64,000 bases of DNA from Marivita hallyeonensis (GTDB lineage Bacteria > Pseudomonadota > Alphaproteobacteria > Rhodobacterales > Rhodobacteraceae), in contig NZ_FQXC01000001.1 in NCBI RefSeq assembly GCF_900129875.1, positions 868,001 to 932,000 on the forward strand, given 5' to 3'. This document shows positions 1-64,000 of the stretch, in pieces (the stretch's first letter is position 1; every line of letters begins with the position of its first letter). The notes under the pieces are model-generated. The model did not search any database. It had not been told where the DNA came from and saw only the letters and a list, made by a program, of their open reading frames with translations. The position numbers were made by a program, and so were the translations under genes.

Positions 1-359
1 TGGTGCTGCCGCAGCTGGCGGCTGGGAAAGCGCGCAGGGAGGCGGATGCGCAGGCACTTGCGCTTCTGGATGCCGTCGGGGTCGCGCACCGTGCGGGTCA
101 CCGTCCTGCAGAGCTCTCGGGAGGTGAACAGCAGCGCGTTGCACTCTGCCGTGCGCTGGCCAACGGGCCAGCCGTTCTACTGGCGGACGAACCGACGGGT
201 AACCTCGATCCAGAAACGGCGGAGACCGTGTTCGCGTCGCTTCTACGTCTGGTCCGGGAGACCGGTCTTGCGGCCTTGATCGCGACGCACAATCTTGAGC
301 TCGCGGGCCGTATGGACCGTCAGCTCCGTTTGGATCAGGGTGTCCTGACCGTCGCGTGA
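1..359 (+). CDS. lolD: LolD-type ABC transporter ATP-binding protein (5' end outside window)
   Basis: C-terminal part of an ABC ATPase; the reading frame is open to the left edge, so the Walker A half is missing. Visible are the signature LSGGEQQR, Walker B ending in [11 protein letters not shown], and the H-loop IATHN. The EPTGNLD form is characteristic of the LolD/MacB/FtsE group, whose members power lipoprotein release from the inner membrane (LolCDE) or related export. The protein ends shortly after the H-loop, as is usual for LolD. Family assignment is good; LolD rather than another member of the group is inferred from motif and length only, since a lolC/E partner would lie outside the window. 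Confidence 0.75.
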
Positions 360-404
360 CGGCAGCAAAGCCAACACGCCACGCATTTGAAGGGGAGGAC
401 GACA

Positions 405-1385
405 ATGGCCGAGATCCGCATTTCCGAGATTGAAGATGTGACGCGCGCGGCTTTGCTGGCGCATGGCGCATCGCACATCGTTGCCGATACGATGGCTGAC
501 GCGGTGCGCTGGGCCGAAGCGCGCAGCAATCGGATTTGCGGTCTGTATTACCTGGAAAGCTATTGCCAGCAGTTGGGTTCAGGCCGGGTGAACGGGACAG
601 TCACGCCCGAGGTCAACAAGGTCAGACCGGCCGTGATTGAGGTCGACGCAGGCTACGGCTTTGCACAGCCTGCGTTCCGCGATGCGCTTGGTAATGCGGT
701 GCAAGGCGCGCAGTCTTGCGGTCTGGCCAGCCTTCTGGTCCGCCACGCACATACCTGCACTGCGCTGGGCTGGTTCACTGAAGCCATCGCGCGCAAAGGT
801 TTGATTGGTCTTGGCGTCACCAACGCCTCCCCGATCGTTGCGCCGCCGGGGGGCAAGACACGGGTGCTTGGCACGAACCCGATGTCTTTCGCGGTCCCGG
901 ATGGGGCGGGCGGCGTTGCGATGATTTTTGACCAGTCGACGACCACCGTGGCACTTGGGCGGATCACCATGGCGAAGGCGGCGGGCGAACCGATCCCCGA
1001 GGGCTGGGCGGTAGATGCCGAAGGGCGTCCGACTACTGACCCCGACGCGGCTTTGACAGGGTCACTTTGCAGCGTGGGTGGCTACAAGGGCTGGGGGCTT
1101 GGTCTGATGGTGGAGGTCCTTGCGGCAGGGCTCGCCGGTGGGACGGCAAGCCGGGACGTCAAACCGCTCAAGGCGCCGGAGGGTGATCCGCACGACCTGG
1201 GGCACAGCTTTTTCCTGATCGATCCCGGTATCCGCCCCGACTTCCACGACATGGTATCTGGCTTGGCCGAGGCTGTCTCACAGGACGACGGCGCGCGCCT
1301 GCCGGGGCAGGGCAAGGAACTCTTGGACACTGTCGAGGTCCCGGATGCGTTGTGGCAGGCAACGCTCGCGCTGGCTGGACGGTGA
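405..1385 (+). CDS. Ldh-family (malate/L-lactate/sulfolactate type) NAD(P)-dependent oxidoreductase
   Basis: About 326 residues, the usual size of the Ldh_2 family, which reduces 2-oxoacids (malate, lactate, sulfolactate, ureidoglycolate) with NAD(P)H in the cytoplasm. Family marks visible are the active-site region LVRHAHTCTALG, the GLGVTNASP and GTNPMSFAVP loops, and the near C-terminal GYKGWGLGLMVEVLAAGLAG block. The ATG at 405 is preceded by AGGGGAGGA; an in-frame TTG at 387 has no such site. It follows the LolD-type gene by 45 bases and is read in the same direction. Substrate cannot be read from sequence. Confidence 0.85.
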   Translation: MAEIRISEIEDVTRAALLAHGASHIVADTMADAVRWAEARSNRICGLYYLESYCQQLGSGRVNGTVTPEVNKVRPAVIEVDAGYGFAQPAFRDALGNAVQGAQSCGLASLLVRHAHTCTALGWFTEAIARKGLIGLGVTNASPIVAPPGGKTRVLGTNPMSFAVPDGAGGVAMIFDQSTTTVALGRITMAKAAGEPIPEGWAVDAEGRPTTDPDAALTGSLCSVGGYKGWGLGLMVEVLAAGLAGGTASRDVKPLKAPEGDPHDLGHSFFLIDPGIRPDFHDMVSGLAEAVSQDDGARLPGQGKELLDTVEVPDALWQATLALAGR

Positions 1386-1465
1386 CACATGGTTCACGCG
1401 AACGTTTGATGCGTGCGAGGCGCGCGATTTGCTAGAACACCCTGCAATACATGCGAGGTATGTTC

Positions 1466-2104
1466 ATGCGTTCCCTGTTGGCAGCTTTTCTGACCTGCGC
1501 TTTTTCCCTGCCGGTGTTGGCCGCGCCGGTCTCGTTCGACGGGTCGTGGAAAACGCAGAAGTTTTCGCTCTTTTCGTCGAACACATACGGGTTCAACGGC
1601 AATTCGGTTTCGGTGGCCTCTGACGGGTCTGTGTCGCTGGCGTATCGCCAGTTGGACACGTCGTTCTGGGATGCCACGTCGGCGCGGTGGTCGTGGCGGG
1701 TGGATGAAGGGGTTCCTGCAACTGACCTCCGCAACAAGGGCGGCGACGACCGCAACCTCGCGCTGTATTTCGTTTTCCTGCCCCAGTCAGAGGCCGAAAG
1801 CCTTCGCGGGGCCAGTGTGCGGCGCCTGTTGACGAACAACTCCGCCCGAGTGCTCGTCTATGTCTGGGGCGGCGCGCACAACCGGGGTGCTGTGCTGAGC
1901 AGCCCGTATCTGGGCAATCGCGGGAGGACGATTGTCCTGCGCGGGTCCGGCACCGGCAGTGAGAGCGAAAACGTGGATCTGGCACGGGATTACGCCAATG
2001 CATTCGGCGGCAGCGCTGCATTGGTTGGGATCGCACTGTCCGGCGACAGCGACGACACCAACAGCCGAATTCGTGCGTCGATCTCTGGCTTGCAGGTGAA
2101 CTGA
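1466..2104 (+). CDS. DUF3047-type secreted protein
   Basis: Small exported protein of about 212 residues. An N-terminal signal peptide (MRSLLAAFLTCAFSLPVLAAP, cleavage near AA|P) is followed by a beta-rich domain containing WRVDEGVPATDLRNKGGDD and LALYFVFLP, which I recognise as the DUF3047 pattern. No catalytic function is known for this family. The start at 1466 is chosen because GAGG at 1455-1458 is well spaced before it; in-frame ATGs at 1451 and 1460 are possible. It converges with the YdcZ-type gene, leaving about 20 bases between stops. Confidence 0.75.
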   Translation: MRSLLAAFLTCAFSLPVLAAPVSFDGSWKTQKFSLFSSNTYGFNGNSVSVASDGSVSLAYRQLDTSFWDATSARWSWRVDEGVPATDLRNKGGDDRNLALYFVFLPQSEAESLRGASVRRLLTNNSARVLVYVWGGAHNRGAVLSSPYLGNRGRTIVLRGSGTGSESENVDLARDYANAFGGSAALVGIALSGDSDDTNSRIRASISGLQVN

Positions 2105-2126
2105 GCGCGCGGTGTCGACATCACGG

Positions 2127-2561
2127 TCAAGCGCGCTGGGTGATCCAGACGCCCAAGGCCATGACGGCAATGCCTGTGGCGCGGGTCAGGCTCAGCGGAC
2201 TGATCCGTGCACCGAAAAGGCCGAAATGATCGATCAACGCGGCTGAGATCAACTGACCGAGAAGCACAAAGAACACCGCATTGCCGACGCCGAAATGCGG
2301 TGCGACATATGTGATGGAGAGCACGTAGAACGCCACCAGCAGTCCCGCCAGCATCAGGTGTTTTGGCGCCAGCGGCACGCCTGCCAAGGCGCGTGGTCCG
2401 GTAATCAGGGTCACGAGGGTCGTGGCTGATAAAGCGACGCAGAATAGGATCATGGCAGCCGCCGCCGGTGACCCAAGCCGGACGCCCAAAGCGGCGTTCA
2501 GCGCGGCCAGCAGGGGAATGCCGATGCCTGCGGCAAGCATGGTGATCGCGTAAACTGGCAT
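2127..2561 (-). CDS. YdcZ/DUF606-type DMT-family membrane protein
   Basis: 144 residues, almost entirely hydrophobic, with about five membrane segments (roughly 5-25, 32-52, 65-85, 92-112, 122-140). Size and pattern (GVGNAVFFVLLGQLISAALIDHFGLFG) fit the DUF606/YdcZ half-size relatives of the EamA drug/metabolite transporters. These usually work as dimers; the substrate is unknown. It stands alone between convergent and divergent neighbours. Confidence 0.75.
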   Translation of the reverse strand: MPVYAITMLAAGIGIPLLAALNAALGVRLGSPAAAAMILFCVALSATTLVTLITGPRALAGVPLAPKHLMLAGLLVAFYVLSITYVAPHFGVGNAVFFVLLGQLISAALIDHFGLFGARISPLSLTRATGIAVMALGVWITQRA

Positions 2562-2708
2562 GGTCGATGTCCCTGTATTCTACCTCCCGGCAACAATGCG
2601 CGCATGGGACGGGCTTGTCATCCGTGAACCGTACCGCGGTGGCATCCGCTGCGGTTGCGCGTTGCGGAAAAGACAGGCACTCTGCGCGCATCGAGCAAGG
2701 AGGCCAAA

Positions 2709-3131
2709 ATGCCCGCATTCCGTTTCAGCCTTGGTCTGGCCGCCGTCGCCGTTTCATTTGTCGGGGCCTGCGCCTCTGAGGACATGCCGGAGGCCAGCGA
2801 CGGGCAAGCGCTTTACATGACCTACTGCGCAGTCTGTCACGCGGCCGATGGCACGGGCAATGGTCCGATGGCAGCCGAAATGGACCCCGAACCAGCCGAT
2901 CTGACGCTCATCGCGGCGCGCAACGGCGGCGACTTTCCGGTCGCGCAGATCCTGTCGAAAATTGATGGATACGCGCAGGGTGGCACAACCGGACCCAGCA
3001 TGCCGATGTTCGGCGATCTGTTCCGGGGGGATCTTGTCCCGCTTGATACCGGGGACGGCGTGATGACGCCGACGCCGCGCAAACTGGTGGCGCTCCTGGA
3101 GTATATCGAGAGCATTCAGGTCGCGGAGTAG
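2709..3131 (+). CDS. Small exported mono-haem cytochrome c, possibly a lipoprotein
   Basis: About 140 residues. The N-terminus is a signal peptide with a lipobox-like end (SFVGAC), followed by a class I cytochrome c domain with one CAVCH haem-binding site and a downstream PSMPMFGD stretch that should hold the axial Met. It resembles the small periplasmic c-type cytochromes that feed electrons to oxidases or dehydrogenases. The ATG at 2709 has an excellent AAGGAGG upstream, so the longer frame beginning at 2655 is rejected. Its redox partner is not evident from neighbours. Confidence 0.85.
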   Translation: MPAFRFSLGLAAVAVSFVGACASEDMPEASDGQALYMTYCAVCHAADGTGNGPMAAEMDPEPADLTLIAARNGGDFPVAQILSKIDGYAQGGTTGPSMPMFGDLFRGDLVPLDTGDGVMTPTPRKLVALLEYIESIQVAE

Positions 3132-3134
3132 ATG

Positions 3135-3194
3135 TTGAGGGGCTCCGCCCCCGCGCCGTTGGCGCTCCCCCGGGATATTTGAGAACCGGAGAAG
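3135..3194. repeat. Rhodobacteraceae-type intergenic repeat, copy A
   Basis: Lies between the convergent cytochrome c and araC-type genes. It has a GGGGC-rich dyad (GAGGGGCTCCGCCCCC), a second small dyad (GCGCCGTTGGCGC), then CCCCCGGGATATTTGAGAA and an ACCGGAGAAG tail. The same order of elements recurs at 45222-45273. From memory, variants ending in GGATATTT...GAAG are frequent between genes in Rhodobacteraceae. Both copies may act as terminators. Confidence 0.6.
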
Positions 3195-3195
3195 A

Positions 3196-4056
3196 TCAGG
3201 GCGCGTCCGATGCGTCGAACGGGTCGCGCTGGTGCTCGGTGCGGTAGCGCCTTGGCGTGGTTTGGTAGGCGCGTTCGAACAGACGGTAGAAATAGCTGGT
3301 GTTCTGAAATCCGCAGGTGGCGGCAATGGCCTCGATGGAACTGTCCTCGGTGCGCAAAAGCTGGGCTGCATGGTCGATGCGGATTCGGTTGATGTAGTCG
3401 GTGGGTGTCACCCCCAGCACGTCTTTGCAGGTACGGCAGACATGTTCGTGACTGCGCCCCGCCGCGGCGATGAACCCGGCCGCGCCGTCGCGGAAGACCT
3501 CGGGATGTTGCGCGGCATTGCAGGCTGCCGAAAACCAGCGCGGCGCGGTGCGCACCGCACGGGTTTCGGGCACGGCAACGCGGTTTGTCAGGGTGAGCAG
3601 GAACTCCTCGATCCTGGCAAGACTGCGGTCTGCGGTCTGCAATTGGCTCGCGACATTGAGGGCGCGCTTAAAGCGGGTGGGGCCGAGCGTGTGCAATTCC
3701 GGGATGTCGGATTTTGACGCGAAGAATCGGCCGGCGAGCGTATCGCTATAGCGCTTGATCAGGTGATCGGCGCTTTCGGTGCGGAACATGATGTTGATGA
3801 TCTCGCACCCCTGCAGGCGGTCAGCGCGGAAGGCGTGCGTGTCGGCGGGGCGCATGAAGACAAGCTGGCCCGGCTCTAGCATTTGCGTCACACCGTTGAT
3901 CCAGTGCGCGGTGCGGCCGTCGACGATCAGGAAGACCTCGTAGAAATCATGGTCATGCGCCTTTTGCGGAAAGCGCCGGGCGAGGTTCTTGCGCGCGTAG
4001 TGAAACGCCTCGCTGGCCGCGATGTAGCTGTCGAGGTGGAAGGTTTCGGACTGCAT
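3196..4056 (-). CDS. AraC-family transcriptional regulator with cupin sensor domain
   Basis: About 286 residues. The N-terminal half is a cupin-like sensor (HDHDFYEVFLIVDGR, then LEPGQLVFMRPADTHAF), and residues about 185-275 form the double helix-turn-helix, with the signature GFQNTSYFYRLFERAYQTTPRRYR near the end. It is divergent from the PhyH/ABC/mannosidase operon and separated from it by about 140 bases holding two direct repeats, so it probably controls that operon and perhaps itself. An in-frame ATG at 4125 would add 23 residues but would place coding sequence over those AT-rich repeats; the start at 4056 is therefore preferred. The ligand is unknown; a mannoside or derived sugar is an inference from the neighbours. 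Confidence 0.85.
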   Translation of the reverse strand: MQSETFHLDSYIAASEAFHYARKNLARRFPQKAHDHDFYEVFLIVDGRTAHWINGVTQMLEPGQLVFMRPADTHAFRADRLQGCEIINIMFRTESADHLIKRYSDTLAGRFFASKSDIPELHTLGPTRFKRALNVASQLQTADRSLARIEEFLLTLTNRVAVPETRAVRTAPRWFSAACNAAQHPEVFRDGAAGFIAAAGRSHEHVCRTCKDVLGVTPTDYINRIRIDHAAQLLRTEDSSIEAIAATCGFQNTSYFYRLFERAYQTTPRRYRTEHQRDPFDASDAP

Positions 4057-4106
4057 CGCGCGGGGCTTGGCCAATTCTCGCAAAGGATTGCGGCGCAGCT
4101 GAGCGC

Positions 4107-4136
4107 AAATATCAAAATTGTACAAGAAAATATCAA
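4107..4136. promoter_or_regulatory. Paired direct repeats AAATATCAA, 21 bp apart: candidate AraC operator
   Basis: AAATATCAA occurs at 4107-4115 and again at 4128-4136, exactly 21 bp start to start (two helical turns on one DNA face). This is the arrangement used by AraC-family proteins, and the site lies between the araC-type gene and the divergent operon in a locally AT-rich stretch. Binding is inferred, not shown. Confidence 0.55.
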
Positions 4137-4197
4137 TGCCAAGCGCTGCATACGCGTGCAGCGGCGCCTAGCGTTTGAAACAGGGAGGACGACCATC

Positions 4198-5022
4198 ATG
4201 CTTGATTCGGATGTGGACCTGCGGTTCCAGCCGGTCGACACCGCGCAGCCCAAACGGCTGAGCGCAGAGCAGATCGCGCAGTATAATGCGCTGGGGTTCG
4301 TGCAACCCTTTGACGCGTTTTCCGAAACCGAGATGGTCGACATTCGATCCTATATCGACGGGTTGATGGCCGATATGGGGCCGGACGGCGCGTACGGGAT
4401 CAACTGCTATCAGGCCCGGCTGTCGGGATTATACGACATCGCCACCGATGCGCGCATTCTGGACCATGTCGAAGATCTGGTCGGGCCGAACATCCTGTGC
4501 TGGGCATCGGCCATCCTGTCGAAAGCGCCGCATGATCCGAAAGCTGTGCCCTGGCATCAGGATGCCGGGTTCTGGTCGCTGTCGCCGGCGCGCACGGTGA
4601 CGGTGTGGCTGGCGATTGACGATGCCGATGGGGCCAATTCTGCGATGCGGTTCATTCCCGGGACGCATGACAAGGGTGCGCTGGCAATGCAGGCAACGGG
4701 GGACGGAAACGTCTTTCACAAGGAAACTGCCAGAGCCGAGGAGATGGGAGAGCCGTTCACCAACGTCCTGAAAGCCGGGCAGTTTTCGATGCATGCGGAC
4801 ATGCTGGTGCACGGGTCGTTGCCGAATAGAAGCGATCGCCGCAGATGTGGCCTGACCCTGCGCTACTGCCCGCCAGAGGTCGAGATCACCGATCCGGTCT
4901 GGGCCCGCGGCGTCGAAGCGATCCTGTGCCGGGGATCTGCGGGCGCGTGGACGACGCATCCGCGACCCGACAATGACGACATCACCAAGACCCGCAGCCC
5001 GCATGTGGTGGGGAACAACTGA
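4198..5022 (+). CDS. Phytanoyl-CoA dioxygenase (PhyH) family protein
   Basis: 274 residues, a Fe(II)/2-oxoglutarate-dependent oxygenase of the PhyH family. The iron triad is visible as H120-x-D122 in WHQDAGFW and the distal H205 in LVHGSLPNRSDRRR, with an arginine shortly after for 2-oxoglutarate. The fold block DGANSAMRFIPGTH is also typical. The ATG at 4198 is preceded by AGGGAGGA. It is the first gene of the operon controlled by the AraC-type protein and overlaps the next gene (TGATG). The substrate is unknown; members hydroxylate many small molecules. Confidence 0.88.
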   Translation: MLDSDVDLRFQPVDTAQPKRLSAEQIAQYNALGFVQPFDAFSETEMVDIRSYIDGLMADMGPDGAYGINCYQARLSGLYDIATDARILDHVEDLVGPNILCWASAILSKAPHDPKAVPWHQDAGFWSLSPARTVTVWLAIDDADGANSAMRFIPGTHDKGALAMQATGDGNVFHKETARAEEMGEPFTNVLKAGQFSMHADMLVHGSLPNRSDRRRCGLTLRYCPPEVEITDPVWARGVEAILCRGSAGAWTTHPRPDNDDITKTRSPHVVGNN

Positions 5023-5702
5023 TGCGGATCACGTGGTACGGGCACGCGGCGTTTGGTCTGGATCCGGAAAGCGGGCCTCGCATCATCACTGATCCCTACA
5101 CTCCCGAAGGTGTCGGTTATGCGCCGATCACCGATCCGGCGGATATGGTGATCATCTCATCTGACGACGACTCGGCACATTGCCGGGCAGACCTGATTTC
5201 GGGCAATCCTACGGTTGTGAATGCGCTCACGGTGGCCCAGAGTGGCGGGTCGCAGACAGCGCATGGTGTCGAGATCACCGCTATCGAGGCGGCGGAATGG
5301 GATCACCATCCGGAACACGAAGTGCCGGGTCAGAACGGGATGTACCGGTTCACGCTCGACGGCATCAAATTTGCGCATATGGGGGATGTGGGTAACCCAT
5401 TGACCGAGGCGCAGCAGGCCTTCTTCGAAGACGTGGATGTGCTGTTCGCGCTGGCGGGCGGGTATCTGACAATCGAACTGCCTGATCTCATGGAGATGGT
5501 CCATCGCGTGAAGCCTAAGCTGGTGATCCCGATGCATTTCCGGACACTGACCTACCGACCCCGCAATACGATGTGGATCGAGAGTTTCCTGAGCCATTTC
5601 AAAGACGAAGACATCGATTTTTCATTTGGTCCCACTGCGGAGATCACACAAGATACCCTTCCCGGGCGCACCCGCGTTCTGGTGATGGATTACGTCCGGT
5701 AG
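5022..5702 (+). CDS. UlaG-like metallo-beta-lactamase-fold protein with degenerate metal motif
   Basis: 226 residues, MBL fold of the UlaG-like group (MRITWYGHAAF at the start, HMGDVG at 119-124, VIPMHFRT at 169-175). The first metal motif, normally HxHxDH, reads SSDDDSAH at 46-53, so the paired histidines are absent while H53, H119, D122 and H172 remain. Metal content and activity are therefore uncertain. It starts inside the stop codon of the PhyH gene, indicating translational coupling. UlaG is an ascorbate-6-phosphate lactonase; a hydrolase acting on an imported sugar derivative is one possible role here, but this is inference. Confidence 0.8.
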   Translation: MRITWYGHAAFGLDPESGPRIITDPYTPEGVGYAPITDPADMVIISSDDDSAHCRADLISGNPTVVNALTVAQSGGSQTAHGVEITAIEAAEWDHHPEHEVPGQNGMYRFTLDGIKFAHMGDVGNPLTEAQQAFFEDVDVLFALAGGYLTIELPDLMEMVHRVKPKLVIPMHFRTLTYRPRNTMWIESFLSHFKDEDIDFSFGPTAEITQDTLPGRTRVLVMDYVR

Positions 5703-5768
5703 CGGGCGAGCCAGCGGCGTCTGACCGCGTCATTACGGGGCAACGACCCCACAACACGGAGGAAGATC

Positions 5769-7505
5769 ATGAGAACACCCATTTTGCGCGCTGCCGCGTC
5801 GGTTATCGCCTTTGCCGCCGCCAGTGGCATGGCCTTGGCGCAGGACGTGGCGCGCGAGGACACGGTCATTTTTGACCTCGACCGCACCATTCAAGACCCT
5901 GAGAATTTCAACTGGTTCACCGACAATTCCGGCGTGAAGCGCATCTCTGGCGCGCACCAGACCATGTGGGAGCCGCTCTTTATCCTGAACTACGGCACGG
6001 GTGAGCTTGAGCCTTGGCTCGCGACCGGCGCCGAAAGCAACGATGAGTTCACCGAATGGACACTCACGCTGCGCGAGGGTGTGACCTGGTCGGATGGCGA
6101 GGCATTCAATGCCGATGACGTGGTTTACACGGTAGGCGTTGCGCTTGAAAATGACGAGCTTTCGGCACGCGAAGCGGCGGCGTTGCGCGGGCAGGTGGCC
6201 AGCGTGGAGAAGGTGGACGATCTGACGGTCCGGTTCACCCTGAACGCACCCAACCCCCGCTTCGTCGTCGAGAATTTCGGTGTACGGATTGCCAACAGCT
6301 TCCTCATCATGCCGGAACATGTCTGGGCGGGCGAAGACCCGGCGACGTTTACCTTCTTCCCACCGATTGGTACGGGGCCCTACGAATACAGTTCGGGCGC
6401 GACGAACCGGATGATCTGGGACAAGCGCGACAGCTGGTGGGGGGCCGACACCGGCTTCATGGACATGCCGGAGCCCGCTCGGGTGATCTTCCTGGAATCC
6501 GGAGGTGAGGAAAGCCGGGCGCAGCTCATGGTGTCGAACCAGCTCGATGCGGCGCAGAACGTGACCATCGGCACGTTTGAGGCCATTCAAGCGCAAAACC
6601 CGAATGTGATCGCGTGGTACGACGATTATCCGTTTGCGGCGGCTGATCCCTGCGCGCGCCAGTTGGAGATCAACACAACTATCGCACCTTGGGACAACGC
6701 GAACATGCGCAAGGCCGTGGCCCACATCATCGACCGGTCGCAGATCGTGAACATCGCGTATGAAGGCACAACCGAGGCCAGCCAGACGATGTTTGCGCAG
6801 TATGGCTCGATGGATCCGTTCATCAACGCAGTGGTGGATGCAGGCTATGGCCTGCCTGCTCGTTCAGATGTCGAGGCCGGGCAGGCGCTTATCGAGGCCG
6901 AAGGCTGGACGCGGGATGGGGATTATTACACCAAGGATGGTGAGACCCTGTCGGTAAACATCCATGTCAACTCGGCGTCGACAGAATACACGCGCACCAT
7001 CGATGTCATCGTAGAGCAGCTTCAGCGTGCCGGGATCGACGCCCGCGCGGTGCCGGTGGAGAACGGTGTGTTCTGGGGCGAGGTGCTGCCTTTTGGCGCC
7101 TACGAGATGTCCTATAGCTGGCTGAGCTGTGGATCGGTGAACGAGCCCTGGGCTTCGATGGGCCGTTACACGGTGAAGGATGTGGTGCCGGTCGGCGAAC
7201 GCAGCCCGGGCTTCAACAACACCGCGCGCTGGGACGGCGCAGCGGCAGAGGCGTACTCCGCCATCGTGGACGAGATCTCGGGCCGCGCGCTTGGCGATGA
7301 GGCGGTACCGGGTCTGGTGGCAGAGGCGTACCAGCACCTTGATGCCGAGATGCCCTTCATCCCTCTGGTGCAGGCGGCCAAGCTCTTGCCGATGAACACG
7401 ACATACTGGACCGGTTGGCCAACGGCGGACAACTACTACAACTCACCGTTCTTCTGGTGGGGGCACACGCATCAGATCATTCACAACCTTGAAAAGGCTC
7501 AGTGA
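5769..7505 (+). CDS. ABC transporter substrate-binding protein, family 5 (DppA/OppA type)
   Basis: 578 residues with a signal peptide (cleavage near GMALA|QD). Family 5 features are visible: an N-terminal MWEPLFILNYGTGELEPWLA region, TLREGVTWSDGEAFNADDVVYT, and VRFTLNAPNPRFV. These periplasmic proteins capture peptides, oligosaccharides, nickel or opines for ABC import. The ATG at 5769 follows GGAGGA. It is followed by a strong hairpin and then the permease genes. The alpha-mannosidase at the operon end makes an oligosaccharide or glycoconjugate a reasonable guess, over peptides. Confidence 0.9.
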   Translation: MRTPILRAAASVIAFAAASGMALAQDVAREDTVIFDLDRTIQDPENFNWFTDNSGVKRISGAHQTMWEPLFILNYGTGELEPWLATGAESNDEFTEWTLTLREGVTWSDGEAFNADDVVYTVGVALENDELSAREAAALRGQVASVEKVDDLTVRFTLNAPNPRFVVENFGVRIANSFLIMPEHVWAGEDPATFTFFPPIGTGPYEYSSGATNRMIWDKRDSWWGADTGFMDMPEPARVIFLESGGEESRAQLMVSNQLDAAQNVTIGTFEAIQAQNPNVIAWYDDYPFAAADPCARQLEINTTIAPWDNANMRKAVAHIIDRSQIVNIAYEGTTEASQTMFAQYGSMDPFINAVVDAGYGLPARSDVEAGQALIEAEGWTRDGDYYTKDGETLSVNIHVNSASTEYTRTIDVIVEQLQRAGIDARAVPVENGVFWGEVLPFGAYEMSYSWLSCGSVNEPWASMGRYTVKDVVPVGERSPGFNNTARWDGAAAEAYSAIVDEISGRALGDEAVPGLVAEAYQHLDAEMPFIPLVQAAKLLPMNTTYWTGWPTADNYYNSPFFWWGHTHQIIHNLEKAQ

Positions 7506-7547
7506 ATTCGGTGATCGCTGCGCGCATGCGTGCGCAGGTTAATACGT

Positions 7548-7576
7548 GTCGGACGCGCGGGTGTCGTGCGTCCGAC
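7548..7576 (+). promoter_or_regulatory. Intercistronic hairpin after the substrate-binding protein gene
   Basis: GTCGGACGC (7548-7556) and GCGTCCGAC (7568-7576) form a perfect 9-bp stem with an 11-base loop, between the binding-protein gene and the first permease gene. No T-run follows. Such hairpins commonly protect the upstream transcript end, so that binding protein is made in excess over permease. Confidence 0.6.
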
Positions 7577-7599
7577 CTATACGCCCGGAGGTCTTGCCC

Positions 7600-8610
7600 A
7601 TGGGACGCATCCCTCGCGACTATCTGATCAATCGCGTCGTCACGTTGGTTCTGACGATCCTGATCGCCGCAACGATCATCTGGATCATCCCGCGCCTGTC
7701 GCCAATCGATCCGGCCGAGATCGCGCTGGGCCGGATGGCCGCCGGTGCTGGGGCCGTTGCCAATTCCGAGGAAATCCTCGCGCAGCTTCGAACGCAGATG
7801 GGCATCGATCAGCCTTTGATCGTGCAGTACGTCAAGTACCTGGCTGGAGCTCTGGTCTTTGATTTCGGTCTTTCGACGGCGGCGTTCCCAACGCCCGTTT
7901 CCACGCTGATCCTGAATGCCTTGCCCTGGACACTTGGCCTGATGATCCTGTCTTTGATCATCACGTTTTTCATCGGCAATCTGCTGGGCGCGCTGATGGT
8001 GTGGGAACGATCCCCGAAACTGGTGAAGGTCGCCATTCCCGCAGCAATGGTGTTCACCTCGATTCCGCCGATCCTGTCGGGGCTGTTGCTGATGTGGATC
8101 TTCGCGGCCAAGCTTCAGTGGTTTCCGCTGACCGGGGCCTATTCGATCTTTGTGGAGCCGGGGTGGAACTGGGCGTTCATCCAATCGGTGATCCACCATG
8201 GGTTTCTACCCGCGCTGTCCATCGTCATCGTGACTTTCGGCTTCTGGGCGCTGGGCATGCGTGGGCTGATGATCACGGTGCAGGGCGAGGATTACGTGAA
8301 ACTGGCCGAGGCCAAGGGGCTGCGCCCGCGCTACATCCTATACCGCTACATGATCCGTAACGCGATCCTGCCGCAGATCACGGCGTTTGCATTGAAAGTC
8401 GGATTGCTGATCGCGGGGCAGGTGCTGGTGGAACGCATCTTTGCCTATAACGGGATGGGTAAGCTGCTTTACGACGCGATCCTCAACCAGGATTTCCCGG
8501 TCATTCAGGGCGTCAGCTACGTGATCATTCTGATGACCGCGCTGAGCGTGTTCCTTGTGGATCTGCTCTACCCGTTCATCGACCCCCGCATCCGGCACGA
8601 GGCGCATTGA
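7600..8610 (+). CDS. ABC transporter permease (DppB/OppB type)
   Basis: 336 residues with about six membrane segments. It carries the family pattern: an N-terminal segment (VVTLVLTILIAATIIWIIPRL), the periplasmic loop with QLRTQMGIDQPLIVQYVKYL, and the EAA loop EDYVKLAEAKGLRPRYILYRYMIRNAILP that contacts the ATPase. The in-frame GTG at 7546 lies at the start of the intercistronic hairpin; the ATG at 7600 is preferred. It pairs with the next permease, one base downstream. Confidence 0.88.
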   Translation: MGRIPRDYLINRVVTLVLTILIAATIIWIIPRLSPIDPAEIALGRMAAGAGAVANSEEILAQLRTQMGIDQPLIVQYVKYLAGALVFDFGLSTAAFPTPVSTLILNALPWTLGLMILSLIITFFIGNLLGALMVWERSPKLVKVAIPAAMVFTSIPPILSGLLLMWIFAAKLQWFPLTGAYSIFVEPGWNWAFIQSVIHHGFLPALSIVIVTFGFWALGMRGLMITVQGEDYVKLAEAKGLRPRYILYRYMIRNAILPQITAFALKVGLLIAGQVLVERIFAYNGMGKLLYDAILNQDFPVIQGVSYVIILMTALSVFLVDLLYPFIDPRIRHEAH

Positions 8611-8611
8611 G

Positions 8612-9544
8612 ATGACCAGTCAAGACCATGTGCCGATGACCCGCGCCGAAAAGCGGCAGGCGAAGCGGATCAGACGGTTCGACAATCCGTGGATGAATCC
8701 GAAGCTTCTTTGGGGCGTCGGACTGCTTTTGGGAATCATCGCGCTGGGCCTGATCGGGCGGGTTCTGTGGGATCCGGAGCTGGTCTTCACCGGCTCGGCA
8801 CCGCTGAAACTGCCACCCGTTGGCTTTGAGAACCTGCGACGGCAGGAGGGGATATGGGACTATCCGCTCGGCACCGACGGAGGAGGGCGCGACTTGCTGG
8901 CGCTCATCATCATCGGCGCACCGAATACGCTTTTCGTTGGGTTGCTGGCCTCGCTGATCGGGATGTCGATCGGGATCTTCCTGGGGTTCTCGGCGGGGTT
9001 CCTCGGTGGACGGACGGACGATACGATCCGGGTGCTGGCGGATGTCATGATCACGATCCCACCGCTTCTGATACTCGTGGTGTTCCAGTCTGCCTTCGGG
9101 GACGTGACCCTGACCATGATGGCGCTCTTGATCGCCGGGTTTGTCTGGCAGTCGCCGACGCGGCTCATCCGTGCGCAGGTTCTGTCGATGAAGCAGTCCG
9201 GCTATGTGCAGATGGCGCAGCTCTCGGGGGCTTCGACCGGCCACATCATGTTCCGCGAGATGCTGCCGAACCTCGTGCCGTATCTTTTCGGGTCGTTCAT
9301 CGCGTCGGTGACGACCTCCATCGTCACTGCAGTTGGATTGGAGGTTCTGGGCCTTGGTCCGCAGCGTATTCCGACGTTGGGACGCACGATTTACGAAGCG
9401 ATCAACGCGGGCGCGCTGATCCAGAACTTGTGGTGGTGGTGGGGAATCCCGACGCTGTTGCTGGCGGTGATGTTCATCGGATTGCTCTTGATTAACCTTG
9501 GTTTGGACGAGGTTTCCAATCCGCGGCTGAGGAAGTTGTCATGA
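8612..9544 (+). CDS. ABC transporter permease (DppC/OppC type)
   Basis: 310 residues, second permease of the importer. After a charged N-terminus (KRQAKRIRRFDNPWMNPKLLWG) come five to six membrane segments and the coupling loop QMAQLSGASTGHIMFREMLPN. The DYPLGTDGGGRDLLALII stretch is the usual DppC mark (GTDxxGRD). It starts one base after the stop of the first permease, so coupling is very likely. Confidence 0.88.
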   Translation: MTSQDHVPMTRAEKRQAKRIRRFDNPWMNPKLLWGVGLLLGIIALGLIGRVLWDPELVFTGSAPLKLPPVGFENLRRQEGIWDYPLGTDGGGRDLLALIIIGAPNTLFVGLLASLIGMSIGIFLGFSAGFLGGRTDDTIRVLADVMITIPPLLILVVFQSAFGDVTLTMMALLIAGFVWQSPTRLIRAQVLSMKQSGYVQMAQLSGASTGHIMFREMLPNLVPYLFGSFIASVTTSIVTAVGLEVLGLGPQRIPTLGRTIYEAINAGALIQNLWWWWGIPTLLLAVMFIGLLLINLGLDEVSNPRLRKLS

Positions 9545-9611
9545 CTTGCGCGTTGCACCCGGTGGTCCGCAGAGCTGGGATGCGCCTTCGCGACAGGACT
9601 GGAGGTCGGAC

Positions 9612-11342
9612 ATGACGGACAAACCCGTTCTCACGCTCAGGGACCTGTCGATCGAATTCCCGACGCCGAAAGGTCTCGTGAAGGCCGTCAAACATCTGGA
9701 TCTGACCATCCAGAAAGGTCGCCGCGTCGGGTTCATCGGGGAAAGCGGGTCCGGCAAAACCACCACGGCGCTAGCAATCATGCAGATGCTGGCGGAGCCG
9801 GGTCGCGTGTCCTCCGGAACGATTGATCTGGCGGGGATCGACGTGCTGGCACTGTCGGAAGAGGAGATGCGTCAGACCCGGCTTAGCCGCATCGCCTACA
9901 TCCCGCAGGGTGCGATGAACTCGCTCAACCCGGTGATGCGGATCGAACCACAGTTGTGGGATGGCATCATTGCCCATGAGGGTCATGTCGTAGAGGCTGA
10001 ATTGAAGCGCCGGTCCGACGAGGCACTGGCCTCGGTTGGCTTGCCGCACCACACGGCGCAGCTGTATCCGCACGAACTGTCCGGAGGCATGAAGCAGCGT
10101 GTCTGCATCGCGATGGGGATCATTCTGAACCCGGACCTGATCATCGCCGACGAACCGACCAGCGCGCTCGACGTGGTCACTCAGCGGCAGGTGATGCAGA
10201 CCCTCAAGGATATTCAGGCGAAGATCGGATCGGGTTTGATCCTGATCGGTCACGACATGGGGCTGATGGCGCAATCGGTCGATGAGCTTGCCGTGCTCAA
10301 GGACGGGGAACTGGTCGAACACGGCACGGTTCAGCAAATCCTCGAAGCTCCGGAACATCCCTACACACAGGACCTCATTTCGTCGGTTCCTCTGGTTGGT
10401 GGAGAGAGTTTCCTCAACCCCGAACGCCAGGCAGACGCCCCGAAACGTGACAGCACCGAGCCGCTCTTGCGCTTCGACACCGTGCGCAAGGACTACGGCG
10501 ATGTGACAGCGTTGCATCCGCTGTCCTTCACCCTACAGGGCGACACGCCGCAGATCATCTCCATCGTCGGGCAATCGGGGTCAGGCAAATCGACGATGGG
10601 GTCGATCATGCTGGGCTTCAACGAGCCCTCACAAGGGAAAGTCCTTTACGAAGGGCAGGACGTCTACAACATGTCGGCGGCCCAAAGCCTTGCATTCCGC
10701 AAGAATGTGCAGGCGGTGTTTCAGGACCCCTATGCCTGCTTCAACCCGTTCTACCGGGTCAATCATGCGCTGAAATTTCCTTTCAAGCGGTTCGGCCTCG
10801 CAAAGTCCGAAGCGCATACACAGCAAGCCATGGAAGAGGCCTGTGCCGCTGTGGGTCTTGATCCCGATCTGGTGCTGTCCCGCTACCCGCACCAGCTGTC
10901 GGGTGGGCAGCGGCAACGTCTGATCGTGGCGCGGGCCTTGATGTTGTCGCCCAAGCTGCTGATCGCGGATGAGCCTGTGTCGATGGTGGACGCCAGTCTG
11001 CGCGCGTCGATCCTGTCGAACATCTACGATCTGAAGGACAAGTACGGGATCTCGATCCTCTACATCACCCACGATCTGGCAACGGCGTATCACGTGAGCG
11101 ATTTCGTCATGGTCCTTTACAAGGGCCACGTGGTCGAAGCAGGACCGCCGAAAGAGGTCATCGGTGATCCGCAGCACCCCTATACACAGCTTTTGATCGA
11201 CTCCATCCCGTGGCCGGATTTGCACCGGTCCTGGGGCCATACCGGGGGCGAATGGGACCCGGAGGCGAAGGAGGCCGCTGCACGTCGCGCCGACATGGTG
11301 TTTCGCGGTGCGGTCCCGGGGTTCGATCTGGTCGCCGGGTGA
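9612..11342 (+). CDS. Fused double-ATPase ABC subunit (DppD-DppF type)
   Basis: 576 residues holding two complete nucleotide-binding domains in one chain. Domain 1 has GESGSGKTT, LSGGMKQRV and LIIADEPTSALD; domain 2 has GQSGSGKSTMG, LSGGQRQRL and LLIADEPVSMVD. Both H-loops are present (LIGHDMG, YITHDLA), so both sites look competent. This fusion replaces the separate DppD and DppF of enteric systems. The ATG at 9612 is preceded by ACTGGAGGTCGGAC. Its stop overlaps the GTG start of the alpha-mannosidase gene. Confidence 0.9.
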   Translation: MTDKPVLTLRDLSIEFPTPKGLVKAVKHLDLTIQKGRRVGFIGESGSGKTTTALAIMQMLAEPGRVSSGTIDLAGIDVLALSEEEMRQTRLSRIAYIPQGAMNSLNPVMRIEPQLWDGIIAHEGHVVEAELKRRSDEALASVGLPHHTAQLYPHELSGGMKQRVCIAMGIILNPDLIIADEPTSALDVVTQRQVMQTLKDIQAKIGSGLILIGHDMGLMAQSVDELAVLKDGELVEHGTVQQILEAPEHPYTQDLISSVPLVGGESFLNPERQADAPKRDSTEPLLRFDTVRKDYGDVTALHPLSFTLQGDTPQIISIVGQSGSGKSTMGSIMLGFNEPSQGKVLYEGQDVYNMSAAQSLAFRKNVQAVFQDPYACFNPFYRVNHALKFPFKRFGLAKSEAHTQQAMEEACAAVGLDPDLVLSRYPHQLSGGQRQRLIVARALMLSPKLLIADEPVSMVDASLRASILSNIYDLKDKYGISILYITHDLATAYHVSDFVMVLYKGHVVEAGPPKEVIGDPQHPYTQLLIDSIPWPDLHRSWGHTGGEWDPEAKEAAARRADMVFRGAVPGFDLVAG

Positions 11343-14300
11343 CGCCTTTGATTGCGACCCACCATCAATGGCGGCTGACCAAGGATAAAATCGGCGCGCG
11401 GCTCAAACTGATTGAACCGATGGTCCATCGGCGCAAGCTGCCTTTGCCGCCGTTTCAGGTTGTCCCATTGCCCGGCCCACGCGTCGATGCGCTCCGCGTG
11501 CATGATCCAGACGGCGCGTACGAGGTTCCGCATGACAGCTATTGGGGCCATGCGGATATGAACTTTGTCATGCACAGCCACTTCACCGTGCCGGCGGATT
11601 GGGATGCCTCCCAGATCGCGTTGCACCTTCCTTTGGGTGTGCTGGGCGACATCTTTAATCACCCGGAATCTCTTGTGCACATCGACCACGCGCCGATTGC
11701 GTCGGCCGACCGGTACCACCACACCATTCCGCTGTACCCCAAGGTCGCGGACGGCAAAGAACACCTGATCTCGTTGCATGGCTGGACCGGTCTTGCGGGT
11801 TGGCCGCCCGATCCGGATGCCAAAGCCAAGCTTTACATGGGCCGGCCCGCCTTGGTGGAGCGCTGTCCGCACACGGTGGCATTTCTGCGACTGGCGCGGG
11901 CAGCGTTCGACACGCTGGGTCATCTGGGCCTGCACACCGCCGAGGCGCCGGGTCTTCTCGACGCGCTCGATACGGCGTTTCAGGCTTTGGATACGCGCGA
12001 TCCGATGGGAGAGGCCTTCTACGCCTCGATGCCGGAAGCCTTACGCCTTTTGCGCGAAGGGATCGAGGATGCGGGCGCGCCTATGGATGTCACTCTGCAC
12101 GGCATCGGTCATGCGCATATGGATATCGCGTATCTTTGGACGGTCGATCAAATCCGCCTGAAGAACGCGCGGACCTACTCCAACGTGCTGCGCCTGATGG
12201 ACCGGGATCCGGAATTCCTGTTCAGCCATTCGCAGCCTGCGCTGTATGAGATGACGGCGCGTGACTACCCCGCTCTATTCGAGCGGATCAAGACGCGGGT
12301 TGCCGAGGGTCGCTGGGAAGTGATGGGCGGGATGTGGGTGGAGCCGGACCTCAACATCTCAGGCGGCGAAGCGCTGGTACGCCAGTTGCAGTTGGGCCGC
12401 ACCTACTTTCAGAAGACCTTCGGCGATGTTGAAACGCCGGTGCTCTGGCTGCCGGATACGTTCGGGTTTCCCGGACAAATCCCCCAATTGATGCGGCAGG
12501 CGGGACTGGACTGGTTTGTCACCAACAAGCTGAACTGGAACCAGATCAATCGCGTTCCCTGGTCGAGCCATGTCTGGGAAGGGATCGACGGAAGCCGGGT
12601 CATGGCGCACATCCTGACCACCCCGCGCGAAGTGCAATACCTGCCGTTCCCGACCAACTACAAAAGCGATCTGAGCGCTGCCGAGGTGATGGGTACTGTC
12701 ACCCACGCAACTGGCGATCACCGCGATGACCTGCCGATCTGTTACGGTTACGGCGATGGCGGCGGCGGGCCGACGGAGGACCTGCTGGCGAAAGCACACG
12801 CCTATGCCGCCATGCCGGGAATGCCGCGCTTGAAGATGAGCACCGTTCGCGCGTCGATGGAGGCGATAGCAGCCAAGAAGGACAATCTCCCTGTCTGGAC
12901 AGGTGAGCATTACATGGAAGGCCACCGCGGCGTCTTTACCTCTCAGGCCTGGATCAAGCGAGCCAACCGCAAGGCCGAGGCTGCCTTGCACGAGGCCGAA
13001 GCTTTGGCGGTGATGGCTGGAACAGCCCCGAATCTGACCCATGCCTGGAAACTGCTCTGTCTCAACCAATTCCATGACATCGTCACCGGCACCTCGATCG
13101 GCGCGGTGTACGAGGACTCCAAACGGGATTTCCACGCCATTTTCAGCGCCGCAGAAGACGCGGCACAGGTGGCGGCCAAAGCTTTGTCCGGGCCGGAACC
13201 CGTTGTCCTGAACACCAGCCCCACCACCGGTTTACGGGTCGTGGAAAGCGATGACGTGTCCGACGCACCCGGGCAGGTGACGGAAACGGGCATGCTGCAC
13301 TGGATGCCGGACTTGCCTGCCTATTCCGCGACGCCGCTGTCTGCCGCGACACTGCCCGACCACCCAGCCCGCGCGCATCAACGCGATGGGTATGTCGTGC
13401 TGGAGAACGAGGCCCTTCGGCTCGAAATCCTGCCCAACGGGCAGATCGCCAGCATCATCGATCGCGCCACAGGACGCGAGGTGCTCGCGCAGGGCAAGCT
13501 CGGCAATCAGCTTCAGGTGTTCGAGGATCGTCCCATCTGCTGGGACGCCTGGGATATCGATCCGCATATCGAGGACCGGCAGGATCTGATCGACAGCTCA
13601 ACCGAAATCGACATTGTCGAACCGGGTCCGATCCGCGTGGCCGTGCGCGTGACGCACCGCTGGCGCCAGAGCACGGTGAGCCAGACCATCCGCCTCACAG
13701 CCGGGTCGCGGCGGATCGACTTTGACACGGTGGCGGACTGGCACGAAACACACACATTGCTGAAAGCGGCTTTCCCTGTTGCGATTGCCGCGCCGAAAGC
13801 GCTGTTCGATATCCAGTGGGGCGTAATCGAACGCGCGACCTCGCGCGACACGGCCTTCGATGCGGCTCGCTTCGAGGTGCCAGCCCAGAAATGGGCCCAG
13901 GTGAGCGATGGTTCACGCGCGGTGGCCCTGCTGAATGACTGCAAATACGGCTACGACATCCACCGCAACATGGTCCGGCTGACGCTCATCAAATGCGCGA
14001 CTTCGCCGGATCCCAAGGCGGATCAGGGCGAACACCGCTTCACATACGCCCTGCTGCCGTATGACGCTCATGCACGATCTGTTCTTGATCACGCAGCCTA
14101 TGATTTGAATCTGCCACTGCGTGTCACGCAGCCACGCAGAGAGGCTGACTTGCCGGAAACAACGCCCTTTGTCGCCTGCGTGACGGCGGGTGTGATCATC
14201 GAGACCCTCGTGCCTCTGGAGGATAGAACCGGATACGACATTCGGCTGTTCGAGGCGCGCGGGGCCAGCCAGTCGGCGCGGCTGGAGTTCGCCCATGCAC

Positions 14301-14425
14301 CTGCTGCGATCGGGGCCACGGACCTTTTGGGTCGACCCGCGAATAAGCCCATTGCTCAGGACGGCAATTCAGTGGTCTTCGACGTGGCACCCTTCGAAAT
14401 CGTGACCTTACGCGTGCGCACGTAA
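11339..14425 (+). CDS. Glycoside hydrolase family 38 alpha-mannosidase
   Basis: 1028 residues, full length for GH38. The zinc and active-site block GIGHAHMDIAYLW (H258, H260, D262) and the nucleophile aspartate in LPDTFGFPGQIPQ (D373) are present, followed by the central three-helix region (RANRKAEAALHEAEAL) and the large beta C-terminal domain. No signal peptide is visible, so it should act in the cytoplasm on imported alpha-mannosides. Translation most likely starts at the GTG at 11339, inside the stop of the ATPase gene; a start at 11210 would run far into that gene. It is the last gene of the operon. Confidence 0.9.
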   Translation: MTPLIATHHQWRLTKDKIGARLKLIEPMVHRRKLPLPPFQVVPLPGPRVDALRVHDPDGAYEVPHDSYWGHADMNFVMHSHFTVPADWDASQIALHLPLGVLGDIFNHPESLVHIDHAPIASADRYHHTIPLYPKVADGKEHLISLHGWTGLAGWPPDPDAKAKLYMGRPALVERCPHTVAFLRLARAAFDTLGHLGLHTAEAPGLLDALDTAFQALDTRDPMGEAFYASMPEALRLLREGIEDAGAPMDVTLHGIGHAHMDIAYLWTVDQIRLKNARTYSNVLRLMDRDPEFLFSHSQPALYEMTARDYPALFERIKTRVAEGRWEVMGGMWVEPDLNISGGEALVRQLQLGRTYFQKTFGDVETPVLWLPDTFGFPGQIPQLMRQAGLDWFVTNKLNWNQINRVPWSSHVWEGIDGSRVMAHILTTPREVQYLPFPTNYKSDLSAAEVMGTVTHATGDHRDDLPICYGYGDGGGGPTEDLLAKAHAYAAMPGMPRLKMSTVRASMEAIAAKKDNLPVWTGEHYMEGHRGVFTSQAWIKRANRKAEAALHEAEALAVMAGTAPNLTHAWKLLCLNQFHDIVTGTSIGAVYEDSKRDFHAIFSAAEDAAQVAAKALSGPEPVVLNTSPTTGLRVVESDDVSDAPGQVTETGMLHWMPDLPAYSATPLSAATLPDHPARAHQRDGYVVLENEALRLEILPNGQIASIIDRATGREVLAQGKLGNQLQVFEDRPICWDAWDIDPHIEDRQDLIDSSTEIDIVEPGPIRVAVRVTHRWRQSTVSQTIRLTAGSRRIDFDTVADWHETHTLLKAAFPVAIAAPKALFDIQWGVIERATSRDTAFDAARFEVPAQKWAQVSDGSRAVALLNDCKYGYDIHRNMVRLTLIKCATSPDPKADQGEHRFTYALLPYDAHARSVLDHAAYDLNLPLRVTQPRREADLPETTPFVACVTAGVIIETLVPLEDRTGYDIRLFEARGASQSARLEFAHAPAAIGATDLLGRPANKPIAQDGNSVVFDVAPFEIVTLRVRT

Positions 14426-14521
14426 CGGCCGTGGCGCGTGCCGTGCCCGGAACCATGCCCCAAAAACTTGACTCTGTCCCCGCTGGTCCGCTTTGTCGGT
14501 ATCCGAAAGGACAGGTCTGCA

Positions 14522-15412
14522 ATGTTCCGAAACCGCGCACGCGCTGGCGTGTCCCCGTTGGCCGCGGCTGGTACGATATGGCGTCTGTGGCAGAAGCAAT
14601 CGGCCATGAACCTCGGCCTGATCGCAGCTGGAATTGCGTTTTATGGCCTTCTGTCCCTGTTTCCGGGCATCACAGCGGCGGTGGCGTTGGCTGGTGTATT
14701 CATCCAGCCCGAAATGCTGGTCGAAAACAGCGCGCAGATAACTGGCATGCTGCCAGACGCCGCGGAAAGCATCGTCATGGGGCAGTTGCAGGCGGTCGCT
14801 GGCACCGACAACTCCACCCTCAGCTTTGCCGCCATCTTTGCCGTGGCGCTGGCCCTCTATTCCGCGTCCCGCGCGGTTGCGAACTTCATCACCGGATTGA
14901 ACGTCATCCATGCCCAGACCGAGACCCGTGGCTTCTTCGCGGTCAAAGCGCTGACGCTGTTGCTCACCCTTCTTGTCATCGTTGGCCTCATCCTTGCCAT
15001 CGTATTGGTCGCTGCGATCCCCGTGATCGCGGCGATTTTCCGGTCTTCGGGCTATCTCGACGACCTGGTCCTCTTTCTACGCTGGCCCGTTCTGTTCTTC
15101 ATGGGCGTTTTCGGCATCGCGCTTCTCTACCGCCTCGGCCCGGCAGGCCGCTACCGCAAGAGCCGCTGGCTGACGCCGGGCGCCTTGATCGCCTGCGCTC
15201 TCTGGGTCGCGGGCAGCTACGGCTTCAGCAGCTATGTGCAATCCTTCGGATCCTACAACGAAACCTTCGGTGCACTGGGCGGTGTCATCATCCTGCTGAC
15301 ATGGCTCTGGCTGTCCTCCTTCATCGTGCTCATCGGAGCGCTTTTCGATGTTGAGATAGAAGCGGTGCAAGACGCGAAGGTAGCGAAAATTCAGGCTCCA
15401 AATGCAGAATAG
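14522..15412 (+). CDS. YihY/BrkB-family inner membrane protein
   Basis: 296 residues with about six membrane segments. It shows the family core: an early LIAAGIAFYGLLSLFPGITAAVAL, FAAIFAVALALYSASRAVANFITGLNVIH, and a C-terminal SYGFSSYVQSFGSYNETFGALGGVIILLTWLWLSSFIVLIGALFDVE. The family was once called RNase BN by mistake; its function is unresolved. The ATG at 14522 follows AGGACAGG. It lies about 100 bases after the mannosidase gene and may be transcribed separately. Confidence 0.87.
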   Translation: MFRNRARAGVSPLAAAGTIWRLWQKQSAMNLGLIAAGIAFYGLLSLFPGITAAVALAGVFIQPEMLVENSAQITGMLPDAAESIVMGQLQAVAGTDNSTLSFAAIFAVALALYSASRAVANFITGLNVIHAQTETRGFFAVKALTLLLTLLVIVGLILAIVLVAAIPVIAAIFRSSGYLDDLVLFLRWPVLFFMGVFGIALLYRLGPAGRYRKSRWLTPGALIACALWVAGSYGFSSYVQSFGSYNETFGALGGVIILLTWLWLSSFIVLIGALFDVEIEAVQDAKVAKIQAPNAE

Positions 15413-15496
15413 CCCCGAACTCTTTTTGAGGCCTAGGTGGCAGTCGCCTTTCGACGATCAGCGAGTCCAGTTGTAGCGGCGCATAAAATTGTCACC

Positions 15497-16639
15497 TCAA
15501 AGTGCCGCACGGAGAATGGCTTCGAAGTCGACCATGTCTGGCGGGACCGGGTTGTTTTTGGACGATGAGGTGGTTTTGGCGGCGGCGGCAATGTCGCTGA
15601 CATTGCTTGGCGTCACGCCCATCTTAGCGAGGTTGCGGATGCCAAGGGCCGCGATTTGCGCGTTCAGGGCGTGAGGTGCCTCTTCGGGGGCGACTTTCAG
15701 GACCTCCGATATGTGGCGGAAGATCATCTCGTGTTTGCCCGCGGAGACGCTGCCCGTCGGCGCGTTCGAGGCATTGTAGGCCAGAACGTGCGGCAGGAGC
15801 GTCGCGCAGATCTCGCCGTGAGCTGCGCCGGTTTGGCCGCCGATGACACCGGCCAAGCCGTGGACTGCGCCCAAACCTGCATTGGCGAGTGCGATCCCAC
15901 TGACGAGGCTGGTGAATGCCATGTCGTCTCTTGCCGCAGCATCCTCGCCCAAAGACAGACGCATAAGCGCTCTGAGGCCACGCGGAATCGCGTCGCGGCA
16001 AAGAGCGTCGGTGAGGGGCGATGCATTCACGCTCACGTAGCTCTCGATGACCTGCGTGATCGCGTCGAACCCGCTGGCGAATGTGACAGATGCAGGCGCG
16101 CCGTCGGTCAGTGCGGGATCGACAATGGCAATGTTCGGAATCATGCGAATGTCGCGCAGACTGACCTTGCGGCGATGCGATGGCACTCCGATGACGGCGT
16201 TTTTGGTCACCTCGGCGCCGGTTCCGGCGGTCGTGGGCAGGGCGATGAGGGGAAGTGGCTCCGCGTCCAGCGGCAACGCCTCCCCGACCACTTCGAGGAA
16301 AGCCGTTGTGGCGCGGCGCGCTGGTGTCAGAGCCGCAACAGCTTTGGCAAGATCAATGACCGACCCGCCACCAAGCCCGATGACGACACCCGGCTGCAGG
16401 TCACGGGCGAAGGTCACTGCCTTTTCGACGGTTTCGAGATCCGGCTCGCCGGCACAGGGAAATCCCGTAGCCGTGACATTCAGTTGGTGCAGGTCTTCTA
16501 GCAACCAGTTCGCCCGGAGCGGGTTGCGACCGTGTACGACAAGCGCGCGACCCGAGATCCTTGCGGCGGCCTCGGCGGTGTCTTTGGCCGATCCCCGGCC
16601 AAATCGGATGTCTGCTGCTGTGGCGAATACGAAGTTCAT
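15497..16639 (-). CDS. Iron-type alcohol dehydrogenase family protein (variant metal site)
   Basis: 380 residues, group III (Fe-ADH) fold. NAD-binding GLGGGSVIDLAKA and PTTAGTGAEVT are clear. Of the four usual metal ligands, D192 (GFDAITQ), H260 (GAVHGLAG) and H274 (AAHGEICAT) are present, but the second position is Q196 instead of His. From memory, a Q at this place marks a subfamily rather than a dead enzyme. The gene follows glpV on the same strand after a strong hairpin, so it probably oxidises the alcohol or polyol brought in by the transporter. The substrate is not known. Confidence 0.85.
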   Translation of the reverse strand: MNFVFATAADIRFGRGSAKDTAEAAARISGRALVVHGRNPLRANWLLEDLHQLNVTATGFPCAGEPDLETVEKAVTFARDLQPGVVIGLGGGSVIDLAKAVAALTPARRATTAFLEVVGEALPLDAEPLPLIALPTTAGTGAEVTKNAVIGVPSHRRKVSLRDIRMIPNIAIVDPALTDGAPASVTFASGFDAITQVIESYVSVNASPLTDALCRDAIPRGLRALMRLSLGEDAAARDDMAFTSLVSGIALANAGLGAVHGLAGVIGGQTGAAHGEICATLLPHVLAYNASNAPTGSVSAGKHEMIFRHISEVLKVAPEEAPHALNAQIAALGIRNLAKMGVTPSNVSDIAAAAKTTSSSKNNPVPPDMVDFEAILRAAL

Positions 16640-16671
16640 CGGCGTTGCGTTTCCACCGGGATAAACGAGAA

Positions 16672-16692
16672 GGGGCGGCTGTGCGCCGCCCC
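16672..16692 (-). promoter_or_regulatory. Intercistronic hairpin between glpV-type gene and alcohol dehydrogenase
   Basis: GGGGCGGC and GCCGCCCC (16672-16679, 16685-16692) form a perfect 8-bp stem with a 5-base loop. There is no T-run on the minus strand. Like the hairpin at 7548-7576 it sits directly after a binding-protein gene and may stabilise that part of the message or reduce read-through into the dehydrogenase gene. Confidence 0.6.
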
Positions 16693-16732
16693 CCGATGTC
16701 GAACCCGTCGCAAGGAGCGACGGATCGGCAGC

Positions 16733-18460
16733 TTACTGCTGCCAGCTCTGGATCAGTTCGTCATAGGAGACGGTGATCGGCTGTTCGTCCTCGTTCTCGA
16801 GTTTCGGGAACGGAGCACCCGGCTGCGCAAACCAGTATTCTGCGTCGCGCTCTTCGTTCATGACCGGACCGATGTCGCCCTGAACGCCCGCGCGCTCAAG
16901 CCGTTCGAGCACCGCTTCCTGCGCTTCACAGAGGGCATCAAGCGCTTCCTGAGCGGTCTTCTGACCGGACATCGCATCACCGATGTTCTGCCACCAGAGC
17001 TGCGCCAGACGCGGGTAGTCCGGGACATTGGTGCCTGTCGGCGACCAGGCCACACGGGCTGGCGAGCGGTAGAATTCGATCAGACCACCCAGGCGCGGCG
17101 CGCGTTCGGTGAAGTGATCGGAGTTGATGGTGGACTCGCGGATGAAGGTCAGGCCGACGTCCGACTTCTTCAGATCGACGGTCTTCGACGTGACGAACTG
17201 CGCGTAAAGCCATGCGGCTTTGGCACGATCCTCGGGTGTCGACTGCATCAGTGTCCACGAACCTGCGTCCTGGTAGCCGACCTTCTGGCCTTCTTTCCAG
17301 TACGACCCGTGCGGAGACGGCGCCATACGCCACTTCGGCGTGCCGTCTTCATTCAGAACGGCGGCGGCACCGTCACCGACCATGTCGGCGGTAAAGGCGG
17401 TGTACCAGAACATCTGTTGCGCGATCTGACCTTGCGCCGGGACCGGACCGGCCTCGGAGAAGGTCATGCCTGCAGCTGTCGGCGGCGAGTACTTCTGCAG
17501 CCACTCGATCGCCTTGTTCACCGCGTAAACGGCGGCTGGTGAGTTGGTCGCGCCACCGCGTGCCACACAGGAGCCAACCGGCTGCGAGTTTTCATTGACG
17601 CGGATGCCCCATTCATCGACCGGCAGGCCGTTCGGTTCACCCACGTCTCCCATACCAGCCATCGACATCCATGCGTCGGTGTAGCGCCAGCCAAGTGACG
17701 GGTCTTTCTTGCCGTAGTCCATGTTGCCGTAGATATCGCCTTCGATCCCCATATGGCTCAGGTCGCGGCCCGTGAAGAACTCGGCAATATCTTCATACGC
17801 CGACCAGTTCACCGGAACGCCAAGCTCGTAGCCAAACTCTGCCTGGAAATCCTGCATGTTCTTTTCATCGGTGAACATGTCGTAGCGGAACCAGTAAAGG
17901 TTCGCGAATTGCTGGTCGGGCAGCTGGTAGAGTTTGCCATCCGGACCAGTGGTGAACTGAAGACCGATGAAGTCATCGAGATCCAGCGTCGGAAGGGTCA
18001 CGTCCGCGCCTTCGCCTGCCATCCAGTCGGTCAGGTTGCGTACCTGCTGATACCGCCAATGTGTGCCGATCAGGTCGGAGTCGTTGACATAGGCGTCATA
18101 GATGTTCTCACCCGTTTGCATCTGGGTCTGCAAACGTTCGACCACGTCGCCTTCGCCGATCAGGTCGTGCGTGACCTGGATACCGGTGATCGCGCTGAAG
18201 GCCGGGGCAAGAACCTGGCTTTCGTATTCATGCGTGGTGATCGTTTCCGACACGACCGAGATTTCCATGCCCTGGAACGGTGCAGCGGCGTCGACGAACC
18301 ACTGCATCTCGGCTTCCTGTTCCTCGCGCGTGAGCGTCGACAGGCCCGCGATTTCGTTGTCGAGGAATTCCATCGCGGCATCCATGTCCGCGAAGGCGGG
18401 CGAGGTCAGCAGCCCCGCCACCACGGCCAGCGCCGAGGTTGATTTGAGTGATAAGTGCAT
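16733..18460 (-). CDS. glpV: ABC transporter substrate-binding protein, GlpV type
   Basis: 575 residues with a signal peptide (cleavage near SPAFA|DM). Unusually long for a family-1 sugar-binding protein; its length and place in the set of six genes match GlpV, the periplasmic glycerol-binding component of the GlpSTPQUV importer known from Rhizobium. Recognisable stretches are LAPAFSAITGIQVTHDLIGEGDVVERL and DGKLYQLPDQQFANLYWFRYDMFTDE. It is the last transporter gene of a leftward operon. Glycerol as substrate is inferred from homology; another polyol is possible because no glpK or glpD is seen here. Confidence 0.82.
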   Translation of the reverse strand: MHLSLKSTSALAVVAGLLTSPAFADMDAAMEFLDNEIAGLSTLTREEQEAEMQWFVDAAAPFQGMEISVVSETITTHEYESQVLAPAFSAITGIQVTHDLIGEGDVVERLQTQMQTGENIYDAYVNDSDLIGTHWRYQQVRNLTDWMAGEGADVTLPTLDLDDFIGLQFTTGPDGKLYQLPDQQFANLYWFRYDMFTDEKNMQDFQAEFGYELGVPVNWSAYEDIAEFFTGRDLSHMGIEGDIYGNMDYGKKDPSLGWRYTDAWMSMAGMGDVGEPNGLPVDEWGIRVNENSQPVGSCVARGGATNSPAAVYAVNKAIEWLQKYSPPTAAGMTFSEAGPVPAQGQIAQQMFWYTAFTADMVGDGAAAVLNEDGTPKWRMAPSPHGSYWKEGQKVGYQDAGSWTLMQSTPEDRAKAAWLYAQFVTSKTVDLKKSDVGLTFIRESTINSDHFTERAPRLGGLIEFYRSPARVAWSPTGTNVPDYPRLAQLWWQNIGDAMSGQKTAQEALDALCEAQEAVLERLERAGVQGDIGPVMNEERDAEYWFAQPGAPFPKLENEDEQPITVSYDELIQSWQQ

Positions 18461-18533
18461 AAAGTCCTCCCGTTTTAGACTTCTGTTATGGGCCTTGGCC
18501 TTTGATGACCTCTTGCCCCGAGTTGCCTGGCCC

Positions 18534-18806
18534 TCAGACGTATCTGAAGACCAAAACAGCGTAGACGGCGCAGACCGCCAGCGCCCACCACTGGGCGAGG
18601 TCGGTCAGGCCGAGCCATGCGATATTGATGAAGGCTGATCCCAACAGCGTGATGAACAGCCGATCCCCCCGCGTCGTCTCGATCCGCAACACACCGACGC
18701 GCGGCGTCTCGGGATACTTGATCGCAAGGATCGTGAAGGTGATGAGCAGCGACGCGATCACGAGAAAAAAGATCGCCGTCGGCCATGTCCATGCCATCCA
18801 GTCCAT
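18534..18806 (-). CDS. glpU: DUF2160 small membrane protein (GlpU type)
   Basis: 90 residues with two membrane segments (about 10-30 and 50-72) and a short basic loop between (KYPETPRVGVLRIETTRGDR). This is the DUF2160 protein encoded in GlpSTPQUV loci; its exact role in transport is not established. It starts at the stop of the preceding permease gene and is followed after about 70 bases by glpV, as in the Rhizobium order S-T-P-Q-U-V. Confidence 0.82.
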   Translation of the reverse strand: MDWMAWTWPTAIFFLVIASLLITFTILAIKYPETPRVGVLRIETTRGDRLFITLLGSAFINIAWLGLTDLAQWWALAVCAVYAVLVFRYV

Positions 18807-19699
18807 TACACCCTCCCGAGGGCAAAGCCCTTCGCGATGTAGTTGCGCACGAAGTAGATCACCAAGGCGCCCGGAATGATTGTCAGCACGCCCGCCGCCG
18901 CCAGCACGCCCCAGTCGATGCCCGATGCGCCTTGGGTCCGGCTCATCGTGGCGGCGATGGGTTTTGCATCATCGGCCGTCAAGGTGCGGGACAGGAGAAG
19001 CTCCACCCACGAAAACATGAAGCAGAAGAACGCAGCAACGCCGATGCCCGACGCGATGAGCGGCATGAAGATCTTCACGAAGAACCGCCCGAAGGAATAG
19101 CCGTCGATATAGGCGGTCTCGTCGATCTCTTTCGGTACGCCGCGCATGAAGCCTTCGAGGATCCACACGGCCAGCGGCACGTTGAACAGGCAGTGCGCCA
19201 GAGCGACCGCAATGTGCGTGTCGAAGAGACCAACCGACGAATAAAGCTGGAAGAAAGGCAAGGCGAAGACCGCGGGTGGCGCCATCCGGTTGGTCAGCAG
19301 CCAGAAGAACAAGTGCTTGTCGCCCATGAAATGATAGCGCGAAAACGCGTAGGCCGCCGGCAGCGCCACTGCAAGAGAGATCACCGTGTTGATCATCACG
19401 TAGATGAGCGAGTTGATGTAGCCCATGTACCACGCCGGATCGGTGAAGATCGTGACGTAATTCTGGATCGTCGGATCGGCCGGGATCAACGTGAAGGACG
19501 ACACGATCTCGGCATTCGTCTTGAAGCTCATGTTGATGAGCCAATAGATCGGCAGAAACAGGAACAGCAGGTAGAGCACCATCACCACGGTCGACCCGCT
19601 CGGCCGGAACCGTTTGCCGGTGGTTGCCCGTGCCTGTGTTGCTGTCACTTTTCCAGGGATCGAGGCCGCTCCGGGCGCGGCTGGGCTGGCATCCGACAT
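18806..19699 (-). CDS. glpQ: ABC transporter permease (GlpQ type)
   Basis: 297 residues, MalG-like permease with about six membrane segments. The EAA coupling loop is EGFMRGVPKEIDETAYIDGYSFGRFFVKIFMPLIASG. A proline/alanine-rich cytoplasmic N-terminus of about 35 residues precedes the first segment. The gene shares one base with the stop of the upstream permease gene. Confidence 0.85.
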   Translation of the reverse strand: MSDASPAAPGAASIPGKVTATQARATTGKRFRPSGSTVVMVLYLLFLFLPIYWLINMSFKTNAEIVSSFTLIPADPTIQNYVTIFTDPAWYMGYINSLIYVMINTVISLAVALPAAYAFSRYHFMGDKHLFFWLLTNRMAPPAVFALPFFQLYSSVGLFDTHIAVALAHCLFNVPLAVWILEGFMRGVPKEIDETAYIDGYSFGRFFVKIFMPLIASGIGVAAFFCFMFSWVELLLSRTLTADDAKPIAATMSRTQGASGIDWGVLAAAGVLTIIPGALVIYFVRNYIAKGFALGRV

Positions 19700-20574
19700 C
19701 AGCGGCCCTCCCGTTTGTCTAGGTTCGTCATGACAGTGTAGAACACCCAGCTGATGAGCAGGATCACAAGGAAATACATGATCGAGAACGCCGCAGCCGG
19801 ACCAAGGTCGAACTGACCCAAGGCCATCTTCACAAGGTCAATGGACAGGAACGTGGTCGAACTGCCGGGGCCACCGCCGGTCACGACGAAGGGCTCGGTG
19901 TAGATCATGAAGCTATCCATGAAACGCAGCAGCACGGCGATCAGCAACACGCCTGCCATCTTTGGGAGTTCGATGTATCGGAACACCGCCCAACGGCTGG
20001 CCTGATCGATCTTGGCTGCCTGATAATAGGCCTGCGGAATGGATTGAAGTCCGGCATACGCCAGTAGCGCCACGAGCGATGTCCAGTGCCACACGTCCAT
20101 GACGATCACAGTGATCCACGCGTCAAACGGGTCTTGAGTGTAGTTGTAGTCAATCCCCAACGCCGCCAGCGTCCCGCCCAACAGGCCGATATCGACGCGC
20201 CCGAAGACCTGCCAAATGGTGCCGACCACGTTCCACGGGATCAGCAACGGCAGGGCCATGAGCACGAGGCAAACCGACACCCAGACGCCCTTTTTGGGCA
20301 TCGACAGGGCCACCAGAATGCCCAGCGGGATTTCGATAGCCAGGATGATGCCCGAGAAGATCAGCTGCCGCTGAAGAGCGCCCCACATCCGGTCATCTTC
20401 GAGAAGCTCCTCGAACCAGGTGAGGCCCGCCCAAAAGAACTGGTTGTTGCCGAAGCTGTCCTGCACCGAATAGTTGACGACGGTCATCAGCGGGATCACC
20501 GCCGAAAACGCCACCAGCACGAGAACCGGCAAGACAAGAAACCAGGCTTTCTGATTGACGGTCTTTTCCATCAC
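19699..20574 (-). CDS. glpP: ABC transporter permease (GlpP type)
   Basis: 291 residues, MalF-like permease with about six membrane segments. The coupling loop reads LQSIPQAYYQAAKIDQASRWAVFRYIELPKM. It overlaps the upstream ATPase gene by four bases (ATGA), so the two are translationally coupled. Confidence 0.85.
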   Translation of the reverse strand: MMEKTVNQKAWFLVLPVLVLVAFSAVIPLMTVVNYSVQDSFGNNQFFWAGLTWFEELLEDDRMWGALQRQLIFSGIILAIEIPLGILVALSMPKKGVWVSVCLVLMALPLLIPWNVVGTIWQVFGRVDIGLLGGTLAALGIDYNYTQDPFDAWITVIVMDVWHWTSLVALLAYAGLQSIPQAYYQAAKIDQASRWAVFRYIELPKMAGVLLIAVLLRFMDSFMIYTEPFVVTGGGPGSSTTFLSIDLVKMALGQFDLGPAAAFSIMYFLVILLISWVFYTVMTNLDKREGR

Positions 20575-21659
20575 GCGGCCTCCTGACCTGTCGGCGCAAC
20601 GCGCCAGTCATTCTGGTAGACATTCACATGCGCCGGATCGAACAAGACGCGGGTCATGTCGGCGCCGATCTCATGTCCTTCGGGCACGATCACGTTGATC
20701 GGGCTTCCGAAGTAATCCGCACGCACGATCTTGTGCCGCCCGACATCTTCAACGCGCCGCACATTCACGGGCAGTCCATCGGGCGCATCGGTCAATCTTA
20801 CGAATTCGGGGCGCACGCCGATTTCGACCTTGCCGTCGAGTGCCGGGTACGCGCCCGCAAGACCGATCTCTCCGTTGTCCAAAGCCGCACGACGCCCTTC
20901 AACGCGGGCGCGCAGCACGTTCATGCCCGGCGAGCCGATGAAGTAGCCAACGAAGGTGTGCTCGGGCGTCTCGAATAGCTCTTCCGGAGTGCCCATTTGC
21001 ACAACGCGCCCATCGTACATGACAACCACCTTATCGGCAAAAGTCAGAGCCTCCGTCTGGTCATGTGTCACATAAATCATCGTGTGGCCGAACTGCTGGT
21101 GCAGCTCCTTCAGCTGCGTCCGCAGGGCCCACTTCATGTGAGGATCGATAACCGTCAAAGGCTCATCGAACAGGATCGCATTGACGTCTTCCCGAACCAT
21201 ACCGCGACCGAGCGAGATTTTTTGCTTTGCGTCGGCAGTAAGACCGCGCGCGCGGTGGTCAAGTTCGACTTCCATCCCGATCATCTGTCCGATCGTCTGG
21301 ACACGTTGACGAATGTAATCCGCCGGCGCGCCGCGATTTTTGAGCGGGAACGCAAGGTTCTCGCGCACGGTCATCGTGTCGTACACCACCGGAAACTGGA
21401 ACACCTGCGCGATGTTGCGTTCCGTCGTGGTCATGTGGGTGACGTCAGTATCCCCGAACAGGATCTGCCCTTCGGACGGTTCAAGCAATCCGGAGATGAT
21501 GTTGAGCAGGGTGGACTTTCCGCACCCGGACGCGCCGAGCAGCGCGTAGGCCTCCCCGTCGTTCCAGACGTGGTTCATTTCTTTCAGCGCCCAGTCTTCC
21601 TCCGATGTCGGCTTCGGGAAGTAGGAATGCGCAAGGTTCGAAAGCGTGATCTTGGCCAT
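20571..21659 (-). CDS. glpT: ABC transporter ATPase with degenerate signature motif (GlpT type)
   Basis: 362 residues, MalK/UgpC-like with a C-terminal OB-type regulatory domain. Walker A GASGCGKST (43-51), Walker B ILFDEP and H-loop YVTHD (H199) are intact, but the ABC signature expected as LSGGQ reads LTADAKQ at 140-146. Its partner GlpS has the opposite pattern, so the two form an asymmetric pair (see findings). It is encoded 10 bases after glpS. Confidence 0.85.
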   Translation of the reverse strand: MAKITLSNLAHSYFPKPTSEEDWALKEMNHVWNDGEAYALLGASGCGKSTLLNIISGLLEPSEGQILFGDTDVTHMTTTERNIAQVFQFPVVYDTMTVRENLAFPLKNRGAPADYIRQRVQTIGQMIGMEVELDHRARGLTADAKQKISLGRGMVREDVNAILFDEPLTVIDPHMKWALRTQLKELHQQFGHTMIYVTHDQTEALTFADKVVVMYDGRVVQMGTPEELFETPEHTFVGYFIGSPGMNVLRARVEGRRAALDNGEIGLAGAYPALDGKVEIGVRPEFVRLTDAPDGLPVNVRRVEDVGRHKIVRADYFGSPINVIVPEGHEIGADMTRVLFDPAHVNVYQNDWRVAPTGQEAA

Positions 21660-21669
21660 GGTCTACTCC

Positions 21670-22758
21670 TCAGGCCGCGAGCGCGTAAGAGGCGGCCGCT
21701 GCAAGCGAGCCATCCTCGGTGAAGGTGTAGACATGCGATGGGTCGAGATAGACCGTGATCTCGGAGCCAAGTCGCAGATCGCGCACGCCGTGGACGAGGC
21801 CCACCCACCGGTCTCCGTGGTGGTCGAGGTGAATGAAGGTCTCCGATCCGGTGATTTCGGTCACGGCAACCGTGCAGGTGAATTTCAGCGCGGCATCGGT
21901 ATGCTGGTCAATCTCGAGGTGGTTTGGCCGGAACCCGGCGACGTAACGCCCGTCCTCAAGCGCCGCGAGGCGACCCGAGACTTCGGCGCTTTGCCCGTCG
22001 CCAAACATAAGCTTCGTGCCGGCCTTCGCGATTTCCAGAAAGTTCATCGGCGGATCGGAAAAAACCCGTGCCGTCGTCGCGTCCTTTGGCTGCCGGTAGA
22101 CCTCTGGCGTGGGCCCGAATTGGGTCACCCGGCCTTCCCACAGTGTCGCGGTATTGCCGCCGAGAAGCAGCGCTTCTTCCGGTTCTGTCGTGGCGTAGAC
22201 GAAGATCGATCCCGACTCCTCGAAAATCTTCGGGATCTCGACCCGCAATTCCTCGCGCAGTTTGTAGTCGAGGTTCGCGAGCGGTTCATCCAACAGGACC
22301 AGTCCGGCGTTTTTCACCAGCGCGCGCGCCAACGCGCAGCGTTGCTGTTGACCGCCGGACAACTCGAGTGGCTTGCGGTCCAGCAAGGGCGACAATTTCA
22401 TGAGGTCCGCCGTCTTTTTGACCGCGGCATCGATCTCGGACGCGGACATGCCCAGCAGCCGCATCGGCGAGGCGATATTGTCGTAGACACTCATCGACGG
22501 GTAGTTGATGAATTGCTGGTAGACCATGGCGACACCGCGGTCCTGAACCCGCATTCCGGTGACGTCCTCACCGTTCCAGATCACGTTGCCAGTGGCAGGC
22601 ACGTCCAGACCCGCCATCAAACGCATCAAAGAGGTCTTGCCGGACAGGGTTGGTCCCAGCAGCACGTTCATTGTGCCGCTTTCGAGCGTCAGGTCGGTCG
22701 GATAAATATGCGTCGCACCATCGACAGTCTTCGACACGCCCCTGAGTTCCAATCCCAT
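21670..22758 (-). CDS. glpS: ABC transporter ATPase lacking the H-loop histidine (GlpS type)
   Basis: 362 residues, MalK/UgpC-like. Walker A GPTLSGKTS (K41), signature LSGGQQQR (133-140) and Walker B LVLLDEP with catalytic E158 are normal. The switch histidine, expected in a YVTHD motif, is replaced: YATTEP has Thr at 191. It opens the six-gene transporter operon; the 700 bases upstream have no recognisable gene. Glycerol specificity is inferred from synteny with glpSTPQUV. Confidence 0.85.
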   Translation of the reverse strand: MGLELRGVSKTVDGATHIYPTDLTLESGTMNVLLGPTLSGKTSLMRLMAGLDVPATGNVIWNGEDVTGMRVQDRGVAMVYQQFINYPSMSVYDNIASPMRLLGMSASEIDAAVKKTADLMKLSPLLDRKPLELSGGQQQRCALARALVKNAGLVLLDEPLANLDYKLREELRVEIPKIFEESGSIFVYATTEPEEALLLGGNTATLWEGRVTQFGPTPEVYRQPKDATTARVFSDPPMNFLEIAKAGTKLMFGDGQSAEVSGRLAALEDGRYVAGFRPNHLEIDQHTDAALKFTCTVAVTEITGSETFIHLDHHGDRWVGLVHGVRDLRLGSEITVYLDPSHVYTFTEDGSLAAAASYALAA

Positions 22759-23465
22759 ACGCTTCTCTCCCTAGCGGGTCATCGCCATCTGCGCAGCGTC
22801 AGCCCGTCTTCGTCTTTTTTCTTGTTGTACGCGACCTTGCCGTCTTCAGTCTCGCAGTCGGCGCCTGCTGTGTGCATCAACCGGCAGATCTTCGCCCACC
22901 AATGAAGCGCCGCAAAGCAGTTCGCCACGCGGCAGTAATGGATTTCCTGTAAACTGGCATTCGGGCATAAACCCAATCCTCCCTCGCCAGCAACCTTGCG
23001 CACATCTTTTCGTTTGTCAAAGGGATGCCTTCAATTTCTTTCGCTTTTGATGGAGAGCTATGGGATTACGCGGTGATACGCGAAAATTTTGGGCTGGATC
23101 CAGGATTCCGAAAGAAAACGAAAATCCGAGCTGCGATTCGAAGTTACCGGCACAACCCGATCCCTGGATTTTGCTGGAGGCCTGGCGACTGGCCCTTCAA
23201 GTTCGGCAGCTAACCTCTCGATTTCTGACCCCATCGACGTAGGCGCACACTCCCCCGATATCTGGGAGCCTGCTCAACCCCGTCGCGTCCCGCGTCGTCC
23301 GTCATTCGGATTGGAAGATTTGTTTAGCCAGTTCGAGAGTCACAAGCGCTCAACTGAGACGCCCATTTACGCTCAATAGTAGACGGCTCACTCGCGTAAT
23401 CGGAAAGTGTCTTGGACGGGGCTACTGCAAGTCAGGAACTCGCTTCGCATGTGGTTTTACGTAAT
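22759..23465. other. Gene-poor 0.7-kb gap upstream of the glp-type operon
   Basis: No open frame here resembles a known protein; short frames on both strands (for example 22779-23003 minus, 23089-23379 plus) have no family features. On the minus strand, CATCCCTTTGACAAACGAAAAG contains a possible -35 (TTGACA) and two similar A-rich boxes (AAAGCGAAAG, AAACGAAAAG) about 30 bases apart near 23006-23050. These are in the right place for a DeoR/GlpR-type regulator of the glp-type operon, but the match is weak. The gap could also hold a decayed gene. Confidence 0.35.
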
Positions 23466-23539
23466 TGGAGGCGAGTACCGGAATCGAACCGGTGTACACG
23501 GATTTGCAATCCGCTGCGTCACCACTCCGCCAACTCGCC
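23466..23539 (-). tRNA. tRNA-Cys (anticodon GCA)
   Basis: On the minus strand the 7-bp acceptor stem GGCGAGT/ACTCGCC encloses a D arm (GGCGGAGTGG region), the anticodon loop with GCA (GGATT-GCA-AATCC), and a T arm GGTTCGATTCC. The discriminator base U is followed by an encoded CCA. Length is 74 bases including CCA. Confidence 0.95.
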
Positions 23540-23648
23540 GCCCCGGTGTGGTAAAAGTGACTTAGATGATCCTCCGAGGCCACGCAAGGCCTGCTGTGGG
23601 TCACTGGCTGTGCCATCCACCGCTCGGCCTACCGACCTTTATCCTGCA

Positions 23649-23683
23649 GGGGCGAGGTGTCGAGAGACGACAGGTCTCGCCCC
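23649..23683. other. Nested hairpin downstream of galU
   Basis: Outer stem GGGGCGAG/CTCGCCCC (23649-23656 with 23676-23683) and inner stem TGTCG/CGACA (23658-23662 with 23668-23672) around a 5-base loop. It begins about 9 bases after the galU stop on the minus strand. No T-run follows on that strand, so factor-independent termination is doubtful; transcript stabilisation is possible. Confidence 0.45.
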
Positions 23684-23691
23684 AAAGTTTT

Positions 23692-24582
23692 CTATGCGGC
23701 CAACACGGCGCTATGCGGTGTGGTGAACTCTGCCAGGACTTCTGCGTAGTCGGGGTCTGCCGACGCCAATTCGAGCGTGGCGCGGAGCATGCCGGCTTTG
23801 GAGCCGCAGTCGAAGCGGGTGCCGGAGAAACGGAAACCGGCAAGACCGACGTTGGCACTGCCGCGGGCGATGGCGTCGGTGAGCTGAATCTCTCCACCCG
23901 CGCCGGGTTCTTGCGTTGCGAGGCTGTCGAAGATTGAACCGTCAAGCACGTAGCGGCCGACGACCGCATCTTGCGACGGCGTATTGGAAGGGTCGGGCTT
24001 TTCGACCATGCCGTCGGCATAGACGAGTTGGCCATCGTGCGACGTGACCGAGAGGATGCCGTATTTGCTGGTTTCCTCCGGCGCCACGGTCATGGTCGCC
24101 ACCATATGCCCGGCCCGCGCGCTGTGATAGGCATCGATCATTTCGGCCAGACATGGTTTTCCGAGGATGAGGTCATCCGGCAGGATGACGGCCACGGGGC
24201 CGGGAAGCACGTGATCGCGCGCACAGAGAACGGCGTGGCCGAGACCAAGGGGTTCGTCCTGCATGGTGAAAACGGCATCGTCTTCTTCCGGGCAGAGCGC
24301 GGTTTCCTTGAGGTTGCGCGCCAGTTTTGCTTTGCCGCGGGCCTTGAGCTCTGCGCGAAGGCGGGCGTCATCCATGACATAGCGTTCGATCGCTGACTTG
24401 GAGGGATGGCTGACGAACACCATGCGTTCAATCCCGGCGGCCTGTGCCTCGTCGATGGCGTATTGAATGAGCGGCGTATCAATCACCGGCAGCAGCTCTT
24501 TCGGGGTGGCTTTGGTCGCCGGAAGAAACCGGGTCCCCATTCCGGCAACCGGGAAAATGGCAGTCCGCACGGGCGCGATCAT
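23692..24582 (-). CDS. galU: UTP-glucose-1-phosphate uridylyltransferase
   Basis: 296 residues. Makes UDP-glucose from glucose-1-phosphate and UTP in the cytoplasm. The N-terminal nucleotide-binding block PVAGMGTRFLPATKATPKE and the following LLPVIDTPLIQYAIDEA are diagnostic for bacterial GalU; PDDLILGK and VEKP also fit. The ATG at 24582 is preceded by AAGGAGG, so longer forms starting near 24642 are rejected. It is divergent from the glucosylglycerol gene set. UDP-glucose feeds polysaccharide synthesis; GgpS enzymes use ADP-glucose, so a direct link is not assumed. Confidence 0.93.
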   Translation of the reverse strand: MIAPVRTAIFPVAGMGTRFLPATKATPKELLPVIDTPLIQYAIDEAQAAGIERMVFVSHPSKSAIERYVMDDARLRAELKARGKAKLARNLKETALCPEEDDAVFTMQDEPLGLGHAVLCARDHVLPGPVAVILPDDLILGKPCLAEMIDAYHSARAGHMVATMTVAPEETSKYGILSVTSHDGQLVYADGMVEKPDPSNTPSQDAVVGRYVLDGSIFDSLATQEPGAGGEIQLTDAIARGSANVGLAGFRFSGTRFDCGSKAGMLRATLELASADPDYAEVLAEFTTPHSAVLAA

Positions 24583-24895
24583 TGAAGGCCTCCTTTTCAT
24601 TTGCTTCCTCAAAGGGTCTATGTTTGCGACTGCGGAAGTCAAAAAACGACAGGTGCATGTCGCTTACCGAACATATTGGCGCCTAATTTTTGGGCGAACG
24701 CGCATGTTTCTGCACATGCGAAAGGCAGAATGGCCAGGCGGAGGCTGATTTGATGGCCTTGCTTGCGGACCTGACGCCCCCCGAGTTGACCTGCGCAGTG
24801 CGCGATGCATGTTTCGCGACATGTTTGGTCTGTAAGCGACACTTTTCGTACCGCAGCCGGGAACTCTTTGGCGTCCCAAACTTTACCTTGTGAGA
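24583..24895. promoter_or_regulatory. Divergent promoter region with GCATGT-N6-ACATG dyads
   Basis: Between galU and gpsA. Two dyads of the same form occur: CGCATGT-N6-ACATGCG at 24701-24720 and TGCATGT-N6-ACATGTT at 24806-24825; another TGCATGT lies at 24654. The ends of the segment carry a perfect 10-bp inverted repeat, TGTCGCTTAC at 24658-24667 and GTAAGCGACA at 24832-24841. Small frames here (such as 24690-24893) have no family match. The dyads could be operators for the osmolyte operon. Confidence 0.5.
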
Positions 24896-26044
24896 ATGAC
24901 TATGAAGCACCAAGCCTTTTCGGGTGATCCCCTTCCATGTCACGCCAAGCCATTCGGCCGCGTCACCGTCTTGGGTGCGGGTTCGTGGGGAACAGCGCTT
25001 GCGGCGACCCTTGCGCGCGCCGGCGTGCGAACGACGCTCTGGGGGCGCGATCAAGACGTCGTATCCACCATAAACACGACCTTTGAGAACACGCGCCACT
25101 TGGCGGACGTCCCGCTGCCCAAGGCGTTACGGGCCGAGAGGACGATGTCGGCGGCGCTGCACGGAGCCGAAGCAGCGCTCATCGTTGTTCCGTCACGCAG
25201 CGTCCGCAGTGTGGCACGGCAGGTGGCCGAGTACGCGGCTCCGGACATGCCTATTGCGGTTTGCGCGAAGGGCATTGAGGTCGAAACCGGACTGCTCATG
25301 ACGCAGGTTGCGGAAGAAGAGCTGGGTCACCGACCCGTCGGCTGCGTGTCAGGCCCGACCTTTGCCAGAGAGACGGCGCTGGGTCATCCCACGGCGGCGA
25401 CAGTGGCATTCCCTTTCGCCTACGCAGATCGTCTGCGCCCAAATGAAAGCCCGGCGGCGCGGCTCGCCGTCTCTTTGACCACCGAAAGCTTCCGTGCATA
25501 TGTCTCGGATGATCTTGTCGGCGTGGAGATCGGAGGGGCGGTCAAGAACGTTGTCGCCATCGCCTGCGGAATGATGACCGGCGCCGGATTTGCCGAGAAT
25601 ACCCGGGCCGCGCTGATCACCCGTGGGCTTGACGAGATGAAAGCCTTGGCCGAGGCGCTCGGTGGTCGCCGCGAAACCGTGACAGGACTGTCCGGGATCG
25701 GGGACTTGTCGCTGACCTGCTCAAGCCCGACCTCCCGCAACATGTCCTTGGGGCATCAGTTGGGACAGGGAATTGCCCGAGCGGACTGTTTCGATGGCAA
25801 ACCGGTCGTCGTGGAAGGCGAGGTCAATGCCAAGTCAGTCACTGACCTTGCGCGTCGCCTGGGGGTGTCCATGCCCATCTGCGAAACCGTCCGCGCCATA
25901 CTGCATGATCATGCCGACCTCGGCACTGCATTCGCCAGCCTCTGGGCGCGGCCCATCGAGGCGGAACCTCGCGCGATGGATGTCGCGTTCACGCACCCCG
26001 CAACCGACACAGAAATTGCTCAACTTGCTGAAAGGATCTCATGA
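24896..26044 (+). CDS. gpsA: NAD(P)+-dependent glycerol-3-phosphate dehydrogenase
   Basis: About 382 residues; makes sn-glycerol-3-phosphate from dihydroxyacetone phosphate. Rossmann motif GAGSWGTALA, substrate-binding EIGGAVKNVVAIACGM with the catalytic Lys, and STALSGIGDL-type GLSGIGDLSLTC are clear. It is longer than usual GpsA (about 330) by an N-terminal tail of some 25 residues and a C-terminal extension after the usual end. No good ribosome site separates ATG 24896 from ATG 24902. It overlaps the phosphatase gene (ATGA) and lies with GgpS, whose acceptor is glycerol-3-phosphate, so it likely serves osmolyte synthesis; another gpsA for lipids may exist elsewhere. Confidence 0.9.
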   Translation: MTMKHQAFSGDPLPCHAKPFGRVTVLGAGSWGTALAATLARAGVRTTLWGRDQDVVSTINTTFENTRHLADVPLPKALRAERTMSAALHGAEAALIVVPSRSVRSVARQVAEYAAPDMPIAVCAKGIEVETGLLMTQVAEEELGHRPVGCVSGPTFARETALGHPTAATVAFPFAYADRLRPNESPAARLAVSLTTESFRAYVSDDLVGVEIGGAVKNVVAIACGMMTGAGFAENTRAALITRGLDEMKALAEALGGRRETVTGLSGIGDLSLTCSSPTSRNMSLGHQLGQGIARADCFDGKPVVVEGEVNAKSVTDLARRLGVSMPICETVRAILHDHADLGTAFASLWARPIEAEPRAMDVAFTHPATDTEIAQLAERIS

Positions 26045-26817
26045 CCCGTCACGAAAGCTTTTCCGACTTCACAATTGCAGAAAAGGACCTCGTCCTTGCT
26101 ACCGATCTTGATGGAACATTTCTCGGAGGCTATGATGCGGACCGCAAACAGTTCTATGCCTGGATCGAAGCCAATCGGGACCGCGTTGGTCTGATTTTTG
26201 TCACGGGTCGCGATCCGAGCTTCATTCGCGAGCTTACCTATAAAGGCCATGTGCCGCGCCCAGATTACGTCGTTGCCGATGTCGGCACGACCATCGCAGA
26301 GATGGATCACACGCATATCCTGTCGCCGATTGACGTGCTTGAAGCCGAGATTGCCGATGCATGGAAGAACTCCAATGACCGGGTCCAGCGCGCATTGCAC
26401 GGCATGGCGGGACTGAAGCTCCAGTCCACCATGTTTCGGTATCGCGTAAGCTATGACATGGACCCGTACCGACTTGACCCGAAAGCGGTCGCAACGGTCG
26501 AAGACCTTGGACTCGATGTGCTTATCTCGGACGATCGCTTTTTCGACGTCTTGCCGAAGGGCGTGAGCAAAGGTCCGTCGCTTCTGCGTCTGCTTACGCA
26601 TCTGGGCATCGACAATCGCAAGACACTGGTGGCGGGCGATACACTCAATGACTACTCAATGCTTGCCATGGGCGTTCCCGCCGTTGCGGTGGGCAATTCC
26701 GAACCGGCGTTGGTCGAAAAGGTGAAGGACCTCGATCATGTGCGGATCGCTGAAGACCACGGTGTCGCAGGCATCGCGGAAGCCATCGTCAAAGATCAAC
26801 TCTTCCCAAAAGCGTAA
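26041..26817 (+). CDS. HAD-IIB phosphatase, probable glucosylglycerol-phosphate phosphatase
   Basis: 258 residues, HAD superfamily with the sucrose-phosphatase-like cap. Motif I DLDGTFLGG (about 22-30), motif II VTGRD, motif III Lys in KGVSKGPSL and motif IV GDTLNDYSML are all present. Sandwiched between gpsA and the GgpS-type gene, it most probably removes phosphate from glucosylglycerol-phosphate. This protein type is unrelated in sequence name to cyanobacterial GgpP as I recall it, so the functional role is inferred from context. It starts within the gpsA stop. Confidence 0.82.
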   Translation: MTRHESFSDFTIAEKDLVLATDLDGTFLGGYDADRKQFYAWIEANRDRVGLIFVTGRDPSFIRELTYKGHVPRPDYVVADVGTTIAEMDHTHILSPIDVLEAEIADAWKNSNDRVQRALHGMAGLKLQSTMFRYRVSYDMDPYRLDPKAVATVEDLGLDVLISDDRFFDVLPKGVSKGPSLLRLLTHLGIDNRKTLVAGDTLNDYSMLAMGVPAVAVGNSEPALVEKVKDLDHVRIAEDHGVAGIAEAIVKDQLFPKA

Positions 26818-26827
26818 GGACGTTCGC

Positions 26828-28315
26828 ATGTCATCTGATCTGGTCATTGTCTACCACCGCCAGCCCTACGAAGAAGTCAAGGAGAACGGACGCATTGTTT
26901 TCCGGGAAAACAAGAGCCCGAACGGAATCGTGCCGACACTGAAAAGCTTCTTCGGGTCGGTCGACCATGGTGGCTGGGTCGCCTGGAAATTGGCAGATGA
27001 TCCGGAAAACCCGGATTTTGAAAAGCGGATCGAGGTCAACGATGCCTACGGTCAATACTCCGTCTCGCGGTTACCGCTTTCGGCCGAGCAGGTGCGCGAA
27101 TTCTATCACGTGACCTCGAAAGAAGCCTTCTGGCCGATCCTGCATTCCTTCAAGGAGCGGTATAATTACGATCCCGTCGATTGGGCCAATTTCCAGACCG
27201 TCAACAGGCGTTTTGCCGAAGCCGTCGCAGAAGAAGCGGCGCGCAACGCGTTGGTCTGGGTGCATGATTACAATCTTTGGCTTGTCCCCGGCTACCTTAG
27301 GGAGATGCGCCCCGATCTGCGCATAGCATTTTTCCATCACACGCCATTTCCGTCTGCAGACACATTCAACGTGCTGCCTTGGCGGAAAGAAATCGTCGAA
27401 AGTCTCTTGAGTTGCGACGACATAGGATTTCACATCCCGCGCTACGCCGCCAATTTCGTCTCTGTCGCACGCAGCCTGTTCGATGTGGACGTCGTAGAGC
27501 GGGTGCGTGTGCCGGATGCCTGGATTTCCGAAGGCACTGCGTTGACGGAACGCGTGATGCCAACCCAGATCGCAGTTGACGACCGCAAGGTCTGTGTCAG
27601 CGTCACTCCGGTCGGGGTGGATGGAGATTTCATCAACGAACGTGCTCGTGCGTTGGAGACGTCGAAGAAGACCGCGGAAATCCGGCAAGAGTTGAACGAC
27701 GAGCGTCTCATTCTATCCGTCGGACGTACAGACTACACCAAGGGTGGGATCGAGCAGCTGTGCAGCTACGAGCGACTGTTGGAAAATAATCCGGACTTGC
27801 GCGGCAATGTGCGCCTCATGCATGTCTCTGTGTCTGCCAACCGAAACATGACGGCGTATGCCGAGATCCAGAGCGACATCGAACAAATCGTCGGACGCAT
27901 CAACGGACGGTTCGGCAGGCTTGACTGGCAACCGGTCACATTAATCTCTCGCGCCGTGCCGTTTGCGGATCTGGTAGCCTACTACCGCGCGGCAGACGTG
28001 GCTTGGATCACGCCTCTGGCGGATGGTATGAACCTTGTCTGCAAGGAATTCGTGGCCTCGCGGGTCGATGGCGACGGCGTCTTGGTCCTCTCGGAATTCG
28101 CGGGCGCTGCGGTAGAACTGAGCGAGGCAGTGTTCACGAACCCGTTCTCTCACAAGTCTATGGACCGCGCGATCTTGCAAGCACTGAACATGCCCGAACA
28201 TGAACGCCGACAGCGGATGGGTTCCCTGCGCGAGGCGGTTGAAGGCAATGATGTCAGGCAATGGACCCCGGGTCGCCTCACCGTGTCGAGCGCACCCAAG
28301 GCCTCCGCCGCGTGA
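26828..28315 (+). CDS. ggpS: Glucosylglycerol-phosphate synthase, GT20 family
   Basis: 495 residues, OtsA/GT20 fold. It carries [43 protein letters not shown] and [18 protein letters not shown], which match cyanobacterial GgpS as I remember it and differ from trehalose-phosphate synthases at the glucose-6-phosphate end. Sugar-nucleotide binding appears in [10 protein letters not shown] and [13 protein letters not shown]. It should join glucose from ADP-glucose to glycerol-3-phosphate. The ATG at 26828 ([14 protein letters not shown]) follows an AAGGACG site and lies 11 bases after the phosphatase stop. A hairpin terminator follows. Confidence 0.88.
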
Positions 28316-28346
28316 GGGCATCTTTTACCTGACCAGATATCGAAAC

Positions 28347-28377
28347 GGCGATCCGCATTCGGGTCGCCTTTCTTTTT
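28347..28377 (+). terminator. Rho-independent terminator of the glucosylglycerol operon
   Basis: GGCGATCCG-CATT-CGGGTCGCC forms a 9-bp stem with one G-T pair and a 4-base loop, followed by TTTCTTTTT. It begins about 30 bases after the ggpS stop. Confidence 0.85.
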
Positions 28378-28676
28378 GCATGTGGCGCCGCCGGCCCGCG
28401 ATTTTCTCCGCAATTGAAGCCGGCGGTTACTTTGTAGTGCCGATCCGAAACATCGCGCACAATTGAAACGGCGTCGTGCGGAAGTGCTGCCAGCTTGAAG
28501 GTTCATATTCCTGTGCAACCGCAGTGCCGTGTCAAACGCATACAAGTCTTGTCCGCTACCAGATCACATCGGCGACATCTTACTTCATGTGGCAGTATTT
28601 CGCGTGTTCCGTGCATTGCTGTGTTGGGCGAGCTATGGCAGAAGTCGGGAGACAACTGAACGAATGAGTTTAGGAC
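28378..28676. other. Non-coding stretch before the pcm-like gene
   Basis: About 300 bases without a supported gene. It holds two similar boxes, CAATTGAAGCCGGCG near 28412 and CAATTGAAACGGCG near 28462, some 50 bases apart, of unknown meaning. The promoter of the pcm-tolC pair presumably lies in its right half; no strong consensus stands out. Confidence 0.3.
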
Positions 28677-29330
28677 ATGACAGACTTCGCTGCCCGCCGG
28701 AACATGATGGTCGACACCCAGGTGCGTCCTTCCGATGTAACCAAGTTTCCGATCATCGATGCCATGCTGATGGTCAGGCGAGAACTTTTTGTGCCATCTG
28801 AACAGGTAGAGGCGGCTTACATCAGTGAAAACGTCGAAATCGCGAAGGGGCGTGTTCTGCTCGAACCGCGAACCTTTGCCAAGATGCTTGACGCGTTGAA
28901 CATCGAAGGCGACGAGCTGGTCCTCGATATCGCCGCGGGGTATGGCTATTCCTCAGCGGTTGTGGCGCGGATGGCAGAGGCTGTGATCGCTGTCGAAGAG
29001 GACGAGATTCTCGCGGACGAGGCTCAGACGATTCTGTCAGACGAAGGCGCTGACAATGTGGTTCTGCACATTGGCCCGCTGACCGAAGGCGCGGCGAAGC
29101 ATGGCCCATACGACGTCATCCTAATCCAGGGCGGTGTCGCCGAGGTTCCGCCCGCCATCCTCCAGCAATTGAAGGACGGTGGGCGCATAGGATGCGTTTT
29201 CATGGAGGGCGCGTTGGGCGTCGCACGGGTCGGCTACAAGATCGACGGTGAGATGTCCTGGCGATTTGCATTCAACGCTTCTGCACCAGTCCTGCCGGGA
29301 TTTGAAAAACAGGCGGCATTTGCGTTGTGA
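28677..29330 (+). CDS. Protein-L-isoaspartate O-methyltransferase family protein
   Basis: 217 residues. A SAM-dependent methyltransferase of the PCMT fold: VLDIAAGYGYSSAVVARMAEAVIAVEEDE is the SAM-binding region and YDVILIQGGVAEVP the following strand. Residues 1-60 (MVDTQVRPSDVTKFPIIDAML) are typical of the alphaproteobacterial form, which often sits just before tolC, as here. Repair of isoaspartyl residues is the family's textbook role, but activity of this divergent branch is uncertain. Confidence 0.85.
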   Translation: MTDFAARRNMMVDTQVRPSDVTKFPIIDAMLMVRRELFVPSEQVEAAYISENVEIAKGRVLLEPRTFAKMLDALNIEGDELVLDIAAGYGYSSAVVARMAEAVIAVEEDEILADEAQTILSDEGADNVVLHIGPLTEGAAKHGPYDVILIQGGVAEVPPAILQQLKDGGRIGCVFMEGALGVARVGYKIDGEMSWRFAFNASAPVLPGFEKQAAFAL

Positions 29331-29382
29331 ATTTGGCGCGCTGAAACACATCGAAACCCTTGGGGTTCTGGGGAGAGCAGAA

Positions 29383-30792
29383 ATGGCGAAATCGAAAACA
29401 CTCAAGGCGGTGGCGTTGGCATGTGGGCTTGCGTGGACGGCTGTTTCTGCTCAAGCCGAAACGCTCGCGGATGCAATGATTGGTGCTTACAATACAAGCG
29501 GTCTATTGGAACAAAACCGAGCCGTACTGCGCGCTGCGGATGAAGACGTTGCACAGGCAGTTGCGGCTTTGCGACCGATCGTCAATTGGTCCGCTGATGC
29601 GACCCGGCAATTCGGAACGACGCGTAGCCCTCAGTCAAACAACGAAATCCTGCCGACGGTTTCCAATACTGTTTCCGCCAATATTTCGGCGCAACTGACA
29701 GTTTTCGACCATGGGGCGAACCAGTTGGCCATCGACACGGCGAAAGAGGCGGTGCTGGGTACTCGGCAAACGCTTGTCGGGGTAGAACAGCAGGTTCTGC
29801 TTAGCGCTGTCGAGGCCTTCATGGAGGTACAACGGGCTCTGGAGAACGTCGCATTGCGCGAGAACAATGTGCGACTGATCACTCAGGAATTGCGTGCGGC
29901 CCGCGAACGCTTCGAAGTGGGCGAGGTGACGCGCACTGACACCTCATTGGCTGAAGCGCGACTGGCCCAGGCGCGCAGTCAGTTGGCGGCAGCCGAAGGT
30001 CAATTGGCTATTGCCCGCGAAGCCTATCTGGCGGTCGTCGGTCGTTTGCCCGGCGCTTTGCAGACCCCGCGATCTTTGCCGAACTTGCCCGGTTCCGTTG
30101 ACGCGGCAAAGGCTGTGGCCGTCCGCGAACATCCTCAGGTCCGTTCATTGCAGCATCAGGTCGCTGCGTCAGAATTGAATATCCTGCGCGCTGAAGCGGC
30201 GATGAAACCCACCGTCCGATTGACGGGCCGTCTTTCTGTGACCGAGGATTTCGATACCGACCGTTTTACGCGTGGCGGCACAGTCGGCATCGAAGCTGGC
30301 GGTCCTATCTACCAGGGTGGGCGCCTGACATCGTTAGTGCGACAGGCCATGGCGAACCGTGATGCGTCGCGCGGGCAATTGCATCAGGTGGTCGATCAGG
30401 TCTCTCAGAATGTGGGCAATGCCTATGCGCAGTTGCGCATCGCGCAGGCAAGCTTGGAAGCAAGTGACCGGCAAGTCCGCGCCGCCACCGTAGCCTTCCG
30501 CGGGGTGCGGGAAGAAGCGGCTCTTGGCGCTCGGACCACGTTAGATGTTCTGAATGCAGAACAAGAGCTTCTCGATGCCCGGTCACTTCGTATTTCGGCT
30601 CAGGTTGACCAGTACATTGCGGCATATCGTGTGCTGTCATCCATGGGTCGTTTGACCGCGAGCGGACTTGGACTGCCTGTCCAGCAATACGACCCGGTGA
30701 GCTACTATAATCTCGTCAAAGATTCCCCGATTGAAAAGAGCAAGCAAGGTCAACAGCTTGACCGTGTTCTTAAGTCCCTAGGGAAAAACTAA
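29383..30792 (+). CDS. tolC: TolC-family outer membrane channel protein
   Basis: 469 residues with a signal peptide (cleavage near VSAQA|E). Two outer-membrane-efflux repeats are visible, each with long coiled-coil helices (ENVALRENNVRLITQELRAARERF; SLEASDRQVRAATVAFRGVREEA) and the ARTTLDVLNAEQELLDAR mark near the end. It forms the trimeric exit duct for type I secretion and RND/ABC efflux. The ATG at 29383 follows GGGGAGAGCAG; the frame open from 29248 overlaps the preceding gene and is not used. It lies about 50 bases after the pcm-like gene. Confidence 0.9.
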   Translation: MAKSKTLKAVALACGLAWTAVSAQAETLADAMIGAYNTSGLLEQNRAVLRAADEDVAQAVAALRPIVNWSADATRQFGTTRSPQSNNEILPTVSNTVSANISAQLTVFDHGANQLAIDTAKEAVLGTRQTLVGVEQQVLLSAVEAFMEVQRALENVALRENNVRLITQELRAARERFEVGEVTRTDTSLAEARLAQARSQLAAAEGQLAIAREAYLAVVGRLPGALQTPRSLPNLPGSVDAAKAVAVREHPQVRSLQHQVAASELNILRAEAAMKPTVRLTGRLSVTEDFDTDRFTRGGTVGIEAGGPIYQGGRLTSLVRQAMANRDASRGQLHQVVDQVSQNVGNAYAQLRIAQASLEASDRQVRAATVAFRGVREEAALGARTTLDVLNAEQELLDARSLRISAQVDQYIAAYRVLSSMGRLTASGLGLPVQQYDPVSYYNLVKDSPIEKSKQGQQLDRVLKSLGKN

Positions 30793-30862
30793 GTTTCTTT
30801 ACATCTGTTGTGCGAACGGACGCCACAGGCTACCTTGCTGCGTGAGGTAGCAGTGGTGAAGC

Positions 30863-32071
30863 ATGTCTGATCCCGTCAGAAACGTGGAAATTGAAGATGT
30901 TCTGTCATCTATCCGCAAACTTGTGGCGGAGGATACACGCGTCGCGCCGCCTGCGGCCCCCAAGAAACCGGAACCGGATCGACTTGTTCTGACACCGGCG
31001 CAGCGTATACCGACCGTTCCTGCCGCCGAAACGGACGAAGAGCCGGAACCAGAAACGGCTCCTGTGCTTCTGACAGACCCCGTGCAGCCCGAAGCGGACC
31101 CTGAAAAGCGGTTTGACGAACTGCCGCTTGAAGATATCCCACGCGACGCGCGGCTTGCGGAGTTTGGCGAAGTCGAAAGCGCGTTCCCGGACCTTGATGA
31201 GTTTGAGAATAGCGCGCAGAGCAATTCGTCAGACGTCACAAATGACCTGGCCGATGACACGACAGACGCGAATGCGGACGACGTGCGGGCGCGGCTCGAA
31301 CTTGGTCGCCTCATCGAAGAAGAGGTCGCAGCGGCTTTGAACGATTTGCAGGAGCCGCCTGATGATGTGCGTGACCCGATTTCGGAACAGGCGGCTCTGT
31401 TAGAAGAAGACGCGTTGCCGTGGGATGATTTCGATGACGAAGGCGACCATTCGGACCCCGTCGATTCAGTTCAGGACGAAACGGAGGAGCTTTCCGCCGA
31501 GGTGACATCCGAGGAGGTCAGTCCCGATAGCGTGGAGAATGCCGAAGGTGCGACCCGGGCCTCTGCACCGCTTCAGACCCTGGAAGAGAAAGTTGCGGCG
31601 CTTGGACGGTTGGTGGCACGAGGCGCGAACGATTTCGAAGAAGACCGCGACGTTCCAAAGGAGGACATTACTGCCTCCGATGAAACGAGCCCCTGGCCTG
31701 AAGCACCGTTCGAAGAGGTGGATGAAGTGCCGCCTGAGACGTCAAACGTGTTGCGGTCCGAAACGGCATGGCCGACGCCCGAACTCAAACCTGAGCCCGC
31801 AATCAGCCAAGAAAGCGCCACGCAAGCGGCAACGCGGGCCGAACCCGTTTTCACTCATGCCGGGCACAAGCCGGTGGAGCTGCCCGAGACCGCGGCGGAG
31901 CAGCAGCCTGCGCCAACGCAAATCATCGACGACACCGTGCTGCGGCAGATGGTTCTGGACATCGTTCGCGAAGAGTTGCAGGGCGCGTTGGGTGAGCGGA
32001 TTACCCGAAATGTGCGCAAACTCGTGCGCCGCGAAATCCACCGCATGCTCATTTCTCAAGAGCTCGAGTGA
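30863..32071 (+). CDS. PopZ-like (DUF2497) polar organising protein with long acidic linker
   Basis: 402 residues. The N-terminus NVEIEDVLSSIRKLVAED matches the short helix of PopZ, and the C-terminus from about 350 (DDTVLRQMVLDIVREELQGALGERITRNVRKLVRREIHRML) matches its oligomerising helices. Between them lie some 300 residues very rich in Asp, Glu, Pro and Ala, presumably disordered. Caulobacter PopZ is about half this length, with a shorter acidic linker. The expected role is a polar condensate that anchors chromosome or division factors; this is inferred from the end regions only. Confidence 0.72.
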   Translation: MSDPVRNVEIEDVLSSIRKLVAEDTRVAPPAAPKKPEPDRLVLTPAQRIPTVPAAETDEEPEPETAPVLLTDPVQPEADPEKRFDELPLEDIPRDARLAEFGEVESAFPDLDEFENSAQSNSSDVTNDLADDTTDANADDVRARLELGRLIEEEVAAALNDLQEPPDDVRDPISEQAALLEEDALPWDDFDDEGDHSDPVDSVQDETEELSAEVTSEEVSPDSVENAEGATRASAPLQTLEEKVAALGRLVARGANDFEEDRDVPKEDITASDETSPWPEAPFEEVDEVPPETSNVLRSETAWPTPELKPEPAISQESATQAATRAEPVFTHAGHKPVELPETAAEQQPAPTQIIDDTVLRQMVLDIVREELQGALGERITRNVRKLVRREIHRMLISQELE

Positions 32072-32109
32072 CGCTCTGACGGACGTCACAACGGCATTCA
32101 CCGACATTC

Positions 32110-32142
32110 AAAAAAGAAAAGCGCGCCCCGAATGGGACGCGC
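32110..32142 (-). terminator. Rho-independent terminator, minus strand
   Basis: Read on the minus strand, GCGCGTCCC-ATTC-GGGGCGCGC forms a stem with one T-G pair, followed by TTTTCTTTTTT. It ends transcription of the DUF6280-like gene; the A-rich 5' side may also help stop the convergent PopZ-like transcript. Confidence 0.8.
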
Positions 32143-32163
32143 CTTCCCTAATTCATTAGTTTA

Positions 32164-32487
32164 TTAAGCGGCTTCCGCCTGCTGCGCGGCCGCGTTGCGA
32201 CGCTCGCTTTCTTCACGTGAAAGCGCGACAGAGGTGCGGACGCCTTTGCCCACGAACTCCATCAAACCGGCCACAACCCGTTCGTTCGGGTCAATACCGG
32301 CGCAGCTAAGCACTTCGCGACCGTCACGCGACCGTGCCCAGCGAGCGATCTGCTCGGGCCCGTTTCCGTATTTCTTGTCGTCTGCAATCGCATCGTCAAG
32401 TGCGGCAAGAACCACGGCTGCAAAAAGCTTGCGCGCGCGATTTCCTTGCTCCGCGTTGAAGGCGGTACCGTCAACGAAATCTTTCAT
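32164..32487 (-). CDS. Small conserved protein, DUF6280-like
   Basis: 107 residues, charged and largely helical (FNAEQGNRARKLFAAVVLAALDDAIADDKKYG; REVLSCAGIDPNERVVAGLMEFVGKG). I recognise it as a protein strongly conserved in Rhodobacterales (DUF6280 by memory); no function is known. The ATG at 32487 follows AGGACG; an upstream frame to 32682 has no support. A dyad TTGCAT-N7-ATGCAA at 32571-32589 lies in the shared upstream region with efp. Confidence 0.72.
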   Translation of the reverse strand: MKDFVDGTAFNAEQGNRARKLFAAVVLAALDDAIADDKKYGNGPEQIARWARSRDGREVLSCAGIDPNERVVAGLMEFVGKGVRTSVALSREESERRNAAAQQAEAA

Positions 32488-32702
32488 GATCCGTCCTGTG
32501 ATTATTGGTCTTGTATTTTTCGGCGTGAGGCTCGTTATGGCGTAATTCAGTCGATTCGGATACCCTGTATTTGCATACCTTTTATGCAATTTTCGCATGG
32601 CTGGTAGGGCACGCGGCACGATATCTGGTCGTCTGGACACCTTAACATCACCCAGATATAGGGGGCGCCAAACCACGATCAACCTTTGGACACAGTTTTG
32701 CC

Positions 32703-33266
32703 ATGCCCAAAATCAACGGTAATGAAATTCGCCCCGGCAATGTCTTGGAACACAACGACGGCCTCTGGGCCGCGGTCAAGGTCGACCATGTGAAGCCCGG
32801 CAAAGGCGGTGCTTTCGCTCAGGTCGAGCTCAAGAACCTGCGCAACGGATCGAAACTCAACGAACGCTTCCGGTCCGCTGACAAGGTAGAGCGCGTTCGC
32901 CTTGAGCAGAAAGACATGCAGTTTCTGTATGAAACCGACGGAATGCTCGTGTTCATGGACACCGAGACCTACGACCAGGTTGAACTCCCCGCCGACATCC
33001 TTGGCGACCGTCGGCCCTTCCTGCAGGATGGTATGACCATCGTGGTAGAGTTCTACGAAAGCGAAGCGCTGAACGCGACGTTGCCGCAGAAGGTCACCTG
33101 CCAGGTGACCGAGACGGAGCCGGTCGTCAAAGGCCAGACCGCCGCGAACAGCTTTAAGCCGGCGATCCTCGACAATGGCGTCAAGGTCATGGTCCCGCCC
33201 TTTATTGCGCAGGACGAGATGATCGTCGTGAATACCGAAACCATGGAATATTCCGAACGCGCCTGA
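32703..33266 (+). CDS. efp: Translation elongation factor P
   Basis: 187 residues, full length. EF-P relieves ribosome stalling at polyproline stretches. N-terminal KOW-like domain ([33 protein letters not shown]) with K34 at the tip that is modified in many bacteria, followed by two OB domains; the C-terminal block [27 protein letters not shown] is typical. No clear ribosome site is seen before 32703. A terminator follows that overlaps the start region of the GNAT gene. Confidence 0.95.
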
Positions 33267-33320
33267 CCTCGGGACCCGCGCGCATACCCCGAAACCAGCC
33301 GGGAGCGCAATTCGAAGACG

Positions 33321-33352
33321 AAGGCCTCCGGCACATGCCAGGAGGCCTTTTT
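33321..33352 (+). terminator. efp terminator whose 3' arm carries the next gene's ribosome site
   Basis: AAGGCCTCC (33321-33329) pairs with GGAGGCCTT (33341-33349), with an inner GGCA/TGCC pairing, followed by a run of five T (33348-33352). The GGAGG of the 3' arm lies 8 bases before the ATG of the GNAT gene and is its only good ribosome site. Confidence 0.85.
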
Positions 33353-33353
33353 G

Positions 33354-33812
33354 ATGGAACTGATAGAACCCGAACTGCCCCGCGTCCTGCCGCTCTTTCG
33401 CGCGTTGCACGCACATCATGCCGACCTGGCGCCGGATGTGTATCATTGTGACGGTTCCGACAGCGAGTACCTCGCGCATCTTGAAGAGAAGCGCGTCGCC
33501 GGGGCGCGGTTCTTTGCCCACGACACGGGCGAAGCGTTGGCGTCCTACCTCATCGCTCTACCAGTCGTCGTCCCGGGCGATGCGCTGCGCCACGCGTCTC
33601 GTACGGTTCGGGTGGATCACCTGTACGTATCGCCAGATTTGCGTGGCATGGGATTGGCGAAAGCCCTGATCGGGCGCGTTGAGGCATGGGTTGGCGAGCT
33701 GGGGTTCGACGGATGGTGGTTCAGCTACCATGCCGTGAATGACGGCGTGGCGAAAGCGTACCATGCGATGGGGGCGTCACCATGGACCGCGGTGAGTGCC
33801 AAGCGGATGTAA
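33354..33812 (+). CDS. GNAT-family N-acetyltransferase
   Basis: 152 residues. The acetyl-CoA loop is VDHLYVSPDLRGMGLAKALIGRVEAW (RGMGLA at the pyrophosphate site), and the C-terminal VNDGVAKAYHAMG fits the family. The substrate is unknown. The start at ATG 33354 is set by GGAGG at 33341-33345, which lies inside the efp terminator stem, so translation should be possible only when read-through or a separate start occurs. Confidence 0.82.
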   Translation: MELIEPELPRVLPLFRALHAHHADLAPDVYHCDGSDSEYLAHLEEKRVAGARFFAHDTGEALASYLIALPVVVPGDALRHASRTVRVDHLYVSPDLRGMGLAKALIGRVEAWVGELGFDGWWFSYHAVNDGVAKAYHAMGASPWTAVSAKRM

Positions 33813-33826
33813 GCACAGATCTCAGA

Positions 33827-34585
33827 TCAAGTCCGCTGATCGATCTGAGCGCGCTCAACCAACCTGACCGCTGCCCTGTCGGCGATCATGTCGCCTGTGG
33901 CGCGGTCGAACCTGAGATACGCCAGCCCGGCGCCATCTGCCTGCGTGTACAGTGTTCCCGCCGGTTTTCCGTCAGCCTCGATCTCGGTCCCGAGCGGCGC
34001 TGACCCATCGACTGTGACCTTGGCCAGACCTTTGCGCAGTTCGGTCTTGTGCTTCATGCGGGCAGTCACTTCCTGACCCACGTAACAGCCCTTTTTGAAA
34101 TCGACGCCGTTCAACCGCTCGAACCCCATTTCAAGGATAAAGCTGTCAGCATTCAGTTCGACGCCACTCTCAGGAACGCAGGCCGCAACACGCAGAGCGT
34201 CCCAATCGACATCCGCGTCACCCGGTTGCCCATGATACCCGCGCCAGCCCAGCGACGGATCGCGCGGGTCGGCAAAGGCACCGTCGGGCGGGCTGCCCAG
34301 TCCGCGCGTCACAGTGAGGTCGCTGTCCGCAACCTCGACCGCAGAGCGGAGTTTGTACATCATCAGAGCCTGTTTGATCCCGGGCGCAAGATCGGACGCA
34401 ATGTCGAGTCCGATCTCGTCGCCCAGCGGCACGAGAAAGAAATCGGCGCGATACTTGCCTTGGGGCGTCAGCATGGCCGCATAGACCAGGCCTTGATCCA
34501 GCTTGCCTACATCGTTCGTCACCAGCCCTTGCAGAAAGTCCCGCGCGTCTGGTCCGCTGATCTTGAGAATGGTCCGATCCGACAT
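33827..34585 (-). CDS. ygfZ: YgfZ/GcvT-domain folate-binding Fe-S cluster repair protein
   Basis: 252 residues. The YgfZ signature KGCYVGQE is present in DFKKGCYVGQEVTARMKHK; the N-terminal ILKISGPDARDFLQGLVTNDV is the usual start. YgfZ supports folate-dependent maintenance of certain [4Fe-4S] enzymes. The ATG at 34585 matches the usual N-terminus; the open frame extends upstream to 34726 but lacks homology there. Confidence 0.9.
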   Translation of the reverse strand: MSDRTILKISGPDARDFLQGLVTNDVGKLDQGLVYAAMLTPQGKYRADFFLVPLGDEIGLDIASDLAPGIKQALMMYKLRSAVEVADSDLTVTRGLGSPPDGAFADPRDPSLGWRGYHGQPGDADVDWDALRVAACVPESGVELNADSFILEMGFERLNGVDFKKGCYVGQEVTARMKHKTELRKGLAKVTVDGSAPLGTEIEADGKPAGTLYTQADGAGLAYLRFDRATGDMIADRAAVRLVERAQIDQRT

Positions 34586-34646
34586 GGCTGCCCCTGAAAT
34601 ATCCGCCACCCTCAGATAAAGGTCCGGGCAGGTGGTGCAAGGGGCA

Positions 34647-35219
34647 TCAGGCGGTTGCGGTGTCTCCCAACACTTGCCGCGACAGAATACGGTCGAGCGA
34701 AAGCGCTCCGGCACCTTTGATGACAAGCGTGATCAGCAACAACATCCAGAACGCCCGCTGATCGAGGATCACGCTGTCCGGCACCTTGTCGAACCACGCG
34801 CCAAGGGTCTCTGCGTGTTCGATGCCGCCGTGCCCGTACAGGTCGGTCAGGCTTTGGACTACGACAAAGCCGATCATGCCAAGCGCCGCCAGTCGCGTGA
34901 AGAGACCGATCACAATCAACAGCGGCAGGATGAACTCTGCCCACGTCCCGGCGACCACCACCAGCCAATGAAAGACACTTAGTTGGGACGTGTCGTAGAC
35001 GACGGCCTCCATCTGCTTGGGGAAAATCTGCGCATAGGCCCCGGTAGACGGGACGAAGATGCCCATGATCCCATCGCCAAGCTTGGTCAGCCCCGAGGCC
35101 CAGAAGTAGTTGAGCAGCGTCGCTGCAAAGACGAACCGGGCCAAGAGTGGGATCAGCCCGTCCATGGAGCGCTCAATGGCGGAAAAGAAGCTGTTATGAA
35201 GGGAAACAAGGCGGTCCAT
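34647..35219 (-). CDS. bufD: DoxX-family membrane protein of the bufferin operon
   Basis: 190 residues with four to five membrane segments; DoxX pattern ARFVFAATLLNYFWASGLTKLG near the start and WAEFILPLLIVIGLFTRLAALGMIGFVVVQS in the middle. It is the last gene after bufA-B-C, starting just after the bufC stop. In bufferin loci this component is membrane-bound and its function is open (electron supply or transport are proposed). The symbol is given from synteny. Confidence 0.78.
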   Translation of the reverse strand: MDRLVSLHNSFFSAIERSMDGLIPLLARFVFAATLLNYFWASGLTKLGDGIMGIFVPSTGAYAQIFPKQMEAVVYDTSQLSVFHWLVVVAGTWAEFILPLLIVIGLFTRLAALGMIGFVVVQSLTDLYGHGGIEHAETLGAWFDKVPDSVILDQRAFWMLLLITLVIKGAGALSLDRILSRQVLGDTATA

Positions 35220-35222
35220 GGG

Positions 35223-35981
35223 TTAGTCTTTCTGGTTTGGAATGGGAGCGTTTGAAACGTGAGTGATGGCGTTGTTCGAGAGCAAGAGGCCGAGCAGAGT
35301 GGAAAGATCGAAGGTGTCGCCGGTCGGCTCCAACGCTTCTCTGAACGTGTGGCCGCCTTGAAGAGCAATCAGGACATCCGCGCCTTCTGTGCCAAGCACA
35401 TGCGGTTCGGGATCAAATTCGGCGCGAAGGATCAGAACATCCTCGGCAATGCCTGTAGGTTTGTCTCCACCGCGCAGGGTGTATCGCCAGATCGATCCAA
35501 TCGGCCATGGCGACCGGATCAGGATCATGGAGGGCGCAAAGGTGAACCGGCTGTTGAGAAGTGTCGTCTCGTCCATGTCCTGCAGCGCGGTGGGCTCGAT
35601 ACCAACGCTATCGGCCGCATGGTAGCTTTGCCGCATGGCGACGTCGATCCGCGCTACATCGGCGAGATAGGGCAGGTGTGCCAACTGCTCCAGATCGGCA
35701 AGGAAGTCAGGAAACGTTGCGCCGTAGTGCATCATCAGCGGTGAAGTCGGCGGCGACTGGCGCAGATACGCGCGCGCCACGTGTTCGAAGTTGTCTCGCC
35801 CGATCAGGCCGACAATCGACGGGAACCCGTCGGCAAGAGCCTCGCGCAGGGAAACGGTGACGTTGTTGCGGTAAACGCCGTAGCGGCGGCCAGCGGGACG
35901 GTTCTCTCCGTCGGACAATCCCTCCGGCACGGGCTGCGACGGATCAAGAAGCCCGGCGCGAAAGGTTGTCTGGCTGATCAT
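35223..35981 (-). CDS. bufC: DUF2063-type partner protein of the bufferin maturase
   Basis: 252 residues. The N-terminal domain ([28 protein letters not shown], then [32 protein letters not shown]) is the DUF2063 pattern of HvfC/BufC proteins, which bind the MNIO maturase and deliver the precursor peptide. It overlaps bufB by four bases. The C-terminal half (about 150-250) is less conserved. Confidence 0.82.
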
Positions 35982-36835
35982 GCCAACACGCGAGTCAGAG
36001 CCGCATCGGCCCGACGCGCCTCGTCCGCCAGCACGGGCCAATCCGGCACATCTGTATCCCATTCGACCAGCAGCGGCTTCGGACCCGACTTTGCAAGCGT
36101 GTAGTCCAGCAGCGCCCAGACCGGATCCACAACTTCGCGGCCATGGCTGTCGATCAGAAGGGGCGCACCGTGGTCGTCTTCATCCTCGTCGTGCCCGCCA
36201 AGATGGATTTCACCAACCGCGTCAAGCGGGTAGGCGTCGATGTAGCCTTGCGGGGCGTAGCCGAGGTTTGTTGCCGAGACGAAGACGTTGTTCACGTCAA
36301 GCAGCAAACCACAGCCCGTCCGGCGGACGATTTCGGCCAGAAAGTCTGTCTCGGTATAGGTGCTTTCGTCAAAGGCCAGGTAGGAGGACGGGTTCTCCAG
36401 CAACATGCGCCGCCCTAGGGTTTCCTGCACTTCGTCGATATGATCGGCGACGCGGGACAGGGTGTCCTTGGTGTAGGGCAGGGGCAGCAGATCGTTCAGG
36501 AAATGGCTGTCATGCGTGGACCAGGCCAGGTGTTCGGAAAAACTTGCCGGGTTGAGCCAACCCACCAGATGTTTCAACCGCGCAAGGTGATCGGGATCAA
36601 GACGGCCCTCGCCGCCAATCGAAAGTCCGACACCGTGGACCGAGATCGGGAACCGCTCTGACAAAACGCGCAGTTGAGCAAGGGGTCGTCCACCGTCGCC
36701 CATGTAGTTCTCGGCATGAATTTCGAGCCACCCCACCGGTGCGGGATTTTCAAGGATGTCCGAGAAATGCTGCGGCTTGTACCCCACACCCGGCGCGTTT
36801 GGCAGATGCGGGAAGCTGTGCGTGGCGTCTGGCAT
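35978..36835 (-). CDS. bufB: MNIO-family (DUF692) bufferin maturase
   Basis: 285 residues, TIM-barrel multinuclear non-haem iron oxidase. Conserved metal-site stretches are [56 protein letters not shown] and [10 protein letters not shown]. Enzymes of this family modify cysteines of small precursor peptides, in bufferins to thiooxazole groups that bind copper. The precursor (bufA) is directly upstream and the partner bufC downstream. The call is strong; copper as the metal is by analogy. Confidence 0.9.
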
Positions 36836-36889
36836 GGTCTCTGTCCCGGCGGGGTAGGTCGGACAGGTTTGCCCGACCTACGATTGCAT

Positions 36890-37192
36890 TTAGCTGGGCA
36901 GGTCGCGGTTCAGCTCTTCAAGCGAGCCAGTGCGCGGTGTGCCGTCTGCCATCGCCGGCAATTCGATCTCGGTGCAGGTGCCCGCGTCAACAAGCGTCCA
37001 GGCGTTGCCCTGATAGTCGACAACGGAGGAACCGGCGCAGGTTGTGCCCGGGCCTGCGGCGCAGTCATTCTGACCGGCGAGCGAAACGCCGAAGCACTTC
37101 TCTTTGGCTTGTGCGGTGGCGGTTGTGGTGTGGGCTGCAAGGCTGGCGGCGACGGCGCCAACGATCGCGACGGTTTTGATGGCTTTCGACAT
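36890..37192 (-). CDS. bufA: Bufferin precursor, DUF2282 type
   Basis: 100 residues. Signal peptide to about residue 29 (TTATAQA|K), then a core with four cysteines at 33, 44, 52 and 73 ([34 protein letters not shown]), as in DUF2282/bufferin-1 peptides. After modification by BufB it is expected to be exported and to sequester copper in the periplasm. The ATG at 37192 follows GAAGGA. It is the first gene of bufA-B-C-D. Confidence 0.87.
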
Positions 37193-37361
37193 GAATTGGG
37201 TCCTTCCGGTTGTACTTCGTTTGAACTGGGTCGGCGCCGCGATTGCGACATCGATGCCCCTACAATGCCCTGCGACGTGCCGTCGCGCCATTCACGCCGA
37301 TGTGCATCACGCGGGCGTGACGCACGGTGAGACGATTTTGGCTGGTGTGGGGGATTATGGC

Positions 37362-37401
37362 ACAAAAACAAAGGGCCTCGTAACAAAACGAGACCCTTTT
37401 C
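37362..37401 (-). terminator. thrS terminator
   Basis: Minus strand: AAAGGGTCTCG-TTTTGTTA-CGAGGCCCTTT with one mismatch, followed by GTTTTTGTG. It starts about 20 bases after the thrS stop and separates thrS from the bufferin operon on the same strand. Confidence 0.82.
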
Positions 37402-37422
37402 GGCGATGAAGATTTCACTTTG

Positions 37423-39369
37423 TTACAAGAGGTCCGGCGGCGTCGCTTCTTTTGCGAGCGCGCTCACGATCTCCGTCAAGGATGTAACAGAGGTCTGCTT
37501 TTCGCCCAGACGCCGCACGGTGACAGTTCTGTCCTCGACTTCGCGATGACCAATCGCAAGGATGACCGGCACTTTGCCAAGGCTGTGTTCGCGGACCTTG
37601 AAGTTGATCTTCTCGTTGCGGATATCGGCCTCGGCGCGGACACCAGCGGTGGTGAGAGCGTCAACCACTTCATGCACGTATTCATCGGCTTCGGACACGA
37701 TGGAGGCCACAACCACCTGACGCGGAGCGAGCCAGAAAGGCAGTTTGCCTGCGTGTTCCTCAATCAGGATACCGATGAAGCGTTCGAACGATCCCAGCAC
37801 AGCGCGATGCAGCATGACCGGACGGTGTTTGCCACCGTCCGCGCCGATATAGGTCGCGTCCAGCCGCTCCGGCAGCACGAAGTCAACTTGCAAGGTGCCG
37901 CATTGCCAATCCCGGCCGATTGCATCTGTCAGAACAAACTCCAGCTTGGGTCCGTAAAACGCGCCTTCGCCCGGGTTCAGCTCGAACTCGCAACCTGCGG
38001 CAGTCGTGGCCGCCTTAAGGGCATTTTCGGATTTGTCCCACACATCATCCGATCCCGCGCGGGTTTCCGGCCGGTCGGAGAATTTGACCTTGAAGTCTTC
38101 GAAGCCGAGGTCACGGTAGATTTCTGATAGGAAGTCGATAAAGCGTCTTGTTTCATCTTCAATCTGGTCCTCTCTACAGAAAATATGAGCGTCATCCTGG
38201 GTAAATCCGCGGACGCGCATGATGCCATGCAGGGCACCGGAAGGCTCATATCTATTGCACGACCCGAATTCGGCCATACGCAGAGGAAGATTTCTGTAAC
38301 TTTTTAATCCCTGGTTAAAAATCTGGACGTGACAGGGGCAATTCATCGGTTTGAGCGCATTGACTGCTTTTTCGCGTGCGTGCTCCTCGTCCACTTCGAC
38401 GATAAACATGTGTTCCTGGTACTTGTCCCAGTGGCCAGACGCCTCCCACAATTTTCGGTCCACGACCTGTGGGGTGTTCACCTCCACGTAACCGCCCTTG
38501 GTTTGTTGGCGACGCATGTAATCCTGCAAGGTGGTGTAGATGCGCCACCCATTCGGATGCCAGAAGATCTGCCCCGGCGCCTCCTCTTGCATGTGGAAGA
38601 GGTCCATCTCGCGACCCAGCTTACGGTGGTCGCGCTTGGCGGCCTCTTCGAGCATGTTGAGATAGGCGCGCAGCTTTTCCTTGTTCTGGAACGCCACGCC
38701 GTAGATGCGCTGAAGCATCGCGCGGTCACTGTCGCCACGCCAATAGGCGCCCGCTACGCTCATCAGTTTGAAGGCGTCCGCCGGAACCTGACCGGTATGC
38801 TGCAAATGCGGGCCGCGACACAGGTCCTGCCAATGCCCGTGCCAGTACATGCGGAGGGGCTCATCGCCCGGAATGGCCTCGATGAGTTCGACCTTATAAG
38901 GCTCGTTGTTCGCCTCATAGTATTTGACCGCGCGGTCGCGTTCCCAGATCTCGGTGGTGACCGGGTCGCGCTTGTTGATGATTTCCTTCATCTTCTTCTC
39001 GATCGCGCCCAGGTCTTCCGGGGTGAACGGCTCTGCGCGGTCGAAATCGTAGTACCAGCCATTGTCGATCACCGGGCCGATGGTGACCTTAACGTCCGGC
39101 CAGATCTCCTGCACTGCCCGCGCCATGATGTGCGCGAGGTCGTGCCGGATCAGTTCCAGCGCCGCTTCATCATCGGCCAAGGTGTTGATCGCGATGCTGC
39201 TGTCGGCCGCGATGGGCCATTGCATGTCCCAATGCTTGCCATCGACAATGGCCGAGATGGCTTTTTTGGACAGCGACTTTGAAATGCTTTCGGCCACTTC
39301 GGCAGGGGTCACACCCTTGTCGTAGTTGCGCGAATTGCCATCGGGAAAGGTCAGGGAAATCTGGCTCAT
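37423..39369 (-). CDS. thrS: Threonine-tRNA ligase
   Basis: 648 residues, full length: TGS domain (residues 1-60), editing/second additional domain (HMHDYHRDE-like [13 protein letters not shown]...), class II catalytic core with motif 2 ([35 protein letters not shown]) and motif 3 ([16 protein letters not shown]), and the C-terminal anticodon domain. It charges tRNA-Thr. The ATG at 39369 follows GAGGAG. Single-gene transcription unit with its own terminator. Confidence 0.97.
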
Positions 39370-39667
39370 CGGCCGGCTCCTCGTCAGTTTGGCGCCCACG
39401 GAACGCCCGGTTGCGGGTTATGTATCGTCGGCGGCTTGTGGCAGGGGCCGACAAATCCGTCAAGATGGTGTGCGCCTCTGCGAGTCGGCAAGTTTGGGCG
39501 CTAACGGGTAAGACTCTTGCGCGGTATACGAATGTATTATCTGAAGTCTTTTGATTCCAGATGGTTAGCTACTCATTTGAGAGTGGACGAAACCGACGCA
39601 ATGGCTATGTATAACGACATTCCACTATCGGAAACATTCGCTGCCAATTGAAACGGGAGAGCAGGCC
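39370..39667. other. Divergent promoter gap between thrS and a small gene
   Basis: About 300 bases, the right half AT-rich (around 39530-39650). I see no T-box-like leader, no conserved RNA and no supported frame; it should hold the promoters of thrS and of the small gene at 39668. Confidence 0.3.
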
Positions 39668-39913
39668 ATGCCCGGGTACAATACGAAATTCGATTTGACC
39701 GTCGAAGACATGGAGTTGATCGAGGACGCGCTTCGCAGCACCAAGCGGACGCTTAACACCTCGGTGTTTGAGCAGGCCGCTGACCCGCTCAAACCCTGTG
39801 AGAAAACTCGCGATGTCGATGTATCGATGAAGCGGATCAACGATCTTTTGGGGCGGTTGCACAACCAAAAGAACTTCTATCGCCCGAAGGCTGGCGCGTA
39901 CGTTTCAGGGTAG
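39668..39913 (+). CDS. Small hypothetical protein
   Basis: 81 residues, hydrophilic, mostly helical (LTVEDMELIEDALRSTKRTLN; DVSMKRINDLLGRLHNQKNFYRP), no signal peptide or membrane segment. The ATG is preceded by GGGAGAGCAGG, and coding bias looks normal, so it is probably real. I do not recognise a characterised family. Confidence 0.65.
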   Translation: MPGYNTKFDLTVEDMELIEDALRSTKRTLNTSVFEQAADPLKPCEKTRDVDVSMKRINDLLGRLHNQKNFYRPKAGAYVSG

Positions 39914-39943
39914 GGTGGGCTTCACACCCACCCCACGCACCTT

Positions 39944-40363
39944 TCAAAGCGCGGCTGTAAACACCGCGTAGGCCATGGTCAGGCAGCAAAGCCAACCGAT
40001 CAGGAAAAGCCCGGGTCGAAGGGGCATTTTTGCAAAACCCGCAATCATGCCCACCGCGTGCAACACGCGCACCCAGAAGAACACGATGGCCGTCCAGTAC
40101 GTGAGCCCTGTGAAGCCATCGATGCTGTTCAGTATCAATACCAAAACCGAGAATGGCAGCGCCTGTTCGATCAGGTTGAGATGCGCCCGGTGCGCGCGAT
40201 GCACCCAGGCGGGGAACTGATCCAGCGGGGTGGGGCGGACAAAGGGGTCTTCCGCGCCCGGAACTTCGTATTTGTTCACGCCGACGATATAGGGAATCCA
40301 GAGCGACGCGGCGAGGATCATGAGGCAAGTGAGGATGCCAAGCTCGGTGGGAAAGGTTTCCAT
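39944..40363 (-). CDS. MAPEG-family membrane protein
   Basis: 139 residues with four membrane segments. The family block RAHRAHLNLIEQALPFSVLVLILNSIDG matches MAPEG (eicosanoid and glutathione metabolism type membrane proteins); bacterial members have no clear role. It shares one base with the stop of the upstream AHSA1-domain gene, forming a three-gene unit with the ArsR fusion. Confidence 0.85.
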   Translation of the reverse strand: METFPTELGILTCLMILAASLWIPYIVGVNKYEVPGAEDPFVRPTPLDQFPAWVHRAHRAHLNLIEQALPFSVLVLILNSIDGFTGLTYWTAIVFFWVRVLHAVGMIAGFAKMPLRPGLFLIGWLCCLTMAYAVFTAAL

Positions 40364-40818
40364 TACGCGTCTCCCTCGTGCTCGGCCCAGAGGTGGTCGC
40401 CGCCGAAATGCATCGGCTCACCGGTTTCCAACCAGGTTTTAAGTCCTGCCAGGGTCCGTACCCAGCCATCGGCGGTCCCGTCGCTGGGATCATGCGCAAG
40501 CCCCCGATGTTCGACCGTCAGCTTGCAATACTCGCCTTCGACACCAATCAGGTAAGTCACCTCGCTGGTCTTCGCATCCGGTTCCCATTTCGGTTCGAAA
40601 GTGGTCACGATGCGGGACTTGGGATCCAAAGTGATTTCGCGGGCGTGAAGCGTCTCGAACCCATCGGGTGTGGCGTAAATCAAAGTATCGCCCTCGCGCC
40701 GCGCGCTTTGACCAAGAAAGTCATAGTTCGCAACCGCATCGGCCGAGGTCAGGGCATCCCAAAGTGCGTCTTGCGAGCACCTGATATGGGTTTCCATCAT
40801 GAAATCGGGTTTCGTCAT
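40363..40818 (-). CDS. AHSA1/SRPBCC-domain protein
   Basis: 151 residues, a single START-like AHSA1 domain (ETHIRCSQDALWDALTSADAVANYDFLGQSARREGD; GEYCKLTVEHRGL; GWVRTLAGLKTWLETGEPM). It closely resembles the C-terminal domain of the next upstream protein, pointing to a local duplication. Ligand unknown. Confidence 0.85.
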   Translation of the reverse strand: MTKPDFMMETHIRCSQDALWDALTSADAVANYDFLGQSARREGDTLIYATPDGFETLHAREITLDPKSRIVTTFEPKWEPDAKTSEVTYLIGVEGEYCKLTVEHRGLAHDPSDGTADGWVRTLAGLKTWLETGEPMHFGGDHLWAEHEGDA

Positions 40819-40830
40819 TTGGATGATCCT

Positions 40831-41574
40831 TCAGCTCGCCATTTTCAGGGCAGTGCCTGTTTCGAGGTAAGATTTGAGCGACGCCGCCAGACGTGCCCAG
40901 CCTTCGGCAAAGCCTTCCTGACCCGGCGCCATGTCGTAATGTTCGATGGTCAGTTTGCAGGTCTCACCCTGCGGTTCGATAACGTAGACCATATGGGAGG
41001 CCGGGGCGTTCGGGCCCATGAATAAGGGCTCAAAGGTCATCGCGATGCGTGACTTGGGATCAAGCTCGGTTGTGACCTGACGCAGCATGGGATTGCCGTC
41101 GGGGAGAATGAATTCGGTGACGTTGTCGGGCTTCGCGTCGCCCCGTACGTCGTTACACATGAAATGGTAGGCGGCCATCTGATCGGCCTTGGTCAATGCA
41201 TCCCACAGCGCATCCTGCGAGCAGCGGATGAAGGTTTGCATCATGAAATCAGGTTTACCCATACTGGTCTCTCTTTCGAGTTTGGCTTTGAGATCGCTCA
41301 TCATTTGCGCCTGCGGCCGCAGGAACGGCGCAACCCAGCGGTCGAGCATTTCCTGCAGGGGGAGGGCATTCAGGTAGTGGTATTTGAACCGCCCCTGTTT
41401 GCGCGAAATGACGAGATGGGCATCTTCGAGGACCTTGAGGTGCTTCATCACGCCGAACCGGCTCATGTCGAGCTGCTCTTCCAGTTCGGTCAGCGACTGC
41501 CCGTCCTTACGCCGCAAACTGTCAAGCAGCGCGCGGCGGGCGGGATCATTGAGGGCTTTGAAGATCGCATCCAT
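40831..41574 (-). CDS. ArsR-type HTH regulator fused to an AHSA1 domain
   Basis: 247 residues. Residues 1-90 are an ArsR winged helix (FKALNDPARRALLDSLRRKDGQSLTELEEQLDMSRFGVMKHLKVLEDAHLV) without the CxC metal motif, and 105-247 an AHSA1/SRPBCC domain (QTFIRCSQDALWDALTKADQM). Probably binds a hydrophobic ligand through the second domain and regulates its own operon (second AHSA1 gene and MAPEG gene). Confidence 0.88.
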   Translation of the reverse strand: MDAIFKALNDPARRALLDSLRRKDGQSLTELEEQLDMSRFGVMKHLKVLEDAHLVISRKQGRFKYHYLNALPLQEMLDRWVAPFLRPQAQMMSDLKAKLERETSMGKPDFMMQTFIRCSQDALWDALTKADQMAAYHFMCNDVRGDAKPDNVTEFILPDGNPMLRQVTTELDPKSRIAMTFEPLFMGPNAPASHMVYVIEPQGETCKLTIEHYDMAPGQEGFAEGWARLAASLKSYLETGTALKMAS

Positions 41575-41738
41575 TTTTTGACTATAGGTGATTAATTAGT
41601 CACGTGACAATATGGTAACTTAATGTTTAGGAGATAACTTAATAAGTCACTGATTTATAACAATGTTGCGGCGGGTGCGGAACGGATCGTCGAGTTGATG
41701 CGTTGGAGATGGTTGGACCAGGAAAGGGAATCACCTGC

Positions 41739-42989
41739 ATGACGAGCCCCGTGACAGACGTCTACGAAGAGATCACCGGCGCGGATGACGACGTCCGCGA
41801 CCGCGAGGCCCGCAATGGCGTGCGTCACATGGTCAGCCTGTCGATGACAAAGGTCGCGGATGGATTGATTGACCCAAAGCTTGTGCTCAGCTGGCTGGCT
41901 GGCGCGCTGGGGGCACCGGCGGCACTGACCGGTCTTCTTGTCCCGATCCGTGAGGCCGGTGCGCTCTTGCCTCAGATTGCCTTGGCTGGCTGGGTCCAAT
42001 CGCTCAAGCATCGGAAATGGGCTTGGGTCTTCGGATCGCTTGGTCAGGGCGCGGCGGCGGCAGCGATTGTGTTCATCGCGCTGACTTTGCAGGGGCTCGC
42101 CGCCGGGATTGCGCTTTGTGCTGCGCTTGCCGTGCTGGCACTGTCGCGTGCGGCCTGTTCGGTGAGCTACAAGGACATTCTTGGCAAGACGGTCGAAAAA
42201 ACCCGCCGTGGTGCCGTGACCGGCGTGGCAGGGTCCACCGCGTCGATTGCCGTTATCGTGTTCGCGGGTCTGTTGCTGTCGGGACTGCTCCGCAACGTCA
42301 CACCGGTGATCATCGCGATTGGCCTGGCCGCTATGTTGTGGGTCGCCGCGGCAACGCTGTTTTCACGCCTGGAAGAAGAAGCCTCGGACGAGACAGAAGA
42401 CACGTCCGTCGACTTTACCCCCTTGCGAGACGACAAACAGTTCCGTCTGTTTATCGCCGTGCGGGGATTGCTGACGGTAACTGCGCTTGCACCGCCGTAT
42501 TTCGTACTGCTTGGCGGGGGGCAGTCCGCCCTGCAAGGGCTTGGTGCGCTTCTCCTCGCATCTGCGGCTGCCGCATTCGTCAGTTCTTACATCTGGGGGC
42601 GGTTCTCGGATCGGTCTTCGCGCAAGGTGCTCTTCGCGTCTGGCCTGCTTGCCGCGTTCTTTGCCAGCCTGGCTGTTTTGGCCCAGCTCTCTGGCTGGGC
42701 AGATACCCCATGGGTCATCCCGGTGATCCTCTTCTTCTTCATGCTGTCCTACCAGGGCGTGCGCTCGGCCCGGTCAGTTTATCTGGTCGACATGTCGCCC
42801 GAGGACGCGAGGTCGAATTATGCGGCACTCGCCAACACCGCGATTGGCATTCTCCTGTTGGCAACCGGCGCGTTTGGCGGGTTGCTCGCCCTTGCCGGTC
42901 CAGTGGCGTCCCTGATCGGGTTCGCCGTTCTGTCCGTGGCGGGCGGCATGCTTGCCCTGAAACTGGACGAAGTACAGACAGACGATTGA
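41739..42989 (+). CDS. MFS transporter
   Basis: 416 residues with about twelve membrane segments in two halves separated by an acidic loop (EEEASDETEDTSVDFTP, about 205-225). MFS-like features include the EAGALLPQ region and YQGVRSARSVYLVDMSPEDARSNYAALANT. Substrate unknown. The ATG at 41739 follows AGGAAAGGG. Confidence 0.82.
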   Translation: MTSPVTDVYEEITGADDDVRDREARNGVRHMVSLSMTKVADGLIDPKLVLSWLAGALGAPAALTGLLVPIREAGALLPQIALAGWVQSLKHRKWAWVFGSLGQGAAAAAIVFIALTLQGLAAGIALCAALAVLALSRAACSVSYKDILGKTVEKTRRGAVTGVAGSTASIAVIVFAGLLLSGLLRNVTPVIIAIGLAAMLWVAAATLFSRLEEEASDETEDTSVDFTPLRDDKQFRLFIAVRGLLTVTALAPPYFVLLGGGQSALQGLGALLLASAAAAFVSSYIWGRFSDRSSRKVLFASGLLAAFFASLAVLAQLSGWADTPWVIPVILFFFMLSYQGVRSARSVYLVDMSPEDARSNYAALANTAIGILLLATGAFGGLLALAGPVASLIGFAVLSVAGGMLALKLDEVQTDD

Positions 42990-43054
42990 TGCGTTTCTGC
43001 CTTGGGTTTCGGTGCTGACTGCGTAAAGTCGCCCAAAACCCGAGGGAGGCAGAC

Positions 43055-43795
43055 GTGACAGACATCACCCACATCGACGGACCAAACGGCACGCGACTGG
43101 CCTATGTGAAAACCGACGGCAAAGACCCGACCATCGTATTTCTGTCCGGTTACAAATCCGACATGGAAGGCACCAAGGCGGTGCATCTGGAGGCGTGGGC
43201 GCGGGAAACGGGCCGTGCATTCCTGCGCTTCGATTACTCCGGTCACGGTATTTCAGGCGGGATGTTCGAAGACGGATGCATCGGCGACTGGGCCGGAGAC
43301 GCGCAAGCGGTAATCGAAGCGGCGACAGACGGGCCGGTTGTTCTTGTCGGATCATCCATGGGGGGGTGGATCGCCTCATTGATGACGCGGCGCCTGTCCA
43401 ACGTTGCAGGCTTCGTCGGCATCGCAGCGGCGCCGGATTTCACGGAAGACGGGTTTTGGACGAACTTTTCGGAGGACCAAAAGCGCGCGGTCATGGAGGA
43501 CGGGCAGGTTGCGCTGCCGTCGGATTACGACGAGCCCTACATCGTCACCAAGCGCCTGATCGAAGATGGCCGCAATCAGTTGGTCCTGCGCAGCCCATTG
43601 CCGATGCCGTTTCCGGTCCGATTGCTGCAGGGGACCGAAGATACCTCGGTTTCCCGAGAGACCGCTTTGCGGCTGTTGGACCACATCGACAGCCCGAACC
43701 TGCGCCTGACCTTGGTCAAAGGCGCGGATCACCGCTTTTCAGAACCCGAAAACCTCCGCCATATCGAGATCGCAATCGAAGAGGTGGGCGGTTAG
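43055..43795 (+). CDS. Alpha/beta hydrolase
   Basis: 246 residues. Nucleophile elbow GSSMGGW (Ser about 99), oxyanion region FLSGYKSDMEG, acid in LLQGTEDTS, catalytic His in VKGADHRFS. Resembles small esterases/acyl hydrolases of the BEM46/ABHD10 kind. The GTG start is preceded by GAGG. Followed immediately by the dyad at 43801-43820. Confidence 0.87.
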   Translation: MTDITHIDGPNGTRLAYVKTDGKDPTIVFLSGYKSDMEGTKAVHLEAWARETGRAFLRFDYSGHGISGGMFEDGCIGDWAGDAQAVIEAATDGPVVLVGSSMGGWIASLMTRRLSNVAGFVGIAAAPDFTEDGFWTNFSEDQKRAVMEDGQVALPSDYDEPYIVTKRLIEDGRNQLVLRSPLPMPFPVRLLQGTEDTSVSRETALRLLDHIDSPNLRLTLVKGADHRFSEPENLRHIEIAIEEVGG

Positions 43796-43800
43796 ACGGT

Positions 43801-43820
43801 TTTTGCATACGATTGCAAAA
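43801..43820. promoter_or_regulatory. Dyad TTTTGCA-N6-TGCAAAA: candidate LacI operator 1
   Basis: Perfect inverted repeat with 7-bp arms and a 6-base spacer, 65 bases before the HisD-family gene. A possible promoter TTGAGA-N16-TATGCT (43826-43853) follows directly. The same dyad occurs at 47370-47389 next to the LacI gene's own cluster. Confidence 0.7.
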
Positions 43821-43884
43821 TTCGCTTGAGAGGCTCCGGCACCTCGCTATGCTTGTTCCCGAGAGGTAATCTGGGGAGATGAAG

Positions 43885-45210
43885 ATGGCCGAGTATCTCA
43901 AGCGGGGCAAACCCGAAACCGAGCGGGCCGAAGACGACGCCAAAACACGCGCGGTGGTCGAATCGACGCTTGCCGACATTGAGGCGCGCGGTGACGCCGC
44001 CGTGCGGGAGCTGGCTGAAAAGTTCGACAAATACACTCCAGAAAGCTTCCGACTGACCCAAGACGACATCGATGCGCTGATCGCAGAGCTGACGCCGCGC
44101 GAGCTTGATGACATCAAGTTCGCACAGGAACAGGTGCGCAATTTCGCCCAGGCGCAGCGCGACTCGATGCTCGACATCGAGGTCGAACCGCTCCCGGGTG
44201 TGATCCTTGGCCACAAGAACATTCCCGTTCAATCGGTCGGCTGTTACGTGCCCGGCGGAAAATTCCCGATGGTCGCCTCGGCGCATATGTCGGTGGCGAC
44301 GGCCAGCGTGGCGGGTGTCCCGCGCATCGTCGCCTGCACGCCGCCCTGGCAGGGCAAACCCAACCCTGCGGTGATCGCCGCGATGCATCTGGGTGGCGCG
44401 CACGAGATTTATGTGTTGGGGGGTATTCAGGCGGTCGGCGCGATGGCGATCGGTACGGAGACGATTGATCCCGTGCACATGCTTGTTGGTCCCGGCAACG
44501 CCTTTGTGGCCGAAGCCAAGCGACAGCTGTTCGGGCGGGTCGGCATAGACCTTTTTGCGGGGCCGACGGAAACCATGGTGATCGCGGACGATACGGTCGA
44601 CGCCGAGATGTGTGCGACAGACCTGCTGGGTCAGGCGGAGCACGGCTACAACTCGCCCGCCGTTTTGGTGACGAATTCGAGAAAGCTGGCAGAAGAAACG
44701 CTCGTCGAGATCGACCGGCTTCTGAAAATCCTGCCCACAGCCGATACCGCGTCTGTCAGTTGGCGGGACTACGGCGAGGTCATCCTCTGCGCCGATCACG
44801 ACGAGATGCTCGCGGTGGCGAATGATATCGCCTCCGAACATGTGCAGGTGATTACGGATCGCGACGACTGGTATCTCGACAACATGACCTGTTACGGCGC
44901 GCTGTTCCTTGGCCCGCGCACCAACGTGTCGAACGGCGACAAGGTCATCGGCACCAACCACACACTGCCTACCAAGAAGGCAGGCCGTTACACCGGTGGT
45001 CTTTGGGTGGGCAAGTTCCTGAAAACCCACAGCTATCAGAAGATCACCACCGATGAGGCGGCGACGCTGATCGGCGAGTATGGCTCGCGGCTTTGTATGC
45101 TGGAGGGCTTCGTCGGCCATGCGGAACAGTGCAATGTCCGCGTGCGGCGCTACGGCGGTGTAAATGTGCCTTATGGAGAAGGCGCGCCCTATCGCGACGC
45201 AGCCGAGTAA
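43885..45210 (+). CDS. HisD-family dehydrogenase, HpsN (sulfopropanediol dehydrogenase)-like
   Basis: 441 residues, histidinol-dehydrogenase fold with NAD-binding [33 protein letters not shown], the zinc-site region [17 protein letters not shown] and the C-terminal [15 protein letters not shown]. It lies among catabolic genes, not his genes, and its N-terminus ([19 protein letters not shown]) matches my memory of HpsN, which oxidises dihydroxypropanesulfonate to sulfolactate. The ATG at 43885 fits GGGGAG at 43873-43878; the ATG at 43879 is too close to it. Substrate specificity is inference. Confidence 0.82.
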
Positions 45211-45221
45211 GGCTAGGGCAG

Positions 45222-45273
45222 GCGTGAGGGGCCAGCCCCTCACACTCCCCGAGGTATTTGTGAAACAGAGAAG
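45222..45273. repeat. Rhodobacteraceae-type intergenic repeat, copy B
   Basis: GTGAGGGGC-CA-GCCCCTCAC forms a perfect 9-bp stem, followed by ACTCCCCGAGGTATTTG, TGAAACAGAGAAG. Same layout as copy A at 3135-3194 (dyad, CCCC-G-GG-TATTTG, GA-rich tail ending GAGAAG). It sits between the HisD-family gene and the first SnoaL-like gene and could act as a terminator, splitting the cluster into separate transcripts. Confidence 0.6.
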
Positions 45274-45284
45274 CAGGGGACGTC

Positions 45285-46298
45285 ATGTCTGAGCGCGACG
45301 CGGCCAAAGCGGTGATGGCGCCTGTATTTGCCGCCTTGCGCGATTTTTCCACGGTAGATCTCCAGAACGCCCTTGCCGCGTTTGCATCGGACGTATCGGT
45401 GCGAATGTGCCATCCCATTGGGGATTTTCGAGGCGCGCGGTCTGCCTGGGAAGGCGCGTTCTGGCCGCTTTTGTCGGCCATGCCAGACCTTGAACGCGTC
45501 GACTTCATTCGCATCGCGGGCCGGGACGCGGATGGCGCGATGTGGATCGGGTCCGCCGGACATTACATCGGGACGTGGGTCAATCCGTGGCTCGGCATCC
45601 CGCCGACGAATGGCGCAGCTTTCTTGCGGTTTCACGAATTCTTCCGCATCGAGGACGGGCATTGCGTTGAGGTGCAGGCGATCTGGGACATCCCCGAGAT
45701 GATGATGCAAGCCAGTGTGTGGCCGATGGCGCCGCAACTCGGTCGGTTCATGTATGCCCCGGCACCAATGACACAGGACGGGTTGGGTCCGCATGATCCT
45801 GCAGCATCGGATGCCAACGCGCAGCATGTTGTCGACATGCTGCTGGCCCTGCAGCGGCACCCGAAGGACGGCGGGCCCGAGGTCATGGAGTTGGAGCGCT
45901 TCTGGCACCCGAAATTCATGTGGTACGGACCGGCGGGCATCGGCACCACGCGCGGTGTTACGGGATTTCGCAAGGTCCATCAGATCCCGTTTCTCAACGC
46001 GATGCCGGATCGCGGGAAGCATCCAGAAGGCACCAAACATCATTTCATGGCCGAGGGCGCGTTTGTCGGTGTCACCGGCTGGCCGAACATGCAGCAAACG
46101 CTCTCCGGCGACGGGTTTCTGGGCATCCCGCGTGTGGGACGGAAGATCACCATGCGCAGTCTCGATTTCTGGCGCGTCGAGAATGGGCTGATCCGCGAGA
46201 ACTGGGTATTGGTGGACTTGTTGCACGTCTACGCGCAGATTGGTGTCGACGTGTTTGCGCGCATGGAGGAACTGAAGTGGAGCAAAGGGTATCGCTGA
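45285..46298 (+). CDS. Tandem SnoaL/NTF2-like domain protein
   Basis: 337 residues with two SnoaL-like (polyketide cyclase fold) domains, roughly 10-150 and 180-325. Typical strands are FASDVSVRMCHPIGDFRGARSAWEGAFWPLL, RFHEFFRIEDGHCVEVQAIWD, and the second copy FWHPKFMWYGPAGIGTTRGVTGFRKVHQIPFLNAMPD ... DFWRVENGLIRENWVLVDLL. Such domains isomerise, dehydrate or bind small molecules. A relative (320 residues) is encoded at 49171. Function unknown. Confidence 0.78.
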   Translation: MSERDAAKAVMAPVFAALRDFSTVDLQNALAAFASDVSVRMCHPIGDFRGARSAWEGAFWPLLSAMPDLERVDFIRIAGRDADGAMWIGSAGHYIGTWVNPWLGIPPTNGAAFLRFHEFFRIEDGHCVEVQAIWDIPEMMMQASVWPMAPQLGRFMYAPAPMTQDGLGPHDPAASDANAQHVVDMLLALQRHPKDGGPEVMELERFWHPKFMWYGPAGIGTTRGVTGFRKVHQIPFLNAMPDRGKHPEGTKHHFMAEGAFVGVTGWPNMQQTLSGDGFLGIPRVGRKITMRSLDFWRVENGLIRENWVLVDLLHVYAQIGVDVFARMEELKWSKGYR

Positions 46299-46705
46299 TC
46301 ACGCTGGGCGTGCGCGACATGGAGGCCGTTGCAGCGTTCTACGAGGCCCTTGGCTGGAAGCGGGTGGAGACGCAGGACGGCGTGATCGCCTTTGACCTGA
46401 TCGGCCAAACGCTTGGGCTCTATCCTCTCGACAAGCTCGCCGAGGATATCGGTGTTGACGTGGCCCAACTGGGTCATGGCGGCATGACGCTGGGCCACAA
46501 CGTACCGTCGCGGGACGACGTGGATGCGGTGATGCAGCGGGTGGAGCAGGCGGGCGGAACCGTCCTGAAACCACCGCAAGAGGTGTTCTGGGGTGGGTAT
46601 CACGGCTATTTCAGCGACCCGGAAGGCCATATCTGGGAGGTGGCGCACAATCCGTTTTCGCCGTTGAGGAATGAGGATCACGCCTTTCGGTGGACCGGCT
46701 ATTGA
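46277..46705 (+). CDS. VOC-family (glyoxalase-like) protein
   Basis: 142 residues with two beta-alpha-beta-beta-beta modules; the first begins SLITLGVRDMEAVAAFYEALGW and the second ends GGYHGYFSDPEGHIWEVAHNP with the conserved metal-type Glu. Likely starts at GTG 46277, which has GGAGG at 46265-46269, so it overlaps the upstream SnoaL-like gene by 22 bases. Substrate unknown. Confidence 0.8.
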   Translation: MEQRVSLITLGVRDMEAVAAFYEALGWKRVETQDGVIAFDLIGQTLGLYPLDKLAEDIGVDVAQLGHGGMTLGHNVPSRDDVDAVMQRVEQAGGTVLKPPQEVFWGGYHGYFSDPEGHIWEVAHNPFSPLRNEDHAFRWTGY

Positions 46706-46719
46706 GACGCCCCGCCAGC

Positions 46720-47328
46720 ATGTGGAGCCTTGAGACTCTCGGGCGCGTACGGCTGTCCAAGTATTTCTACATGCGGGATTTTCTCTACTCCGAAATCGGC
46801 AACTTCCACCAGAGACAGAACATCCCCGACACCCCCGATCTGGCGATCGAACGCGGCCGCGCGTTCTGCGAGACCCTGCTCGATCCATTGGAAGAGACAT
46901 TTGGACGGATCGCCGTCAGGTCTGGATTTCGATCCGCCGACCTCAACCGATTTGGCAATGAGAACAAGCTGAACTGCGCGCGCAATGACTATCCGCTTGA
47001 ATGTCACATTTGGGACTTGCCGGACACGCCGGTTGCGGGGGCGAGCCTTGTCATCCCGTGGTTCGCGGATCAGTACGACGAGGGCCGGGACTGGCGTGAT
47101 CTGGCGTGGTGGCTCTACGATCATCTGCCATTTGCCGATGCGTGGTTCTTTCCGAAACTCTGCGCCTTCAACCTGTCTTGGCGACCCGTTTCGCAGCGGC
47201 GGATCGACAGCTACATCGCGCCGAAAGGGACGTTGATCCGGGGTGGGGAAGACCCGCCTGAAACGGCAGCTGAGCGCGCCGGACGCTACGCTAATTTTCC
47301 GCCCTTTCGCGGCATCACATACCCCTGA
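46720..47328 (+). CDS. Peptidase M15-like protein, possibly inactive
   Basis: About 202 residues. The beginning VRLSKYFYMRDFLYSE and IAVRSGFRSADLNRFG resemble D-Ala-D-Ala carboxypeptidases of family M15 (LSxxF...S; VxSGYRS). The next zinc positions are altered: ECHIWDLPDTPVAG replaces the SQHxxGxAxD pattern, and the last, normally H-x-W or WxH, reads AFNLSW. Start is uncertain (a GTG at 46690 is possible). No signal peptide is seen, unusual for a cell-wall enzyme. I call the fold, not the activity. Confidence 0.55.
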   Translation: MWSLETLGRVRLSKYFYMRDFLYSEIGNFHQRQNIPDTPDLAIERGRAFCETLLDPLEETFGRIAVRSGFRSADLNRFGNENKLNCARNDYPLECHIWDLPDTPVAGASLVIPWFADQYDEGRDWRDLAWWLYDHLPFADAWFFPKLCAFNLSWRPVSQRRIDSYIAPKGTLIRGGEDPPETAAERAGRYANFPPFRGITYP

Positions 47329-47369
47329 CGCAAGGGCTGGACAGCGCGCGGCGGCAGGAGTAGCGTGAA

Positions 47370-47389
47370 TTTTGCACACCTATGCAAAG
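47370..47389. promoter_or_regulatory. Dyad TTTTGCA-N6-TGCAAAG: candidate LacI operator 2
   Basis: Arms TTTGCA (47371-47376) and TGCAAA (47383-47388) are perfect; the outer pair is T/G instead of T/A. It ends 16 bases before the SDR start codon, so a bound regulator would block transcription or translation initiation of SDR-lacI-SnoaL-cupin. Confidence 0.7.
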
Positions 47390-47405
47390 CGCCGGAGCCC
47401 GTGCC

Positions 47406-48164
47406 ATGACCTTGCCCAAGACACCTTCGTTCCGATTGGATGGCAAGCGCGCTTTCGTCGCGGGCGGATCGCGCGGTATCGGCCTTGGCTGTGCCGTCGC
47501 GCTGGCCGAAGCCGGAGCGCACGTCGTCATCGCCGCGCGCGGGGCGGCGCAGGTGCAGACCGCTGTCAACGAGATCGCGCAAGAGGGCTTCAGCGCCGAG
47601 GCCGTGGTCCTGGATGTGACGGACCTTGATGCGGTGCGGGAGACGTTCGGCACCGTCGGCCAAATCGACATCCTCGTCAACTCGGCGGGTCTGGCCCGGC
47701 ACAGCCCGGCCCTCGACACCACGCCCGAGGATTTCGACGCCGTCACCGCGATCAACATCAAGGCCGCCTACTTTCTCGCCCAGACCGCTGCGAAACAGAT
47801 GGTCGGGCGGGGCGGGTCGATCATCCAGATCAGCAGTCAGATGGGCCATGTCGGCGGCATTGAGCGCGCTGTCTACTGCGGCACGAAACATGCGGTCGAG
47901 GGCATCACGAAAGCGATGGCGATCGAGTGGGGACCGGAGAATATCCGCGTCAACACGATCTGCCCGACCTTTATCCTGACCGAATTGACCAAGCCGACCT
48001 TTGACGACCCCGAAAAGCGCGCCTGGATCGACAGCAAGATCAAGCTGCCGCGCGTCGGGCAGGTGGAAGACATCATGGGGGCCTGCGTTTTCCTCGCCTC
48101 TGACGCCAGCGGATTGGTCACCGGCACCTCGATCCTCGTGGACGGAGGCTGGACCGCCGGATGA
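47406..48164 (+). CDS. Short-chain dehydrogenase/reductase
   Basis: 252 residues, classical SDR: cofactor motif GGSRGIGLG, NNAG-type NSAGLARHSP, catalytic Ser in ISSQMG and YCGTKHAVEG (Tyr, Lys), C-terminal TGTSILVDGGWTAG. Likely oxidises a secondary alcohol of the cluster's substrate. It has operator 2 just before it and overlaps the LacI gene by four bases. Confidence 0.88.
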   Translation: MTLPKTPSFRLDGKRAFVAGGSRGIGLGCAVALAEAGAHVVIAARGAAQVQTAVNEIAQEGFSAEAVVLDVTDLDAVRETFGTVGQIDILVNSAGLARHSPALDTTPEDFDAVTAINIKAAYFLAQTAAKQMVGRGGSIIQISSQMGHVGGIERAVYCGTKHAVEGITKAMAIEWGPENIRVNTICPTFILTELTKPTFDDPEKRAWIDSKIKLPRVGQVEDIMGACVFLASDASGLVTGTSILVDGGWTAG

Positions 48165-49174
48165 TCAAGCGCGTGACCTCATTCGACGTGGCCGAACGCG
48201 CCGGGGTCAGTCAATCGGCGGTCAGCCGTGTGTTTTCCGGCGCTTCGGCCAGCAAGGACACCGCGACCAAGGTACGCGCGGCGGCGGCAGAGTTGGGGTA
48301 CCGGCCCAATGTGCTTGCCCGCTCTCTCATCACCGGACGCAGCCGGATCATCGGGATGGTGTTCGCCTATCTGGGCAACCCGTTTTACCCCGATGCGCTC
48401 GAACGGTTCAGCCGTGTCTTGCAGGACGAAGGCTACCATACTCTGGTGTTCACGGTGCCCGAAACGGCGGACGACACCGATATCGACCGCGTGGTGCAAC
48501 AGATGCTCGACCATCAGGTCGATGGCATGATCCTTGCGAGCGTAGGGCTGAGCGATGCCTTGGCCGCGCGGTGCGAGGCGGCTGGCATTCCGGTGGTCCT
48601 TTTCAATCGCGGGCAGACAGGCAGCGGTCTGGCGCAGGTCACCTCAGCCAACCGCGCAGGCGGGCGCAAGGTGGCGGAATTCCTTCTTGCCGGTGGCCAT
48701 ACCCGGATCGGCCATGTCAGCGGTTGGCAGGGGTCCTCGACGGGGCGTGACCGGACGGAGGGTTTTCTCGACGCGCTGGCCGAAGGTGGGCAGGAACCCG
48801 TCGGCGTCGAAGACGGTCGCTATACGCATGAGGACGCCGTCAAAGCTGCGGACAAGCTGGCCGGGGCTGGGGTCGACGCGCTATTCGTCGGCAATGACCA
48901 TATGGCCTTCGCGGTGATGGATCATCTGCGCTTCACGTTGAACCTGCGCATCCCCGAGGATGTCTCGGTCGTGGGGTATGACGATGTGCCGATGGCGGCC
49001 TGGGCGGGCTACAGCCTCACTACGGTGCGGCAGCCGGTTGGACGTATGGTCAAAACCACGGTGCAGGCGCTGATTAACCAAATCGAAGACAAATCCGCCC
49101 AAGCGGAGATCGAAGAAATCGACGGCCCCTTGATCCTGCGCGGATCGGCCCGAAAACCGGAAGGCTTGCAATGA
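48161..49174 (+). CDS. LacI-family transcriptional regulator
   Basis: 337 residues. N-terminal HTH SFDVAERAGVSQSAVSRVFSGASASKDTATKVRAAAAELGYRPN followed by the hinge LARSLITGRSRIIGMV and a periplasmic-binding-protein-like sensor domain (to about 330, with SVVGYDDVPMAAWAGYSLTTVRQPVGRM). Located inside the SDR-SnoaL-cupin operon, it is the best candidate to bind the TTTTGCA-N6-TGCAAAA dyads. Confidence 0.9.
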   Translation: MIKRVTSFDVAERAGVSQSAVSRVFSGASASKDTATKVRAAAAELGYRPNVLARSLITGRSRIIGMVFAYLGNPFYPDALERFSRVLQDEGYHTLVFTVPETADDTDIDRVVQQMLDHQVDGMILASVGLSDALAARCEAAGIPVVLFNRGQTGSGLAQVTSANRAGGRKVAEFLLAGGHTRIGHVSGWQGSSTGRDRTEGFLDALAEGGQEPVGVEDGRYTHEDAVKAADKLAGAGVDALFVGNDHMAFAVMDHLRFTLNLRIPEDVSVVGYDDVPMAAWAGYSLTTVRQPVGRMVKTTVQALINQIEDKSAQAEIEEIDGPLILRGSARKPEGLQ

Positions 49175-50133
49175 GAGGCTTTGACAACAAGTTCGCGGAT
49201 TTTCCCGACTACATCCTCGGCATCACCAAGGAGATCTGGGAGGATCGCGGTCTTGGCGCACGGATGAAGGACTACTATCACCCGGATGTCATCGTCCGGA
49301 CCCCTGCGGGCATCGGTTTCGGAGAACCGGCGATGACGGCGGCGACGATGGCGACCGTGCACGAGTTTCCGGACCGGAAGCTTCTGGGTGAGGATGTGAT
49401 CTGGTCCGGCACGCCCGAGGTCGGGATGCTGTCTTCGCATCGTATTCTCTCCACGGCCACACATGTCTGCGACGGTCAGTTCGGTCCGGCCACCGGGCGC
49501 AAGATCACGCTGCGCGCGATTGCGGACTGTTATGCCAAGAACAACATGATCAGCGACGAATGGCTGATCCGCGACAACGGCGCGATCGTGCGGCAGTTGG
49601 GCTATGATCCGAAAGACTGGGCGCAGGCCCGCGTGGCATCCCTCGACCCTGAAACGCAGCCCTTCCGCCCCGAGGTTGATGTACAGGGGCCGTATACCGG
49701 CAGCGGCAACGACAACCAGTGGGGGCAAGCGTTTGGCATGCTTCTGACGCGGATCATGGAGGCCGAGTTTTCGGTCATTCCCGACCAGTACGACCGTGCG
49801 GTTCAGGCTGAATTCCCGGGCGGACAGACAGTCCACGGCACCGATGGCGTTGACGCTTTCTGGCTGGGGCTGCGATCTGCCTTTCCGTCCGCAAAGTTCG
49901 AAATCCATCATCAGATCGGCCTCGAAGACCCGATGATGCCGCCGCGCGCCGCCGTGCGCTGGTCACTCACCGGCCAACATGACGGTTGGGGCGCGTTCGG
50001 TACTCCGTCCGGGGCCGACGTACACGTCATGGGGATCAGTCACGCGGAATTTGGTCCGCGCGGTCTGCGCCGGGAATGGACGCTCTACGACGAAACCGCG
50101 ATCTGGATGCAGATTTTGGCCCATCAGGGCTGA
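49171..50133 (+). CDS. Tandem SnoaL/NTF2-like domain protein
   Basis: 320 residues, two SnoaL-like domains (about 15-145 and 185-315): GARMKDYYHPDVIVRTPAGIGFGEPAMTAATMATVHEFPDRKLLGED, then AVQAEFPGGQTVHGTDGVDAFWLGLRSAFPSAKFEIHHQIG. It overlaps the LacI gene by four bases. Related in layout, though not closely in sequence, to the 337-residue protein at 45285. Function unknown. Confidence 0.78.
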   Translation: MRGFDNKFADFPDYILGITKEIWEDRGLGARMKDYYHPDVIVRTPAGIGFGEPAMTAATMATVHEFPDRKLLGEDVIWSGTPEVGMLSSHRILSTATHVCDGQFGPATGRKITLRAIADCYAKNNMISDEWLIRDNGAIVRQLGYDPKDWAQARVASLDPETQPFRPEVDVQGPYTGSGNDNQWGQAFGMLLTRIMEAEFSVIPDQYDRAVQAEFPGGQTVHGTDGVDAFWLGLRSAFPSAKFEIHHQIGLEDPMMPPRAAVRWSLTGQHDGWGAFGTPSGADVHVMGISHAEFGPRGLRREWTLYDETAIWMQILAHQG

Positions 50134-50180
50134 CACGACCACACGCGCCAATCGGCGCGCAGACCAAGGGAACCCACAAC

Positions 50181-51146
50181 ATGACCCCGCAAGAGATGGA
50201 AGCCCGCATCGTTCGTTACGGCGACCTGCGCCCCTGCCGCACCGCGTTCATCGACGCGCACACACCCGGTAGCGATCAGAAGGAAAACTTCACGATCATC
50301 GGCGGCGGTGTCTCGGAAAGTGCGGACCAGCACGTGCACATCACGGAAACGCCCGGTTTCAACATCGGTGCGGCAGGTCAGCCGCCGAAATGCCAGAACT
50401 CCCTGCACAGTCACCGCACGGCCGAGGTGTTCTTTGTCCTCAAGGGTCGCTGGCGGTTCTTCTGGGGGCGGTGGGGCAATGCGGGGGAGGTCGTTCTGGA
50501 AGAGGGTGACATCTTCAACATCCCCACCGGCATCTTCCGAGGGTTCGAGAACATCGGCACTGATTACGGGATGATCATGGCTATCCTCGGCGGCGACGAT
50601 GCGGGCGGCGGCGTGATATGGGCCCCGCAGGTGATCGAGGATGCCAAGGATCACGGTCTTGTCCTGGGCGAGAACGGAAAGCTGTACGACAGCAAGAAGG
50701 GTCAATCCCTTCCAGACGGCATCAAGCCGATGCCGCTGCTGACCGAGGAAGAGCTGGCGACCTTCCCTGAACCCACCACCTCAGACGTGGTTCCCGGCCA
50801 TGTCGCGCGCTACTGGGACCTCATGGCGTTGGCGAACAAGACGCCTGCGAAGGTGATCGGCCCGGACGGCAAGCTCAGGGATCGCCCCGGTTTCGACGTG
50901 GACTTCATCACGCGCGGGTCCATCCCGGACGCGCCTTACACCGTCGACACGCATGAGGTGCTGATGCCGGTGCGCGGGCATTGGCGATTGTCTTGGGACG
51001 GTGGCAGCACCGCTCTGAACCCCGGGGATACGGTCGCCGTGCCTCCGGGTCTGGCCCACAGCGTGACCCCGGCCATGACCGGCGAGGCGTCCATGTATCG
51101 CGTGCGGTCGACCGGCGATCCTGCAGGACCCACCTGGACCGGCTAA
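50181..51146 (+). CDS. Double-cupin protein
   Basis: 321 residues with two cupin domains. First: SLHSHRTAEVFFVLKGRWRFFWG has the H-x-H-x-E metal set, but its second motif reads IPTGIFRGFEN where PxxxxHxxxN is expected (His replaced by Arg). Second: VDTHEVLMPVRGHWRLSWDGG ... VAVPPGLAHSVTPA has a His in its second motif. Fold as in gentisate dioxygenase or isomerases; the role in this cluster is unknown. The ATG at 50181 is about 50 bases after the SnoaL-like stop. Confidence 0.8.
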   Translation: MTPQEMEARIVRYGDLRPCRTAFIDAHTPGSDQKENFTIIGGGVSESADQHVHITETPGFNIGAAGQPPKCQNSLHSHRTAEVFFVLKGRWRFFWGRWGNAGEVVLEEGDIFNIPTGIFRGFENIGTDYGMIMAILGGDDAGGGVIWAPQVIEDAKDHGLVLGENGKLYDSKKGQSLPDGIKPMPLLTEEELATFPEPTTSDVVPGHVARYWDLMALANKTPAKVIGPDGKLRDRPGFDVDFITRGSIPDAPYTVDTHEVLMPVRGHWRLSWDGGSTALNPGDTVAVPPGLAHSVTPAMTGEASMYRVRSTGDPAGPTWTG

Positions 51147-51175
51147 GGGCTTTGGACTGAACTCCAGCCCGTCCT

Positions 51176-51193
51176 ATCTTCCAGATGGAAGAT
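51176..51193. promoter_or_regulatory. Short perfect dyad before a GNAT gene
   Basis: ATCTTCC-AGAT-GGAAGAT, 7-bp arms with a 4-base centre, 17 bases before the ATG of the following gene. It could be an operator or a small hairpin around the leader. Confidence 0.35.
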
Positions 51194-51210
51194 CAATCAC
51201 GGGCTGACCG

Positions 51211-51717
51211 ATGACGAATGACACGCTGACACTGCGCCCGGCCGAGGCGATGGATATCGACGATCTGGACCGCTTGTTCGGCCAGAGTTATCCCGTCCTG
51301 CTGAAGCCCGACTATTCGCCATCGGTCCTTGTGACCGCCGTGCCGCTGATCTCGAAGGCGCAACTGGCGCTGATCGCGTCGGGGACGTTTTTCGTCGTCT
51401 GTGACGGGGACGACATCGTCGGTGCGGGCGGCTGGACAATGCAGGCTCCGGGCGGAAAACCGGGCAGCCGGGGTATCGGCCACATCCGCCACGTTGCGAC
51501 CGATCATCGCCGCACGCGCGAAGGGATCGGGCGCAAGCTGATGGACTACATCGCATTGCACGCCCACGCCTCGGGCATGACGCAACTGCATTGCCAAAGC
51601 ACCCTGACCGCGGTGCCGTTTTACGAAGCGATGGGATTTGTCGCACAGGGCGACATAAATGTGCCATTGCGGCCCGGGATCGACTTTCCGGCCGTCTTTA
51701 TGGTGCGCATGCTCTGA
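51211..51717 (+). CDS. GNAT-family N-acetyltransferase
   Basis: 168 residues. The acetyl-CoA loop is HIRHVATDHRRTREGIGRKLMDYI (RTREGIG), and FYEAMGF is the usual late motif. Substrate unknown. No connection to the preceding catabolic cluster is evident. Confidence 0.85.
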   Translation: MTNDTLTLRPAEAMDIDDLDRLFGQSYPVLLKPDYSPSVLVTAVPLISKAQLALIASGTFFVVCDGDDIVGAGGWTMQAPGGKPGSRGIGHIRHVATDHRRTREGIGRKLMDYIALHAHASGMTQLHCQSTLTAVPFYEAMGFVAQGDINVPLRPGIDFPAVFMVRML

Positions 51718-51787
51718 TGGATTGATTTGGGTCATAGTCCTCGACGGCAAGGTCTGCTTCAGTCGTCTTCCAGGAGTGGAGGAACCT

Positions 51788-52189
51788 ATGCTGAAAGTTA
51801 CCAAAAAAGCCGCAAATCGCGTCGATCTCGAAGTGTCGGGTCGGATCGATTCTGAAGAAATGGCCAAGGGATTGGATGATCTCTTGCACCTGTCCGAGGA
51901 CGTGAACGAAGGCGTGATGCTGTACAAGATCACGACCTTTGCGTTCCCCGATTTCGGGGCGCTGGCGGCCGAATTTGCCCGTCTGCCCAAGCTGTTCGGC
52001 CTTTTGGGTCGGTTTGACCGGTGTGCCGTCCTGTCGGATGCGGCGTGGATCCGAACTGCGGCCGAAGTCGAAGGCGCGCTTTTTCCCGGACTCGAGATAA
52101 AGGCGTTCGATCTGGACGAGGAAGAGGCCGCCGAAGCCTGGCTTGGCGGGGTCTCAGCGCAACCGGAGAAAACAAGCGAGGATGCTTGA
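51788..52189 (+). CDS. SpoIIAA-like (STAS-related) protein
   Basis: 133 residues. Pattern NRVDLEVSGRIDSEEMAKGLDDLL and GRFDRCAVLSDAAWIRTAAEVEGALFPGLEIKAFDLDEEEAAEAWL fits the SpoIIAA-like/STAS-Sec14 type family of small bacterial proteins with no known function. The ATG at 51788 follows GGAGGAACC. It overlaps the DUF1272 gene by eight bases. Confidence 0.8.
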   Translation: MLKVTKKAANRVDLEVSGRIDSEEMAKGLDDLLHLSEDVNEGVMLYKITTFAFPDFGALAAEFARLPKLFGLLGRFDRCAVLSDAAWIRTAAEVEGALFPGLEIKAFDLDEEEAAEAWLGGVSAQPEKTSEDA

Positions 52190-52496
52190 ACTTCGCCCGA
52201 ACTGCGAATGGTGTTACAAGGACCTGCCGCCGGATGCCGCTGATGCGCGCATATGCTCTTACGAATGCACATATTGCGCCAAATGCGTGGAAACCGTGCT
52301 GCATAACGTCTGCGCAACTTGCGGCGGTGGGTTTGTTCCGCGACCCATCCGGCCTCGCGCCGCACATCGGGAGACGTTGAAGCTCGGGCTCGTGAACAAC
52401 CCTGCCAGCACAACGCGGAAGCACTCTAAATGGTCTGCCAAAGAGGTCGCCGAGTTCAGTAACAGGCTGAAGGACATCCCGCCGGATCAACGCTAG
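52182..52496 (+). CDS. DUF1272 zinc-ribbon-like protein
   Basis: 104 residues. The N-terminal half is cysteine-rich (PNCEWCYKDLPPDAADARICSYECTYCAKCVETVLHNVCATCGGG), the DUF1272 pattern, with enough cysteines for two zinc sites; the C-terminal half is basic. Function unknown. Confidence 0.85.
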   Translation: MLELRPNCEWCYKDLPPDAADARICSYECTYCAKCVETVLHNVCATCGGGFVPRPIRPRAAHRETLKLGLVNNPASTTRKHSKWSAKEVAEFSNRLKDIPPDQR

Positions 52497-52550
52497 GACA
52501 TAGGGGCTGACCCATTGTTTCGCGCGCGAAACATTGGGTCCGTTCCGGTC

Positions 52551-53111
52551 CTATCGGGTCACTTCGATCACGTCGCGGTCCGTCACGATCAGATCAAGGG
52601 GCTGGTCCGTCGGCTCCAGTGGCAGGTCGGTCGCTTCCTGCTCGGCATAGGCAAACCCGATCGCCAGAGTCGGGCGCGACGACCGCAACTGCTCCAGCGT
52701 CCGATCATAAAACCCGCCGCCATAGCCTAGCCGACCGCCATCGCGGGAGAACGCCACCAAAGGCACGATTAGCAACTCGGGCGTCATCAGAACCTCATCC
52801 GCCGGAACCGGCGCGCCAAACGGTCCATCAACCATGGCGCAATCCGGTTCCCATCGCGAAAACACCAAGGGCTGACCCGCCTCGCGGATCACCGGCACTC
52901 CCACAGGGCCATGTGCAGCGGCCTCTGCCATCGCGGGCAGCGGATCGATTTCCGTTCGAATGGGGATGTACCCGGCAAGGGGCACACCCCGGTACCCCGC
53001 CAGAATCTCGCTCAGGCGGCCACTTGCGCCCGGCAGGTTCATGTCATGTGCCTGCTTGCGTCGGGCGAAGGCGGCCTTCCGCGCCTCTGCCTTCACCGCC
53101 TCTTGCGTCAC
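52551..53111 (-). CDS. 5-formyltetrahydrofolate cyclo-ligase
   Basis: 186 residues. Converts 5-formyl-THF to methenyl-THF with ATP. Basic N-terminus KAEARKAAFARRKQAHD, RFSRWEPDCAMV-type ATP region and the diagnostic LGYGGGFYDRTLEQL loop are present. It overlaps the end of mgtE by four bases. Confidence 0.9.
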   Translation of the reverse strand: MTQEAVKAEARKAAFARRKQAHDMNLPGASGRLSEILAGYRGVPLAGYIPIRTEIDPLPAMAEAAAHGPVGVPVIREAGQPLVFSRWEPDCAMVDGPFGAPVPADEVLMTPELLIVPLVAFSRDGGRLGYGGGFYDRTLEQLRSSRPTLAIGFAYAEQEATDLPLEPTDQPLDLIVTDRDVIEVTR

Positions 53112-54502
53112 AGAAGCACCACCACCGCCAATCCAAGAAAGGCAAAGAACCCAACCACATCCGTGACCGTCGTCACAAAGGCACCGGAGGCCAGTGCCGG
53201 GTCGATCTTGAGCTTTTCAAGGACCACCGGGATCGCCGTCCCGGCCAGACCGGCCACCACCAGATTGATCACCATCGCAGCGGCGATGACGAAACCGAGC
53301 AGGGGCATGCCGAACCAGACCACCCCGACGATGCCCATGATCACTGCAAACGCGGCTCCGTTGATCAGGCCCACAAGCACCTCTCGTCGAATAACCCGCC
53401 AGACGTTCGATCCGGTCAGGTCTTTCGTCGCCAAGGCACGCACCGCAACCGTCAACGATTGGGTGCCCGCGTTGCCCCCCATGGATGCCACGATGGGCAT
53501 CAGAACCGCCAAAGCCACCACCTGCGCGATCGCCGCCTCGAATTGCGCGATGACGAGACTGGCGAGGATGGCGGTGATCAGGTTCACGAAAAGCCAAGGG
53601 AAGCGCCGCTTGGTCGTGTCGACCACGCGGTCCGACAAAGAGCTTTCGCTGTCCACACCGGCAAGGCGCAACACGTCCTCTTCATGCTCTTCGTCCAGCA
53701 CGATCATCGCGTCGTCGATGGTGATGACACCGACGAGGCGCTCGTTTTCATCGACGACGGGGGCCGAGATCAGGTGATACTGATTGAATGCGTACGCCAC
53801 GTCGCCTTCGTATTGATCGACCGGAATGACGTGGAACGTGTCCTCCATGATCGACTTGAGCAGCACTTCGCGACGCGATCCCATGAGCTTGCCCAGAGTG
53901 ACATTTCCAACCGGGCGCAGCTTGGGATCGACCAGCGTGATATGGTAGAACTGATCCGGCAAGTTGTCAGAATTGCGCAGATAATCAATGGCTTCACCGA
54001 CATTCCAATGCTCGGGGGCCATCACCACCTCGCGCTGCATCAGGCGGCCGGCGGAGTACTCCGGATAGGTAAGCGACTGCTCGACCGCAACGCGATCACT
54101 GTCCTCCAGCGCTTCGAGGATCGCTTCTTGCTGGGGTTCATCGAGGTCTTCGAGAAGGTCGACGACATCGTCGCTTTCCATTTCTCGGACCGCGTCGGCC
54201 AGAACTTCGGGCGCAAGGATGCCGATCACTTCTTCACGGATCGACTCGTCCAGTTCCGACAGGATTTCGCCGTCGAATTCCTTATCGTAGAGCTTGATCA
54301 ACCGCATCCGGTCGAAAGCGTTGATCTGTTCGAGAAGGTCCGCGATGTCCGCCGGATGGAGCGGGTCCATCAGTTCGACAAGCTGGTCGCGATCATCGAG
54401 ATCGACCGCGTACAGAATCTGCGCCACGGCCTTGCGATCAAGGCTGTAGGCGGTGTCTGCTTCTTCTGCCTCGGGGGCTTCGATGGTTTGATCTTCGCTC
54501 AT
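53108..54502 (-). CDS. mgtE: MgtE-type magnesium transporter
   Basis: 464 residues. Order of domains: N-terminal superhelical domain (about 30-150), two CBS domains (150-275, with DNLPDQFYHITLVDPKLRPVGNVTL and ISAPVVDENERLVGVITIDDAM), a plug helix, and five membrane segments from about 295. The selectivity region reads MPIVASMGGNAGTQSLTVAVRALA, as in MgtE. CBS domains sense cytosolic Mg2+. The ATG at 54502 is preferred over 54517 by the GGAGAGGG site. Confidence 0.93.
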   Translation of the reverse strand: MSEDQTIEAPEAEEADTAYSLDRKAVAQILYAVDLDDRDQLVELMDPLHPADIADLLEQINAFDRMRLIKLYDKEFDGEILSELDESIREEVIGILAPEVLADAVREMESDDVVDLLEDLDEPQQEAILEALEDSDRVAVEQSLTYPEYSAGRLMQREVVMAPEHWNVGEAIDYLRNSDNLPDQFYHITLVDPKLRPVGNVTLGKLMGSRREVLLKSIMEDTFHVIPVDQYEGDVAYAFNQYHLISAPVVDENERLVGVITIDDAMIVLDEEHEEDVLRLAGVDSESSLSDRVVDTTKRRFPWLFVNLITAILASLVIAQFEAAIAQVVALAVLMPIVASMGGNAGTQSLTVAVRALATKDLTGSNVWRVIRREVLVGLINGAAFAVIMGIVGVVWFGMPLLGFVIAAAMVINLVVAGLAGTAIPVVLEKLKIDPALASGAFVTTVTDVVGFFAFLGLAVVVLL

Positions 54503-54632
54503 CTCGACCCTCTCCAAATCCCTAGCGCCACATGTACGTCATCCCCCGGCAAAGCAATAGGGGACGACCGCAATTTACCCGTGTCTGACGAAAAGATAGA
54601 GTTTCTGGGCAAAGTTCAAAAAGGCGCGCTTC

Positions 54633-55922
54633 ATGTCACCGATCACCCTCCACCTTGGTCAGACGCTCTGGTTCGATGGCGATCCTCTTTTGGATGGCCC
54701 GGAAGCCGCCGTGCATAACAGCCGGGGAGGGCTTGCGGTGCAGGATGGACTGATTCTCGCGCGCGGAACTGCGGACGATTTGCGCAAAGCGCACCCCGAG
54801 GCCAAGATCGTGGACCATGGACAGTCACTCTTGATGGCGGGCTTTGTGGATGCGCATGTCCACTATCCGCAAACTGCGATCATCGCGAGCTGGGGTAAGC
54901 GGCTGATCGACTGGCTGAACACCTACACCTTTCCCGAGGAAATGCGGTTTGCCGATCCCGACTACGCGGAAGAGGTCGCAGGACGGTATCTGGATATCGC
55001 GCTGGCAAACGGCACCACGACGATGTGTAGCTACTGCACGATCCATCCCAACAGCGTGTACGCCTACTTCAAAGCAGCTGCATCGCGGGGCATGCGGGTT
55101 CTTGGCGGCAAGACCTGCATGAATCGCAACGCACCAGACGGACTGCGCGATACGGCCCAATCAGCCTACGATGACAGCAAGGTATTGTTGCAGCGCTGGC
55201 ACGGGCAGGGGCGGGCGTCTTACGTAATCACGCCCCGGTTTTCACCGACATCGACGCCAGAGCAACTGGTAGCACTTGGCGCCCTATGGGCGGAGCACCC
55301 GGATTGCCTGATGCAAACGCATCTAAGCGAACAGACCGACGAAATCGCCTGGGTGCGCGAGCTTTTCCCCGACGCACGCGATTACCTCGACACCTATGAA
55401 AGCTTCGGTTTGCTAGGGGCCAACGGCGTCTACGGCCACGCGATCCATCTGGAGCCTCGCGAACGCGATCGCCTCCGCGAGGTCGGCGCGGCGCTGGTTC
55501 ATTGCCCGACGTCGAACACGTTCATCGGGTCCGGCCTGTTCGACATGGCCGGGCTGGTCGCCGAAGGTCAGCGCGTGGGGCTCGCCACTGACACCGGGGG
55601 CGGTTCGTCCTTTTCGATGCTGCGAACAATGGCGGCGGCGTATGAGGTCGCCCAGCTGCGAGGTGCCACGTTACATCCGTCGACCCTGTTGTGGCTCGCC
55701 ACCGAAGGTTCTGCGCGCGCCCTGGGTCTTTCGGATCGCATCGGCACACTGGCACCGGGGACTGAGGCCGACTTCATTGCGCTCGACCTCGCGTCCACGC
55801 CTGCCATCGCCCAACGCAGCGCCCTGGCACAGGACATCTGGGAGGCCGTCTTCCCAACCATCATGATGGGCGATGACCGGGCGGTGGCAGGGGTTTGGGT
55901 GATAGGAGAGCAGCGCGCGTGA
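54633..55922 (+). CDS. guaD: Guanine deaminase
   Basis: 429 residues, amidohydrolase. Zinc ligands: GFVDAHVHYPQT (HxH), MQTHLSEQTDE, YGHAIHLE and ATDTGGGSSFSML (Asp). Converts guanine to xanthine. N-terminus overlaps no gene; divergent from mgtE. Another purine-type deaminase is encoded at 62376. Confidence 0.9.
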   Translation: MSPITLHLGQTLWFDGDPLLDGPEAAVHNSRGGLAVQDGLILARGTADDLRKAHPEAKIVDHGQSLLMAGFVDAHVHYPQTAIIASWGKRLIDWLNTYTFPEEMRFADPDYAEEVAGRYLDIALANGTTTMCSYCTIHPNSVYAYFKAAASRGMRVLGGKTCMNRNAPDGLRDTAQSAYDDSKVLLQRWHGQGRASYVITPRFSPTSTPEQLVALGALWAEHPDCLMQTHLSEQTDEIAWVRELFPDARDYLDTYESFGLLGANGVYGHAIHLEPRERDRLREVGAALVHCPTSNTFIGSGLFDMAGLVAEGQRVGLATDTGGGSSFSMLRTMAAAYEVAQLRGATLHPSTLLWLATEGSARALGLSDRIGTLAPGTEADFIALDLASTPAIAQRSALAQDIWEAVFPTIMMGDDRAVAGVWVIGEQRA

Positions 55923-55965
55923 TCGGATGTTGCACGGACGAAAGCGGCCCTTTGGTGCTACTCCA

Positions 55966-56757
55966 TCAGTGTCCGCTTTCGTTGTGTGGCTGTGTCGTTG
56001 AGGTTGCTTCGAGTTCGACACTCAAACTGGCAGCCAGATCGAAAAACCGACGTCGCACGGTCTCTGCGTAGGGATTGGCCTTCTCAATCGCTTCGAATAC
56101 TTCTGGGGCATCATGCTGAACCATGGAAATCGCCTCAGATAACAAGTCAAAGCTCTTCGTTGTCATGCGCGTTGGGAGCGGTCCCATTCTTAGGAGCACT
56201 TTGGCGATGAGGTGCGTGAGCCCTTGGACAACTGCTGCTTCTTGGTCGTGGTCCTCTGGTGTTGTCATGATGACAGTCAGACCCAGAGCTTTGCGTAAGA
56301 ACGCAGCCACCTGCGCGTGCCGGTTCCCTTGAACGGGGCAGACCGCGACTTTCAGGCCTTCGATTCCTTGTCTGGCACTCTGAGGGCCGAACAAGGGGTG
56401 AGTTGCCACGATGTCTACATGGTTCGGGAGCATCCGCCGCATGATTTCCGCGGGAACGACTTTGACTGAGCCGACATCGACGATCAGCGCGCCAGGATTA
56501 CAAGCATCCGCGATCTCGCTGACAACATTCTCAAAAGAGGACACAGGTGCCGCAATGAGGATCACATCCGCCTGCGATACCGAGTGCAACGATGAGAGGG
56601 TCACGCCGAGGTGCTGTGCGACATTGGCAACGTTCTGGGACGGATCGTAGGCCGTTATTTCGAAATGCTTGCCGAGATGACGGGCTGCAAGTTGTCCGAA
56701 CGCGCCAAACCCGACGATGCCTAGGGAGCTCGGTTCACGATTATTGTTGTTGTTCAT
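55966..56757 (-). CDS. TyrA-like prephenate/arogenate dehydrogenase family protein
   Basis: 263 residues. NAD-binding GIVGFGAFGQLAARHL, prephenate dehydrogenase marks THPLFGPQSA and HDQEAAVVQGLTHLIAKVL (both His). It begins with an unusual run of five Asn (MNNNNNREP). The upstream 300 bases and the gene look somewhat less GC-rich than neighbours. Role in Tyr synthesis is plausible but a separate catabolic or antibiotic-type role cannot be excluded. Confidence 0.8.
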   Translation of the reverse strand: MNNNNNREPSSLGIVGFGAFGQLAARHLGKHFEITAYDPSQNVANVAQHLGVTLSSLHSVSQADVILIAAPVSSFENVVSEIADACNPGALIVDVGSVKVVPAEIMRRMLPNHVDIVATHPLFGPQSARQGIEGLKVAVCPVQGNRHAQVAAFLRKALGLTVIMTTPEDHDQEAAVVQGLTHLIAKVLLRMGPLPTRMTTKSFDLLSEAISMVQHDAPEVFEAIEKANPYAETVRRRFFDLAASLSVELEATSTTQPHNESGH

Positions 56758-57082
56758 TTTTCTCGACCTCTGAATTTGCCGCCCGGCACAAGGTCTTCTG
56801 TATGTTGACCGCTGTCAGGGGCAGCGGAAAACAAATGATGAATTACCCGCAGCTATCTAAGCTGAGGATAATAGTCCTGCGATGCAAAGAACGATTTCAT
56901 CATGTCACCGGCCTTAAAGCACCCAAGACCGAGGAGTCAACGACACCTGAACAGCGGCCACCAACTGCGGCACAAAAGTCTAGAACTTTGGGCTGTAAAC
57001 GAGACATTCGCTGCGGATACGAAAAAGCCGCGCCGGGATGTCCCTGCGCGGCCAAATCTTCACTGTCCGTGAAGGTGAAGGC
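56758..57082. other. Intergenic gap around the L33 terminator
   Basis: About 325 bases without a supported gene. The left part should hold the promoter of the TyrA-like gene; the right end carries the rpmG terminator. Nothing else is recognisable. Confidence 0.3.
57021..57055 (-). terminator. rpmG terminator
   Basis: Minus strand: GCCGCGCAGGGA-CA-TCCCGGCGCGGC, a long GC-rich stem with a small bulge, followed by TTTTT. Starts about 30 bases after the rpmG stop. Confidence 0.88.
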
Positions 57083-57250
57083 TTACTTGATCTTGCCTTC
57101 TTTGTACTCGACATGCTTGCGCGCGACGGGGTCGTATTTGCGCACGCTCATTTTTTCCGTCATCGTCCGCGCGTTCTTTTTGGTCACGTAGAAGTGGCCG
57201 GTGCCCGCAGTCGAGTTCAGGCGGATTTTAATCGTGGTCGGCTTCGCCAT
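57083..57250 (-). CDS. rpmG: 50S ribosomal protein L33
   Basis: 55 residues: [20 protein letters not shown] followed by [21 protein letters not shown] and a basic tail ending EGKIK. Full-length L33 of the cysteine-free (zinc-independent) type. The ATG at 57250 follows GGAGACG; own terminator downstream. Confidence 0.96.
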
Positions 57251-57370
57251 GGATCGTCTCCTGCATCGAGGCCGTCATCATGGCGGGGCCTCGTGAATTT
57301 CGGTATGAACGCGCCTTCTACCCGCCGCGTCGTGCGAGTCAAGTGCGATCGCCCCGAATGGCCATGAAAA

Positions 57371-57741
57371 ACGCGCGGAGGGCCTGTAAGCCGGATTCTG
57401 TCCTCCGTTGCTGGAGGGACGACCATTCCTCTGGGACCGCTGTCGCCAACGGCCTCGTGCTGCCAACCCGGGGATCTGGGCTGAAGCGACCCTGCGGGTT
57501 GCCCCGCGCGATCCCCCTATTCGGCATTGCTCCGGGTGGGGCTTGCCGTGCGGGGGCTGTTGCCAGCCCCCCGGTGGGCTTTTACCCCACCGTTTCACCT
57601 GTTCCCCGGCGGGCCGGGGTAGTTTGATTTCTGTGGCGCTTTCCGTCAGATTGCTCTGCCCGGGCATTACCCGGCACCCTTGCTTCATGGAGTCCGGACT
57701 TTCCTCCCCTGTGACAGGGCGGCCGTCCGGCCCTCCGCGCG
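57371..57741 (-). ncRNA. rnpB: RNase P RNA, bacterial class A
   Basis: On the minus strand the 5' end GGAGGGCCGGACGG and 3' end GGCCCTCC pair as P1. Conserved core blocks are present: GAGGAAAGTCCGGACTCCAT near the 5' end, AACAGGTGAAACGGTGGGG in the middle, and ACAGAATCCGGCTTACAG near the 3' end. Length about 370 bases is normal. Ends are estimated from P1. It is the catalytic RNA that trims tRNA 5' ends. Confidence 0.95.
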
Positions 57742-57869
57742 AGACATCGGGGTAGGTGATGCGACACGACACGTCAATGAAATCGTTGGTCTGTGACGAT
57801 GCACCAGATGCGCATTCCGTCCGCACAATCCCGCGTCGTCAACCAAACCGCCGAAGGACCGCCGGTGTC

Positions 57870-58913
57870 TCAGATGATTTCATCTTCGTCGAACATGGGA
57901 TCCGCGGCCAGTTGGCTCGAATGATCGTCGAGTGCGTCGCCTGCGCGCTTGAATGACCCGATGCGGGCGAGGTGAAACACCGCGTCGCCCTCGTTGACCA
58001 CGGGCATGACCGCACGACCAACGATGACCCCTTCGAACGGCGCCTCGATGTCTGTTTCACTTTCTCCGAACGGATCTGACACTGACCCCAGGGTCTCGCC
58101 CCTTCGAACCAGATCGCCGTCCGACCGAAAGCTGCGAAACAGCCCCCCAAGCGGTGCCCTGATCCATTTGCTGGACGCGCAATATTGCGGGGGCGCTTTT
58201 GGCGGTGCGATGCTGCGGCCCGAGATCATGTCGAGCGAACGAAGCACCCTGAGAATGCCGACCAGTCCGGCCCGGGCAGAAACCTCGTCGAACCGCAATC
58301 CTTCGCCAGCCTCGTACAGCAGGACGGAGGTTCCCAGTTTCTGAGCGGCCTCGCGCAAGGAGCCTTCGCGCACCGGCGATTTGATGACTATGGGCGCACC
58401 GAAGATGTCGGCGAGATCGCGCATTTTGCCGTCGTCCGGTGAAATGCGGACCTGCGGATAGTTGGTTCGGTGGATGGCGGCGGAATGGAGATCGATCCCG
58501 ATATCGGCATGGGCAACGATTTCGGACAAAAACATGTGGGCGAGACGGGCGGCGAGCGATCCGCCCTCGCTGCCGGGAAAAGAGCGATTGAGGTCACGCC
58601 GGTCAGGTAGATACCGCGACCGGTTGATGAAGCCGAACGAATTGACAATCGGCACGACGATCAGAGTGCCCTTCAGCCTTCGCAAACCGGGCGATTTTAA
58701 CAGACGCCGCACGATCTCGATGCCGATGACCTCGTCGCCGTGCACGCCAGCGCTCACGAAAACCGTGGCACCCGGCATTTTTCCGTGGATCACATGCGCG
58801 GACATCGTGACGGGCGTATGGTCGGACAGCGTGCTGACGGGCAGATCTACCGTGCGTCGTGTTCCCGGCGCGATCGACTCGCCACCGATCTTGAAATCTG
58901 CCCGTTCCGGCAT
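57870..58913 (-). CDS. Succinylglutamate desuccinylase/aspartoacylase-family protein
   Basis: 347 residues. Zinc carboxypeptidase-like fold: VSAGVHGDEVIG (HxxE), RYLPDRRDLNRSFPG and GIDLHSAA carry the metal and substrate residues. The C-terminal 90 residues form a lipoyl-like beta barrel (GGLFRSFRSDGDLVRRGETLGSVSDPFGE). It directly follows the rimK-type gene (shared base), as in other rimK loci, and may trim glutamate tails or N-acyl groups; this is inference. Confidence 0.85.
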   Translation of the reverse strand: MPERADFKIGGESIAPGTRRTVDLPVSTLSDHTPVTMSAHVIHGKMPGATVFVSAGVHGDEVIGIEIVRRLLKSPGLRRLKGTLIVVPIVNSFGFINRSRYLPDRRDLNRSFPGSEGGSLAARLAHMFLSEIVAHADIGIDLHSAAIHRTNYPQVRISPDDGKMRDLADIFGAPIVIKSPVREGSLREAAQKLGTSVLLYEAGEGLRFDEVSARAGLVGILRVLRSLDMISGRSIAPPKAPPQYCASSKWIRAPLGGLFRSFRSDGDLVRRGETLGSVSDPFGESETDIEAPFEGVIVGRAVMPVVNEGDAVFHLARIGSFKRAGDALDDHSSQLAADPMFDEDEII

Positions 58914-59818
58914 CAGCCGCGGCCTTTGGTGCGTGTCTTGCCGTGTTTGGCGTTCTTTTCGAGGAACTCGATCATTTTGCCCGCAACATCGAGACCGGTT
59001 GCCTTTTCTACGCCTTCGAGACCCGGCGACGAGTTGACCTCCATCACCACCGCCCCATGATTGGCGCGAAGCATGTCGACGCCGCAGGCGTTCAGTCCCA
59101 TCGATTTCGCCGCGCGGACAGCGGTTGAGCGTTCTTCCGGGGAAAGCTTGATCACCTGGGCCGAGCCGCCACGATGCAGGTTTGACCGGAACTCTCCTTC
59201 GGCACCGGTCCGTTTCATGGCCGCGATGACCTTGCCGCCGATGACAATGGCGCGAATATCTGTTCCGCCCGCCTCTTTGATGAATTCCTGGATCAGGATG
59301 TTCGTGCCGGTTGCGCGGAACGCTTCGACGACCGATTTCGCGGACCTGTCCGTATCGGCCAAAACCACGCCGAGCCCCTGCGTGCCTTCCAGAAGCTTTA
59401 TGACCAAAGGCGCGTTCCCCGCCAGTTGAAGGACTTCCTCGGTCTGCTTCGGATCATGCGCAAACGTGGTCACAGGCAACCCCACGCCATCCCGCGCAAG
59501 CAATTGCATCGACCGCAATTTGTCGCGAGACCGTCCGATCCCGACGCTTTCATTGAGGGGATACACACCCATCATTTCGAACTGCCGCAAAACGGCGGTT
59601 CCGTAATACGTGACCGACGCGCCAATGCGGGGGATGACAGCGTCGTACCCTTCCAGCTTTTCACCGTTGTAATAAACCTCGGGTCGCCGCGAGGCGATGT
59701 TCATGTAACAGCGCAAGGTATTGATGACGTCGATTTCATGCCCTCGCTGCTCTGCGGCTTCGACGAGACGTTTGTGAGAGTACAGGCCTGCATTGCGGGC
59801 GAGCATGGCAATTTTCAT
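58913..59818 (-). CDS. rimK: RimK-type ATP-grasp glutamate ligase
   Basis: 301 residues. [28 protein letters not shown] start, ATP-grasp domain with [37 protein letters not shown] and the metal end [19 protein letters not shown]. RimK adds glutamates to ribosomal protein S6 and can make poly-glutamate. Neighbours are a retropepsin-like protein and the desuccinylase-like protein, a known grouping. Confidence 0.9.
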
Positions 59819-59838
59819 TGGGGAGTCCTCATGTTCGA

Positions 59839-60264
59839 CTAAGTCGATTTCAACGTCGTCAGGTTACGTTTTCCGGGATTGACCAGGATCGGGTGTCGTC
59901 TGAGTGCGGAACGGCCGACGATCATGCGAAACTTCATCTCGGATCTTGCCGTCAGCGACAGGTCAATTCTCCAGAGTTTGGAGTCGATGCGAAACTTTGT
60001 TCGAATGACGATCCGTGGCTCTGGTATCCCGCTGGTGTTCTTTATTTCTCTGCGGTCGTGAATGGGGTGTTCGACGTCGACGTCATTGGCGTCATCGTTG
60101 AATTTCGTGTGAAACCTGACCCAGGGCACATCATCGCGAACGAACTCGACGATATTCGTCGCGTGTAAGGCAGATGTTCTGGCACCGGTATCGATTTTTG
60201 CCCTGAGGTTGGTCAACCCCAGAAGCGGAAGGTCAACGCGTTCTTGCCAACCAATCACGAGCAT
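59839..60264 (-). CDS. rimB: RimK-associated retropepsin-like (ATP-dependent zinc protease family) protein
   Basis: 141 residues. The aspartic-protease-like motif [14 protein letters not shown] (D-T-G) is clear near residue 25; [20 protein letters not shown] and the later [11 protein letters not shown] also fit the PF05618-type family. RimB is a protease that processes poly-glutamate-tagged S6 in Pseudomonas. The ATG at 60264 gives the usual length; frame upstream to 60339 is not needed. Adjacent to rimK. Confidence 0.8.
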
Positions 60265-60417
60265 TTCGGTCGTGTCCTCATTTTGTTGTATTCTGAAGTC
60301 TGCACCACAAACCCTTGATCTACCAGCCTGCGGCCGCACCGTGTTCTTCGAAGCGCTTGCGCTGACGCACCGGAAAAGCCTGCGGTGTTTTCACACCCCT
60401 AGCGCGATAAAGCCCAT

Positions 60418-61128
60418 TCAGCGCAATACATAGGGCTGATGCAGCCAGCCCCAAAGCGCGTCATTCGCCTCGTCCGGCGTCTCCAGCGTTGGCAGATGAC
60501 CCGCATTCTCCAGCACGACAAGTTTTGCGTGCGGGATCAACTCCGCCATGAAGGTATGTCTTTTCACCGGACAAAGCGCATCATGCGCGCCACACATGAC
60601 CAGAGCGGGTTGATGGATCTTTCGCAATGTCGCTTGCTGGTCGCGACGGCGCTGCAAAGCGCGGGACTGATTGACGAAAACGCCCGGACCGAGGGTCTGG
60701 GCCATTTCCATCACCGTCTGCAACACCTGCGGGCGACGCGGACCGGGGGCGAGGTAGTTCGGTTTCAGTTCATCCCGCATCACCTCGGTCAGCTTGCCCG
60801 ACTTGACCTTGATGATTTGCGGTTCCCGGTTGGCGGCGACTTGTGGCGTCTCGGCCAGCGGATTGGTGTCCATGAGCGCGATGCGCGTCACGCGGTCGGG
60901 CGCGCGGCGCAAGAGCTCCATCGCGACAATGCCGCCCATGCTCAGCCCCGCCAGCGCGAATTTCGGGGGCAGGGCGGTCATCAGGTTCGACGCGATCTCT
61001 TCGATCCTCTGACCATGCGTGATTGGCGCAACCATCACGGGATGCGTCGCAGAAAACGCGCGGATTTGCGGCTCAAAGAGGCGGGCATCGCACATCATGC
61101 CCGGCAGGAAAACCAGCGGTTCGACCAT
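60418..61128 (-). CDS. Alpha/beta hydrolase
   Basis: 236 residues. VFLPGMMCDARLF oxyanion region, nucleophile elbow AGLSMGGIVAMELL, acid in VMCGAHDALCP and His in LENAGHLPTLE. Starts 3 bases after the stop of the MetE-like gene, so they form one operon. Substrate unknown. Confidence 0.88.
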   Translation of the reverse strand: MVEPLVFLPGMMCDARLFEPQIRAFSATHPVMVAPITHGQRIEEIASNLMTALPPKFALAGLSMGGIVAMELLRRAPDRVTRIALMDTNPLAETPQVAANREPQIIKVKSGKLTEVMRDELKPNYLAPGPRRPQVLQTVMEMAQTLGPGVFVNQSRALQRRRDQQATLRKIHQPALVMCGAHDALCPVKRHTFMAELIPHAKLVVLENAGHLPTLETPDEANDALWGWLHQPYVLR

Positions 61129-61131
61129 GAG

Positions 61132-62265
61132 TCAGAGGCGCTCCGACGCCCGTGCTGCGCCTTCGGACAAGGCTGCCAGTTTCGCATAGGCGATCTCGGG
61201 GTCGACAGCGCCGAAGCCCGCAAAGGTGCCGAAGCCGCAATCGCTGCCCGCGATCACACGGTCGGCGCCGACGATATCGGTGAAGCGTTCGATCCTTTGC
61301 GCCACCACTTCGGGATGTTCGACAAAATTGGTCGTGCTGTCGATCACACCGGGGACAAGGATCTTGTCGTCCGGGATCTCGGCCTTGCGATCGCGGAACA
61401 CCGTCCACTCATGCGCGTGGCGCGGATTCGAGGTCTCGAACAGAACCTGATTGGCATCGACCTTCATCAGCGTCGGGAACACCGTGTCCATGTCGATATC
61501 GCAAACATGCGGCCCCTCGTAATTGCCCCAGCAAATGTGGACCCGCACGCGGGAGGGGTCGATGCCGTCAAGGGCATGGTTCATCGCCTCGACGTGGCTG
61601 TCTGCGATCTTGACGAATTCGGCATCGCTGAGGTCCGCAAACAGCATATGGCGCGACAGGGCGAGGTCCGGGCAGTCAAGTTGCAGCATCAGCCCGCTGT
61701 CCACAATCGTGCGGTACTCGTCCCGCATCGCATCGGCCAGCGCGGCGAGGTAGGCGTCCCGCGTCGGGTAGAAATCGTTCTGCAGGAACAGGGAAATCAC
61801 ACCCGGAGACGCCGCATTCATGAACGCCTCGGTCGCGCCATGTGCGGCCATCCCGGCCTTGAGATTGGCGATATCGGCTTCCAATTCGCCCTGGCCCTTG
61901 GACTTCACTTCGCCCACGCACATCGGTCGGGCATAGGTCGGCGTGCCTCCGTCATCCTTCAGGCGTTCGAGGAAGGACGGGTAAAGTTTGAGATCGGCGG
62001 GTGCATTGCGGGGACTGTCCCCATCGAACCCTGTGTAACGGTCTTTGACGTAAGTGGCGTAGCTGATCTTCGAGGTCTCTCCGTCCGAGACCACGTCAAT
62101 TCCGGCTTCGACCTGGCGGCGCACTGTCTCGGACGCGGCGCTTGCCATGGCGACATCGAACGCGGCGGGATCATAGAGCTCGCCTTTTTCGCGGGCGAAG
62201 ATGAAATCAACGACGTTCTGCGTGCGTGGCAGGGACCCGACATGGGTGGTTTTGATATGTGCCAT
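61132..62265 (-). CDS. Cobalamin-independent methionine synthase-like (MetE C-terminal/UROD fold) protein
   Basis: 377 residues, only the catalytic barrel of MetE. Zinc-type residues occur in RVHICWGNYEGPH (H, C) and VIAGSDCGFGTF (C). N-terminus THVGSLPRTQNVVDFI is typical for the short MetE-like group, which includes thiol methyl- and alkyltransferases. Preceded by candidate operator 3. A role in thiol or methyl transfer is likely; the substrate is unknown. Confidence 0.82.
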   Translation of the reverse strand: MAHIKTTHVGSLPRTQNVVDFIFAREKGELYDPAAFDVAMASAASETVRRQVEAGIDVVSDGETSKISYATYVKDRYTGFDGDSPRNAPADLKLYPSFLERLKDDGGTPTYARPMCVGEVKSKGQGELEADIANLKAGMAAHGATEAFMNAASPGVISLFLQNDFYPTRDAYLAALADAMRDEYRTIVDSGLMLQLDCPDLALSRHMLFADLSDAEFVKIADSHVEAMNHALDGIDPSRVRVHICWGNYEGPHVCDIDMDTVFPTLMKVDANQVLFETSNPRHAHEWTVFRDRKAEIPDDKILVPGVIDSTTNFVEHPEVVAQRIERFTDIVGADRVIAGSDCGFGTFAGFGAVDPEIAYAKLAALSEGAARASERL

Positions 62266-62280
62266 CTGCTCTGCCCCTTA

Positions 62281-62300
62281 ATGTGCATAGGTTTGCAATC
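62281..62300. promoter_or_regulatory. Imperfect dyad ATGTGCA-N6-TGCAATC: candidate LacI operator 3
   Basis: Matches the TTTTGCA-N6-TGCAAAA dyads at 43801 and 47370 in 5 of 7 positions in each arm with the same spacing. It ends 16 bases before the start of the MetE-like gene (minus strand). A second overlapping dyad TTTGC-N9-GCAAA lies at 62292-62310. Binding by the LacI protein is inferred. Confidence 0.5.
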
Positions 62301-62375
62301 ACACTAGCAAATCGCACGGCTGGTGCCAGATGCTTCGAAGCATCTGTCCACGCTTTTCCGAAAACGCGCGCCCGC

Positions 62376-63713
62376 TCAGTCCATCAGCTGTTGTGCAAGG
62401 GCGTTTTGCCGCTCGACCACGCGCGGCAGATCTAGCGTCGTGACCTCTCCGTCGGCCACGATCTGCCGCCCTTCGACAAAGAGGTGCTTGACCCGCGTCG
62501 GGCCAGTCATAAGCAGCGCCGCCGGGTCCCAGCTTCCCGCGCTCTCGACACCTGAGACATCCCAGATGGCGATGTCCGCCCGTTGGCCTACCGCGATCTG
62601 GCCGCAGTCGGACCGCCCCAAGACCTCGGCCCCACCGCGCGTTGCGATGTGCAACGCTTCGCGCGGGCTCATCGCATCAGCGCCTTTTGCGACCCGTTGC
62701 AAGAGCATGGCCTGACGCGCCTCCGCAATCAGGTTGCCCGCATCATTGCTGGCCGATCCATCAACGCCCAAACCCACCGGCACGCCCGCATCCCGCATTG
62801 CGCGCACGGGCGCAATGCCTGAGCCAAGGCGGCAGTTCGAACAGGGGCAATGCGCGACCCCGGTGCGAGATGTGGCAAAAAGTTCAATCTCTTGCCCATC
62901 GAGTTTCACGCAATGCGCGTGCCACACATCCGACCCGGTCCATCCCAGGTCTTCGGCGTATTGCCCGGGTCGGCAGCCAAATTGTTCGAGCGAGTAGGCG
63001 ATGTCTTCGTCGTTTTCCGCCAGATGCGTGTGCAACATCACGCCCTTGTCCCGCGCCAGAAGGGCTGCGTCCCGCATCAGGTCGCGGCTGACGGAAAACG
63101 GTGAGCAGGGTGCCACGCCAACGCGCACCATCGCCCCGTCGGACGGATCGTGATGGGTGTCGATCACGCGGATGCAGTCCTCGAGAATTGCCTGCTCCTT
63201 TTCCACCAGCGCATCCGGCGGCAGCCCACCGTCGCTTTCGCCAATGCTCATCGCTCCGCGCGTGGGATGGAACCGCAGTCCGACCTCCTGCGCCGCGGCA
63301 ATCGTGTCGTCCAGCCGCGCGCCGTTTGGATAGAGGTAGAGATGGTCGGAGGTCAGCGTGCACCCCGACAACGCCAGTTCCGCCAGACCGATCTGCGCCG
63401 AGACGAACATTTCCTCCGGGCCGAACCGTGCCCAGATCGGATAAAGCGTCTGCAGCCACCCAAAGAGCAATGCATTCTGCCCGCCGGGAACCGCACGTGT
63501 GAGCGTCTGATAAAGATGGTGATGCGTGTTGACGAGGCCAGGCGTGACAACGCAACCGCGGCCGTCGATGGTTTTCGTGCCGGGCGGCCCCACGAGCCCG
63601 GGTCCCACGGCGGCGACAACACCTCCGTCGAACAGCACGTCGCATTGCCCAAGTTCCGAAGCGTTGTCGTCCATTGTCAGGATGACATCCGCGTTCTGGA
63701 TCAGAGTGCTCAC
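62376..63713 (-). CDS. 8-oxoguanine deaminase
   Basis: 445 residues, amidohydrolase of the AtzA/TrzN/8-oxoguanine deaminase group. LVNTHHHLYQTLTRAVPGGQNALLFGWLQTLYPIW is the typical block; later HTHLAENDED, VWHAHCVKLD, and GLGVDGSASND complete the metal set. Converts 8-oxoguanine to urate, helping purine salvage/catabolism. Overlaps the downstream-lying (5') phosphatase gene by four bases. Confidence 0.88.
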   Translation of the reverse strand: MSTLIQNADVILTMDDNASELGQCDVLFDGGVVAAVGPGLVGPPGTKTIDGRGCVVTPGLVNTHHHLYQTLTRAVPGGQNALLFGWLQTLYPIWARFGPEEMFVSAQIGLAELALSGCTLTSDHLYLYPNGARLDDTIAAAQEVGLRFHPTRGAMSIGESDGGLPPDALVEKEQAILEDCIRVIDTHHDPSDGAMVRVGVAPCSPFSVSRDLMRDAALLARDKGVMLHTHLAENDEDIAYSLEQFGCRPGQYAEDLGWTGSDVWHAHCVKLDGQEIELFATSRTGVAHCPCSNCRLGSGIAPVRAMRDAGVPVGLGVDGSASNDAGNLIAEARQAMLLQRVAKGADAMSPREALHIATRGGAEVLGRSDCGQIAVGQRADIAIWDVSGVESAGSWDPAALLMTGPTRVKHLFVEGRQIVADGEVTTLDLPRVVERQNALAQQLMD

Positions 63714-64000
63714 GCCGCGTTCAACCGCTCAAGCGCCGCAGCGTGAAGCTCGGGCGTGGCGGCGGCGAGCGTCCTGCCGCCAAGATGCGCGGAATTTCCC
63801 TGCCAGTCGGTGACAACACCGCCTGCCGCTTCGATCACGGCAATAGGGGCCTGGATATCGTAGGCGTTCAGACCGGCCTCGATCACGAGGTCGATCTGCC
63901 CAATGGCGAGAAGTGCGTAAGCGTAGCAATCGCAGCCGTAGCGTGTGAGTTTCACGTCACGGGCCACGCGCTGAAAGGCGGCGCGTTCTGCATCGGTGCC
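63710..64000 (-). CDS. Inositol-monophosphatase family protein, possibly HisN (5' end outside window)
   Basis: C-terminal 96 residues only; the frame is open to the right edge. RYGCDCYAYALLAIGQIDLVIEAGLNAYDIQAPIAVIEAAGGVVTDWQGN is the third metal-binding block (DIQAPIAVIEAAGG, Asp) of IMPase-like phosphatases, in the form seen in HisN histidinol-phosphatases. The catalytic N-terminal half is missing from the window. Confidence 0.8.
   Translation of the reverse strand, partial: GTDAERAAFQRVARDVKLTRYGCDCYAYALLAIGQIDLVIEAGLNAYDIQAPIAVIEAAGGVVTDWQGNSAHLGGRTLAAATPELHAAALERLNAA

What the first reader, a model, noticed from the sequence alone, without database searches (positions are those of the whole stretch)
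3196..14425. AraC-controlled operon joining a PhyH dioxygenase, MBL protein, family-5 ABC importer and cytoplasmic GH38 alpha-mannosidase
Genes overlap or are tightly spaced through about 10 kb, so they act together. A family-5 importer suggests a large substrate, GH38 without a signal peptide suggests intracellular cleavage of alpha-mannosides, and the dioxygenase implies oxidation of the aglycone or sugar. I know no described pathway with this set.
Basis: partly seen in the sequence, partly recalled or inferred. Interest (0 to 1): 0.55.

Follow-up and report, generated by a model that had tools for sequence, protein, structure and literature searches.

The report
Conserved operon for methylated algal mannose-sugars
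A marine bacterium carries a conserved gene set that appears to take up chains of the sugar mannose and break them inside the cell, and its iron-dependent oxygenase may strip off methyl groups that would otherwise block digestion of algal sugars.

Summary
The operon is real, and relatives keep it as a unit: AraC | PhyH–MBL–SBP–permB–permC–ATPase–GH38 (28 distinct loci). Of 295 family genomes, 20 hold the binding-protein orthologue; all 20 also hold the PhyH orthologue (1 of the other 275 does). A direct-repeat AraC site, TCAA-N17-TCAA, precedes the first gene in 28 of 29 distinct loci. The binding protein resembles chitin-oligosaccharide and mannoside binders, the GH38 resembles Ams1. Uptake and intracellular cleavage of alpha-manno-oligosaccharides is therefore likely. 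I propose oxidative O-demethylation of methylated mannose. In a Jannaschia copy a P450 sits inside the operon; its nearest solved structure by far is 6g5o/6g5q (recalled: Zobellia 6-O-methyl-galactose demethylase). Nine of 28 copies carry a second PhyH. Two copies have a sulfatase gene inside or beside them, and a PhyH-free sibling operon has an acetyl esterase, as if decoration-removing enzymes were swapped in. Microalgal N-glycans carry O-methyl-mannose. There is no biochemistry, and the P450 is in only one copy, so the demethylase step is inferred. I read it as a new variant of methyl-sugar utilisation, a 2-oxoglutarate dioxygenase replacing the P450.

The parts
3196..4056 (-). AraC-family regulator (cupin sensor + HTH_18)
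   Evidence: Pfam (run on 3196-4053; the ATG is at 4056 in the frame); AraC homologue next to the operon in 28 of 28 distinct loci
4107..4136 (.). Probable AraC operator: AAATATCAA direct repeat, start-to-start spacing 21 bp
   Evidence: TCAA-N17-TCAA in 30 of 31 loci, 28 of 29 distinct, against 0-2 of 31 at any other spacing from 8 to 30; only perfect copy of the pattern in the genome
4198..5022 (+). PhyH Fe(II)/2-oxoglutarate dioxygenase; H120-x-D122, H205 and R216 invariant; proposed sugar O-demethylase
5022..5702 (+). Metallo-beta-lactamase-fold protein, TM0207-like, canonical HxHxDH motif replaced (S-S-D-D-D-S-A-H-C)
5769..7505 (+). Family-5 solute-binding protein, resembling oligosaccharide binders
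7600..8610 (+). Permease B (OppB/DppB type)
   Evidence: run from 7597; ATG at 7600
8612..9544 (+). Permease C (OppC/DppC type)
9612..11342 (+). Fused two-domain ABC ATPase
11339..14425 (+). GH38 alpha-mannosidase, Ams1-like, no evident signal peptide; H260, D262, D373, H579 invariant

Best explanation
A catabolic operon for O-methylated alpha-manno-oligosaccharides released from algal glycans. An AraC regulator acts at a 21-bp-spaced direct repeat and turns on one operon. The binding protein and family-5 importer bring manno-oligosaccharides into the cytoplasm. The PhyH enzyme (in some relatives with a second PhyH, in one with a P450) hydroxylates the O-methyl group of mannose, giving an unstable hemiacetal that releases formaldehyde and a free mannose hydroxyl. 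The cytoplasmic GH38 then trims the unblocked alpha-mannosides. Shown by sequence: the gene set, its conservation, the conserved operator-like repeat, the intact catalytic residues, the family placements. Inferred: the mannoside substrate (likely), the O-methyl substrate and demethylation chemistry (moderate), the MBL protein's role (open; perhaps a lactone or ester hydrolase).
For: Binding protein: the 12 best matches (107 bits or more) include 1zty, named chitin-oligosaccharide binding protein (132.6 bits), and 4pfu/5hm4, named mannoside ABC sugar-binding protein (119 bits); the next match, NikA, has 71.7 bits. GH38 nearest to Ams1 (406 bits) and to 7ufr-7ufu 'alpha-mannosidase'. SBP orthologue in 20 of 295 genomes at 69% identity or more (next 35%). 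PhyH orthologue in 21 of 295 at 59% or more (next 40%), including all 20 SBP genomes (Fisher p 4e-30, which ignores relatedness). GH38 in 19 of those 20; in the twentieth (G142) the contig ends inside the ATPase gene. P450 inside the Jannaschia operon (L008:14111-15289) matches 6g5o/6g5q at E 7.5e-77, next 1e-33. PMC10033563 (abstract and passages): such P450s turn 6-O-methyl-galactose into galactose and formaldehyde. Five of 295 genomes hold relatives of that P450 (45-48% identity); in 5 of 5 it lies beside ABC importer genes of types often used for sugars, in 4 of 5 in an SDR-SDR-P450-GH31 unit. Second PhyH in 9 of 28 distinct loci. Natural substrates exist: 3-O-methyl and 3,6-di-O-methyl mannose at non-reducing ends of Chlorella N-glycans (PMC6344472, abstract); 6-O-methyl-mannose in Porphyridium N-glycans (PMC4135232, passages); review PMC12507850 (passages); mannose-rich coccolith polysaccharide analysed against methyl-mannose standards (PMC10290126, passages). 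One operon-bearing genome is Rhodophyticola porphyridii (L010).
Against: No biochemistry. The P450 is inside the operon in only 1 of 28 distinct loci, and the window's own genome has no relative of it at 1e-60. I saw no formaldehyde-handling gene constant in the operon. The top group of binding-protein matches also holds entries named oligopeptide or peptide transporter proteins. PhyH enzymes catalyse many hydroxylations; the nearest structures, ThoJ and SyrB2, are not known demethylases (recalled). Microalgal N-glycans also carry aminoethylphosphonate, another possible target. One PhyH orthologue (G059) sits beside a urate-oxidase-family gene and other ABC genes, its genome has no SBP or GH38 orthologue, and it lacks the AraC repeat. 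In G171 PhyH lies away from the operon, beside an AraC homologue and without the repeat. SBP and PhyH distance matrices correlate only weakly (r 0.21, 22 loci), so parts may have been exchanged.
Confidence: 0.5

Rival explanations
1. Alpha-manno-oligosaccharide operon in which PhyH hydroxylates something other than an O-methyl ether: a sugar carbon, a peptide or lipid aglycone, or an aminoethylphosphonate group on the glycan.
For: PhyH-fold neighbours include enzymes acting on amino acids, ectoine and natural products; weak match to the methylphosphonate hydroxylase model (30.6 bits); aminoethylphosphonate is reported on microalgal N-glycans (PMC12507850, passages).
Against: Methylphosphonate-hydroxylase and chlorinating-enzyme scores lie far under their cut-offs (30.6 against 500, 79.2 against 226.3 bits); the P450 in a sister operon is nearest to a sugar-demethylase structure (identity of 6g5o recalled).
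Confidence: 0.3
2. Mannosylglycerate (digeneaside) or another small mannosyl compatible solute is the substrate; PhyH oxidises the aglycone.
For: GH38 shares its catalytic part with the mannosylglycerate hydrolase model (78.7 bits).
Against: Score is far under the cut-off of 1138; GH38 is much nearer to Ams1 (406 bits); the binding protein resembles oligosaccharide binders.
Confidence: 0.08
3. A peptide or glycopeptide importer with a linked but functionally separate mannosidase and dioxygenase.
For: Family-5 importers include Opp and Dpp peptide systems; several of the best binding-protein matches carry peptide-transporter names.
Against: The specifically named best matches are sugar binders; the unit is conserved in 28 distinct loci and co-occurs tightly.
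Confidence: 0.07

Closest known systems
P450-dependent 6-O-methyl-D-galactose utilisation in porphyran-degrading Flavobacteriia (PMC10033563, abstract and passages seen; Reisky 2018 and Robb 2018 known only through its citations, Robb 2018 not held)
   Same: Marine, methylated algal sugar, oxidative removal of an O-methyl block next to glycoside hydrolase genes; a relative of that kind of P450 sits inside one copy of the present operon.
   Different: Here a 2-oxoglutarate dioxygenase of the PhyH family takes the slot, the sugar is probably mannose, and uptake is by a family-5 ABC importer.
Thermotoga mannoside family-5 ABC importer (4pfu/5hm4; organism recalled)
   Same: Family-5 binding protein for mannosides, sequence match at 2.1e-33.
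   Different: No PhyH in that system (recalled); the linkage of the mannose may differ.
Ams1-type GH38, including 7ufr-7ufu (recalled: Bifidobacterium longum N-glycan mannosidases)
   Same: GH38 architecture and best sequence matches.
   Different: No dioxygenase is known to me in those loci (recalled).
GH38 plus family-5 importer plus acetyl xylan esterase gene block in genome G132 (L121)
   Same: Same importer type and a GH38 (38% identity) in one gene block.
   Different: An AXE1 esterase and an epimerase; no PhyH found in the 19.9 kb fetched.

Membership tests
Fe(II)/2-oxoglutarate PhyH dioxygenase | PhyH domain over cut-off | tested here: met
   PF05721 90.5 bits, cut-off 22
Fe(II)/2-oxoglutarate PhyH dioxygenase | HxD...H iron triad and 2OG-binding Arg 11 after the distal His | tested here: met
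   H120, D122, H205, R216 invariant in 20 sequences (that the Arg at +11 binds 2OG is recalled)
Fe(II)/2-oxoglutarate halogenase (SyrB2 type) | Asp of the triad replaced by Ala or Gly (recalled); model over cut-off | tested here: not met
   Asp present; TIGR01762 79.2 bits, cut-off 226.3
GH38 alpha-mannosidase | GH38 domains over cut-off and catalytic residues kept | tested here: met
   Four Pfam domains over cut-off; H260, D262, D373, H579 invariant in 10 sequences, one of them partial (roles recalled)
Mannosylglycerate hydrolase MngB | NCBIfam equivalog over cut-off | tested here: not met
   78.7 bits, cut-off 1138
Family-5 oligosaccharide importer | SBP_bac_5, two permeases, two ATPase domains | tested here: met
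Family-5 oligosaccharide importer | Binding of oligosaccharide, not peptide | not testable with these tools
   Sequence neighbours only
Sugar O-demethylation pathway | Formaldehyde-releasing demethylase acting on a methyl sugar | not testable with these tools
   Inferred from gene context
Sugar O-demethylation pathway | P450 of the 6g5o kind in the window's own genome | tested here: not met
   No match at 1e-60 in G000
Metallo-beta-lactamase hydrolase | HxHxDH metal motif (recalled) | tested here: not met
   Replaced in the 12 sequences aligned, although the predicted fold is nearest to TM0207

The most novel reading that the evidence does not exclude
PhyH-family 2-oxoglutarate dioxygenases are an undescribed class of sugar O-demethylases: roseobacters use them, in place of or alongside P450s, to unmask methylated mannose from algal N-glycans or coccolith polysaccharide before a GH38 can act, so that algal glycan methylation and bacterial demethylases form an interlocking defence and counter-measure.
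Probability: 0.4. Interest if true: 0.75.

Novelty: new variant of a known kind. Interest (0 to 1): 0.58.

Why it matters
O-methylation of mannose occurs in several microalgal glycans, and its significance is called unknown in a 2025 review (PMC12507850, passages); an earlier review postulates that it protects glycoproteins from deglycosylating enzymes (PMC4135232, passages). If this operon demethylates such glycans, it names a bacterial counter-enzyme, adds a P450-free route for methyl-sugar breakdown that needs no redox partner proteins, and gives a marker gene set for roseobacters feeding on algal glycoproteins. It would also give a tool enzyme for removing methyl caps from glycans.

Tried and rejected
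Mannosylglycerate as substrate: rejected on scores. Halogenase: the triad Asp is present. The P450 upstream of AraC in L036: set aside as unrelated, its best matches are vitamin-D- and biotin-type P450s and a ribosomal-protein gene is nearby. PanB-like protein as an ordinary ketopantoate enzyme: it aligns to the PDB PanB entries only over about residues 51-244, so its chemistry is left open. The MBL fold search gave TM0207 (function unknown) first and then distant MBLs. The pattern search for a wider regulon found one perfect and two 3-mismatch sites in the genome, against one for the reversed control, so no second convincing site. A search of 398 genomes drawn from the phylum (the draw includes the window's own family) found PhyH at 1e-50 in 5, all of the window's family; outside it I hold only Woeseiaceae L007 and Pontiella L011. 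Literature searches for the set or for O-methylmannose demethylation gave nothing direct; hits (except PMC12507850) and (12 of 17 listed) other than PMC10033563 were seen as listings only and not opened. One search found no paper naming 6g5q.
Full report
OBSERVATION. The genome has 4.19 Mb in 20 contigs; I place it in Rhodobacteraceae by its neighbours, the nearest named relative there being Marivita sp. S6314 (L006, PhyH 86% identical). Starts that I would use: AraC 4056, PhyH 4198, permB 7600, GH38 GTG 11339, overlapping the ATPase stop. YihY (14438) follows on the same strand; it is also there in L006 and I do not count it as part of the system.

CONSERVATION. A scan of genome contigs with PhyH gave 12 loci. 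A search of 295 genomes of the family with the binding protein gave 22 matches: 20 genomes (the window's included) at 69% identity or more and two at 35% and 33%. I fetched regions of the 19 others at 69% or more, not of the two weak ones. Two of the resulting 32 loci (window included) are duplicates: L052 = L003 and L041 = L005. Setting aside those two, L004 (AraC, PhyH and a short MBL, then its contig ends) and L011 (Pontiella, PhyH only), 28 distinct loci remain. AraC homologue 28 of 28; PhyH 27 of 28 (not in L043); MBL 26 of 28 (not in L003, nor in L007 and its upstream piece L140); GH38 27 of 28 (L053 is cut by its contig end); second PhyH 9 of 28. The SBP of Woeseiaceae L007 lies in L140, 61% identical. 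PhyH orthologues (59% or more) occur in 21 of 295 genomes: all 20 SBP genomes plus G059; in G171 the copy is away from the operon. Of the 24 genomes with a GH38 hit, 17 have full-length copies at 50% or more, all of them SBP genomes; G098 and G102 have contig-cut copies, and G142's contig ends before the gene. Five genomes have GH38 hits without an SBP orthologue: G132 and G077 (39%), and partial copies in G256, G180 and G001. G180 keeps an SBP fragment directly beside a GH38 fragment at its contig end (L123), as a deletion inside the operon would leave.

REGULATION. The AraC-PhyH gap holds AAATATCAA at 4107-4115 and 4128-4136, start to start 21 bp. TCAA-N17-TCAA is found in the 260 bases before the first gene in 30 of 31 loci (L011 left out; 28 of 29 without duplicates; missing in L039), while every other spacing from 8 to 30 is found in 0 to 2 of 31. 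It is also present in the gammaproteobacterial locus L007. The perfect pattern occurs once in the genome, so the regulator looks local. It is absent before the PhyH of L114 (G059) and L115 (G171). In L054 a second site lies about 95 bp before a PanB-like gene, which suggests that gene is in the same regulon.

COMPONENTS. Binding protein: the 12 best solved relatives include 1zty (chitin oligosaccharide) and 4pfu (mannoside), well ahead of NikA; others in that group are named only as ABC or peptide-transporter proteins. GH38: Ams1 (406 bits) and 7ufr-7ufu; likely Zn and nucleophile residues invariant in ten sequences, one of them partial (roles recalled). PhyH: model pLDDT 85.3, nearest folds ThoJ and SyrB2, iron triad and Arg invariant in 20 sequences; the second PhyH likewise in 7. 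MBL: nearest fold TM0207, with the HxHxDH motif replaced in the 12 sequences aligned.

WHY DEMETHYLATION. First, the Jannaschia operon L008 inserts, between the SBP and permB, a second PhyH and a P450 whose best PDB match is 6g5o/6g5q at E 7.5e-77, the next at 1e-33. The PDB copy names it only 'Cytochrome P450'; that it is the Zobellia 6-O-methyl-galactose demethylase is recalled (PMC10033563, passages, says that such a Zobellia structure was solved, without giving its code). I wrote the demethylase hypothesis into the notebook in the same batch as that search, before its result was seen. Second, relatives of that P450 occur in 5 of 295 genomes. In 5 of 5 they lie beside ABC importer genes of types often used for sugars. 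In 4 of 5 (L116, L117, L119, L120) they lie in an ABC-permease-SDR-SDR-P450-GH31 unit with a divergent GH13-LacI pair, with a PanB-like gene nearby in 3; in L118 they follow a CUT1-like importer, an AraC and a ferredoxin (Pfam was run on L118, L119 and L120 genes, L116 and L117 by homology to them). Third, PanB-like genes (hydroxymethyl-transferase family) also accompany the PhyH operon in L054 and L007, suggestive of one-carbon handling but unproven. Fourth, other decoration-removing enzymes appear: a sulfatase gene inside L053 and one after GH38 in L050, and an acetyl xylan esterase in the PhyH-free GH38 block L121. I ran Pfam only on selected neighbours, not on all. Fifth, methylated mannose is reported in several microalgal N-glycans (PMC6344472 abstract, PMC4135232 and PMC12507850 passages), and methyl-mannose standards were used for mannose-rich coccolith polysaccharide (PMC10290126 passages).

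AGAINST. One P450 in 28 loci is one event. The window genome has no such P450. G059's PhyH is in another setting and G171's lies outside the operon. SBP and PhyH distances correlate weakly (r 0.21), AraC and PhyH strongly (0.82), in the 22 of 32 loci compared. Aminoethylphosphonate or carbon hydroxylation remain possible for PhyH.

VERDICT. The importer plus mannosidase reading is likely (about 0.8). Demethylation by PhyH is the best single account of the dioxygenase (about 0.5). Literature searches showed me no description of the set; the library lacks most subscription papers, and most listed hits were not opened.

Noticed in passing
L054:2525-3319, L007:7335-8123, L117:10217-11778, L119:17685-18452, L120:1490-2263: PanB-like (ketopantoate hydroxymethyltransferase family) genes recur near both PhyH-GH38 and P450-GH31 sugar operons; the N-terminal part does not align with PDB PanB. 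Possible one-carbon acceptor after demethylation.
   Followed up: partly
L116, L117, L119, L120: A recurring sugar locus: ABC importer, two SDRs, a P450 related to 6g5o, GH31, with divergent GH13 and LacI; possibly for methylated glucosides.
   Followed up: partly
window 5022-5702 and orthologues: MBL-fold protein with its HxHxDH motif replaced by an S-S-x-D-D-x-A-H-C stretch in 12 of 12 sequences; metal site and function unknown.
   Followed up: partly
L122, L123, L125: Partial GH38 copies; in L123 an SBP fragment abuts a GH38 fragment, as if the operon were being lost by deletion.
   Followed up: partly
L011:9980-12304: Pontiella sulfatireligans has a 50% identical PhyH next to a 434-aa protein without Pfam match at 0.001; its genome holds 10 GH38 matches.
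   Followed up: partly
L054:3316-4191, L051:3337-4251, L007:8128-8985: A xylose-isomerase-like TIM-barrel protein (Pfam run on the L054 copy) joins the operon in three loci.
   Followed up: no
L008:5782-8976 (-): A 1064-aa protein with Fer2, 4Fe-4S and DmmA-like parts next to AraC in the P450-bearing operon; possible electron donor for the P450.
   Followed up: no
L040:1-2049 (-): A DAO/GCV_T (sarcosine- or dimethylglycine-dehydrogenase-like) gene lies just beyond AraC in one copy.
   Followed up: no
window 16733-22758 (-): A separate ABC importer operon (binding protein, two permeases, two ATPases) downstream; it looks like a glycerol-type importer by eye, no family search run.
   Followed up: no
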